In this document: one piece after another, positions 1-64,000 of the stretch
Position numbering within the stretch: position 1 is the stretch's first letter
Layout of the letters: the number at the start of each line of letters is the position of its first letter
Assembly (NCBI RefSeq): GCF_029227915.1
Contig: NC_079887.1
Span: forward strand, 23,681,650-23,745,649
Direction of reading: 5' to 3'
Origin: Hydractinia symbiolongicarpus
Lineage: Eukaryota > Cnidaria > Hydrozoa > Anthoathecata > Hydractiniidae
DNA length: 64,000 nt
Made by a program: the position numbers and the translations under genes
The notes under the pieces: model-generated
Told to the model about the DNA's origin: nothing
Seen by the model: only the letters and a program-made list of their open reading frames with translations
The model's database searches: none

Positions 1-472
1 CTAAAATAATATTCTTCTCCTTCACTAAATTTATAGAACAAATTGTACGCCTGTTAATATTAGAGAGGTTTTTGTTTTGTTTTGAAGATTGACAACCAAA
101 TATTTTCGAACCTTCTTCATAAATTAAGGTTTTAAGTGTTTTTACTTTCTCAGTAATAGATGGATGCTTACAAGTATTTAAGTTGCTATGCACAGGACTG
201 TCCAATTTGCTCCAACGTGTGTTATTCATCTTACCCCAAAGGATGGGTTTTTTTTGTTCCAAGTTCTGAAGTTGCGCTTTCTCTGTGCGACACAATTTAC
301 CCTTGTGGATTTTAACCGAAGCAGGAACTGTGGTCTTAAGCTTTTCAGCAACACTAAGAGAACAAACATCCTCCAGAACAACTTTACAACTTTTCAATAA
401 ATGCTTTTGGTGTACCGTATCACTTTGTTTTTTGCAATGATTCTTTTCAAGGTTGGATACAAAAGAAGTCAT
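1..472 (-). pseudogene. Copy A: N-terminal part of USP-LINE, cut by window edge
   Basis: This is the N-terminal extension of the next array copy, reading leftwards out of the window from an ATG at 472. It matches the same part of copies B-D and holds the conserved stretch that precedes the RT fingers. Everything downstream lies outside the window. Confidence 0.8.
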
Positions 473-730
473 AACTATAGGGGTTGATTATGCACAGGAT
501 ATGAACAGTCAGCCCTGCGTTGCCTGGCGCATAGGGTAAGGCTATAATTTTCACAGCGTCGCCACTACTGTGAGATTTCACTAGCGACTAATTAACCCAT
601 TAGCCATTAATCCATTGGCGCGTACCGTGGATTAGGGTCCAGTTAAAATCAAAAACAAAATCAGTATATCAAAGCAAATCCTTAAAACGATCAATCAGTC
701 CAAATACGAACAGTGGTCTGGTCTTTTTTA

Positions 731-793
731 GTGTCACTAGTCTTTCCCAGTGTCTCCAGTCTTTCCCAGTGTCACTAGTCTTTCCCAGTGTCA
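731..793. repeat. 19-bp minisatellite in array spacer
   Basis: Three and a bit copies of a 19-bp unit of the form GTGTCACTAGTCTTTCCCA lie in the spacer between the LINE 3' end and the next N-terminal extension. The same block recurs at about 6036, 11332, 16637 and 21941. The surrounding spacer (about 473-1121 and equivalents) holds no convincing gene. It may be 5' UTR or promoter of the downstream copy, but no motif proves that. Confidence 0.85.
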
Positions 794-1210
794 GTTTAAA
801 CCATTGCGGTCAACAAAGAGATGAAAAAGGTTTACAATACAGCAAGCTGCACCGAAGTATCTTGTCTACAGGGACGGTGGTTGTCAAAACTGGGATTAGG
901 CTCCCAGAAGAAGGTGCTGAATACACTTTCTTGCTTCTTACAAGCATGAGCCCAAAACTATTTTTTAAGAAAATCGTAAAGAGAAAAAACAATCCCTCTA
1001 TCACAAACAATACGACACAAGACAGAGCTAACAACATAAACGGACTGGTTACAGTTCAAACACAAATAGAAAAATGTATATGTTAAAAATTTATTAATAT
1101 AAAAAAGAAATAAATAAGACCCTTCTGTGCGCCAGAACTTGTGACTCTGGCTGTAGCTTTCCACATGTGTTACAGGGCCCCAACACTGAGCCTTACACAG
1201 GAGGTTGTCA

Positions 1211-1229
1211 CGACAGGACCAGCCTGTCG
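1211..1229 (-). other. 3' UTR hairpin (conserved stem)
   Basis: On the minus strand CGACAGG and CCTGTCG form a seven-base-pair stem with loop CTGGT, in the 3' UTR of copy B. Identical hairpins are at 6516-6534, 11812-11830, 17117-17135 and 22421-22439. The independent LINE tail at 61735-61753 keeps the structure with a compensatory C-G to T-A change at the stem base. RLE-type LINEs use structured 3' UTRs for target-primed reverse transcription, so this is a plausible RT-recognition element. Confidence 0.6.
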
Positions 1230-1512
1230 ATATTTTAACTAAGGAAGCAGGGTTATCAAGCCTGAAGACCAAGTTAGTAAACTTGGGCACCTTACCGAAC
1301 TGGGGTAAAAAGTGGGGTCGTTACACCCAAAGATAGAGAAGAGTGAGCTGAACTCTTTACCCTCTGGGTATTAACGGTAAACTGGCTTGTATAAACAAGC
1401 TGGGGTAATACAAAACCGCTCGGATTTACATTTTCCTCCCCCATGACCCTGGTAGTACAGGTTTAAAGCAACAGCGAAGGTAATTTATAAAGAGGAAAAA
1501 AACAACAACAAA

Positions 1513-1536
1513 AAAACAAACAAACAAACAAACAAA
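1513..1536. repeat. (CAAA)n microsatellite after USP stop
   Basis: A CAAA-rich tract lies directly 3' of the USP stop codon in element orientation. It recurs in each array unit and is longer and more A-rich in copy F near 22750-22797. Confidence 0.7.
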
Positions 1537-1539
1537 AAG

Positions 1540-2610
1540 CTAGCAGCGGGTATAAAAGAAAACATATGATGTAGTACTGTTGGGCGTTCTTGGATCAACT
1601 TTGCTTATTGTCTTATCATTGCAGAGGTACCAAGAGTTTGTGGTCCGATCGTTGATATGGGTCCAATAGTGGCCTGCATTCAATGTTCCAGAGTGATTTA
1701 TCACAGCTACCAAAGCATACTTTTGGATAAAAGATATGTGCGAGTCACTAGATATCGGGATATTGAGATAAGGATTAGAAGAGGAAAAACTTTCAACAAA
1801 TTTATTGTCCTTAACCAGATGTTCTCCATCTCTTGCAAACCTTTCAGGTGTAAGGTTATTTCGCTATTCCTCGTAATCCTTGTTTCCCTAGTGCTCTCTT
1901 GGTGCAGGGAACATGTGGGCAAAACCATTTATTTTCATCCTTCAGATTTTCAGAAGCTAAAAATATACTAACTGACAATTGTACGCTGGAAGACAGTGAC
2001 AGTGTTAGGATGTCCTGATTTTCAACAGTAACTGAAGAACAGAGACAGGTGTTACAGCTAACTGACACCGATACTTCTGTTGAGATGTTCTGAGACGCAA
2101 TTACCGAGAACCCCTTCAATTCATCAAAGACAAGAAGTAACATCTCTGCCACATCTTGCTGAGAATTGTATTGGAAAGTTGTATTTCCAGAAGAGTGTAT
2201 CCTACGTTCTAGGGCCTTGAGAACGTTTGAAGGATTAACATGGTCATGTTAAGAGCAATCGCTTTCATAATTGGTGACAAACGGGATGACTCCGAAGCAC
2301 TCTGGGACCATAGGGATGGAATAGTACTTAGTGCTTGCAAAATAACATTGGCATAGCACGTATTGCCTTTGTTGACAAAACCTGCATTTATAAAAATTGT
2401 CTTTGTTTTGGCACTAGTTTTGTTATGGTTGATTTTTAGAGAGACTGGAGTGCGTGGACCTGATAAACGACCCTTGGGCATTTCTTTTACTGGAGCTGGA
2501 TTACTTTGACGAGATGGAACAGACTTGGGCGAAAGAGTTTTCCTCGTTCCGGGTGTCTTTATTAAGGAGTCTTGAGACCAGTCTCTTGACCCCGAGCAAT
2601 CCATACACAA
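1540..2610 (-). pseudogene. Copy B ubiquitin-specific protease (USP) domain
   Basis: This is a C-terminal USP (peptidase C19, papain-like deubiquitinase) directly after the RLE. The Cys box is FVNKGNTCYANVILQAL with the catalytic Cys codon at 2356-2358. Then come QQDVAEMLLLVFDEL, a zinc ribbon CNTC and FCPHVPC, the strand ITLHLK followed by RF, and the His box VAVINHSGTLNAGHYW with His at 1669-1671. LCND and the C-terminal VFFY precede a stop at 1540. Length, order and both catalytic residues fit a compact USP catalytic core. The frame changes between Cys box and QQD, after the zinc ribbon, and inside LHLK-RF, so it is not translatable as one protein. A K/S-rich linker joins it to the RLE. 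Confidence 0.88.
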
Positions 2611-5600
2611 AAAGAAGCTGTCATACTGATTTTACCAAGGTATTTTGCGGTGGAATATGCCATTTTGTTGGAAAAACCCAGCCTTTTCAGACACGCCGTG
2701 GTAGTTCTCGCGCAATAACCTTTTGCCCCTACTTCTACAGCAAAGAAATCAACTTGCCAACAACTGGACAGAATTACGTTAACCAAGCAGGAATATTTAG
2801 TGACTTTGGTGGAGTGCCAATAGTTTGTATTTTCCTCGCAAGGGCAAGTGAGTTCGATAATTATAACTCGTTTAAGCTTATTTGAAAATATAACTATATC
2901 AGTTCTTAGTTGTGTCACAGCAATGTGGCCTGGAAAAACAAAGTTTGGACTAGTGTCGGTAACAACTATCCAATCGTTGGTGAGATACAATATACCTGTA
3001 ACCTTTGTCTTTGATTTAGGACTAACATAAGCACCTGCCTTAACAAAAGTCATAGAATTACATTTCCTGGAGATGGTAAGTGGAAGTGTTGAGAGGAATT
3101 GTTTTAAAGTGTCAACCAAGTGCACTAGCACCGAATCGTGCCTAAACGTATAACTTCCCTGAACTAGAGCTATTTTACATGCACCCAGAATGTGAGCAGA
3201 GGTGCAGATTTCTTTGTGGCACAAAAAACAAGATGATTCAGTAATTATTTTCCAACGTTTTAGATTGTTTGGGGATGGTAAGACATCATATGTAGCCTGG
3301 AGACAGAAAGATAAAAGGTTTGGCGGAGTGGCTAGTATGTCTTTCCAGGAAAGATCGAATTTAACATAGTTCTCCCACCTAGTCCACTGGCCTTGGACTT
3401 GAAGCTGCAATGCTCTGGAACTTTCTGGTAACTTTCTTCTTCAATTTCCTTTGATGTGTTGGAAACCAATTTCCTATACCCATAGGTGTCTTTAGGTGGT
3501 ATAACGTCTCTCTTTGTAACTCCAATTCCGGGCTTTCCATATTGGATGGGACCTCTCATCGCTTTGTAATTTAATTCACTTACAACCGTGTCCACTGCCT
3601 CGTTCGCTCGCCAGGTACCAGCCTTTACAGTGGCATTAAGTGCAGACAGAATGGGATTTTTCGAATGGCGCAATAGTAGGTGAACGCTGATTTTTGCAGA
3701 TTTTAATATGGAATAAGACTCTTTATGGGTAAAGGACATGGGGAGAATTCGGCATAAAAGCTTATGTTGGTAATGGAGTGGTGCAAATTTAACCATTTTC
3801 TAATAAAACATGAGACTATTTGTTCAAGGCGGGCAGCAGTTGAGATGAGATGGAAACTTCATATATTAAAAGTGGCCATTGAATTCTTGGAATTAAAAGG
3901 TGTTGCAGGATCCAAAGTTTTTGGGGACTTGTGTACAGGGACTTGTCAATAACAGACAGTCCATCAATGAGTTTTTCTTCCAGATCGTCGATTGACTTTC
4001 TGTCAGAAATGGAACCGTCGATAATCCTTCCTAAAAAACGTACAGGTTGATTATGAATTGACGGGATAAAGGGAGATAAGTCAGTTGCGTTGTCAGGTCT
4101 AATAACGCTGAAGGGTGCGCTGTTAATTGATCTACCCTTAATGATAACGAAGCTGCGGGATTTTTCTGCACGGAAGTCCATTTTTGCCCAGCTAAGATCT
4201 GTGACACACCTGTCAAGTAGTATCTTTCTGCCAGGAACTGAAGAAGACATAAGGTTAATGTCGTCCATGAAGGCTCTTATCAGAGGTAAGGAAACTTTGG
4301 CTGATGTAATGTAGCAAGAGACTGATGTTGCCAGTGTATATACTAAGACAACATTTATACCAGACAGGAACAGAATGATGGACAATGTACAACCTGCAAG
4401 GATGCCTTTAAGGTGTTGGTGCCATTTGCTTGGAGCAGATTTAGAAAATGATTTGCTGTATAGAGCAGAGTAGTATTTCTTCACAATGGCAATCCAACTT
4501 GGGGATATGCCATATCTTTCCAGAGCAAAAAAGATTAATCTGTGCGGAATTGATGGATACGCACTTGCTATATCTAACCAAATGGTGGCGAGGTCAGCTT
4601 TTTCCGAGCGTGCATCTTTCAAGGCTGTCCAAATCGATAACATGTGTTCCCAGCAGCCAGGAACTTTCTCCATGCACCCTTTTTGAATGGAAGTATTAAC
4701 TTGTTGTTGTGGATGATATGCGTTTCCAGACGCTTTGACAGAATACTAGTCGACGTAGGAGTTTTTAACTTAGGTATGTAAATTTCTTGGGCATGACGCC
4801 ATTGCATAGGGACAATACAATTTTTTAAACAACATTTAAATACATTAAACAAGAAGGATAAAATATTTGTACACTTTTTGTACACTTTGTACGATATGCC
4901 GTTCAGCCCGGGGGCTGAAGCGTTTCTACGTCTATGTAAAACACTTGCAAAGTCAGAAAATTTGAAGGTTGAAGATGAAAAAGGTTTTTTGATTTGCGGA
5001 GTTGGTGGAAGACCTGGCAGAACCGGCAGAGAAGAGTCGTGAAGATCGTCACTCAAGTTGCATAATTTGTGGTTGTCCAAAATAGACTGTTCGACACAAA
5101 GATGAACATAAGATTTAGGGTTGAGTAGATCTTTTCCTGCTTGGTAGGGATACTTCCTGAATAATTTTTGGGCATTTTTAAAACTACACTTTCTTCTCCT
5201 TCGTTTTTTCACCTCGACGCATTACTCTAATTTTTATTCTAACTTGATGTAAAAGTTGTCGCAAGGCAGATATTTCTTGCTCGATGGATGACGAAGAAAT
5301 CTGCGCTAAAATAATATTCTTCTCCTTCACTAAATTTATAGAACAAATTGTACGCCTGTTAATATTAGAGAGGTTTTTGTTTTGTTTTGAAGATTGACAA
5401 CCAAATATTTTCGAACCTTCTTCATAAATTAAGGTTTTAAGTGTTTTTACTTTCTCAGTAATAGATGGATGCTTACAAGTATTTAAGTTGCTATGCACAG
5501 GACTGTCCAATTTGCTCCAACGTGTGTTATTCATCTTACCCCAAAGGATGGGTTTTTTTTGTTCCAAGTTCTGAAGTTGCGCTTTCTCTGTGCGACACAA

Positions 5601-5777
5601 TTTACCCTTGTGGATTTTAACCGAAGCAGGAACTGTGGTCTTAAGCTTTTCAGCAACACTAAGAGAACAAACATCCTCCAGAACAACTTTACAACTTTTC
5701 AATAAATGCTTTTGGTGTACCGTATCACTTTGTTTTTTGCAATGATTCTTTTCAAGGTTGGATACAAAAGAAGTCAT
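2562..5777 (-). pseudogene. Copy B reverse transcriptase-endonuclease
   Basis: This is the RT and endonuclease part of an RLE-type (R2-like) LINE. In order on the minus strand it has an N-terminal extension (5777-5184), RT fingers with RRNASAPGLNGISYK (5212-4619), and the palm (4673-3816) with motif A WLDIASAYPSIP and motif C AFMDD (FMDD at 4271-4260). A thumb/linker follows (3796-3332), then a CX2CX8HX4C zinc knuckle beside HDSVL, then the RLE with RTDIVIF, IIIELTCPCEEN and KVTKYS (3410-2562). The catalytic RT aspartates are present. The segment after IYIPK that should contain the DFRP/ALLN finger motif is deleted. The RLE PD motif reads TD. Each listed block is in a different frame from its neighbour, so this is a dead gene. 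Confidence 0.88.
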
Positions 5778-6844
5778 AACTATAGGGGTTGATTATGCAC
5801 AGGATATGAACAGTCAGCCCTGCGTTGCCTGGCGCATAGGGTAAGGCTATAATTTTCACAGCGTCGCCACTACTGTGAGATTTCACTAGCGACTAATTAA
5901 CCCATTAGCCATTAATCCATTGGCGCGTACCGTGGATTAGGGTCCAGTTAAAATCAAAAACAAAATCAGTATATCAAAGCAAATCCTTAAAACGATCAAT
6001 CAGTCCAAATACGAACAGTGGTCTGGTCTTTTTTAGTGTCACTAGTCTTTCCCAGTGTCTCCAGTCTTTCCCAGTGTCACTAGTCTTTCCCAGTGTCAGT
6101 TTAAACCATTGCGGTCAACAAAGAGATGAAAAAGGTTTACAATACAGCAAGCTGCACTGAAGTATCTTGTCTACAGGGACGGTGGTTGTCAAAACTGGGA
6201 TTAGGCTCCCAGAAGAAGGTGCTGAATACACTTTCTTGCTTCTTACAAGCATGAGCCCAAAACTATTTTTTAAGAAAATCGTAAAGAGAAAAAACAATCC
6301 CTCTATCACAAACAATACGACACAAGACAGAGCTAACAACATAAACGGACTGGTTACAGTTCAAACACAAATAGAAAAATGTATATGTCAAAAATTTATT
6401 AATATAAAAAAGAAATAAATAAGACCCTTCTGTGCGCCAGAACTTGTGACTCTGGCTGTAGCTTTCCACATGTGTTACAGGGCCCCAACACTGAGCCTTA
6501 CACAGGAGGTTGTCACGACAGGACCAGCCTGTCGATATTTTAACTAAGGAAGCAGGGTTATCAAGCCTGAAGACCAAGTTAGTAAACTTGGGCACCTTAC
6601 CGAACTGGGGTAAAAAGTGGGGTCGTTACACCCAAAGATAGAGAAGAGTGAGCTGAACTCTTTACCCTCTGGGTATTAACGGTAAACTGGCTTGTATAAA
6701 CAAGCTGGGGTAATACAAAACCGCTCGGATTTACATTTTCCTCCCCCATGACCCTGGTAGTACAGGTTTAAAGCAACAGCGAAGGTAATTTATAAAGAGG
6801 AAAAAAACAACAACAAAAAAACAAACAAACAAACAAACAAAAAG

Positions 6845-7915
6845 CTAGCAGCGGGTATAAAAGAAAACATATGATGTAGTACTGTTGGGCGTTCTTGGAT
6901 CAACTTTGCTTATTGTCTTATCATTGCAGAGGTACCGAGAGTTTGTGGTCCGATCGTTGATATGGGTCCAATAGTGGCCTGCATTCAATGTTCCAGAGTG
7001 ATTTATCACAGCTACCAAAGCATACTTTTGGATAAAAGATATGTGCGAGTCACTAGATATCGGGATATTGAGATAAGGATTAGAAGAGGAAAAACTTTCA
7101 ACAAATTTATTGTCCTTAACCAGATGTTCTCCATCTCTTGCAAACCTTTCAGGTGTAAGGTTATTTCGCTATTCCTCGTAATCCTTGTTTCCCTAGTGCT
7201 CTCTTGGTGCAGGGAACATGTGGGCAAAACCATTTATTTTCATCCTTCAGATTTTCAGAAGCTAAAAATATACTAACTGACAATTGTACGCTGGAAGACA
7301 GTGACAGTGTTAGGATGTCCTGATTTTCAACAGTAACTGAAGAACAGAGACAGGTGTTACAGCTAACTGACACCGATACTTCTGTTGAGATGTTCTGAGA
7401 CGCAATTACCGAGAACCCCTTCAATTCATCAAAGACAAGAAGTAACATCTCTGCCACATCTTGCTGAGAATTGTATTGGAAAGTTGTATTTCCAGAAGAG
7501 TGTATCCTACGTTCTAGGGCCTTGAGAACGTTTGAAGGATTAACATGGTCATGTTAAGAGCAATCGCTTTCATAATTGGTGACAAACGGGATGACTCCGA
7601 AGCACTCTGGGACCATAGGGATGGAATAGTACTTAGTGCTTGCAAAATAACATTGGCATAGCACGTATTGCCTTTGTTGACAAAACCTGCATTTATAAAA
7701 ATTGTCTTTGTTTTGGCACTAGTTTTGTTATGGTTGATTTTTAGAGAGACTGGAGTGCGTGGACCTGATAAACGACCCTTGGGCATTTCTTTTACTGGAG
7801 CTGGATTACTTTGACGAGATGGAACAGACTTGGGCGAAAGAGTCTTCCTCGTTCCGGGTGTCTTTATTAAGGAGTCTTGAGACCAGTCTCTTGACCCCGA
7901 GCAATCCATACACAA
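6845..7915 (-). pseudogene. Copy C USP domain
   Basis: The USP core has its catalytic Cys codon at 7661-7663 and the His-box His at 6974-6976, with a stop at 6845. The motif order and frame breaks are those of the other array copies. A few silent or conservative type-2 variants distinguish it from copies B and D. Confidence 0.86.
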
Positions 7916-10900
7916 AAAGAAGCTGTCATACTGATTTTACCAAGGTATTTTGCGGTGGAATATGCCATTTTGTTGGAAAACCCCAGCCTTTTCAGACACG
8001 CCGTGGTTGTTCTCGCGCAATAACCTTTTGCCCCTACTTCTACAGCAAAGAAATCAACTTGCCAACAACTGGACAGAATTACGTTAACCAAGGAGGAATA
8101 TTTAGTGACTTTGGTGGAGTGCCAATAGTTTGTATTTTCCTCGCAAGGGCAAGTGAGTTCGATAATTATAACTCGTTTAAGCTTATTTGAAAATATAACT
8201 ATATCAGTTCTTAGTTGTGTCACAGCAATGTGGCCTGGAAAAACAAAGTTTGGACTAGTGTCGGCAACAACTATCCAATCGTTGGTGAGATACAATATAC
8301 CTGTAACCTTTGTCTTTGATTTAGGACTAACATAAGCACCTGCCTTAACAAAAGTCATAGAATTACATTTCCTAGAGATGGTAAGTGGAAGTGTTGAGAG
8401 GAATTGTTTTAAAGTGTCAACCAAGTGCACTAGCACCGAATTGTGCCTAAACGTATAACTTCAATGAACTAGAGCTATTTTACATGCACCCAGAATGTGA
8501 GCAGAGGTGCAGATTTCTTTGTGGCACAAAAAACAAGATGATTCAGTAATTATTTTCCAACGTTTTAGATTGTTTGGGGATGGTAAGACATCATATGTAG
8601 CCTGGAGACAGAAAGATAAAAGGTTTGGCGGAGTGGCTAGTATGTCTTTCCAGGAAAGATCGAATTTAACATAGTTCTCCCACCTAGTCCACTGGCCTTG
8701 GACTTGAAGCTGCAATGCTCTGGAACTTTCTGGTAACTTTCTTCTTCAATTTCCTTTGATGTGTTGGAAACCAATTTCCTATACCCATAGGTGTCTTTAG
8801 GTGGTATAACGTCTCTCTTTGTAACTCCAATTCCGGGCTTTCCATATTGGATGGGACCTCTCATCGCTTTGTAATTTAATTCACTTACAACCGTGTCCAC
8901 TGCCTCGTTCGCTCGCCAGGTACCAGCCTTTACAGTGGCATTAAGTGCAGACAGAATGGGATTTTTCGAATGGCGCAATAGTAGGTGAACGCTGATTTTT
9001 GCAGATTTTAATATGGAATAAGACTCTTTATGGGTAAAGGACATGGGGAGAATTCGGCATAAAAGCTTATGTTGGTAATGGAGTGGTGCAAATTTAACCA
9101 TTTTCTAATAAAACATGAGACTATTTGTTCAAGGCGGGCAGCAGTTGAGATGAGATGGAAACTTCATATATTAAAAGTGGCCATTGAATTCTTGGAATTA
9201 AAAGGTGTTGCAGGATCCAAAGTTTTTGGGGACTTGTGTACAGGGACTTGTCAATAACAGACAGTCCATCAATGAGTTTTTCTTCCAGATCGTCGATTGA
9301 CTTTCTGTCAGAAATGGAACCGTCGATAATCCTTCCTAAAAAACGTACAGGTTGATTATGAATTGACGGGATAAAGGGAGATAAGTCAGTTGCGTTGTCA
9401 GGTCTAATAACGCTGAAGGGTGCGCTGTTAATTGATCTACCCTTAATGATAACGAAGCTGCGGGATTTTTCTGCACGGAAGTCCATTTTTGCCCAGCTAA
9501 GATCTGTGACACACCTGTCAAGTAGTATCTTTCTGCCAGGAACTGAAGAAGACATAAGGTTAATGTCGTCCATGAAGGCTCTTATCAGAGGTAAGGAAAC
9601 TTTGGCTGATGTAATGTAGCAAGAGACTAGTGTATATACTAAGACAACATTTATACCAGACAGGAACAGAATGATGGACAATGTACAACCTGCAAGGATG
9701 CCTTTAAGGTGTTGGTGCCATTTGCTTGGAGCAGATTTAGAAAATGATTTGCTGTATAGAGCAGAGTAGTATTTCTTCACAATGGCAATCTAACTTGGGG
9801 ATATGCCATATCTTTCCAGAGCAAAAAAGATTAATCTGTGCGGAATTGATGGATACGCACTTGCTATATCTAACCAAATGGTGGCGAGGTCAGCTTTTTC
9901 CGAGCGTGCATTTTTCAAGGCTGTCCAAATCGATGACATGTGTTCCCAGCAGCCAGGAACTTTCTCAATGCACCCTTTTTGAATGGAAGTATTAACTTGT
10001 TGTTGTGGATGATATGCGTTTCCAGACGCTTTGACAGAATACTAGTCGACGTAGGAGTTTTTGACTTAGGTATGTAAATTTCTTGGGCATGACGCCATTG
10101 GATAGGGACAATACAATTTTTTAAACAACATTTAAATACATTAAACAAGAAGGATAAAATATTTGTACACTTTTTGTACACTTTGTACGATATGCCGTTC
10201 AGCCCGGGGGCTGAAGCGTTTCTACGTCTATGTAAAACACTTGCAAAGTCAGAAAATTTGAAGGTTGAAGATGAAAAAGGTTTTTTGATTTGCGGAGTTG
10301 GTGGAAGACCTGGCAGAACCGGCAGAGAAGAGTCGTGAAGATCGTCACTCAAGTTGCATAATTTGTGGTTGTCCAAAATAGACTGTTCGACACAAAGATG
10401 AACATAAGATTTAGGGTTGAGTAGATCTTTTCCTGCTTGGTAGGGATACTTCCTGAATAATTTTTGGGCATTTTTAAAACTACACTTTCTTCTCCTTCGT
10501 TTTTTCACCTCGACGCATTACTCTAATTTTTATTCTAACTTGATGTAAAAGTTGTCGCAAGGCAGATATTTCTTGCTCGATGGATGACGAAGAAATCTGC
10601 GCTAAAATAATATTCTTCTCCTTCACTAAATTTATAGAACAAATTGTACGCCTGTTAATATTAGAGAGGTTTTTGTTTTGTTTTGAAGATTGACAACCAA
10701 ATATTTTCGAACCTTCTTCATAAATTAAGGTTTTAAGTGTTTTTACTTTCTCAGTAATAGATGGATGCTTACAAGTATTTAAGTTGCTATGCACAGGACT
10801 GTCCAATTTGCTCCAACGTGTGTTATTCATCTTACCCCAAAGGATGGGTTTTTTTTGTTCCAAGTTCTGAAGTTGCGCTTTCTCTGTGCGACACAATTTA

Positions 10901-11073
10901 CCCTTGTGGATTTTAACCGAAGCAGGAACTGTGGTCTTAAGCTTTTCAGCAACACTAAGAGAACAAACATCCTCCAGAACAACTTTACAACTTTTCAATA
11001 AATGCTTTTGGTGTACCGTATCACTTTGTTTTTTGCAATGATTCTTTTCAAGGTTGGATACAAAAGAAGTCAT
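7867..11073 (-). pseudogene. Copy C reverse transcriptase-endonuclease
   Basis: RT fingers (10508-9915), palm with FMDD, zinc knuckle and RLE lie in the same order and with the same frame breaks as the other copies. Additional lesions are specific to this copy or shared with E. A TGG-to-TAG nonsense codon sits at 9790-9792 in the palm (the Trp of SPSWIAIV). A 9-bp in-frame deletion lies upstream of the motif C region. A two-base change near 8461-8466 turns a Gln-Gly pair into His-stop just after the zinc knuckle, and copy E has the same change. Confidence 0.87.
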
Positions 11074-12140
11074 AACTATAGGGGTTGATTATGCACAGGA
11101 TATGAACAGTCAGCCCTGCGTTGCCTGGCGCATAGGGTAAGGCTATAATTTTCACAGCGTCGCCACTACTGTGAGATTTCACTAGCGACTAATTAACCCA
11201 TTAGCCATTAATCCATTGGCGCGTACCGTGGATTAGGGTCCAGTTAAAATCAAAAACAAAATCAGTATATCAAAGCAAATCCTTAAAACGATCAATCAGT
11301 CCAAATACGAACAGTGGTCTGGTCTTTTTTAGTGTCACTAGTCTTTCCCAGTGTCTCCAGTCTTTCCCAGTGTCACTAGTCTTTCCCAGTGTCAGTTTAA
11401 ACCATTGCGGTCAACAAAGAGATGAAAAAGGTTTACAATACAGCAAGCTGCACCGAAGTATCTTGTCTACAGGGACGGTGGTTGTCAAAACTGGGATTAG
11501 GCTCCCAGAAGAAGGTGCTGAATACACTTTCTTGCTTCTTACAAGCATGAGCCCAAAACTATTTTTTAAGAAAATCGTAAAGAGAAAAAACAATCCCTCT
11601 ATCACAAACAATACGACACAAGACAGAGCTAACAACATAAACGGACTGGTTACAGTTCAAACACAAATAGAAAAATGTATATGTTAAAAATTTATTAATA
11701 TAAAAAAGAAATAAATAAGACCCTTCTGTGCGCCAGAACTTGTGACTCTGGCTGTAGCTTTCCACATGTGTTACAGGGCCCCAACACTGAGCCTTACACA
11801 GGAGGTTGTCACGACAGGACCAGCCTGTCGATATTTTAACTAAGGAAGCAGGGTTATCAAGCCTGAAGACCAAGTTAGTAAACTTGGGCACCTTACCGAA
11901 CTGGGGTAAAAAGTGGGGTCGTTACACCCAAAGATAGAGAAGAGTGAGCTGAACTCTTTACCCTCTGGGTATTAACGGTAAACTGGCTTGTATAAACAAG
12001 CTGGGGTAATACAAAACCGCTCGGATTTACATTTTCCTCCCCCATGACCCTGGTAGTACAGGTTTAAAGCAACAGCGAAGGTAATTTATAAAGAGGAAAA
12101 AAACAACAACAAAAAAACAAACAAACAAACAAACAAAAAG

Positions 12141-13211
12141 CTAGCAGCGGGTATAAAAGAAAACATATGATGTAGTACTGTTGGGCGTTCTTGGATCAAC
12201 TTTGCTTATTGTCTTATCATTGCAGAGGTACCAAGAGTTTGTGGTCCGATCGTTGATATGGGTCCAATAGTGGCCTGCATTCAATGTTCCAGAGTGATTT
12301 ATCACAGCTACCAAAGCATACTTTTGGATAAAAGATATGTCCGAGTCACTAGATATCGGGATATTGAGATAAGGATTAGAAGAGGAAAAACTTTCAACAA
12401 ATTTATTGTCCTTAACCAGATGTTCTCCATCTCTTGCAAACCTTTCAGGTGTAAGGTTATTTCGCTATTCCTCGTAATCCTTGTTTCCCTAGTGCTCTCT
12501 TGGTGCAGGGAACATGTGGGCAAAACCATTTATTTTCATCCTTCAGATTTTCAGAAGCTAAAAATATACTAACTGACAATTGTACGCTGGAAGACAGTGA
12601 CAGTGTTAGGATGTCCTGATTTTCAACAGTAACTGAAGAACAGAGACAGGTGTTACAGCTAACTGACACCGATACTTCTGTTGAGATGTTCTGAGACGCA
12701 ATTACCGAGAACCCCTTCAATTCATCAAAGACAAGAAGTAACATCTCTGCCACATCTTGCTGAGAATTGTATTGGAAAGTTGTATTTCCAGAAGAGTGTA
12801 TCCTACGTTCTAGGGCCTTGAGAACGTTTGAAGGATTAACATGGTCATGTTAAGAGCAATCGCTTTCATAATTGGTGACAAACGGGATGACTCCGAAGCA
12901 CTCTGGGACCATAGGGATGGAATAGTACTTAGTGCTTGCAAAATAACATTGGCATAGCACGTATTGCCTTTGTTGACAAAACCTGCATTTATAAAAATTG
13001 TCTTTGTTTTGGCACTAGTTTTGTTATGGTTGATTTTTAGAGAGACTGGAGTGCGTGGACCTGATAAACGACCCTTGGGCATTTCTTTTACTGGAGCTGG
13101 ATTACTTTGACGAGATGGAACAGACTTGGGCGAAAGAGTTTTCCTCGTTCCGGGTGTCTTTATTAAGGAGTCTTGAGACCAGTCTCTTGACCCCGAGCAA
13201 TCCATACACAA
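12141..13211 (-). pseudogene. Copy D USP domain
   Basis: The catalytic Cys codon is at 12957-12959, the His-box His at 12270-12272, and the stop at 12141. The zinc-ribbon cysteines, the QQD motif and the LCND asparagine-aspartate pair are all visible. It has the same three internal frame changes as its sister copies. Confidence 0.86.
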
Positions 13212-16200
13212 AAAGAAGCTGTCATACTGATTTTACCAAGGTATTTTGCGGTGGAATATGCCATTTTGTTGGAAAAACCCAGCCTTTTCAGACACGCCGT
13301 GGTAGTTCTCGCGCAATAACCTTTTGCCCCTACTTCTACAGCAAAGAAATCAACTTGCCAACAACTGGACAGAATTACGTTAACCAAGCAGGAATATTTA
13401 GTGACTTTGGTGGAGTGCCAATAGTTTGTATTTTCCTCGCAAGGGCAAGTGAGTTCGATAATTATAACTCGTTTAAGCTTATTTGAAAATATAACTATAT
13501 CAGTTCTTAGTTGTGTCACAGCAATGTGGCCTGGAAAAACAAAGTTTGGACTAGTGTCGGTAACAACTATCCAATCGTTGGTGAGATACAATATACCTGT
13601 AACCTTTGTCTTTGATTTAGGACTAACATAAGCACCTGCCTTAACAAAAGTCATAGAATTACATTTCCTGGAGATGGTAAGTGGAAGTGTTGAGAGGAAT
13701 TGTTTTAAAGTGTCAACCAAGTGCACTAGCACCGAATCGTGCCTAAACGTATAACTTCCCTGAACTAGAGCTATTTTACATGCACCCAGAATGTGAGCAG
13801 AGGTGCAGATTTCTTTGTGGCACAAAAAACAAGATGATTCAGTAATTATTTTCCAACGTTTTAGATTGTTTGGGGATGGTAAGACATCATATGTAGCCTG
13901 GAGACAGAAAGATAAAAGGTTTGGCGGAGTGGCTAGTATGTCTTTCCAGGAAAGATCGAATTTAACATAGTTCTCCCACCTAGTCCACTGGCCTTGGACT
14001 TGAAGCTGCAATGCTCTGGAACTTTCTGGTAACTTTCTTCTTCAATTTCCTTTGATGTGTTGGAAACCAATTTCCTATACCCATAGGTGTCTTTAGGTGG
14101 TATAACGTCTCTCTTTGTAACTCCAATTCCGGGCTTTCCATATTGGATGGGACCTCTCATCGCTTTGTAATTTAATTCACTTACAACCGTGTCCACTGCC
14201 TCGTTCGCTCGCCAGGTACCAGCCTTTACAGTGGCATTAAGTGCAGACAGAATGGGATTTTTCGAATGGCGCAATAGTAGGTGAACGCTGATTTTTGCAG
14301 ATTTTAATATGGAATAAGACTCTTTATGGGTAAAGGACATGGGGAGAATTCGGCATAAAAGCTTATGTTGGTAATGGAGTGGTGCAAATTTAACCATTTT
14401 CTAATAAAACATGAGACTATTTGTTCAAGGCGGGCAGCAGTTGAGATGAGATGGAAACTTCATATATTAAAAGTGGCCATTGAATTCTTGGAATTAAAAG
14501 GTGTTGCAGGATCCAAAGTTTTTGGGGACTTGTGTACAGGGACTTGTCAATAACAGACAGTCCATCAATGAGTTTTTCTTCCAGATCGTCGATTGACTTT
14601 CTGTCAGAAATGGAACCGTCGATAATCCTTCCTAAAAAACGTACAGGTTGATTATGAATTGACGGGATAAAGGGAGATAAGTCAGTTGCGTTGTCAGGTC
14701 TAATAACGCTGAAGGGTGCGCTGTTAATTGATCTACCCTTAATGATAACGAAGCTGCGGGATTTTTCTGCACGGAAGTCCATTTTTGCCCAGCTAAGATC
14801 TGTGACACACCTGTCAAGTAGTATCTTTCTGCCAGGAACTGAAGAAGACATAAGGTTAATGTCGTCCATGAAGGCTCTTATCAGAGGTAAGGAAACTTTG
14901 GCTGATGTAATGTAGCAAGAGACTGATGTTGCCAGTGTATATACTAAGACAACATTTATACCAGACAGGAACAGAATGATGGACAATGTACAACCTGCAA
15001 GGATGCCTTTAAGGTGTTGGTGCCATTTGCTTGGAGCAGATTTAGAAAATGATTTGCTGTATAGAGCAGAGTAGTATTTCTTCACAATGGCAATCCAACT
15101 TGGGGATATGCCATATCTTTCCAGAGCAAAAAAGATTAATCTGTGCGGAATTGATGGATACGCACTTGCTATATCTAACCAAATGGTGGCGAGGTCAGCT
15201 TTTTCCGAGCGTGCATCTTTCAAGGCTGTCCAAATCGATAACATGTGTTCCCAGCAGCCAGGAACTTTCTCCATGCACCCTTTTTGAATGGAAGTATTAA
15301 CTTGTTGTTGTGGATGATATGCGTTTCCAGACGCTTTGACAGAATACTAGTCGACGTAGGAGTTTTTAACTTAGGTATGTAAATTTCTTGGGCATGACGC
15401 CATTGCATAGGGACAATACAATTTTTTAAACAACATTTAAATACATTAAACAAGAAGGATAAAATATTTGTACACTTTTTGTACACTTTGTACGATATGC
15501 CGTTCAGCCCGGGGGCTGAAGCGTTTCTACGTCTATGTAAAACACTTGCAAAGTCAGAAAATTTGAAGGTTGAAGATGAAAAAGGTTTTTTGATTTGCGG
15601 AGTTGGTGGAAGACCTGGCAGAACCGGCAGAGAAGAGTCGTGAAGATCGTCACTCAAGTTGCATAATTTGTGGTTGTCCAAAATAGACTGTTCGACACAA
15701 AGATGAACATAAGATTTAGGGTTGAGTAGATCTTTTCCTGCTTGGTAGGGATACTTCCTGAATAATTTTTGGGCATTTTTAAAACTACACTTTCTTCTCC
15801 TTCGTTTTTTCACCTCGACGCATTACTCTAATTTTTATTCTAACTTGATGTAAAAGTTGTCGCAAGGCAGATATTTCTTGCTCGATGGATGACGAAGAAA
15901 TCTGCGCTAAAATAATATTCTTCTCCTTCACTAAATTTATAGAACAAATTGTACGCCTGTTAATATTAGAGAGGTTTTTGTTTTGTTTTGAAGATTGACA
16001 ACCAAATATTTTCGAACCTTCTTCATAAATTAAGGTTTTAAGTGTTTTTACTTTCTCAGTAATAGATGGATGCTTACAAGTATTTAAGTTGCTATGCACA
16101 GGACTGTCCAATTTGCTCCAACGTGTGTTATTCATCTTACCCCAAAGGATGGGTTTTTTTTGTTCCAAGTTCTGAAGTTGCGCTTTCTCTGTGCGACACA

Positions 16201-16378
16201 ATTTACCCTTGTGGATTTTAACCGAAGCAGGAACTGTGGTCTTAAGCTTTTCAGCAACACTAAGAGAACAAACATCCTCCAGAACAACTTTACAACTTTT
16301 CAATAAATGCTTTTGGTGTACCGTATCACTTTGTTTTTTGCAATGATTCTTTTCAAGGTTGGATACAAAAGAAGTCAT
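13163..16378 (-). pseudogene. Copy D reverse transcriptase-endonuclease
   Basis: The blocks are the N-terminal extension (16378-15785), RT fingers (15813-15220), palm (15274-14417) with LDIASAYP and FMDD, thumb (14397-13933), and zinc knuckle plus RLE (14011-13163). The last block is 282 codons, the longest uninterrupted one. In it the knuckle Cys, Cys, His and Cys are at about residues 61, 64, 73 and 78. The RLE Asp is at 171 and the ELT Glu at 186, followed by KVTKY. It shares the finger deletion and all frame breaks with B, C and E. Confidence 0.88.
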
Positions 16379-17445
16379 AACTATAGGGGTTGATTATGCA
16401 CAGGATATGAACAGTCAGCCCTGCGTTGCCTGGCGCATAGGGTAAGGCTATAATTTTCACAGCGTCGCCACTACTGTGAGATTTCACTAGCGACTAATTA
16501 ACCCATTAGCCATTAATCCATTGGCGCGTACCGTGGATTAGGGTCCAGTTAAAATCAAAAACAAAATCAGTATATCAAAGCAAATCCTTAAAACGATCAA
16601 TCAGTCCAAATACGAACAGTGGTCTGGTCTTTTTTAGTGTCACTAGTCTTTCCCAGTGTCTCCAGTCTTTCCCAGTGTCACTAGTCTTTCCCAGTGTCAG
16701 TTTAAACCATTGCGGTCAACAAAGAGATGAAAAAGGTTTACAATACAGCAAGCTGCACTGAAGTATCTTGTCTACAGGGACGGTGGTTGTCAAAACTGGG
16801 ATTAGGCTCCCAGAAGAAGGTGCTGAATACACTTTCTTGCTTCTTACAAGCATGAGCCCAAAACTATTTTTTAAGAAAATCGTAAAGAGAAAAAACAATC
16901 CCTCTATCACAAACAATACGACACAAGACAGAGCTAACAACATAAACGGACTGGTTACAGTTCAAACACAAATAGAAAAATGTATATGTCAAAAATTTAT
17001 TAATATAAAAAAGAAATAAATAAGACCCTTCTGTGCGCCAGAACTTGTGACTCTGGCTGTAGCTTTCCACATGTGTTACAGGGCCCCAACACTGAGCCTT
17101 ACACAGGAGGTTGTCACGACAGGACCAGCCTGTCGATATTTTAACTAAGGAAGCAGGGTTATCAAGCCTGAAGACCAAGTTAGTAAACTTGGGCACCTTA
17201 CCGAACTGGGGTAAAAAGTGGGGTCGTTACACCCAAAGATAGAGAAGAGTGAGCTGAACTCTTTACCCTCTGGGTATTAACGGTAAACTGGCTTGTATAA
17301 ACAAGCTGGGGTAATACAAAACCGCTCGGATTTACATTTTCCTCCCCCATGACCCTGGTAGTACAGGTTTAAAGCAACAGCGAAGGTAATTTATAAAGAG
17401 GAAAAAAACAACAACAAAAAAACAAACAAACAAACAAACAAAAAG

Positions 17446-18516
17446 CTAGCAGCGGGTATAAAAGAAAACATATGATGTAGTACTGTTGGGCGTTCTTGGA
17501 TCAACTTTGCTTATTGTCTTATCATTGCAGAGGTACCGAGAGTTTGTGGTCCGATCGTTGATATGGGTCCAATAGTGGCCTGCATTCAATGTTCCAGAGT
17601 GATTTATCACAGCTACCAAAGCATACTTTTGGATAAAAGATATGTGCGAGTCACTAGATATCGGGATATTGAGATAAGGATTAGAAGAGGAAAAACTTTC
17701 AACAAATTTATTGTCCTTAACCAGATGTTCTCCATCTCTTGCAAACCTTTCAGGTGTAAGGTTATTTCGCTATTCCTCGTAATCCTTGTTTCCCTAGTGC
17801 TCTCTTGGTGCAGGGAACATGTGGGCAAAACCATTTATTTTCATCCTTCAGATTTTCAGAAGCTAAAAATATACTAACTGACAATTGTACGCTGGAAGAC
17901 AGTGACAGTGTTAGGATGTCCTGATTTTCAACAGTAACTGAAGAACAGAGACAGGTGTTACAGCTAACTGACACCGATACTTCTGTTGAGATGTTCTGAG
18001 ACGCAATTACCGAGAACCCCTTCAATTCATCAAAGACAAGAAGTAACATCTCTGCCACATCTTGCTGAGAATTGTATTGGAAAGTTGTATTTCCAGAAGA
18101 GTGTATCCTACGTTCTAGGGCCTTGAGAACGTTTGAAGGATTAACATGGTCATGTTAAGAGCAATCGCTTTCATAATTGGTGACAAACGGGATGACTCCG
18201 AAGCACTCTGGGACCATAGGGATGGAATAGTACTTAGTGCTTGCAAAATAACATTGGCATAGCACGTATTGCCTTTGTTGACAAAACCTGCATTTATAAA
18301 AATTGTCTTTGTTTTGGCACTAGTTTTGTTATGGTTGATTTTTAGAGAGACTGGAGTGCGTGGACCTGATAAACGACCCTTGGGCATTTCTTTTACTGGA
18401 GCTGGATTACTTTGACGAGATGGAACAGACTTGGGCGAAAGAGTCTTCCTCGTTCCGGGTGTCTTTATTAAGGAGTCTTGAGACCAGTCTCTTGACCCCG
18501 AGCAATCCATACACAA
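17446..18516 (-). pseudogene. Copy E USP domain
   Basis: The Cys box has its catalytic Cys codon at 18262-18264, QQDVAEM lies near 18060, the zinc ribbon follows, the His-box His codon is at 17575-17577, and the stop is at 17446. All USP landmark motifs are present but divided among three reading frames. Confidence 0.86.
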
Positions 18517-21500
18517 AAAGAAGCTGTCATACTGATTTTACCAAGGTATTTTGCGGTGGAATATGCCATTTTGTTGGAAAACCCCAGCCTTTTCAGACAC
18601 GCCGTGGTTGTTCTCGCGCAATAACCTTTTGCCCCTACTTCTACAGCAAAGAAATCAACTTGCCAACAACTGGACAGAATTACGTTAACCAAGGAGGAAT
18701 ATTTAGTGACTTTGGTGGAGTGCCAATAGTTTGTATTTTCCTCGCAAGGGCAAGTGAGTTCGATAATTATAACTCGTTTAAGCTTATTTGAAAATATAAC
18801 TATATCAGTTCTTAGTTGTGTCACAGCAATGTGGCCTGGAAAAACAAAGTTTGGACTAGTGTCGGCAACAACTATCCAATCGTTGGTGAGATACAATATA
18901 CCTGTAACCTTTGTCTTTGATTTAGGACTAACATAAGCACCTGCCTTAACAAAAGTCATAGAATTACATTTCCTAGAGATGGTAAGTGGAAGTGTTGAGA
19001 GGAATTGTTTTAAAGTGTCAACCAAGTGCACTAGCACCGAATTGTGCCTAAACGTATAACTTCAATGAACTAGAGCTATTTTACATGCACCCAGAATGTG
19101 AGCAGAGGTGCAGATTTCTTTGTGGCACAAAAAACAAGATGATTCAGTAATTATTTTCCAACGTTTTAGATTGTTTGGGGATGGTAAGACATCATATGTA
19201 GCCTGGAGACAGAAAGATAAAAGGTTTGGCGGAGTGGCTAGTATGTCTTTCCAGGAAAGATCGAATTTAACATAGTTCTCCCACCTAGTCCACTGGCCTT
19301 GGACTTGAAGCTGCAATGCTCTGGAACTTTCTGGTAACTTTCTTCTTCAATTTCCTTTGATGTGTTGGAAACCAATTTCCTATACCCATAGGTGTCTTTA
19401 GGTGGTATAACGTCTCTCTTTGTAACTCCAATTCCGGGCTTTCCATATTGGATGGGACCTCTCATCGCTTTGTAATTTAATTCACTTACAACCGTGTCCA
19501 CTGCCTCGTTCGCTCGCCAGGTACCAGCCTTTACAGTGGCATTAAGTGCAGACAGAATGGGATTTTTCGAATGGCGCAATAGTAGGTGAACGCTGATTTT
19601 TGCAGATTTTAATATGGAATAAGACTCTTTATGGGTAAAGGACATGGGGAGAATTCGGCATAAAAGCTTATGTTGGTAATGGAGTGGTGCAAATTTAACC
19701 ATTTTCTAATAAAACATGAGACTATTTGTTCAAGGCGGGCAGCAGTTGAGATGAGATGGAAACTTCATATATTAAAAGTGGCCATTGAATTCTTGGAATT
19801 AAAAGGTGTTGCAGGATCCAAAGTTTTTGGGGACTTGTGTACAGGGACTTGTCAATAACAGACAGTCCATCAATGAGTTTTTCTTCCAGATCGTCGATTG
19901 ACTTTCTGTCAGAAATGGAACCGTCGATAATCCTTCCTAAAAAACGTACAGGTTGATTATGAATTGACGGGATAAAGGGAGATAAGTCAGTTGCGTTGTC
20001 AGGTCTAATAACGCTGAAGGGTGCGCTGTTAATTGATCTACCCTTAATGATAACGAAGCTGCGGGATTTTTCTGCACGGAAGTCCATTTTTGCCCAGCTA
20101 AGATCTGTGACACACCTGTCAAGTAGTATCTTTCTGCCAGGAACTGAAGAAGACATAAGGTTAATGTCGTCCATGAAGGCTCTTATCAGAGGTAAGGAAA
20201 CTTTGGCTGATGTAATGTAGCAAGAGACTGATGTTGCCAGTGTATATACTAAGACAACATTTATACCAGACAGGAACAGAATGATGGACAATGTACAACC
20301 TGCAAGGATGCCTTTAAGGTGTTGGTGCCATTTGCTTGGAGCAGATTTAGAAAATGATTTGCTGTATAGAGCAGAGTAGTATTTCTTCACAATGGCAATC
20401 CAACTTGGGGATATGCCATATCTTTCCAGAGCAAAAAAGATTAATCTGTGCGGAATTGATGGATACGCACTTGCTATATCTAACCAAATGGTGGCGAGGT
20501 CAGCTTTTTCCGAGCGTGCATCTTTCAAGGCTGTCCAAATCGATGACATGTGTTCCCAGCAGCCAGGAACTTTCTCCATGCACCCTTTTTGAATGGAAGT
20601 ATTAACTTGTTGTTGTGGATGATATGCGTTTCCAGACGCTTTGACAGAATACTAGTCGACGTAGGAGTTTTTAACTTAGGTATGTAAATTTCTTGGGCAT
20701 GACGCCATTGCATAGGGACAATACAATTTTTTAAACAACATTTAAATACATTAAACAAGAAGGATAAAATATTTGTACACTTTTTGTACACTTTGTACGA
20801 TATGCCGTTCAGCCCGGGGGCTGAAGCGTTTCTACGTCTATGTAAAACACTTGCAAAGTCAGAAAATTTGAAGGTTGAAGATGAAAAAGGTTTTTTGATT
20901 TGCGGAGTTGGTGGAAGACCTGGCAGAACCGGCAGAGAAGAGTCGTGAAGATCGTCACTCAAGTTGCATAATTTGTGGTTGTCCAAAATAGACTGTTCGA
21001 CACAAAGATGAACATAAGATTTAGGGTTGAGTAGGTCTTTTCCTGCTTGGTAGGGATACTTCCTGAATAATTTTTGGGCATTTTTAAAACTACACTTTCT
21101 TCTCCTTCGTTTTTTCACCTCGACGCATTACTCTAATTTTTATTCTAACTTGATGTAAAAGTTGTCGCAAGGCAGATATTTCTTGCTCGATGGATGACGA
21201 AGAAATCTGCGCTAAAATAATATTCTTCTCCTTCACTAAATTTATAGAACAAATTGTACGCCTGTTAATATTAGAGAGGTTTTTGTTTTGTTTTGAAGAT
21301 TGACAACCAAATATTTTCGAACCTTCTTCATAAATCAAGGTTCAAGTGTTTTTACTTTCTCAGTAATAGATAGATGCTTACAAGTATTTAAGTTGCTATG
21401 CACAGCACTGTTCAATTTGCTCCAACGTGTGTTATTTATCTTACCCCAAAGGATGGGGGTTTTTTGTTCCAAGTTCTGAAGTTGCGCTTTCTCTGTGCGA

Positions 21501-21682
21501 CACAATTTACTCTTGTGGATTTTAACCGAAGCAGGAACTGTGGTCTTAAGCTTTTCAGCAACACTAAGAGAACAAACATCCTCCAGAACAACTTTACAAC
21601 TTTTCAATAACTGCTTTTGGTGTACCGTATCACTTTGTTTTTTGCAATTATTCTTTTCAAGGTTGGATACAAAAAAAGTCAT
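18468..21682 (-). pseudogene. Copy E reverse transcriptase-endonuclease
   Basis: Two short blocks (21682-21335 and 21338-21090) replace the single N-terminal block of the other copies. They are followed by fingers (21118-20525), a full palm block with FMDD (20579-19722), thumb (19702-19238), zinc knuckle (19316-19062) and RLE (19037-18468). The last two are separated by the same Gln-Gly to His-stop change as in copy C, with its stop codon at 19062-19064. The palm lacks the nonsense codon and the 9-bp deletion of copy C. Confidence 0.87.
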
Positions 21683-22331
21683 AACTATAGGGGTTGATTA
21701 TGCACAGGATATGGACAGTCAGCCCTGCGTTGCCTGGCGCATAGGGTAAGGCTATAATTTTCACAGCGTCGCCACTACTGTGAGGTTTCACTAGCGATTA
21801 ATTAACCCATTAGCCATTCATCCAATGGCGCGTACCGTGGATTAGGGTCCAGTTAAAATCAAAAACAAAATCAGTATATCAAAGCAAATCCTTAAAACGG
21901 TCAATCAGTCCAAATACGAACAGTGGTCTGGTCTTTTTCAGTGTCACTAGTCTTTCCCAGTGTCTCCAGTCTTTCCCAGTGTCACTAGTCTTTCCCAGTG
22001 ACAGTTTAAACCATTGCGGTCAACAAAGAGATGAAAAAGGTTTACAATACAGCAAGCTGCACTGAAGTATCTTGTCTACAGGGACGGTGGTTGTCAAAAC
22101 TGGGATTAGGCTCCCAGAAGAAGGTGCTGAATACACTTTCTTGCTTCTTACAAGCATGAGCCCAAAACTATTTTTTAAGAAAATCGTAAAGAGAAAAAAC
22201 AATCCTTCTATCACAAACAATACGACACAAGACAGAGCTAACAACATAAACGGACTGGTTACAGTTCAAACACAAATAGAAAAATGTATATGTCAAAAAT
22301 TTATTAATATAAAAAATAAATAAATAAGACC

Positions 22332-23107
22332 CTTCTGTGCGCCAGAACTTGTGACTCTGGCTGTAGCTTTCCACATGTGTTACAGGGCCCCAACACTCAG
22401 CCTTACACAGGAGGTTGTCACGACAGGACCAGCCTGTCGATATTTTGACTAAGGACAGCAGGGTTGTCAAGCCTGAAGACAAAGTTAGTAAACTTGGGCA
22501 CCTTAACTGGGGTAAAAAGTGGGGTCGTTACACCCAAAGATAAGCTAAAAGCAAACCCCCTTGCTAAGCTTCTTATAAGTTACCAGAAAAGAGTGAGCTG
22601 AACTCTTTACCCTCTGGGTATTAACGGTAAACTGGCTTGTATGAACAAGCTGGGGTAATACAAAACCGCTCGGATTTACATTTTCCTCCCCCATGACCCT
22701 GGTAGTACAGGTTAAAAGCAACAGCGAAGGTAATTTATAAAGAGGAAAAAAACAACAACAAAACAACAACAAAAAAACAAAAAAAAAACAAAAAAAAGCT
22801 AGCAGCGGGTATAAAAGAAAACATATGATGTAGTGCTGTTGGGCGTTCTTGGATCAACTTTGCTTATTGCCTTATCATTGCAGAGGTACCAAGAGTTTGT
22901 GGTCCGATCTTTGATATGGGTCCAATAGTGGCCTGCATTCAATGATCCAGAGTGATTTATCACAGCTACCAAAGCATACTTTTGGATAAAAGATATGTCC
23001 GAGTCACTAGATATCGGGATATTGAGATAAGGATTAGAAGAGGAAAAACTTTCAACAAATCTATTCTCCTTAACCAGATGTTCTCCATCTCTTGCGAACC
23101 TTTTCAG
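22332..23107 (-). mobile_element. Copy F: 5'-truncated, diverged USP-LINE tail
   Basis: This holds only the last ~100 codons of USP coding sequence (stop at 22799) plus the 3' UTR, as expected for a 5'-truncated LINE. It carries ~49 bp near 22540-22590 that copies B-E lack. That segment has a counterpart in the independent plus-strand LINE 3' UTR near 61.66 kb, so F keeps the ancestral state and B-E share a derived deletion. It is joined head to tail to copy E through the usual spacer. Confidence 0.75.
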
Positions 23108-25235
23108 GTGCCAAATAAATATACATATTCAAATATGTTTTTATTACCGTTCATATTCAAAAAAAATAAAATAAAAAAAATAAAATAAAATATCAGGGTC
23201 TCGGGTATCCGTATCAGAATATTGGGCTCGGGTAGGTTATCGAGTATCACTTTTCTCATATGCTGATCAAATCTTCTTGTTTTTACACCGCTGCTCTCCG
23301 TCTTAAGAGTTTAATTCTTTTCCAATAAAAGAAATATACTAAAGTTCTTAAAAAGTATGTGAGAGAACACAATATACACTTCGACTTTACTAATGAATTG
23401 TCGACTAATTTTTCCTCTTAGTCTGCATTTGTTTGCGAGAAAGTCAACTTGTCTCTAGGCTCTGGTGCAAGGTTGCCGTCAATCAAAGAAAAGAAAGAAT
23501 CTAGTTCTTATCATAAGAACCTAATTTTTTTTAAAAAAGAGGTACTTATATTTGTGTAAATTAGGATTTTGATTCCGAAATCGTTAAATTATGTTCTCAC
23601 CGAAATATTTATTCTTGCCGTCAAATTAAAGAGGCGAGAAATCTTCAATTCACAAAGTTTGAGTTAGCAAATGCTCCAGTTATGACGTCCCACTAAAAAT
23701 TGATGAAACTGGTAACTCGCTTCCAAATTAAATCGAAAAATAACTTAATAATCTGTGAGCAGTTTATTGTATAACATTTTTAAGGTAATATTTAACTGTA
23801 CCAACTGAAACCCACTTCCTCAATCCATAATTTTTAAGAATCTAAACCACATCATGTCTTTGTTATTATCACGAACGTCTCCCTTCTTGCTGAGAGAAAA
23901 TAATGAAATTTTCGACCACACCACCTCAGATATTGAACTACCGGATTCACCACCACTGTCTCCGTCTCCCTCACCTTTGGTACTATCAACCACTTTTCGA
24001 CACTTGAAAGATTTAGGATATGCAATTGAATGTCTGAAATATCATCGATTGGACTTGCAAGAGACAAAATAGTCGACGATGCTCAAATTTTGTTTTATTT
24101 TTTAACGAGATTGAGGAAGATCTTTATGGGTTGACGCGGAAGTTTTGTACGTTGTTTTGGAGCAGATTTATCCAAAGATATTGTGTTGACGTAGAGCAGT
24201 ATCTCTCAAATATACCGCAAATCCCTCCCCTAACTATTGAAAAGTGCAAGGCTAGGTAAAATTTTACTGCATGCTTGTAGGATATTTGCCGCTGCAGCTG
24301 GCTCAGTCCCTGTTGGTGTATCTATTTACGGGGCAGAAACCGTTAAATCAGTTAATATTATCATCGTTTAAACAGTGGTTGAGCATTGAAGAGTGGAACA
24401 TATTGAATGCTACCACTATGAACAAGTTATAAACGGCGCGACTAAGTACGCTATGTGAAAAGTTTGACGTCGCAATAGTTGGAGCAATAAGTCAACCAGC
24501 TTTATTAAACTTAGATCTACATGGTACAATATTAAGGCACTTCTACCTTCTGCATCACACAAGATAGGCCTTGCAATATCATTTGGAGTGCCAAGACGAA
24601 ATTTTTACAAGCGAAAAGTTAATAGCCGTGTGTTAAATTTACAGCCCGTTATCAAAATTTGATCGCCTGAAATCGAAGTTGTTAATTTTATGTCTTGACC
24701 TGTTGCGTATTGTTAGTGGTGTCATGCTTGTACGTATGCTTGGAAAAAATAAATAATGTAGGTATAAAGCTAGCTAGGTATCTAGCTACGTTTTTTCCAA
24801 GGTATTTTTAAAGTTTGCCACTCACTCAAAGTGACTTTTCGATGTCCCAGATTAGAAGCATCCATATTTTAAGAGGGGTGTTAAGAAGAATTATGATATG
24901 GATATAATGGTGTCGTTGAATTACACCTCCACAGTTCCGATAATCTATAGTTCGTGAATCAATGACGTAATCATTTTGACATGCGCGCGCAGAAATGGCA
25001 GTAAAGAAATGTAAACAAACGAGGGAAACGAGGAGCTTTCTCTGTCTTCAACGTTTTAAAAATATCTGAGTTTTGCATATTTTGAGCGCACGTACCTTAT
25101 GGATGGTCGAGGCTCATCATTCTTCTTTTGAAATGGATTTCAGATTTGTTTGTAAGCTATATATGATTTATTTTTTTATATTTTTAGAATTGATATGTAT
25201 ATAACAAGTACATAAAAATAATGCCAGTTGATCAA
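23108..25235. other. Non-coding region right of the array
   Basis: AT-rich sequence beyond the right end of the LINE array. The only open frame of note is a 72-codon plus-strand one at 23854-24072 with a Ser/Pro-rich stretch and no recognisable domain. I see no support for calling it a gene. An A-rich AAAATAAAAT tract at about 23160-23190 lies just beyond the array boundary. Confidence 0.5.
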
Positions 25236-28170
25236 AATGGATTTCGACTCGTATGAATCGCTAAAAAAAGGAAATATTTGTAGCCGAACTGTTAGAATGG
25301 CATTTTGGTGATATATTGAAGACAATCAACAGACGAATAACGACAAAGCAAAAATACCGAAACCCGTGGCAAATATCAGTGGTTAGAAATATTCCCCACA
25401 TAATTTTCATACAATTTTTTCGTGCTGTGAGAGACTACAAAATTCAGTATGGCGTTGAGTATTCGACTGTAAAAGATAAGTCTGGAAAAACACATTCAGT
25501 CGAAATCAGATTTAGCCATTTTGGTGCATTAAAATTTCACCTGAATAAAGTGACTAGTGGAAAGTTCGAGATTTCAACACTATTGACAAAACGATTTAAA
25601 GGAACTAAAGGATCTAAAGGGGAAATTGTGGCTAGCAATGAACGACCGGTGGTAATGAAGTTTAATTGTAAGAAGCATACATTGAACATTGATCTCCATT
25701 TTAAAGTTTTGAACTGATACGGAATCAAATGTAGCTTTTGATTATCGTTATTATTTTGATTATCGTTATTATTTATTATCTTTTGTTTATGATGCCACCC
25801 AAGAATAGTACAAAGGCAAAACAAAAAAGAAACGAGTTAGTTTCAAAACTGCATAGTGATAGAAAGATTCTAAGTAAGCTGGACTTAAACTTATTAGAAA
25901 CTAAAACAGCATGCGAGGAATCACAGAAAAAACTTAATGTGCTGAAATTGAACTTATTGAGATTAAAAAGAAAATTAATGAGAAACAATTGAAGCTTCAG
26001 AAGAAAAGACTAGAGTTAAAACCACAGGCAAAAAGCCAACAAGTATCTCAAAATAGACAGTTTACATTTAGTCTTAATGAAAAAACTTCCCAAAAACGTT
26101 TATTGAATCCATCATCATCCTCAATCCCTAAACGAGCCGAAGTTACCCGATCAAAAGAAACAATTGCGGCTTGTGCGGCAATTCATGGGGCGAAGAATGA
26201 TACTGATGATTCTATTTTGTTTGGAATTTATGAGACCATGACTCGAAAATTTCCAACAAAAAAGTAATTGACATAGTACTTAGTGGAAAGTCAAAAATTA
26301 AAAATGCCTTGCAACAAAAGTCAGTTGGGGAATGGTCCAAGGAATATTCTTCCTTCCAGGAAAACATCTGGCGCTCCTTAAATGTTTTCTATTCGCACAA
26401 TGTGATGGGAAAAGCCAAATATCAATCAGTTCGGAAGGTAAATAGGAAATCTTCATTTGCACATCAGTCAGTACCAAACTACATTGCATATGGTCTTTTA
26501 GCAACAACAATCAATAATATTGATATCGGTACACTGCATGATATCAGTCCATCACTGACAGAAGGACTTGACATCGAGGATGTTGGGCAGGGGTGTTATC
26601 GATCATGTGATGAATACATTTTGAGACAAAATATATTTATTTGTGAATTGTCAAAGATCTGATAAGCTACTGTCATTTGCTGCATTACCAAAAAAGGACC
26701 CTGAGTGATTTGTTTTTGCATTCGCTATAGGAGCAGATGCAGCACCAATATGTGGTATGTCGTTTCTCGTTTCTTTTGTAAATGTAGGAAAGAGAATTGC
26801 AAGTAGCTCAGAGTCCTTTATGATATTTGGAGCTGATGTCGATGAAACCTCCTTGATTGTTCGTAGATTTATTTCAAAACTGTTGACTGAGTTGCAATTT
26901 CTCGAGAGCAAAGTATTTAAACTGCCTGTTAAAGACCAAATACATAAAGTTGAATTTTGTGTTGCGGAGCTACCAAATGATATAAAAATGCTTGCTTTTC
27001 TATGTGGCGAGCTAAGTAATGCAGCATATTATTTTTGTTCTTTTGGCAATGTCAATCAAGAAAACGCGACAAATTTCAAGTATACATATGGGAATCATAC
27101 TGATAATCACTGGAAACCTTTTAGTTATTCCAAGCGGTTGAGTGATGCAAAAGCTGTTAATCTGAAGAAAACCGAGTTAGCTGCAAAGTCATTAGCAAAA
27201 AGTACAACAAGAAAACACATTACTGGATACATTGCAAAAACTTTGAATAGTAGACAAGAAGAGATACCTCTCCCTGGTAAGTACGTAGATTGTGCTAAAC
27301 CAGAACCACTTCATATTAAGAACAATGTTGTCAAAGCTGTCTTCATGAAAACATTCAAAATCTCTGTAGCAGAATCAAACTTAGGAAAGTATAAAGCCTT
27401 TAAAGATACCCCAGAGGAAAGCCTGTTTTTTAAATTTGTTGCGCTTATCTGTTCCAACATGAACTGTAACTTTTTATCGAAAAAGATTCGGATGTGGTTC
27501 AATGAGAGTTCAAAACATGATGATAAAGAATTCACCTTAAGTTTTCGAGGAAAGGAAAGTCTTTTGTATTTAAGACATTTTCCTAATTTGATATTACTTG
27601 TTTTACGAAACATAACAAACGATAAACTCAGGTTAAAATTATTACGCATCATTTGGAATATGTGTACCTAAGAATAGCAGTATCTCTGTCTGTTAGGATT
27701 GAGACATTTGATAAAGATTGTGTCGAGGAGCTAAAGGAAGCATGTCGGAAGCTTTTCAAAATTTCATGCTTGTATGAAACTTCCATTAGTCCAAGTTTAT
27801 GGACCTTGTGCAACTGTGTGCCACTTTATGCAGCCAAAACATATGAATCGTATTCTCTCGTCCTTGGAGTAAACACCATGGAAGGTCGAAAACAAAAGCA
27901 TCAAAAAATTCAAAAGTACAGCAAAAACACCACATACCAATGTTGTTGGCCAAGAACCTTTAGGCATGAGTACATTGAACTAATTTATTTGAGAGAAAAT
28001 GGTTATGATGCAAAAAAAATACAGAAAAAGATCAACAAAGTACATTCTTGAGACCAATGAAAATTCTTGTTTAAAATGTGGTACGAAGTTTAGCCTAAAT
28101 GAAACAAAGTGCAGCCTTTGCGATTGTGCATCAATGTCTAAGATTTATTCTGAGTTAAAATTTACTTAAG
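25236..28170 (+). pseudogene. Decayed multicopy gene of unknown function, C-terminal zinc ribbon
   Basis: Collinear plus-strand blocks read as one protein with frame breaks. An N-terminal block (about 25290-25717, PWQISVVRNIPHIIFIQF) is followed by a Lys/Leu-rich coiled-coil-like stretch (25801-26040) and a block with SVPNYIAYGL (26309-26662). The 304-codon core (26757-27671) contains VAELPNDIKMLAFLCGELSN and PLHIKNNVV. A block with SPSLWTLCN and RKQKHQKIQKYS (27653-28051) follows, and after one more frame change a short tail with CLKC and CSLCDC ends at about 28168. I believe this resembles a multicopy family seen in cnidarian genomes, but I cannot name its function. A start at 25236 is plausible, and A-runs host several frame breaks. 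A polyadenylation-like AATAAA lies near 28646. Confidence 0.6.
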
Positions 28171-28865
28171 TTATATAGATGATGTTTATCAGTTTTTGAA
28201 GGTTAAAGTTTTTGATAACAGTGAGTTGCAGAAGATATATACTTTGCAGAAAAGCCTTTGATATTTTTAGAAAGAGAGCTGACCTTTGATATTTATAGAA
28301 ATAGAGCTGACTTTATTGTGTTTATTTATTGTGTGGGTAATCATTGGTAGCTTTTGAGCAGTGACTTTAGTTTGACTTAAATATGTGTGTTACAGAGATA
28401 AAACAGTGTATATATATATATTTACCTTTGAGCTTTTTTTTCAGGCGCCCCCTCCTTTTGTTTACATTTTCATTTCATGAAAGTTTTTACCTGTATATAT
28501 GATGATGTTTAAAGAAGTTTATATATTTGTTATATGTTTTAGACCTTTGTACTGGAGTCTATATTTTATTTATATTAAGAAGCTAGTTGATATTGAAAAT
28601 TATGTCTTGATCTCTTATTCTCCAGGTCTATTGTATATACATACTCAATAAAAGAATTAACGAAATTGACAATTTCGGTCTCATTGATTAATTTGAATGA
28701 ATATTATTTTCTTACCCGTGAATATCAAGCTTAAAATTGCTGGTTAAAAAGTTATCATTTTCAAATTATGTTTTAACAATGAATTAAAATTTTACGAAAG
28801 GCACAGTGTGATGCTGTGGATCAAATCCATGTGCGACTGGACGTGCCCACCTCAATTTAGAGGTA
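28171..28865. other. AT-rich non-coding stretch
   Basis: No coding or repeat signal is visible except the AATAAA motif near 28646. It is the likely 3' flank of the preceding decayed gene. Confidence 0.5.
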
Positions 28866-28869
28866 CAGA

Positions 28870-31333
<2,464 letters not shown>

Positions 31334-31445
31334 GATTGGTAACAAAATCAAAGTGCTCAACCAAAATCGATATTCCAGGAGCTTTCGTACAAAACTGTCG
31401 TTGTATATATTGTATATATATATTTTGTATATATATTTGTATATT

Positions 31446-31449
<4 letters not shown>

Positions 31450-31540
<91 letters not shown>
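31450..31540. repeat. (TA)n at palindrome centre
   Basis: About 90 bp of TA, flanked on each side by mirrored TATTTGTATA-type repeats. Confidence 0.95.
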
Positions 31541-31543
<3 letters not shown>

Positions 31544-31846
31544 AATATACAAATATATATACAAAATATATATATACAATATATACAACGACAGTTTTGT
31601 ACGAAAGCTCCTGGAATATCGATTTTGGTTGAGCACTTTGATTTTGTTACCAATCATGGAAAGAATCAACTTTGACTACTCGTTGAAAAATATACCTACA
31701 CCAAACAAGAATAATTATATCTTGAAATTGATTGATAAAACCGAAGCAGTAATCAAGAGAATGCGCTGGAAGCTATTTTGGTACCATAACGAGAACAACT
31801 ATGACCAAAACGAACATACAAAAGAAAACTTCGGATTTAAAAGCAG

Positions 31847-32305
31847 GTGTCGTTTGGTTTTTTGTAAGGTTGGTATGTGCCGTGTTTCAAGTTGAAGGTT
31901 ACGTCAAGAAAGTCTACAGAATAGAGCCCTGTGACTATTTCTATCTGGAATCCTATCGATTTGAACAGTTTTATAATGTCTTTTCTCATCTTATCAACAC
32001 TGCGCCCTTTCATATTGCGTAGAACCATTAAACCATCATCCCTATACAAGCCTGCGTCTGATTTGTTAATTAGAGATGAAAGCTTATTCAATATGAAGAG
32101 TCCCACAAGTTCACATATTTCTGCGCCATCATAACTACCCATAGTCACGTCAAAACAGTCACTGGTCAATTTCTTGGTCCAAGCTTCCTTGTTGAAAAAT
32201 AGGAGTGATTTTCTGCAGTGGTTGATTGTTCTCAATTCCTTATCTGAGATCGTTGTGTAGATTTTTGCAAACTCAAGTGCTTCGTTCAAAATCTCTTTAG
32301 TTATA
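31847..32305 (-). pseudogene. Second partial PLE reverse transcriptase
   Basis: This matches 30089-30547 at an offset of 1758 bp, same strand. It encodes the RT palm from [14 protein letters not shown] through YRDDGLMVL to YKKPND, with no visible difference that breaks the frame. Its 3' side joins the palindrome arm. Its 5' side joins a TA tract in the middle of the codon series ending YPTI. It is a fragment produced by rearrangement or template switching. Confidence 0.88.
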
Positions 32306-32600
<295 letters not shown>

Positions 32601-32746
32601 GCAGTGAACTCATTGCTAAATGCCGTCACACAAATAAGTTTCTTTTGGCTAATTATAAATCTAAGGACTGATAATTACTTAGCCAATTATCTATTTACAT
32701 GTTTATAACACCACGCATTTAATGATGTCTCTTAGGAATTTATCTT

Positions 32747-32869
32747 GTCAAATAAATAGATACGAATTTTTTTGTTTACTTTTTTCACTTGTATAATTTG
32801 GCTGATGAGTGTATAACACGAAACTCGGAGTACCGAACCAATGTCAAGTTAATTTTTACTTCCTTTACT
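32747..32869 (+). repeat. Right 123-bp inverted arm (PLE terminal sequence)
   Basis: Mirror copy of 32478-32600. The 146-bp spacer between the arms holds the truncated PLE coding end. Confidence 0.92.
32797..32837 (+). ncRNA. Hammerhead ribozyme, type I, minimal helix III (plus strand)
   Basis: Helix I is TTTGG (32797-32801) with CCGAA (32833-32837). CUGAUGA is at 32802-32808. Helix II is GTGT/ACAC (32809-32819). GAA is at 32820-32822. Helix III is ACTC/GAGT around G32827. Predicted cleavage falls after A32832. It lies in the PLE terminal sequence, where such ribozymes are expected to process the RNA. The one-base loop suggests activity as a dimer. Confidence 0.83.
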
Positions 32870-34691
32870 AATAAGCTCTAAACTTGTATGTTTATTGAGC
32901 ACTGTTATTGGCTAACTGCACGACAGTTTTATATATATATATATATAAATTTTGATAAAACTGCCGTCACTGCAGACTAAGCAATATTTATTTAAAATCT
33001 GGTGGATTAGTTTATCTTCTTTATATAGATAGATTTTGACCCTAAATTGCCAAAATTTCTTACTGCAACAATTTCTTACCTCACTTTCGGAAATAGCAAA
33101 AAACTGTATTTTTGATTTGTAAACGTTTGTTAGGTTTTTGTAAGCTGACATTATAATCACCCATCCAATGTACCGCCAATTTCGATAAACTAGTCGTATA
33201 GTGCAACTGGCACGTCAGATATGGTAATATTTAAAAAATTGTTCAATGCAATAATGATGGAAGTTCAAAAAAACTTGAGAAGATGCATAAAGCCCGGTCT
33301 ATGCTACCGGCAAATGTATAAATTCAAACAATTTGTAAACGAACCATTTTACAATCTACGAAAATACATCCCTGTATATCATGACATGATAGTTTGGTTG
33401 ATTCTACAACAAATCTTACTAAATTGCAGATCTGAAATGGTGTTTGTTTACAAAGTATTCATATTTGTACTTAGGTTCGAAGTTTATGCACACTGGCACC
33501 ATACATTGGCGACGGTATATTTGAAATACTTTTTGTGTTTGGTTCAAAATACATAGCTAGACTTCTCTGCCCATGCCTTTAGAGCTTTAGTGTGCCAGAC
33601 AATATGAAGAAAGGGAGGTATTATTGTTTCTAAGAATTAGCTACACTTGAGTTGAATATTGTTTATTAAAACTAAGCACATCCAGTTTGATGACATTCAC
33701 TTTAAATTTCTGCAAAACAAATGCTAGGTTTAACCTAGCTACATGATCAGGCACCTAACATTTAAGTTGTTGTATATACCTTAACACAAGTTCAAGAGAC
33801 ACAATATTGACATAAAATATATATCTTGTAGCTAGGGTGGGTAGCTAGCCTATAAGTAAAAAGCTACCCCCATCATTAATCATAGATAGCTACTAGCTCT
33901 ACTTTTTACAATGAACAATACTATGTTTATAATAATCTGAAAAAGCCACCATAAATAAAATTTCCAACTAGAATTAATCCAAATGCAAACAGCTAGCTAA
34001 ACATCAGAAACTTATCTCTTCCTGTCTTGGCGGTAGCCATTTCTTTTTCCTTGACAGCGCTTCTCCCCTGATTAACTCATGAACGGAAAGTTCAAGTTGA
34101 AAATGTATTGGTCCGTTGCGTCCGCATACGGCAGTTGCACATTTTGACCATCTTCTTTGCCCACCGTGTACTTTTATTTATCATGCAAACTGAGGCAACT
34201 GGTGAGTTTTTTTTTCTGTTAGCTTTCGGTAATATTTCAGAATTATGTATTTTATAACTTGTATCAATATCATTTAGTTCGAACATTTGATACACCGTGG
34301 TAGAGCAGATGAAACCTGTCGAAAACTGAATGATCGATACACACATATATGTATATATATCACGTTCTGTATATATTTTGTTAGTTAAGAAAAGAAAAAT
34401 CGAGATATTAGTCGTCGTTTATAAAAAAAAACAGTTGGAGGGTGCCGGAAAAGCTATTGATCAAGCTAAAAGATGGACCCAGGCTGTGTTCAGGCGCACA
34501 TACTCGGTAGAAATTCCTTACTCACTCTAGCACATTGACAGACATCATAAGCTAATTAGGTTAATTATAATTGCATACTCCTGCTTTTTTCGCTTCCTCG
34601 CAATGCTTATTTGTTTTGTTTTTTATATTGAAAAAAGCTCGTTATTGACGGTGCAATAGATGGTTACTCTTGTGTGATATAACAATAAAAT
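32870..34691. other. Intergenic, no supported gene
   Basis: AT-rich sequence with a short (TA)n near 32934-32946 and scattered AGCTAGCT motifs near 33830-33990. Open frames are short and show no domain. Confidence 0.5.
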
Positions 34692-34934
34692 TTGTTAAAT
34701 GGCCTTGAAAACAATGGTATACCAAGTAGAGTTCGAGACGACCATGGTGGCGAGTTTACTCACTTGCATGCGTTTATGGAGCAGGTTAACGACACAGGCA
34801 GGGGCAGTTTCATAACCAGAGAATTAAAAGATTGCAAAGAGATGTTTAAACAAAGGTTCTTCATAGATTTTACAAGTTATTTTACAGGTAAAGCAAGCAA
34901 TTGCTATACATCAATAACGAAGTTCATCTTTTAG
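34692..34934 (+). pseudogene. Integrase-core-like fragment
   Basis: The stretch GIPSRVRDDHGGEF followed by AFMEQVNDTGRGSF resembles the middle of the integrase-core domain found in multicopy element-derived genes (pattern G-P-S-R-V-R-x-D-x-G-G-E). Only this segment remains. The expected continuation with a HNQR-type motif is not recognisable, and flanking frames are closed. It is probably a relic. The assignment rests on a short motif and is tentative. Confidence 0.45.
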
Positions 34935-36210
34935 TATACATCATGTGTTTGGCACTAGAATACGCCATGAATTGACATGCCAGAAAAATGCACACAACCA
35001 TAAAATCCGCTCAGAAAGTGACAAATCTCCACTTTAACTATGGTTTGGAGAAATTTTGAAGAGTGAGGGACATCGTCTCTATGAATAACATATTTTGACG
35101 ATAACTCGAAGATGTCCAGATTAAGAATTCAAGTTAAACAACAATCTCAGTGAACCTTATAAAATTTTACATGTATTACCTCGTATTAGCATACCCTTTT
35201 CCAGCACAGAAAAGGCCACTTTGGAAAGAACTATAAATGGTAATAAATAATCCGAATGTGAAGGACTCGGTATTTACGCCAATCTATCTTTCGATGTTTT
35301 GGTCAACAAAAGTTTGGCTTGATTTATGCGTAATAAGCATAAATTACAAAAGTATATTGACTATTAATAACTCAGCCTCGCTGGCAAATTTTGGAAAAAA
35401 CGAAAAGCATAGGAAATTTTCCTAACTGGACTAACTAACTAAAAATTGTAAATAATAAAAAGAAAAACAGTTGATGAAGGTCTTATTTGAATATTGGTGA
35501 GCACATTCTATACATTTATGCAAATTTCACTCGTCAAAAGGGCGGAAAAACAACCAAATTCGAAGGTGCGCTAAAACAAGAATCTGCACATTACTCAACC
35601 CGACGGAAAAGCCAACTTAATCCTTTTAAGCAAGGACAATCCATACATTTATGCAGGTTAAACTTGACAGATAAACGCAAAAATGCATTTTAAACACATA
35701 TGCATCAAATTTCGTTGCCTCAATCATTTTTTTCTCATGTAACGTGAACTATCTCTTTGCGGACAGCAACCGATATTTTTAGATACTGCCGCGGAAAAAA
35801 GATTGTGCGTGGAAATGCCACTAGTCACACCTTTAAACATAGCCTTAGATTTGGAATTTAATGAACAATTTGTGAAACACCCCGAGAAATAGTGTAAATC
35901 CAATCGAAACCTTGGTAAACACTGGTTAATTAATTTCCTGAGTAAATTGTAAAATAGAAACTTAACAAACAACTTGAATACGCACTGAGAATTACCATGC
36001 CTTAATCTAATCTTGTACGTAATCAGGCTTGATAATTACCTTAGCAAATACCTACTAACTGGGGACGCGATGGTCAAGGGTATGAAAAAAAATCAAGAAA
36101 TTCGTTATTACAAATAGTCTGTTATGTATATTACAAATATAACTATCAAAGATGCTACAAAGATAAAAAGTTGCAGCAAAGCTTGATTTACATTGGATTC
36201 GTGAACATAC
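34935..36210. other. Intergenic, no supported gene
   Basis: AT-rich DNA with only short, featureless open frames on both strands. Confidence 0.5.
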
Positions 36211-36247
36211 TCAAATTCTTATTATTGTTGAGTTATTTTCAAATTTT

Positions 36248-36770
36248 GTGACAACAGGCGAAGCAGACTTATTCAGACAATTCAGTAAAGGTGAATTTAA
36301 TGATACACAAGCTATTGTGGACATTTTATGTGACTGTGGAGTGTTCGCCCAACCTAAAAAGAAAAATTTGATGACGTTGGTACTTAAAGCAAGGAAGGCG
36401 GCATTGTTGAGAATGCCATCGTCTTCCTTTAATTCAGTGATAGATGATATTGGCATATTTTGGAAGAAACTTTTAAATCAGGTGATTACTGCTTTATACA
36501 ATCTAACGATACCTACTCCTGAAAACATCACCAAAAGCATAAATTCTTGTGAGGCGAACCAATAAAGCAAAAAAGCCCACTTGGTTACACAGGTATATCA
36601 GAAGTTTATCCAAAACAGAATTTTTATAATTGTTACAATTTGTTGCCGGGTATGGAAGTTTTAGACCTGACTTATCAATCAAATTGGAATATGTAAACCA
36701 ACCACTAGATCATCTCAGACCTAGATTGATGACATGTTTTAAGATTCTGTATTTTCCCAATATAATTCAT
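36248..36770 (+). pseudogene. HECT-like C-terminal fragment
   Basis: A 105-codon block (GEADLFRQFSKGEFNDTQAI) is followed, after stops and a frame change, by LLQFVAGYGSF and RLMTCFKILYFPN. The second part resembles the end of HECT-like domains (L-x-F-x-T-G, then T-C about 25 residues later). In HECT ligases that Cys accepts ubiquitin. Here the region is short and broken. It could be a relic of a multicopy HECT-like gene, with low to moderate confidence. Confidence 0.4.
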
Positions 36771-38208
36771 TTTTACAGTTGCGAGAAAATTTATTGTTTT
36801 ATATGTACCGTACTTATATTTGGAATTCAGATGGGTAATGTTCCAGTGACTCATTCACGCTGTTACAGTCATTTTGTTAACATATACACGAAAGTTTGGT
36901 ATGCAGTAACGTTATAAAGTTTATACATTATGTTTTTAAGCAGGGCATATTTTTAACCAGTCCATTTTGCTACCCAGTTAAAATGATATAAAAGCTGTTT
37001 ACGTGCATTATTTAAAACTTGTTAAGACATTATATTTTATATCTCTTGTTTAAATTTGTTTTATATTTTATATTTTGTTTCATTTTATAAAACTTCTTTT
37101 GAAACTTTGATAGTTTTGTTTTTAATTTTTAGTAAAAAGCTAACCTTTTAGAGCTTGAAATCCTATTTCAGCCTCTTCGATCATGACAATGGCTGCAAGC
37201 TTAATCATCGGCTCAGAACATCCAAAAAGAGGCGACTCTTCTAAATAAGCGGGCGTTAAGATAAAATCTGAATCGCTCCATGATGACAAAACACGTCGCC
37301 CTGCAGGCGACTTAGCATTTCTTGTTTTTCGAACACAGTGACTATTTTATAACTTCAATGTATGATCAAGGTCGGTTTGTTATACGCCCCTGAAACAAAA
37401 CCTCAAACAATCAATATGATATGACAGACTTGGATCAAAGATTGTGTTGTCGCATGAATCCTTGAAAAAGTTAATCCACCAGTTACATCATGTTTTTCTG
37501 AAAATTGACCACCAACACTGGATTCGTTGATTTCTTGTTGACGGCCTGTAACGAAAACTTCCATATCCACAATCTCTGTCTCTGTGATTTCCTCTTAAAC
37601 AACGTTGCATGCCTCCAATTTTTACGTTTTAGATACTGGATCTGCGCAGATACAACGCAGCGCTAGCTGCAAAACTGACTGATTCTACATCTACGTTGAG
37701 AGCAGCAGATCGTAGATTTTGATGCATCAAGCGGTATCCAAATTCAGAGCTAGACCAATTGAGTGCCTCCTTCACTGCTAATATTATGGCATGGTAGGAC
37801 ACATGATTTTTTCTTCTGAAAAGATTTAGCCTTCGAAGAATGCAATGTAGTTGAAGTAGTAACTTCGATATAAGAAGTTGTATTATTTTAAAATACGAGT
37901 AAACTGCTTGAGTGATATCCTTTTATAATATTATGCCTTACAAACAGTGAAGATTCCATATACTAAAAAAATAGGTTTGGAGAGTTAGCTACCAAAGGAA
38001 TAGCCGAAAGCAAAATCAGTATAATAACTCGAGTTATAATGTTGCAATTTATTTGTTTGATGCGAGTTAGTAAGTGAACTCAATGCCAGTCGTTAAGTAG
38101 CACTTTATATTTAATGCGCGTTATTAAGTTGCACTTTTAGTTATTTTTGCATGATTTGAGCTAGCAAGTCGCACTTGATGTGAATTAATGTCTAGAATTC
38201 AACTTAGC
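36771..38208. other. Intergenic, no supported gene
   Basis: AT-rich. No coding block above background and no clear repeat. Confidence 0.5.
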
Positions 38209-38351
38209 ACAGGCTTGCCTTCTATATTTAATAAGACAATAGACCGATAATCTTTAATATCTGACTCCATAGGAGTTTTTGATTTAGGGATATAAATTCC
38301 ACTAGCACAACGCCATTGAATAGGGACAACACAATTTTCAAAACAACACTT
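38209..38351 (-). pseudogene. LINE RT finger fragment (USP-LINE relative)
   Basis: On the minus strand this reads KCCFENCVVPIQWRCASGIY, then IPKSKTPMESDIKDYRSIVL and LNIEGKP. It matches the finger region of the array RT but keeps the KDYRSIVLLN segment that all array copies have lost. It is an independent fragment of the same RT lineage, immediately next to the Ulp1-like pseudogene on the other strand. Confidence 0.8.
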
Positions 38352-38353
38352 TT

Positions 38354-39060
38354 TTGCCGAAAAAAGAAGGAAACGCCATTGTTAACAAACAAATGTTAAT
38401 TGATGAATCTATAGAGATCGCGCAAAATCTTTTCGTGTCACAATTTCTAATCAAAGGAGGATTCCAAGACACGGTTGTTGGAAAGACGCAAGTTTTGACA
38501 TGGCGAAACACAAACAAAAATTCATGCAATTGCTTCCTGGTTCTTTGCACTGGATATGCGCGGCAAATGTCAACAACAACAAAATTGACAAAAGCTATTG
38601 CCAAATATTTGATAGCTTTGCAAGTGGAAATGTTTCCGTAGATGTTGTAAATAAAATTGGTGCCTTTTTATATTGCCAATCAGAAGAACTAATAAAATTG
38701 GTGCCTTTTTAAATTGCCAATCAGAAGAACTCGTTATCAACGTTATGCCTGTTTAGCAGCAGAAAAACGGAGTTGACTACGGCCTGTTTTTTAACGCTTT
38801 TGCTACAGCATTAGCACTTGGTGAAAACCGATGCGAAAATATATATGATAATCATAGTCTAGATGCTGGTCAAACGACTCCCTTTCAAAGTATGCTACGC
38901 GCCAGAAAGAGAACTACGGCCGAAAAAAAAAACAAATATAGTAGAAATATATTGTGATTGCCGTATCTTGAAATGGTTTCACGATAGATGTGCCAAAATT
39001 TCGAATGTCCAATCTTTGTCAAAAAGGAAATGGTTTTGTAAAAATGTTCGTGCACTTTGA
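38354..39060 (+). pseudogene. Ulp1-like (C48) protease with PHD finger, broken
   Basis: The blocks are FLIKGGFQDTVVGKT, QLLPGSLHWICAANV (His position), YCQIFDSFASG (Asp position), then QQKNGVDYGLFFNAF, where the C48 pattern expects Q...D-C-G. The catalytic Cys is Tyr here. A C-terminal PHD-like block follows: YCDCRILKWFHDRCAKI ... KRKWFC. The reading frame shifts between parts, and a 41-bp tandem duplication lies inside. Ulp1 plus PHD is an architecture I associate with element-derived multicopy genes. This copy looks dead both by frame and by active site. Confidence 0.6.
38651..38731 (+). repeat. 41-bp tandem duplication inside Ulp1-like pseudogene
   Basis: ATAAAATTGGTGCCTTTTTA and the following ATTGCCAATCAGAAGAACT are repeated with period 41 and one base difference. 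The duplication disrupts the frame. Confidence 0.9.
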
Positions 39061-40315
39061 TTCAATTGAAAAAAAGTGACAGTAAACCGTATCATGAATC
39101 CAAAATTACTCGTCGATATTAAGGCCGGGTCTAAAAATTACACGTTTTTCAGCTTATGAAAAATTGGGAACTTTATGTTTAATTAACTCGACCATTTTAC
39201 GACGAAAAAATATAACTCGTTCATATTTTGGTCAGCAAAGCCTCCTCTTTTCAAAAATGATAACCTCGGTTTCAGATTCCTTCTCGTATGACCACAGGGA
39301 GCTCCAGAAGTAGGGGTACCAAAAATAGCATGTTTTCGAAAACCGCTGAAGTTTTGTCGAGTCACTGGGGAAAAAAACACATAAATTGGTAAGTTAACAT
39401 GACAATCTTACAAAATCGTACGTGACATAAGTCCTAACTTCAATATATAAAGCAGTAAAAATTGCCAATCTTTCCCATATTTTGTGCCAATTTTGGCAAC
39501 TTGTCATTCATTTTGTACAATTTATTGCTATTCGTTAATTTTTGCACTTATGCCTTGAACAAAACCCATTCTGCATTATCTAAGCTACACTTTCTACTAC
39601 ATTTTTACAACTGGCGTGCAATATTCAGCCAGCGGCAGAAGCATTTCAATGCACTACCTTTAAAAATCCCTGAACTTCGCCGCCATTGTTTGGTCCCTCA
39701 TTTTTAAGACCTAGCTAATGACAATCTCGTCCCCAGGGCCGGTTTACTTTTTTGACAATCTTGGAAGGAGCCCTGGGGAAGAGGTTGATCACGTAAATAA
39801 GCAAACTGCAACTTTGCAGAAGCCATCATAAAATGAAGTCTTTTGCCTCCTCCTCCTCTCTTCTCCTAGCTAGCTTTCTCTTTTCTCTTTCAATATGGTT
39901 AGCAATAATATTATAAGTTTAAATTTCTAATGCTTAGCTAGCCAGATATGTTTTGCAATTTGTATGCTTCCTTTTGTGTTTGTTTGCTTCCTAATGTGTT
40001 TTGGTAGCTATAGCTAGCTACACATAAAAAATGTTTGTGTCCTGTGTGTGATATATATTGTACAAATTTATAGAACTTTTTGAATGTTTACATTTTCCAC
40101 GATAGGCCCTGCTGGCTCTAACAACTGCGTGGCAGGCTGAAAGATGTGGGAGCTTGCTAGCTGAGCGAAAAGGTCTTTTTCAGTCCATTTCTTTCTACTA
40201 CAGAAACATTGTGTTGAGGCTTTAAACCAGTGTAGATGGATACCTTCTGATTGACATATATTCATATAAAGTCGTACCGATACCTTCATGCGAAGAAACA
40301 GACTACCTTATGTGT
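39061..40315. other. Intergenic, no supported gene
   Basis: No gene recognised. CTAGCTAG motifs are frequent at 39870-40030. Confidence 0.5.
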
Positions 40316-40672
40316 GTAGATAGATAGATAGATGTGCATATTTTACATGGCTAGCCTCACAAATATCGAGGGATATACCCTGTCTATTATTTCCAGCAGG
40401 GGCCATGGCTTAGATGGAGAGTCCTAGAGTATTTAATGCTCATTTAGAGCTACGCAGACCCAATTAGGGCCCGCGCTCTACTAGACAACTCCCGGCAACA
40501 TCCAACGGCCCACACAGTGTGCCATCTTCCCAATTTCCCTCACATGGCTTGGGTTAACCTGGGGCTATGGTAACATTCACTCGCCCATGTTGAATCGCCG
40601 TCAAGAGGAATCGAACCCCGGTCTCCCGCACAGAGTACGAGAGCTATAACCACTAATCTACGGCGCCATAAT
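40316..40672 (-). mobile_element. tRNA-derived SINE (minus strand)
   Basis: The minus strand has a tRNA-like head with an A-box-like TTAGTGGTTATAG and a perfect pol III B box GGTTCGATTCC (complement at 40607-40617). A ~250-bp body follows and the tail is a (GATA/ATCT)n repeat at 40317-40332. It matches the plus-strand copy near 54.5 kb but keeps ~21 bp that the other lacks. Confidence 0.85.
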
Positions 40673-40679
40673 TAATTTT

Positions 40680-41021
40680 AATTAATGCGGGATAAGTTCT
40701 TGCGGGATTAATTTTTGCTTGCTTAATTTTTGTGAATTTGGCTCCTTTTCGCAAAGTTAAGTCCCGCAAAAAAGATTTTGGGAAGTCGTCTATTCGCAAA
40801 AATAAATCCCGCAAAAATATATGTGAACTGGCATTCACAAAAATAAGTATCGCAAAATGGCATTTTTTTATACATTAATTAACTTTAATAACATTTTTGA
40901 AATTCTAGATGATTTGTGAGATTTAGAATTATTAAAATACAGTGCAAAAAACAAATGTTACCCTTTGATCGTTGTTTAGCATACTCTTGAAACCTCCGAT
41001 TCGAAAAAAAATTATTGCATT

Positions 41022-41063
<42 letters not shown>

Positions 41064-41203
41064 GTTATAAACATTCGCAAAATTAAATCCCGCAATTTCC
41101 TTGCTGAGAGCCCAATTCATAAAAATAAATCCCGTAAAACTTATTTTTTTTTGGACGTTCAATCGCAAAAATTAATATCGCAAAAATTTGTTCCGCATTA
41201 ATT
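40680..41203. mobile_element. MITE-like element with GCGGGATTAATTTTTGC inverted ends
   Basis: The left end AATTAATGCGG...TTGCGGGATTAATTTTTGC is mirrored at the right end with mismatches (~39 bp). Internal short modules of the type CGCAAAAATAAATCCCGC recur several times in both orientations, and a (TA)n lies at 41029-41060. There is no coding capacity. It could be a non-autonomous DNA transposon or a foldback element. Confidence 0.65.
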
Positions 41204-41335
41204 TATAATTTATACGCTTTAAGGTAAAAAGGACCTCGCCTACCTAGTGCCTGGATCTTTTTGCCTGCCACGCAAAAGGGCAGCATCGATATTTTCGAAA
41301 ATCGAGCAATGTGATTGGTTAGAACTTACGTCATA

Positions 41336-41363
41336 GCGGGCAATATTCCACGGTATTGCCCGC
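41336..41363. repeat. GCGGGCAATA inverted repeat
   Basis: Ten-base perfect arms GCGGGCAATA and TATTGCCCGC around an 8-base centre. The same GGGCAATA core occurs in the foldback element 300 bp downstream. Confidence 0.8.
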
Positions 41364-41648
41364 TACCATAGCAACAGTGTTTATAGTTTAAATACGGTAG
41401 CATTAAATTTAAATAAACACGGAAAAAAGTAAACAAAACATGAAACAGAAGTGAAACTTACTTTTATCTTTTAGTTTGTAGCTACGATAAAATCCTGTAA
41501 TGTTTACACGATATTCGATTTAAAAAAATATATTTTTAGTTCGAATGTACGTTCCATGGGAATAGTGTCTATAAAGACATGGTTTCTACATCCTGCTTAT
41601 AATGTTATATTTTTTGTTGTAAAATGCAGTAACCGGATAATAATCCAT

Positions 41649-41776
41649 ATAATAACTGTTTATTTCGGGCAATACCTTAGAATATTGACCCCTGTCACGT
41701 ATTGCCCTCGCAAGCTCTGGCAATACTTTGACGTTGGTCAATATTCTCCGGTATTGCCCTCATAAACAGTTATTAT
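41649..41776. repeat. Foldback element with ~41-bp arms
   Basis: Arms at 41649-41690 and 41736-41776 are inverted copies (ATAATAACTGTTTAT, GGGCAATACC, AGAATATTGACC) with few mismatches and a ~45-bp spacer. No coding capacity. Confidence 0.85.
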
Positions 41777-43098
41777 AGGGTTAATATTTCCAATACATTA
41801 AACAGCACCATTTTAATTTTTAAGTGGATAGAAATATAACCTAATATATATATACTTAACCGTTTACTTTTCATCTTCTTTTTTCTGCTTGCTCTCTCTC
41901 TCTTTTTTGTTTGCTCTCAAATGTGTAGTTTAAGGAAAGGCATTTTTTAAACAAGGACAAACTTTCGCAATCTTTTATTTTGCATTTTACGTTAATTCCA
42001 GCTCTTTTTTAATTTTCCCTGTAAATTTAATACAAATTCACTTTAGACAAAGGATATAAGCAAAAATAGGTTATATACTATAATTCCTGCACAATATCTA
42101 AACTGAACTAATTCACAAAAGGAAATTTGTGCAAGTTTTGTAAAGTTTCACAATTGGGTGAAAATTTGTTACGTAAACAGGCCATTTATATATATACATG
42201 TTTCACTTTGATCGAGTTGTTGATTCTATTTTGTATTTGAACAAATTATTTGTGGAGGAAATTTTTGTGGTACTTATTTTTGCATATAAGTGGTCTCAAA
42301 ATTCTTTATTTTAGCGGATGACTACATTTTCCCATGAAATTTGCAGAATTAATTTTGCCTAAGCTTTCAGAAATAGGTATTTTCAAATAAGCAACAAATA
42401 ACTCAATGGGAAGTTTTAATTTCTATTCTCATATCAACTTCTTTTCTACACCTAGCCCTCCTTACCCATCATTAAACAAATATAACTATCATTATCATGT
42501 TAGGTTTTATTGTTTATTTACTAAACGAAGTGTGATTTTATTGTTCATTTACTGAAAGAAGTGTGTTTTGACAGCTGCTAATTTATCATGCAGAACAGGT
42601 GCAAGCCTGTCACTTCTGTGGGCAATAAATTCCATACATTTACTATTTTTCTTACAGTTATAATCTCATCTATTTTTTCAAACCGTTTATATATTAATCT
42701 CCGGGGGTGAGAGTAAAATCTTAAAATATGGGTCCTATTATCCCGTGGACTATATCTAAGTACATATATACTTGTTGGAAGCCCTTAACCTGATGTTGGC
42801 TATTTGCTTAAAATAAAAAAAACACAAATGTTATTGTGTTGCTATGGTTCCGGCGTCAATAATGAAAAAAAGGACGATACAAAGTAGCATCCAACCAATT
42901 AGGTTTGGAAAAGACAATTGCGCAGTCCCCTAATTTTCTTACGGGCCAATTGCGCCCATTCTCCAATTTTACCGCCAAAATCGAATCGAAAGCGCGCGAC
43001 AAAATTTTTGAAGAGAAATCATTCATTCGTATCTGCGAACAGCACCAAACTCGGTACCAGTTCAGCATTTGCAGTGTTTTATTTTAAATTGGTACAAT
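41777..43098. other. Intergenic, no supported gene
   Basis: AT-rich with no supported feature. The short frames just before 43099 may include the 5' UTR of the following gene. Confidence 0.45.
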
Positions 43099-46000
43099 AT
43101 GGCATCATCTATTCTCGATCCAATAACTTGTGGTTTAATAAAAATTGGAGTATATCAAATTTTGACGGAGAGGCATGGTCTCAAGAAGTGCGATGGTGAA
43201 ACAAAAAAGGTTTTTACGGGACGGGTGTTGAAACATCAATTTAACAAGTTACTTGAAGTTCATTCTGATTTAAGAAGTATAAATTATGATACATTTAGAA
43301 GGTAAAAATCATATATTTAAAAAAATTTATATCCATCTTTTCATAAATCAAAAGTGGGGATGACTATTTTCCCAGGCTGCTGAATATCGTTTTTTTTCTT
43401 TCTAAGGTGCTTCCCTAAAATTATTGACAACATCCGTGCATTAGCAAAGACAGACCACCAATCAAAAAATAAACTCGTTGAATGTTTCGGGAATGAAAAA
43501 TGGAAGAGATTGTCGACAGGCAAGAAGATAATACACCAGTTTGGAAATTGTCCTGGATGCCAAAACAATGCGATATGGAAAGAGAACTTGGGTTTGTTTC
43601 CCGTACGCAAACTTAGCTTGAAAAAAAAGCTGACATAGCAGGATTGTACAAAGAAAGAAATTTGAAGGTACGTTAATTAAAAATACCAGATGACCTCCTG
43701 TATTCCACTGATCTTTAATAACAAACTCGTTCCCAGCTTTATGTCTATTTTCATTCGGCATAATCAAAATGAGAAAAAGAGAAGTTGCGTTCATAATAAT
43801 CAATAAAGCCGGAAATCAGAGTTACAAGTTACGAACAGAAGTCCGAAAGTAAAAATATACGTTTGGTGTTCATTTTGGATACGCATGTAAAAAATTACGG
43901 GACATCTTTCATTCTTATAAAATTGTTCTATGAAATGGCTAAGTTGTATCAATTAATCTTAAAAATATTTTTAGGCGCAGACCAAGGCAACTCTTCAAAA
44001 ATTAGACGATGAATTCAAAGCAAATCATAATCTTTCCTTCACGTCACACTTTAAGACAATGGTGATAAAGAATGAGAAGAAAGAGAAGAACGAGCTGGTC
44101 AATGCTGTAAAAAATAAGAGCTGTAAGTGCAACAGCTGCAATTCAATCACCAAATGATAACTTACACTTATACTAAAATGCATGTTATTTAATGATCACA
44201 GCTTGTCATCTGTTTTGAACTTATTTCTAGGATATGAAAAGACCACATTCACATACTGGTGATCTCCAGCAGTACACATGGGAGCAACAAGATTGTATAA
44301 CTGAAATTAACAAATATCCAGATGAATTTAAAATAAATTTCACTGATTTGGCAAGACGGTACAATTTGAAAAGCAAAAATGGTATGTTAAGAACATTTTA
44401 GTGTTCTTTTAAAAAAACGTGTACTTAGGCTTAAATGATTATATATTTTTCAGGTATTACACCTGCCAATGCTGGGCAGATAATGAAAGAACTGCTGACG
44501 TTATGTGGTTGCAACATTAACAGATTCCGCTGCTGTGTTACTGCTAATGATATTAATGATAGTTTCACAAGAATTAGAAGAAAAAAACGAAGGTATATCT
44601 ACTTACTAATTGTTTTCTTTTTAACCAAACCTCGTCCCAACTTTGCTAATATTTATTACAACATTCTCTTCAGGTTGAACGTTCCAAACTTCAAAGATCT
44701 GTCGATACCCGTAGAAGTTACGAATCAACAAGTAACTGAAAAATTAACTTCGAAACAATAAAGTTGTTGAAGAAACTGTAGAAATCTTGGGTAGAAAAAT
44801 GGAACTGTCAGATATCAGACGTGACATGCTAAGAAAGCATAGGCAATATATGAGGCTTCACACTGATGAACAATTGTACGGAATGGAAATAGAAGAACTA
44901 ATTAATTTTCTAAAAAGTGTAAATGAGTTTGACATGAAGACATTATTAAAAAGGTTCAGGAGATAGAAAGAACAAGGCACTTGATGTGTTGGCATGATGG
45001 TTTATCTCTTGCCAGTCATAGTCACCTTCTAATGTTAGTTTCATGCATGTATGACCCAGCAGTGTTTTATACAGATGAGGAATACATGAAAAAGACTAAC
45101 GAAAAGGTCAACATTCAAGCTACAGTAGAGAAGCCAGAGTTTTACCTGTTAGCTAGATGTCCTTCTAATGTCTAGCAGCTGCTATACAGTAGTGATCGAC
45201 TGGAAGATATTTTGAAGATAACATCACCAGTTGAAAAAAAATTCAACATCACTGATGTTATGAGAATTTTCAAGGGTGATAGTCCAGCAGGGCAACAAAA
45301 GGGCGGAAATTTTTACATATACAATAAACTTCCACACCACATTGAAAAAAAAAAAGCAAGAGCTAATTAAAATTATTGATAGTTCGTTCAACAACAAAGA
45401 GGCTAAAAATTCTAGTGACTATAGAAGAAGCTTATTGATAGCCACAAATTGGGCTATAAAAAATTTGGAAGATACTTTTGCTGTGAAAATGTTGACAACT
45501 CTATGTGAAATACAGGAAATTTTATACCTTCCTGATAAAGAACGAAGCACTCCAGTCATATTGAGATTGATTAATGCAACACATATTCACTCAATGCTGA
45601 CTAAAATCTATATAAAGGGTAGCTTGAAGTCATTGACATCACGGAAATTCTTCGGTGTTTACTACCACTCCTTAATGCGTCATTCCTGTACTCAATTACG
45701 ATTGATCTCTGGGCGTACAGCTAATACTGAGAAGGAGGAAGCCATGTTCAATCCATTGAAAACCTTCACTAAGTTAACATCTAAAAATCATGGTGATAAC
45801 ATTATAGCCAATGCGATAATTCGATTGCAAGCAGCAGAAAAGTTAAATGAGGGTATTGAGCTGGAAGAAAGAGAAGAAAAAGAATTCAAGGAATTTTACA
45901 AACCAATTAGTAATGCAATGACAGGTATTAATTTTCATTCAGTGCCTTGGAAAACATTTTGCAAAAATGTAACCTATATAATTCATATCTTATAATAATA

Positions 46001-47438
46001 CGGAGCTTCTGTCTGTCTGTCCGTGACTTTTACAAAGACGACTATATTCCTTACAATTTTCTTTAACAAATTCTATAAAACATCGCTTATAATTTTGTTC
46101 TGTGATTTACCAAACTTTGACGTTAAAACAATTTTAACGCTTCTTTTTCATTTTTATCCTGTCTCCTCAGTGGATTTTTCCACGGGCCTTATCGACTAGT
46201 ATCTATAATCTATAATTAAACAAATATTGGACAAATTTGATGTAAAAATTAGGAAATTTAGTTATTCTTAAGGACAAATTAAGATTTTCTTGCTAATATT
46301 GAATTAAAATTTATGTACCTATTGTCATTTTTTAGGCACACTGATCCCATTTGACTGGATAAAAGAATACCCAAGAAATCACGAAACATATCTTAAACGT
46401 ATCGCTGACTTCATTTTGGGCAGTCACAATTCGTGGGAAGAAACACCAACAGGTATTTTCATAAAAAATGAAGAAAAATTACCATTAGACAGCACATTGA
46501 AGTTGCATCATTTCCGATCGTGGACATTGAATCAGGAAGAGGATTACCTGAAAAAGTAATGTATATATCTTAAAATACACCTTAATTACCACATATATCT
46601 AAGGGTAAATTATATCTTTGTCTACCTAGTTACAAAAAGTTTTACAGTTCACAAATTTAAATTTCAAATTTACAATATTTTGTAATTTTAATTTTTGTCC
46701 AGGTTATGGGTTGATTGCTTAAAAAATACTGAAATTATCCCAGCCTACAAAGTAACTAAAGAAAACACCACGGTATTCTTGAATAATTTAAAACATTTCG
46801 AATACAGTATGAATGAAAAGAAGGAATTCATGTCAACCAGTATCTCAGTATCACCTGTTACCAATTTCGAGGCACCTACTACACCATTGTTTCCACCCGT
46901 TGTACCTTCGACACCATGTTCGAAAAAGTTTGCACCTGTAACATCGACACCTATTTCAAATAAAGCTATTTTTCCTACTATACTCCCACATTTCGCTCCC
47001 AATAATACAGTAGATAAGGGTGATTTCGCTCCCAATAATACAGTAGATAAGGGTGATTCTTTATTTAAAATTAAAAGAAAACCAATGAATGTTCCTCAAA
47101 CTGAGAAAGAGATTGGTAACACAGCAAGAATGCTAAAATCAATACTTGGTGATATAGCTCTTGTTTACGAGTATGATCGATTGCGCAAACGTATGAAGTC
47201 TGGAAAAACAAAAGAATTGACAGAAAACTATAAATTGTGTGTGGCAGAAGTTGAAGTTAAAGTGAAAATTGCAGAAAGAACAAAAATGGAAGAATTAAAA
47301 GATCTAGAATTTACCGCTTTGCAAGATACCAAACACAGTGTAAAATTAGTCCCGGAAAAAGACGAAGACACAAAAAAATACAAAGAAACAATAAAGGTCT
47401 TACGTTATTGTAAAGCTTTAAAAAAAGAACTTTTTTGA
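43099..47438 (+). pseudogene. Spliced multicopy gene of unknown function, broken copy
   Basis: Several exons with recognisable splice sites form one protein. Exon 1 is 43099-43302 (MASSILDPITCGLIKIG), then 43407-~43672 (FGNCPGCQNNAIWKENLG), ~43978-44112, ~44231-44381 (FTDLARRYNLKSKNG), 44454-44592 and 44674-45968. The 44674-45968 exon carries LRKHRQYMRLHTDE, YDPAVFYTDEEY, GDSPAGQQKGGNFY and LTSRKFFGVYYHSL. Exons 46336-46555 (FDWIKEYPRNH) and 46703-47438 (C-terminal, Lys/Glu-rich) follow. The last junction keeps phase exactly. Breaks include an A-run frameshift near 43630, frameshifts near 44760 and 44955, and an in-frame TAG at 45173-45175. I associate this protein with a multicopy, element-like cnidarian family, but no enzymatic domain can be named. 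Confidence 0.6.
47017..47060 (+). repeat. 33-bp coding duplication
   Basis: In the last exon an 11-residue unit, FAPNNTVDKGD, is present twice in tandem. Confidence 0.85.
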
Positions 47439-48516
<1,078 letters not shown>

Positions 48517-48532
48517 AAAACACATTGCTATG

Positions 48533-49235
48533 TGGCTTACAGAGTTAGTCAATATATAATTTTTTAGTGTACGAAAGGCAAAAATTTTATAATTTTTTTA
48601 ACATTAGCTACCTTTGGTAAGCAGTTTTAGTTAGTATAGCTAGAGATTTTGGTTTTGGTAGAGTATGATTTAGAAAAAACAAGAAAAAACAAGAATATTT
48701 TTGTGAAAAGAGTTCGAATAACAACAAAAATTCTTAGATAAACTCTTCTATTTTTAACCAATCTTGGTGGGGCAGGAGTGGAGTATAGCTAGCTAGAGCG
48801 GCTAGAAATCTCCAAAAGTTTATTATATTATGAATATGATTTTGTTCCTGACAATATAGCACAGTATTGGAGTGAAAAAAAACTTACACTTGTTAGCCTT
48901 CTTTCTTCTAACAATTCTTTCTCCAACCAAACTTGACACAAATCAGGACAAGTAAAGAACCCAAATGAAATCAATGTAATAATGGTGGCGTGCCACGCTA
49001 CTTTGTAATAATTTAAATCTGCGGACCAGATAGCGCGTTAGAATATTACTCGCCAAAGCCGTAAATAAAATTAAGCGAGTTAAAATAACGAGGAGCCGCA
49101 AGAACGCGCCTTAACGTCGACGAGTAAGCTCAAGAAGTGCATTTAAACAACAAAAAGATCCTTTCTTACTAAAGCACTCTCATCAAAACAACCAAAAGAA
49201 GTTTGGAATACCATTCATAAAATTTTATACCAGCA
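48533..49235. other. Intergenic, no supported gene
   Basis: No coding block or repeat recognised. Confidence 0.5.
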
Positions 49236-49700
49236 GAAGAAGAAAATAATTTACAAAGAGGTGGCAATCCACCGCAATGATGAACTCAACCTGTTAGGTC
49301 TTTGGAAAAAAGCTAGAGGTTGTACTCCTCTAGAGAAAATGACTCTAAAAGCACAATTCTTCCTTTTTACAAAGAATTAATTAAAAAAAAAAATATAAAA
49401 AAAATAAAAATGACACAACACATTGAAAAAGTTGAACAGTACTTTAATCAAGGGCAGGTAGGTTTCGACCCATATTTCTGAACCTAAGTACCTTGGATGT
49501 CTAGTTGGGTCACCTCGAAGAGGTCCGAGGACGGTCATCAGTAGAAACTAGACATCCCTATCTTCCTAAAGTAAACTTTGACCACTTTCTGTTCAACTTT
49601 GCTATTCTTTGTTTTTAACTCAGGTAATAAGTGGAGGCGTTACTCTCGAAAGATAAGATCATGTGTGATCAAATAACCCCCGCCCCCTGCTAATATTTTG
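49236..49700 (-). repeat. Dispersed repeat, copy 1 (LINE-tail-like)
   Basis: It shares ~430 bp with copy 3 (52916-53350), and its left ~210 bp with copy 2 (50305-50520). Near 49620-49700 the minus strand carries a GCAGGGGG...TCTTATCTTTCG...TAACG..TCCACTTATTACC module. This matches the tandem modules in the 3' UTR of the USP-LINE at 61.5-61.73 kb, so the repeat is probably a LINE 3' end or a SINE that borrowed it. Confidence 0.75.
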
Positions 49701-50049
49701 TTTTAAGATCCCTATGCTCCATCTTTATTGCACAGTGAGTAACTACTGTTTCTTACCATAAGGCGTAAATTTATTTTGGTATTTTACATAATTGAATTGT
49801 TTGTTTATATATAAAAGGGTAGTGTAGCAGATATTATTCTACCCTGAAACGAAAAAAAAGGAGGAAGATAATGATAGAAAAAGTTAATTAGAAGTAAAAG
49901 AAGGTGCTCAACTTGTCAGCACCGGGTATGCTGTTAAATTTGAAAAAAATTATGCTATACTAATTCGGCTATGTTTTTTAAACCATACTTAGCTTTTATT
50001 AAAATTACTTTTCATTGTCAATTATTTTTCTTTTAATACTTTCATTTTA

Positions 50050-50300
50050 GTTATACCGCCAACGACCAAAATACGTTCCAAAAGATAAAGCTGACATCTG
50101 GATGTTTTGTTATGCTGAAATAATGAGTGACAAACATTCAGATAATGAAGCAGAAGGATATGTACATCAACCAAAGTTCAGAAGTGAAGAAGTCACTGAA
50201 CTGCTTCACTTAATTGATAGCAAACGCTTGGGTAAAGATGAATTGGATGCAAGAATACCTGGAAGTTACTCAGATCGGGATATAAGGGTAAAGGTTGGCC
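50050..50300 (+). pseudogene. Isolated exon-like block, unknown
   Basis: After a pyrimidine-rich acceptor (TTTTAG near 50050) the plus strand reads LYRQRPKYVPKDKADIWMFC, then SDKHSDNEAEGYVHQPKFRS and EEVTELLHLIDSKRLG before running into the dispersed repeat. It looks like the last exon of a multicopy gene, with an acidic/Ser stretch and a helical segment. No domain is recognised and the upstream exons are not apparent. Confidence 0.4.
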
Positions 50301-50304
50301 AAGA

Positions 50305-50520
50305 AAGAAAAAAATTTACAAAGAGGTGGCAAGCCACCGCAATGATGAACTCAACCTGTTAGGTCTTTGGAAATAAGCTAGAGGTTGCACTCCTCTAGAG
50401 AAAATGCCTCTAAAAAGCACAATTCTCCCTTTTTACAAGGAATTAAAAATATATAAAAAAATAAAAAGGACACAACACATTTAAAAAGATGAACAGAATT
50501 TTAACCAAGGGCAGGTAGGT
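50305..50520 (-). repeat. Dispersed repeat, copy 2 (tail half only)
   Basis: This is the 3' half of the repeat family, ending with CCACCTCTTTGTAAA in minus orientation. It follows directly on the end of the USP fragment at 50521-51018, so here the repeat tail serves as the 3' UTR of a USP-coding element. Confidence 0.8.
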
Positions 50521-51018
50521 TTACTGCTCTATCGTTGCAATGTATCTACCTGTGTACCATTTGGTCGAAGGCTATGGTTGTGTAGTGACCATTATTTAAG
50601 TTGCCGCAATGGTTGATAATAGCCCTTAATTGAAAATTTTTACGAAATTTCACTTCTCCATCTACGGTAAAAGGTATGGAAAGGGTACCAGGGTAAGTAG
50701 TAATACGAGGGGCAATTTTTTACACAAGGCCGTTGGCACTGGCAAAACGTTTCAGCTGTAAAATGAGATAGGAACCGCACGACACTACCTCTTTTCAACT
50801 AGAGCAGTTTGATGAGCGTTGCAAACATGGCAGAAGTAGGCATTGGAGTCTGACAACTCCTCGCTTTCAAAGAAATTATCTAAGGAAGATTGTAACGTAG
50901 GGTGCAGAGAAAGTTGGATGCATGGTGATATAACTTCTGAGGAGCTGGTAATATGACACGAATTGCAAGTGGTTGATGTCTTGATAGGCAATAAAAGCAA
51001 ATAAAACTGAAACAGCAT
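50521..51018 (-). pseudogene. Third, independent USP fragment (C-terminal half)
   Basis: On the minus strand: TTCNSCHITSSSEV, then SLDNFFESEELSDSNAYFC and CHVCNAHQTALVEK (zinc ribbon CNSC and CHVC). After a frame change come SYLILQLKRFASANGLV and RAIINHCGNLNNGHYTTIAF (His box with GHY), with CND near the end. The order and spacing are those of a USP C-terminal half. One frameshift and two in-frame stops make it dead. Sequence differs strongly from both the array USP and the 60.8-kb USP, so it is a third lineage. No RT is seen upstream. A 5' truncation would explain that. Confidence 0.75.
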
Positions 51019-52915
51019 GAATAAATCTGTGTACGCGAAAAATGACGAAAAAAAATTTACGCGTTGATTTTATGGTCTGTGGCCTTTTCGACGGAATGGG
51101 TGACATGAAGTTCTTCAATGACTTTTTTACTTCCAAACACATCAAGCCAAGAAATGACCCTACAGTTTGGCGGATAAAGAGATCGAAAATCACGAAGACC
51201 TACTTTATAGCCAACAAATCAATCCTTTACTAGAACTTACTACTATTCCCCGCCACAAGCTGTAATGATAATACTTGTCTAAAGACATGTGGTTATGGCT
51301 ATGTAGATGTTATACCCTCTAAAGTTTCCGAAATAATCAAAAATCTTCCTTGTTGCAAGGTTATGCTGAGATCGATCACGCTGCGTGAAAAAATTAAAAG
51401 AAGAAATTTCGAAAATAGGGAGAGTAAAAGATCCTTGCCACTGGCATTCGCCTGCACACAACGCTACCTATAGCACCGTATCACCTATGAATACAACAAA
51501 AAATAAAGTATTGAACTTGAAAATCGTGCATGTCGAGGCAAGTTTATTATCTTATAAATTTGAATGTGCACGTTTTTGATTTTTTTTCCTTTATTTATTG
51601 GCAATGGAGAAAGATTTATTCGTTGCATTGTTAATATTCATTAACACAAACTACCTATCAGGTTGATTTCGACAGACAGATACGCGTCAATTGAATAACC
51701 AATGAAATCAGAGGAGCGACTTAAAACCATTATACACCAGTTTGACTCATGGCACATCGGCAAAGCCCGTATCAAAAAATTTTTGCAAGCTTACCGAAAG
51801 GTTAGGACGAATATAATATCCGTTCTAATCACCTAAAGTAAGTAGGTCGTAAAGTAAGGTAATTTTAACAGTAAACCAAGTAGCAATGTTCGTTATCTTA
51901 CGCTGCTATATCATTGTAGGTGTACAGATGTTCGACAGATGGGCACATTCAATGTAAGACAATTATATTGGTCAATCGCAACCTGTAACGGTTAATCGCC
52001 CACCTTTACCTTCGAAAGGATTTCATTCTAGGCTGCTCCGAAAATACTTCTCGTTGCTACAAATAATATGAATAGAAACCCGGTACTTCAAAACGGCAAT
52101 TCACCCAGAACGGAAATGGATATTTCTAATACGGTTCTGGCAACAAATCATTTTCTCGTATAAGACACCTTTATTTGTAGTGTGACTTCCGCTGCCAAAC
52201 TAAATCTAGTTTGGGTGTTCATCAGCAGAGGAAACACCCACACTAATTTGAAGCAACCAAGCCGACTATTCGAGCAAAGCAACGTTGGTCTTCCGAAGAG
52301 CTTACACTTCTTGCAACAATGGACTCAAACCTTCCACCAATACTAAATTCCTCAACCAAGCCCTACTGGAATTGTTACCTCGTTGATCGCTGAAAAGCAT
52401 CAAAGGGGCTAGAAGTAAAAATGCTTAGTAAAGCGAATCCACTAAGAACGTCGACGCGGGGCAGATATTTAGCAACTCAATATCGATCCAACACCAGCAG
52501 CCACTCAACAACATCTAAACGCAGATGGTCCTGAATTCGTACCTGCAACGTGTGATCCAGCTGAGGACTTCATTGCTGCAATCCGTGATACATCCTTGTG
52601 CGACCCACAACTTGATTTTATGTGTAAGTCAAGAGCCAAAAATAAGTATCAATAATCAATAAAAACACTTGGTTAAGAAACAATTTATTTTCACGACGCT
52701 TTTCGTAATCATTTACATTATCAAGTAAAAGATTATATCAAAGTAACTAGCATATATACATTTCTACAGTAAAAAAGTAATCAGTCAATTAAAAGGCTCC
52801 AAAATTATTACCTTAAAAGAATGTATAAGCAGGGAACGACTGAGAATAAACAACTTATGAAATAGAAGAGACTAGAATGACGTAAGAAACAAACTACAAA
52901 ACATATGACAAAAGA
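51019..52915. other. Intergenic, no supported gene
   Basis: No gene recognised. Short frames only. Confidence 0.5.
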
Positions 52916-53410
52916 TTAAAAAAATAATTTACAGAGGTGGCAAGCTTTTCTTTGGAAACAAGCTAGAGGTTGTACTCCTCTAGAGAATATGCCTCTAAAA
53001 GCACAATTCTCCCTTTTTGCAAGGAATTAAAAAAAATATAAAGAAAAAAATAAAAATAAAAAGGACACAACACATTTGAAAAGATGAACAGAACTTTAAC
53101 CAAGGGCAGGTAGGTTTCGACCCATATTTCTGAACCTAAGTACCCTTTGATGTCTAGCTGGGTCACCTCGAAGAGGTCCGCGGACGGTCATCAGCAGAAA
53201 CTAAACATCCCTATCTTCCTAAAATTAACTTTGACCACTTTCTGTTCAACTGTGCTATTCTTTGTTAACTTAGGTAATAAGTGGAGACGTTACTCTCTAA
53301 AGACAAGATCATGTGTAATCAAACCCCCCCTGCTAATATTTTTTTTTATTTGATTTTGTTTTATTTTTGACTGGGGTAATAAGTGGAGTCGTCACTCTCT
53401 CTCATAGAAT
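52916..53410 (-). repeat. Dispersed repeat, copy 3
   Basis: Homologous to 49236-49700. At its right end the GGTAATAAGTGGAG module appears twice (near 53274 and 53371), again like the LINE 3'-UTR modules. Confidence 0.78.
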
Positions 53411-54276
53411 GGCAGTAGAGGTATCACCACGTTCGATGACTTCAAACTGTGCAGTTTATTAATTCATTCAATTTATTCGAACTTCAACCTCTACCACAAG
53501 AAAACAATGTCTCGATTTGGACTCTCTTCCGTATAGTGTTTTTCGTTATATTTGGTTTACAATTATTAGTTTGTTATTTAAAATATTAATTTTGTTTTTG
53601 TTAATTCTCGGGTGTGGTTTTGAAAGCCTTCTGTCTTAACTGTTGCATAAATCCTTAGTCACACCAGACATAAGCATTTCAGAAAAATGAGTCATGAACT
53701 GTTGTGTACATTATAAAATTTCCCACATTCGAAGCGATAGTTGCGTTTATTTTTTTTATCTATTTAACTGGTCGTTCTCTTGTGGTTACTTAAAAAAACT
53801 GCTGGTTCTCCGTTGGTTACTTCAAAATACTGGTAGTTCTGTGGTGGTTACTTCAAAATACTGCTGGTTACTGCTGGTTCCTACTTTTCGTAAAAGCGAT
53901 TGTGCCCGCTTTACGGACTGATAGGTTGGTTTTGCTACACGAATAAGTCTATTGGCGTCGTCAGATGTCTGTTTCGGACGCATCTTGGCGCTGCATATAA
54001 TCCCTTCCCACCATAGCTTTCTCAGTCCAGTTTAAATTCTTCTTTTGTTTTCAAAGCATTTTCAGACAAAAAAAGTAAATCTAATGTTTTGCCCTTACTA
54101 TTCTTAATCAAAGACAAAGTTTGTCTGCTTCTTGTCGCCATAGACAAATTATCACTTACTTTCTTGATAGCTTCTGTGGTTGTTGGCTCATTGACATTCA
54201 ATAAGTACAATGCTTGTGCTTTTCTGCAATGCTGTTTAGGTAGCTTAGGACCAGCAATTAACCAGATATAGTGTCT
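53411..54276. other. Intergenic with short imperfect tandem repeat
   Basis: An imperfect GGTTACTTCAAAATACTG repeat lies at about 53800-53875. A 91-codon minus-strand frame at 54022-54297 shows no domain, and I do not call it. Confidence 0.45.
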
Positions 54277-54681
54277 GTTATTTCCAAAAGGGGCCATGGC
54301 TGAGAAGGAGAGTCCCAGATTATTTAATGCTCGTAATATTTGATTGTGCTCTCTGGGTAGATTAGTGGTTATAGCTCTCGTACTCTGTGCGGGAGACCGG
54401 GGTTCGATTCCTCTTGACGGCGATTCAACATAGCCCCGGGTTAACCCAAGCCATGTGAGGGAAATTGGGAAGATGGCACACTGTGTGGGCCGTTGGATGT
54501 TGCCGGGAGTTGCCTAGTAGAGCGCGGGCTCTAATTGGGTCTGCATAGCTCAAAATGAGCATTAAATACTCTAGGACTCTCCATCTACGCCATGGCCCCT
54601 CTTGGAAATAATAGACAGGTTATATCCCTCGATATTTGTGAGGCTAGCCATGTAAAATATGCACATCTATCTATCTATCTA
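54277..54681 (+). mobile_element. tRNA-derived SINE with an inverted partial copy upstream
   Basis: The plus-strand tRNA-like head has an A-box-like TTAGTGGTTATAG near 54362 and a perfect B box GGTTCGATTCC at 54401-54411. The body and (ATCT)n tail end at 54681. Upstream, 54277-54340 is the inverse of the SINE segment at about 54557-54625, giving ~60-bp inverted ends around the head. Confidence 0.85.
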
Positions 54682-54871
54682 TACCAAGGGAGGACTCCTA
54701 AAAGTGTCGTTACTTTGCATGTTGTTTAGCTTGCTTCTCTTTCTGCGTTGTTGGCAACATGAATGTGAATGATTTTGTGAGAAATGGTTCGACATGTGAT
54801 TTGCTTCTGACATAGTGTTTTCCTTGGTTGTTTTATAACTTAAGGCGATTTTTGGATATTTTAACAACAGT

Positions 54872-57788
54872 GTAAGGTTACTTCGGAGAGGCGAGCGGAA
54901 TAGGAAAAGACGTTGGAAAATCTCGAATGCACGCCAGGCTTTCTCTAAGAATCCTTATCAGGCTGGAAAAAATATTTTAGATCTCAAATGTTCAATAAAA
55001 CTTGAAGTTGCCCAGGATGAAATGGATTCACACAAACATTCAACCTTGAACGATCCCTCGCGCCATATACCTCTTTCAGATCTCCCTGGATTGCCTTCAC
55101 CACCAAATCTAGTCTTAGCTTTCGATTCTTCCAAGCTAAAGTTCAAGGATTTCCAAGCTGTCCTACATTCTCGTAGAAATGCTTCTTCTCCTGGCCTGAA
55201 CCAAATTCCTCACACAGTATTTAAGAATTGCCCTCATATTGCATATTTTCTGTTTAACATTTTTCAAGCTTGTCTAAAGAAGTCTTTTATTCCGGTGCAA
55301 TGGAGAATTGCATCAGAAGTTTATATACCTAAAAACAACACACCTTGTCCATCCAACATAAAGGATTTTCGCCCCATAGCTCTTCTGAATGTTGAAGGAA
55401 AGCTCTTTTTTAGTTTGATTTCCAAGCGGTTAGAATCGCATATTATAAAGAAAAACAACTTCATTAATACTTCCATTCAAAAAGGTTGTATGGAAAAAGT
55501 TCCGGGTTGCTATTGTTTGGTCCACACTTAAGAATGCAAAGTCACAACATTCTTCACTTTCTGCCATATGGCTTGATATTGCTAATGCGTACCCTTCAGT
55601 TCCGCACAAGCTGATTTTTATGGCTCTCAGACGCTATGGTGTACCAGAATCATGGATAAGGCTCATACAGCTATACTACGATAGCCTGTGGAGTAAGTCT
55701 TTTTCGGCTTCTGCTCCTTCCAGTTGGCATCAACACTGTAGGAGAATTTTTATCGGCTGTACACTTTCCATTATACTATTTCTTGCAGCTATAAACGTTA
55801 TTATTGAGTATGTGTGTGTTACCCCCAGCCTTATTGATACTGAAGGTAATAAAAACAAAATCCCAGACCAACCCCCAATAAAAGCTTTTATGGATGATAT
55901 GTTCTTAATGTCCACGTCAATTCCAAGTACTCAAAATTTATTAAACAGGTGTACAACAGCTCTTGATTGGGTAGGCATGTCGTTTAGGCCTTCTAAATCA
56001 CGCAGCATTGTTATTGATAAGGGAAAAGTCGTCCAAAGTTCACCGTTTACAGTTGGCAGCGAAAAAATTCCATCCATTCATTCTAATCCAATTAGGTTTT
56101 TAGGCAGAACAATAAACTCATCCTTGTCTGATACTGCTGCAATACAAGAATTTCTAAATGATGGCGAAGACAAACTTATAGCTATAGGCAGGTCCTTTCA
56201 TAAAGGGCTTCATAAGGTTTGGTTTTTACACCATCTGTTAATTCCCAGAATCCGCTGGCCATTATTAATTTATGAAGTTTATCTATCTACTATCACGAAA
56301 CTAGGGCCAAGATTTTCTGTTTTCATTAGGAAATGGTTAAAACTACATCATTCAATTTCCAACATTTCCTTATATTCCTCGACATCGCCTTGTCCTTTTC
56401 CCCTGAAAAGTCTTGCATCTGTTCTGAAATCTGCCAAAATCAGTGGACATCTGTTTCTAAGAGATTCTGTCGACCCTTGTGTGTCTAAGTGCGTACCAGA
56501 TTTGAAAGCTGTAAATTGGAAAGTTAGTGAGGCAGTTCTTTCGGCGGATAGTCAGCTAAATTTCAAAAGGATTTTAGGTTTGCATCCGACTGGTCGAGCT
56601 GGCTTAGGGCTCTTAGACCACAAAAATATACCACCAAAAGGCACTTATGCTTACTGAAAGCTTGTTTCCAATATCATTGAAGCAAATGAAGAAGGTATTT
56701 ACCATGCCAGAGCTGTACAGTTGCATTTGCAAGGCAATTGGACGAAATGGTGCTCTTATGTGAAAAATGGCTTATCTTGGAGAACAATTCTTTCACTGCC
56801 ACAATGTCTAACTTCCTTTTGTATACGGGCAACCTACGACACCCTTCCCTCTCCAACCAATCTTGTGAGATGGGGAATTGAGAAAGACAAAAGTTGCATT
56901 CTGTGCAAGAAACCATCCTCAAATGTCTCTCACATATTGGGTGCCTGTAGGACCTCCCTTACGCAGGGTAGATACACATACCGTCATGACTCGGTTTTAA
57001 TAGTTTTGATTAAGGCATTAAAAGAGTTTTTGGTATCATATTAACCTCTTAAGGTTTCCAAGTGCAACAAAATTAATTTCATTCCGGCCGGTCAATCACC
57101 ATCTATGAAGAGGCATACAAAGTGTCCAGGCCTTCTTCACCTTGCTTCCGATTGGAAAATACTGTCAGATTTAGATTCCGTTTTAGTTGTTCCACCATAC
57201 ATTGCAATAACACAACTACGCCCAGACGTGTTATTAATATCCAGTTCTTCCAAAACTGTAATTATGTTAGAACTGACTTGTCCATGTGAAGAGAACACGG
57301 AATATTGGCACAAACGAAAGCTTAGCAAATATTCTTCACTTTGTTATGCTATGAAAAACAATGGATGGATTGTGCATTTCTTTGCCATTGAGGTGGGTGC
57401 AAGGGGTTTCTGTTCAGAATCAGTAAGGACCTGTTTTCGTCGCCTTGGTTTCCCTAACAAGCCTTTACGTTCCCTATTAAAATCCCTAACTTTCACCTCC
57501 ATGAGTGCTTCTTTTTACATCTGGATGTCTCGAAATTCTACCACTTGGGTTGAGCCTGAAAAGGCCCCAATCATTTCCGAAGTTTCTTCTCTTACAAATA
57601 TGGAATGTAAGAAATCAAAAAACCCTGAGAAATCTTCCGCAAGTCACACAAAATCTTGTAAAGTCAAAAAACCCGAAAAACTTGCTACAAGGTCTTCCAA
57701 AAGAACAGTCGCATTGCCATCTAACCCTGATTTTAGGAATAGCGGTCTAAAAGACTTGAGAAACACATGTTATCCAAACTCCATCTGA
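54872..57788 (+). pseudogene. Second USP-LINE: RT-RLE and start of USP
   Basis: This is a diverged relative of the array element on the plus strand. RT fingers have RRNASSPGLNQIPH and the finger motif KDFRPIALLNVEGKLFF that the array has lost. A ~14-bp deletion near 55510 shifts frame before motif A (IWLDIANAYPSVPH). Motif C AFMDDMFLMS, the zinc knuckle CX2CX8HX4C (CILCKKPSSNVSHILGAC), RHDSVL, and an RLE with LRPDVLL, LELTCPCEEN and KLSKYS follow. A Lys/Ser/Pro-rich linker leads to a USP Cys box start (GLKDLRNTCYPNSI) where the match ends at ~57785. From motif A onward the frame is single but interrupted by TGA at 56655 and TAA at 57042. The 5' end is truncated. Confidence 0.88.
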
Positions 57789-58339
57789 CAATAGCGACCT
57801 TAAGCAAAGACGACGGGGACTTCTCCAGAACGGCATTTTAGCAAATGACGTCATTTTTGTTAAGACTATTCATGCTCAGAATAAGGCGATTCCCCTTATT
57901 GCTCCGTCCTGTTCAAGTTGAGCACCTCAAACACAAGCTTTTGACGTAGTGAGGAAAACGTCAACAAAAAAAATTAAATGCCTGATGAAAACGTTGCCAC
58001 TACTGGTAAAAAAAGGTAAGAGATCATGTCTCGTAACATACTACAGGCCCCCTTCCTGTTCTCCTTATAATTTTTCGATGTTTGCTATCAATAAGCTTGG
58101 ATTCAGCGAGGTGAGCCAGCAAACATGTCTGTTCCGGGGCTAGCTAGAACAGAGGAACCTCTCTCCAAGAAAGCCTCTCAATGGTTGTTCCCCTCTAAAA
58201 CATGGTCCTCTTCTTATGAGATTTTAGCTAGCAAGCTATAAACACACTATTTTGTTCAAACAAAAACAATAAAATTGTGACCTTGCTTTCTCTCTTTTTT
58301 TGCAAAATATAAACAAATTTATTCCCTTTTAGACCTGTC
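57789..58339. other. Intergenic between LINE break and Harbinger Myb
   Basis: No homology to the USP continuation is visible. No supported gene. Confidence 0.45.
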
Positions 58340-58702
58340 ATGGTTTGGAGTGAATCCAAGGATGAATTGTTATGCAGAGAAATTCTTTTATATGAACCTT
58401 TTCAATATAAAGAAAGAACCAGAGAACGAGGCAATAGCTGGAAGATGATTGCAGAAAGTCTTAATTCTGTGAAGCAACATGTCTTTCGAGTAGATTTACG
58501 AGCTGTGCGTGAAAGATTCAATGTAATAAAAACTAATTATGAGAAGAAGAATCGTGAAGAGGAAGCTGCAAGTGGTATCAGTCCTGAAGAAACAAAACTT
58601 GATGCAGCAATACGAGACATAGTTGAACGAATGAAAGAGTTTAATATTCAGTTTTCACATATATACATTTTTATATTTTATTATATATTACACGACTTGT
58701 AA
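58340..58702 (+). CDS. Myb/SANT-like protein of Harbinger-type element
   Basis: This 120-codon frame begins MVWSESKDELLCREILLYEP and continues with NSWKMIAESLNSV, RVDLRAVRERFNVI and EEEAASGISPEETKLDAA. The pattern of tryptophans and the RAVRERF helix fit the Myb/SANT-like DNA-binding proteins that accompany PIF/Harbinger transposases. It converges with the transposase remnant 50 bp downstream, the usual two-gene layout of that superfamily. The C-terminal ~15 residues are hydrophobic and probably read through a lost splice donor. Whether it is still functional is unknown. Confidence 0.6.
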   Translation: MVWSESKDELLCREILLYEPFQYKERTRERGNSWKMIAESLNSVKQHVFRVDLRAVRERFNVIKTNYEKKNREEEAASGISPEETKLDAAIRDIVERMKEFNIQFSHIYIFIFYYILHDL

Positions 58703-58753
58703 ATTTACTTTGTATAAGTTGACTGACATACATTTATTTTTTATTTTATTGTT

Positions 58754-59300
58754 TTACTGTATATACTCCTCCAGAATTGGCGGTTCTAATTCGAAGAAGG
58801 ACGATGTTTGTGAACCATATAGACAAGTGCGAACATTGGTCAGTAATCCACAAACAATGTACATTTTACCAACTGCACTAAGTTGCACTTTTAAATTCTT
58901 TTTAAACTCAAGAAAAGCAAAATAATTTAAAATTTCACCGAACACCCATTCTACGGCTACCCTAACTTTACTCATGCTCTTGTTGTAATTTAATTTTTGT
59001 GGAGTTAAGTGTCCTCTAAATGGTGCTTGCAAATGACTTCGTAGTGGATAGGCAGGGTCACCGTAGATGCACAGTGGTTGTCCATAAACTGTGTTGGAGT
59101 ACTGTTGGAGGTCTCCCAGGAGATTTGAGGCTCCTAACATCCCGCTATCGTGCCTTTTTACTTCCATTGGTCCAAATAAATTTGCTATAAGACCATTTGG
59201 GGCTACGACGGATTGGAATTTGAGTGCATGAACTCGTTTGTGTCCCTTGTATAACGCACGTTGGTTTTCGCCAGGCCTACATACTGGCCGGACTGTCCTG
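58754..59300 (-). pseudogene. PIF/Harbinger (HARBI-type) DDE transposase, partial
   Basis: On the minus strand: RTVRPVCRPGENQRALYKGH, ALKFQSVVAPNGLIANLFGP, HDSGMLGASNLLGDL, IYGDPAYPL (second catalytic Asp) and VRVAVEWVFGEI (catalytic Glu), ending EPPILEEYIQ. This is the DDE_4 fold of Harbinger transposases. The first catalytic Asp should lie just before TVRP, and here the sequence reads KAR. An exon boundary or a mutation has removed it. The N-terminal half is absent. Confidence 0.8.
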
Positions 59301-60778
59301 GCCTTACACACAAGCAACAATTCGTACACTTGAACCACTAGGACAAAGAAAGTAAAAAGAAAGGAATGAGATGTAGGTGGATTAAAAGTCACAGTCCGAC
59401 CACCAAGTGCGTCATCACACTGCAATATACAATGTGAACTAAGGTTATGTCAAAATTCCCCACTCTTTGCATCCGCTTCTGCAAATAAAACGGAAGTTGT
59501 AAAATCTTCTTTCGATTCCAATCCATTGCTAGTTCGGTGATACTTTCTTCACGACCTAATGACATTTGGATTTCTTTTATTTAGAAATTCAAGTATGGAA
59601 CTTTTACTTATTATCTAAACAGTGTATCAAATATAATTAAAATGCATATTATGAGCTGAACTTGAGGCAGCTAGTATTTTGTTGTATTTGAACAGCGAGA
59701 TATAAAGCTAAAAAATTGTTCTGTTTCCTCTCCTGTTGATCTTCCAGTACCCTGGGTCCAGAGACCATCACATTTTACCTAAACAAAGAACAAAAAATCG
59801 ATAGATTATATACAATTTCTTCTGCATTAACAAACAGACTATGACACAAATATATTACCTGACAGAACAGACTATGACCTTTTGGATGCATGACAGACAG
59901 AGCTGGTTTGATTTTGTTTATGACTGATTTTTCAACGCGTTCAATAAACTTCCAAAGTTTGCACATAATATCAGCAAACACAAACTGTACATTGTTCTCG
60001 ACCATGTGGAATTTTATTAGATATAAAGGGTATCCATACACCTCACTACGTTTCATGTTTAGCGCTTTTTGTGCAACAATATGTCTGCAAGCAGCAACTT
60101 TTAAACCGGTTTCGTCCAATGTTGCATTTTTTCTGGAAATGTTTTTAACTGCAGTCCAAATACCACCACATTGAACGTCCAGTTGCTAATAAAAAAAACA
60201 ATGTCAACTTACAAATTATATATAAAAACCATTTAAGCCACTTATGAAAATAGACATGTCATTCCTCTTAACGTTTGGTGTATATAGAAAACTACCTGTC
60301 TGGTCTTCCACCCCGCAGAATATATAGTTTTCATGTAACGTCCACATCAGCATCATTTTAAATAAATACATTCTCGTAATAACTCTTTCGCCTTCTCCTA
60401 CAAAAAAATAATAATTAGTAAAATTTTATTTTTCTACCAATAATTTCCACTTCAGTCAACCCATTTTTGATACAATGTCAGCTTACAGAATCATAGGCTA
60501 AACATAAGGTGTTCAAATTACTGGCAGATTTGACATGACAAAATACAGGCTAATGCTTACGTAGTAAAGCATGAAGTTGATCATAAAAACATATTTTACA
60601 TCCCTGAAGAATGATATCGGTATAATTTACAATTTCCATCCACATGCAATGAATGTTGAGAAATACTACAGCTTGGGCATTTCATTTCAATCTCATATTG
60701 GCAATAACACCACTCTTTAAATGCCAAACTAAATTGATGTGAATATATAGTTCCGATCTAAAATGTAAGTGTAATCAC

Positions 60779-61382
60779 CAACAAGATGTGCCCGAGATCC
60801 TTCAAGTTGTTTTTGACGAAATTATTGAATGTTCCCCTTTGGTTGACAATCTACTGTCTGTAACTGTGACCACAACAACGTCATGCAACTCCTGTTGTTT
60901 CTCCACTTCCAGGGAACAAAAGGATTCAATTTTAATTTTACCAACGTGTAAGTCAATAGCTGACTCTTTTAACAAATTTTTACAACCTCAAGAACTTCTA
61001 GGTGACAACAAGTGGTTCTGCCCCCAGTGTTCATCGCATCAAGAGGCCACAATTGAAATTCAGATTTCTAATTGCGGCGACTTCCTTGTTGTACAATTGT
61101 GGGTCTTCTTTTAAAGACAACAAGTTAGTCCATTGCTTGCCTAAAAAACATCATGTCTTAAAGGTAGCATCTCACCCAACTGACGATGTGTCTTTCAACA
61201 ACAAGTATAACTTGGTTGCTACCATTAACCACTCAGGTACATTAAAAGCAGGTCATTACTGGGCCTTCATTAAGGATCAACAAAACACCTGGTTCAAATG
61301 CAACGATCGCTGTATTTCTCAAGTAGACACATTCCACTTGAATAATTCTTCGTCATACATACTTTTCTTTTCCAGAAGTTAG
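60779..61382 (+). pseudogene. USP C-terminal half of a LINE copy inside the KDZ intron
   Basis: The plus strand begins at QQDVPEILQVVFDEI, then TSCNSCCFSTSREQK and DNKWFCPQCSSHQEA (zinc ribbon). After a frame change near 61100 it reads NKYNLVATINHSGTLKAGHY followed by WAFIKD, FKCNDRCISQVD and SSYILFFSRS with a stop at 61382. It is the USP half missing from the LINE that ends at 57785, except that ~60 residues between Cys box and QQD are absent from both. Either it is a separate 5'-truncated LINE copy in the KDZ intron, or one LINE was split. The KRF motif is degraded to WVF. Confidence 0.82.
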
Positions 61383-61870
61383 CTTATTTGTATGTCACAC
61401 AACAAATGGGGCAGGGAATCCATGACTCTAGCGGTTTTATTTACCCCAGCTGATTTATGTTGGTCAGTGCACCGTGAAACCGGAGTTTGCTCACTCTCTC
61501 TTTGTATAGAGACACTGTAAGAAGCACAGCAAGGGGGCTTGATATCATATCTTGTCTTTGGGCTTAACGATCCCACTTATTACCCCAGTCCAGTAGGGAG
61601 GCAGAGTTTGCTCACTTTGCTTTCAGGATTGACAATCCTGCTGCCCTTAGTCATTTTAGAAGAAGCTTTGCAAGGGGGGTAGATTTTCTTATCTGGTCTT
61701 CGTGGTGTTACGCCCACGCATATTACCCCAGTTATGACAGGCTGGTACTGTCATTAGGCAGGTCCACAGCAACAATTATCTGTGTAAGGCTGAGTGTTGG
61801 AGCTCCATAACACATGTGGAAAGCTACAGCCAGGGTCACAAGTCCTGGCGCGCAGATAGTTGTTTGCTTC
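61383..61870 (+). other. LINE 3' UTR with tandem modules
   Basis: Two modules of ~105-125 bp (about 61484-61587 and 61608-61731) share GAGTTTGCTCACT, AAGAAGC..GCAAGGGGG, ATCT.GTCTT and end in ATTACCCCAG. The last ~130 bp is homologous to the 3' UTR of the array units and contains the conserved hairpin. Confidence 0.75.
61735..61753 (+). other. 3' UTR hairpin with compensatory change
   Basis: TGACAG pairs with CTGTCA around GCTGGTA. Relative to the array hairpin the basal C-G is replaced by T-A, and the neighbouring A-T lengthens the stem. Confidence 0.6.
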
Positions 61871-63147
61871 TTAAACACATTCTCTAAAGAATAATTTTAA
61901 ATTTATCCGTTTAAGGATATTCACGTTATGATAAGTTTTATTTATCTCATTTGTACCTATTCAATTCATTTTGAATTGCTTTAATATTTATTGTTTAGTG
62001 TTGTGTTCTGTCGCTGTTGTATTTTTCGGCCTTCTACGGTCAATGTTTTTTTGAAAAATCTCTAGAGGGTTGCAACCTCTAACTATAGTAGAACCAGCTG
62101 TCATTAGACAAGAAATATCATTACAGCTAGCTGTTTTGTCACCTCATCATCAATTAATAAAAACAAATCCAATTGGTATATATACAATCGTCATTGCCCA
62201 AGAACTATATTTATTAATTAAAAAATGTGGAGAAAGAGATACAAACCCTTCCATTCTTTAGTGTAACATCATTCAAGGCATCAAGAAACGACCTTTGTGA
62301 TGTTCCTGGCATTCTTTTGCGAAAGAGGTCCCATGTTTCAAATACCACATTATGAATAAGGTAATTAAATTTTGTAAATGTTCCAGGCCAATATCCAGAA
62401 AAAATAATTGTTTCAAGATTGAAGGGATCAAAACTTTTGTTACAAGTCTCACAATATAAAAAATACTTGTAAAGTTCATATCGACCTATAATAGGGGAAA
62501 AAGCATTTCAATCAAACAGTTTAAGATGTGTATATACATATATATTGGTCTATGTTCCTTAAAAATAAATTTGATTTTAGGATAAAAATACAAACCTGGC
62601 ATAGTTACAATCACTACCACATCATCTAATGGCTTTCTAACAAGGTTTTGTGAATTACAATACATACAACATTTTATCTTTAATGGCATCAAACGATCTA
62701 GGTATAAAATGCACCAGAATCTTATAAAAAAAGTAATAATCATGCTGCTTTAATAAAAAAATATAATATGAAACAAACCTAAGTTAAAAAGCATAGCATA
62801 TATTCCATTCACTTACTTGTATACTGCAATTTTAAAATTTCATTGTATGTTTCCAATGGTGATAAAGGTATAGGATATCCATTCACAAGGTATAAGTATT
62901 GTTAGAAAGATCTGCAAAAACACAAAAATCCACAGCGCGTAACATTTAAATAAGCATTTTTCTTTTGAAACTTACCATCAGAGACCTGCTTTTTCTTTTT
63001 CTTTTTAGATTTGGTGTGCATTTTTCTTCTTCTATAAATACGGTTGCCAGAACTATCTCTTTCATATACAATAATGCTTGTCGCACGTTTCTTCCTTATT
63101 TTTCCTTTAGGAACTATGAAAGATTTTAACTTTTCGAATGGATCCAT

Positions 63148-63890
63148 CTTTAAATTATTTGTATACCATCTAGATATATGACAATAAAAAAATCAGCAAG
63201 TTTGACTTATTGGTTGGTTAAAATCAACTGAACACAACAATCTACCAACAGAAAGTTTTCATTATTTACGCTTTTTATTTAATTTTTATCAATTCGTTGG
63301 AATATAGACAGACACCACTGCTTAACAATATAATTCGTCTAGTCAAGCCTGCTGTAGCTAGCTATGCTGATAGCCAGTTTGGCTTAACCTACAAACCAGA
63401 TATCCTGTGATCTAGACATTCCTTCTTACACTATTTTTGACTACCGTAATGGAGAAATCCATGTTATGATCTACAGGTTAGGAATCAAGCTCTGTCGTCA
63501 GAAATGTGTTCCAGTTTTCGTATTCATAATGCGCAGCTAGCATATTGGTTTTACAATAAGGAATACGATGCTGTGCATGTCTGTTAGCTTTATATGTTAT
63601 AGTTGATTACTTAAGTATATATTGAGTATATTTAAGTATATTTTGTTGACCAAAATAAAGTGAAGGCCCATTCTAGCTGTAAAACATCTGATTTGGTACA
63701 ATAAATGCAAGACTTTAGAATAACCCATTTAGCTACCTTTCTACTGAAAAAGAACTGTCTGTCTTCGTGGCTTCCTATAGTTCGATGCAACGACTTTGTT
63801 TACTCATTTTTTCGTTCTTTAAAAATAGAAGAACATTACATTGCCACGAAGCCATCATAAAGCAGTGATGTGAAGCCACAAAGCCAGTTA
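63148..63890. other. Intergenic, no supported gene
   Basis: Upstream flank of the KDZ gene. No gene or repeat recognised. Confidence 0.45.
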
Positions 63891-63914
63891 CTAGCTAGCT
63901 AGCTAGCTAGCTAG
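63891..63914. repeat. (CTAG)6 microsatellite
   Basis: Six perfect CTAG units. The motif is common in shorter runs elsewhere in the window. Confidence 0.97.
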
Positions 63915-64000
63915 ATGTTAAAAGATAGCTTATAGCTGATCAGAACTAAATAAAACAATTATCTTCAATTAGGAAGTCTGTGTGCCAACACAAAAGGAAA

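Follow-up and report, generated by a model that had tools for sequence, protein, structure and literature searches.

An RLE-type LINE of Hydractinia symbiolongicarpus encodes a C-terminal ubiquitin-specific protease domain

Introduction

To our knowledge, the retrotransposon R2 carries no protease; it shares with the element described here a single ORF containing a reverse transcriptase (RT), a knuckle and a restriction-like endonuclease (RLE). NeSL and Utopia elements are likewise built as a single protein with an RT and a C-terminal zinc finger and RLE, and some of them also encode a cysteine protease that belongs to the ubiquitin-like system (excerpts of PMC4640811). In Utopia-1_TSP and nematode NeSL, this protease is Ulp1-like and N-terminal, according to the same excerpts, in line with the C48 Ulp1 proteases named in an earlier sequence-only reading of the DNA analyzed here. 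Peptidases of family C19 such as USP2, USP8, USP15 and USP21 are cellular enzymes without an RT.

The C-terminal Jab1/MPN domain of spliceosomal Prp8 has a deubiquitinase fold, but it is a JAMM rather than a ubiquitin-specific protease (USP) and is regarded as inactive. The RT-like, linker and endonuclease-like parts of Prp8 have been compared with RLE-LINEs (excerpts of PMC5678591). The likeness between the layout of Prp8 and that of the hydroid LINE is probably convergent. LINEs make up 4% of each Hydractinia genome, and the word "ubiquitin" is absent from the main text of the genome paper, as far as its excerpts extend (PMC11067881). Here we follow up the claim that a retroelement lineage captured a C19 deubiquitinase, starting from a window of 64,000 nucleotides of H. 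symbiolongicarpus DNA (C13:23681650-23745649), the whole stretch analyzed.

Results

When the window was compared by tblastn with L009, an unbroken copy from elsewhere in the host genome, the N-terminal region, RT, RLE and USP matched in order on the minus strand at 49-80% identity. This confirmed the order RT, knuckle, RLE and USP on one strand that had been claimed from the sequence alone. Unit limits were set by reading the junction in the sequence against host copies, and the spacing by self-comparison. The features at the window start are as follows.

1..23110, minus strand: tandem array of about 4.4 head-to-tail units of about 5305 bp (self-comparison, tblastn)
820..6124, minus strand: complete LINE unit of 5305 bp; unit start on the CTTTGTTGACC side at 6124, 3' end on the CCTTTTTCATC side at 820
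4952..5792, minus strand: N-terminal region, in two frames (tblastn with L009; ORF 5184-5777)
3715..4951, minus strand: RT (FMDD), in three frames (tblastn; RVT_1, E 4.6e-10 on 3816-4673)
2592..3383, minus strand: CX2CX8HX4C knuckle and restriction-like endonuclease (tblastn; zf-RVT, 27.8 bits on 2562-3410, cut-off 27.5)
1546..2400, minus strand: USP (C19) core, split into four pieces that occupy three frames (tblastn)
730-793, 6035-6098, 11331-11394, 16636-16699 and 21931-22000: 19-bp repeat of the array units

The window copy does not keep a single frame, as its USP, RT and N-terminal region are all frameshifted. Array units 1-4 are 99.64-99.98% alike and the final partial piece 94.6%; the closest pairs are units 1 and 3 and units 2 and 4, and an RT match at C13:23680199 places at least one further unit upstream of the window. 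Because the units are nearly identical and the same broken frames are found again in every one of them, we infer that the array is a dead copy multiplied by recombination. The 5' part of every array unit holds 3.4-3.7 copies of a 19-bp repeat, and host copies have GACACTGGGAAAGACTAG repeats at the matching position.

Further LINE copies lie elsewhere in the window.

54839..57788, plus strand: second, diverged copy with the end of the N-terminal region, RT, RLE, linker and Cys box (NTCY)
60773..61376, plus strand: 3' part of a USP, from a separate copy of subfamily L015
50483..50985, minus strand: USP fragments of a further copy, 33-34% identity to L009 (tblastn)
38202..38369, minus strand: RT fragment of a further copy (tblastn)

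The second copy had been described as a single frame interrupted by two stop codons. From 55.45 kb onward, RT, RLE and NTCY do share one frame with two stops, but an extra frameshift lies near 55.51 kb. The USP tail at 60.77-61.38 kb was considered as a continuation of this copy and was ruled out by divergence: its synonymous difference to subfamily L015 is 0.03, compared with 0.75 (RT) and 0.82 (RLE) for the 55-57 kb copy.

Between the diverged copy and this tail lies a DDE_Tnp_4 transposase piece (58757-59449, minus strand, E 7.8e-20), which we take to be a Harbinger-like DNA transposon. A 607-aa open frame at 29207-31030 (minus strand) with a GIY-YIG-like motif and no Pfam family is presumably a Penelope-like element. 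Next to this frame are a 462-bp direct repeat and a perfect 704-bp palindrome. The stretches 40314-40661 and 54357-54684, of about 348 bp each, are inverted repeats that are 91% alike. No Rfam family was found in the window at gathering scores, nor in L011, L013 or L015 up to E 0.5, so no listed HDV-like ribozyme was seen in these sequences.

We searched the host genome (480.9 Mb) and inspected 28 loci, which represent 22 distinct places since L001-L008 partly repeat later loci. Eight of them (L009-L016) hold a single open frame of 1422-1426 codons with an FxDD box, GNTCY and GHY, and L017 and L018 hold open frames of 1379 and 1345 codons. The six frames of 1426 codons are 1-10 residues apart pairwise; L016 lacks two short stretches, one of which takes out a zinc cysteine. 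In L009, RVT_1 matches residues 339-609 (E 8.2e-16) and UCH matches residues 1137-1423 (E 4.9e-32, 254 of 254 model positions), both far beyond chance, whereas zf-RVT at 828-892 stays below its cut-off (24.2 bits). The domain order of L015 is the same. The RT is of the non-LTR type, as judged by RVT_1 in L009 and by R2 (9nl2) as its best match among solved structures; the RLE was recognized by the knuckle and a PD...ELT motif read in the sequence, with no curated RLE model matching. Between RLE and USP lies a Ser-, Pro- and Lys-rich linker with a median of 57 aa. The element is thus an RLE-type LINE that encodes a single protein with an N-terminal region, RT, knuckle, RLE, linker and C-terminal USP.

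The USP could instead be a separate gene that merely lies downstream of the LINE. The broken frames of the window copies would fit this, as would two host USP sequences without RT or RLE nearby (L021, L023), of which that of L021 looks like a cellular USP. However, single frames span all domains in eight loci, which rules this candidate out, and 85 database proteins retain the fusion, so the USP is not a neighboring gene; we give this alternative next to no credence. Among the 20 loci fetched by USP match, 18 have RT, RLE and USP in order on one strand, and the USP is in frame in all eight frames of 1422-1426 codons, loci that were chosen through their USP match. The in-frame USP and the 85 database fusions support the proposal that a retroelement lineage captured a deubiquitinase.

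The linkage was also counted starting from the RT. The host genome gave at least 98 RT matches (92 of 2612 candidates scored), 57 of which extend to the query end. In 31 of these, the same strand carries a UCH match 1084-1468 bp downstream. The remaining 26 places were read in slices of 1.5-1.7 kb (25) or in the window (1), and 18 of them have the USP or its start on the same strand (17 slices and the window copy; L040 and L045 show just the USP start). The slices of L029, L034, L037, L041, L049, L050 and L053 show no USP, and in L030 it is on the opposite strand. Therefore, the USP is downstream in 49 of the 57 matches and is linked to the RT from this side as well; the slices of the other eight fit truncation or nested insertion as well as true absence.

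Copies of subfamily L009 share a common 3' end, ...AAACCTTTTTCAT(C). Of the 10 oriented loci, 7 have part of another unit directly ahead, its 3' end joined to the start of the unit; these pieces measure 112 bp (L016), 208 bp (L013), 291 bp (L011), 480 bp (L014), at least 770 bp (L012) and at least 1227 bp (L009). L010 contains two units 5367 bp apart, L022 (subfamily L015) has a 3' UTR upstream of the frame, and self-comparison revealed no preceding unit piece in L015, L017 and L018. End-to-end template jumping is known for the R2 RT. The variable preceding pieces suggest concatemers that arose by template jumping or by transcription through a tandem array. LTRs were ruled out as an explanation of the repeated ends because the length of the left piece varies by copy and the pieces are joined end to start with the next unit. 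The flanks of host copies differ, with no shared target seen by eye, and the element shows no sign of the rDNA insertion of R2, as no Rfam match occurs in the window, L011, L013 or L015.

The database search yielded at least 303 related proteins among the matches listed, and together with L009 and L015, 305 were scanned with L009-derived profiles. A USP was found in 88, of which 87 also have RT-RLE (85 database proteins and 2 host frames), and it is C-terminal of the RLE in all 87; the 88th, P0097, is a plant USP without RT-RLE. A complete RLE without a USP match occurs in 191 proteins, 188 of which stop no more than 47 residues past the RLE, with longer tails in P0127, P0146 and P0160. P0146, a metagenome protein from an RLE-LINE of another clade, ends in a NADAR domain (residues 1181-1335, E 6.8e-33), which is, judging from the profile match, a further captured domain; P0127, also from a metagenome, has 497 residues after the RLE without any Pfam match. 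Among the USP carriers listed, organism names occur for P0084 (Hydractinia) and for P0032, from a single bacterial bin that we regard as contamination. Viral contigs scanned with P0001 gave no match. No C48 domain was detected in L009, L015, L016 or the five database relatives scanned, and those database proteins that combine RT with Ulp1 fall into a clade of their own.

For the trees, 304 RT-RLE sequences were reduced to 246 by removing rows that were incomplete, along with 21 Ulp1-like proteins for which no Ulp1 domain was listed, followed by thinning of the Ulp1 rows from 94 to 12 and of the rows labeled "none" from 83 to 58. In the FastTree analysis (141 rows, 798 columns, two R2 outgroups), all 67 USP rows, 2 partial-USP rows and 25 USP-less rows form one clade with support 100, and the Ulp1 rows form a separate clade with support 100. 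Ten changes of the USP label are required, though incompleteness of the protein may explain the missing USP in some rows. A mixture-model tree, built from 50 hand-chosen rows, gave a clade of 33 with support 100 and four label changes, for which one gain and three losses are enough. The RT does not group with R2, the only named reference in the trees, whose two sequences form a distant outgroup with a long branch. The RT-RLE distances are correlated with those of the USP (r 0.85, 61 proteins), and none of 999 permutations reached this value (maximum 0.20). The trees and this correlation fit a single capture and joint descent: the USP was probably captured once, passed down together with the RT and dropped in some branches, a second capture being formally conceivable. 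The P0073 group of the same clade comprises USP-less yet full-length proteins, which makes the USP dispensable for the lineage; these are known as proteins alone, and a downstream USP in a second frame is possible.

The USP has the fold and the full catalytic domain of the family, by Foldseek matches and the UCH profile; the fold comparison covers the matches that Foldseek returned, and folds that it missed are absent from it. It resembles USP2, USP8, USP15 and USP21 in fold, catalytic residues and zinc ribbon, at about 25-30% identity among the matches listed. In 78 domains, including the plant USP P0097, the catalytic Cys and His are present in 78 of 78 and Asp/Asn in 73, with Ser as the third residue in the other 5; the four zinc cysteines are present in 75, 78, 78 and 78. 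The USP is thus a complete domain with an intact active site, and it is probably a working deubiquitinase.

With a median difference of 0.74, the USP has diverged further than the RT (0.53). Between L009 and an array unit, dN/dS is 0.08 for the RT, 0.05 for the RLE and 0.11 for the USP (interval 0.08-0.20), the synonymous sites being close to saturation (0.69-0.74). Almost every other distant pair is saturated at synonymous sites, with non-synonymous differences of 0.17-0.50, so dN/dS is unusable between most subfamilies. Near-identical copies of subfamily L015 give USP values of 0.47-0.94 from a handful of changes with wide intervals, which show no constraint. The likeliest interpretation would be that the active lineage has been under constraint over the long term, less so for the USP than for the RT, and that young copies drift. 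The loss of the USP in several branches and the lack of visible constraint in young copies might also point to a decayed passenger, kept since deletion is rare, or to a mere ubiquitin binder. This is quite improbable, as the catalytic Cys and His are invariant (78 of 78) at a median difference of 0.74 and non-synonymous change is far below synonymous change between subfamilies.

Discussion

Overall, we propose a putative role for the USP in the replication of this LINE, which presumably proceeds by target-primed reverse transcription. Most likely, the USP would deubiquitinate the protein that the element itself encodes, either in cis or inside the RNP, and the RNP might in this way avoid the proteasome for as long as it takes to arrive at chromatin and integrate. 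We regard the whole explanation, an RLE-LINE fusion with own-RNP deubiquitination and a single capture followed by losses, as about evenly poised between right and wrong. The role on the own RNP is weakened by the dispensability of the USP in the P0073 group, by Ser as the third residue in 5 of 78 domains, by the lost zinc cysteine of L016 and by the very similar copies in which dN/dS shows no constraint on the USP. Self-deubiquitination, action on chromatin and action on host factors would be equally compatible with what the sequences reveal.

The USP may act on chromatin, deubiquitinating histones or repair factors at the nicked target and thereby opening the site or steering repair toward integration. 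Cellular USPs act on histones and repair factors, and the flexible linker tethers the USP behind the endonuclease, so it would sit at the nick; the fold comparison also matched USP1 in complex with ubiquitin-FANCD2. However, USPs that act on a wide variety of substrates are among the matches by fold and by profile, and we consider this role possible but unlikely. By analogy with viral deconjugases, the USP may instead counter host defense by removing ubiquitin or a relative from restriction or sensing factors. Viral deconjugases have such targets (excerpts of PMC7464072), and the greater divergence of the USP than of the RT would be expected of a host-facing domain. Nevertheless, no positive selection was seen in pairwise dN/dS and the faster change may only reflect weaker constraint, which makes this role rather unlikely in our view.

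USPs cut after the Gly-Gly end of ubiquitin. The sequence-only reading had suggested, next to protection of the RNP, that the USP possibly processes the element's polyprotein. The cut would yield separate RT and USP products; coronavirus PLpro, called USP-like, processes its own polyprotein (excerpts of PMC7464072). Polyprotein processing fared poorly because no substrate is visible: Gly-Gly is absent from L009, occurs once or twice at unrelated places in five other proteins and is found in the linker of 11 of 87, and no ubiquitin-like domain scored above cut-off in L009, L015, L016 or the database relatives scanned. An APG12 match in L009 and L016 (E 0.041, below cut-off) did not recur in six other proteins scanned. 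Such self-cleavage is therefore highly improbable.

Compared with NeSL and Utopia, whose Ulp1-like protease is N-terminal of the RT in the excerpts of PMC4640811, the hydroid LINE carries a protease of another class, C19, at the other end of the protein. The open-licence literature, among the matches listed and in the parts covered, contains no C19 domain in a LINE, Repbase lying outside this scope; the statement that no such LINE had been described holds to that extent, and within the same limits the RT-RLE-USP fusion is new. It adds one more protease class to the few accessory enzymes of non-LTR retrotransposons.

Returning to the proposed role on the RNP or at the nick, there is roughly an even chance that a deep, widespread LINE lineage took up a working deubiquitinase once, kept it fused to its RT and endonuclease, and uses it to alter ubiquitination on its RNP or at the nicked target. 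If so, ubiquitin control would hinder retrotransposition, and at least two RLE lineages would have met this barrier by capturing different proteases, C19 at the C terminus in the hydroid-type lineage and C48 at the N terminus in the other clade. Because the same lineage has members with and without the USP, it would provide a ready-made comparison for asking whether LINE retrotransposition is limited by ubiquitin, and the host is a laboratory animal whose genome contains many copies that are nearly identical and presumably young. A USP-fused LINE may show how a jumping gene evades the protein-disposal system of the cell.
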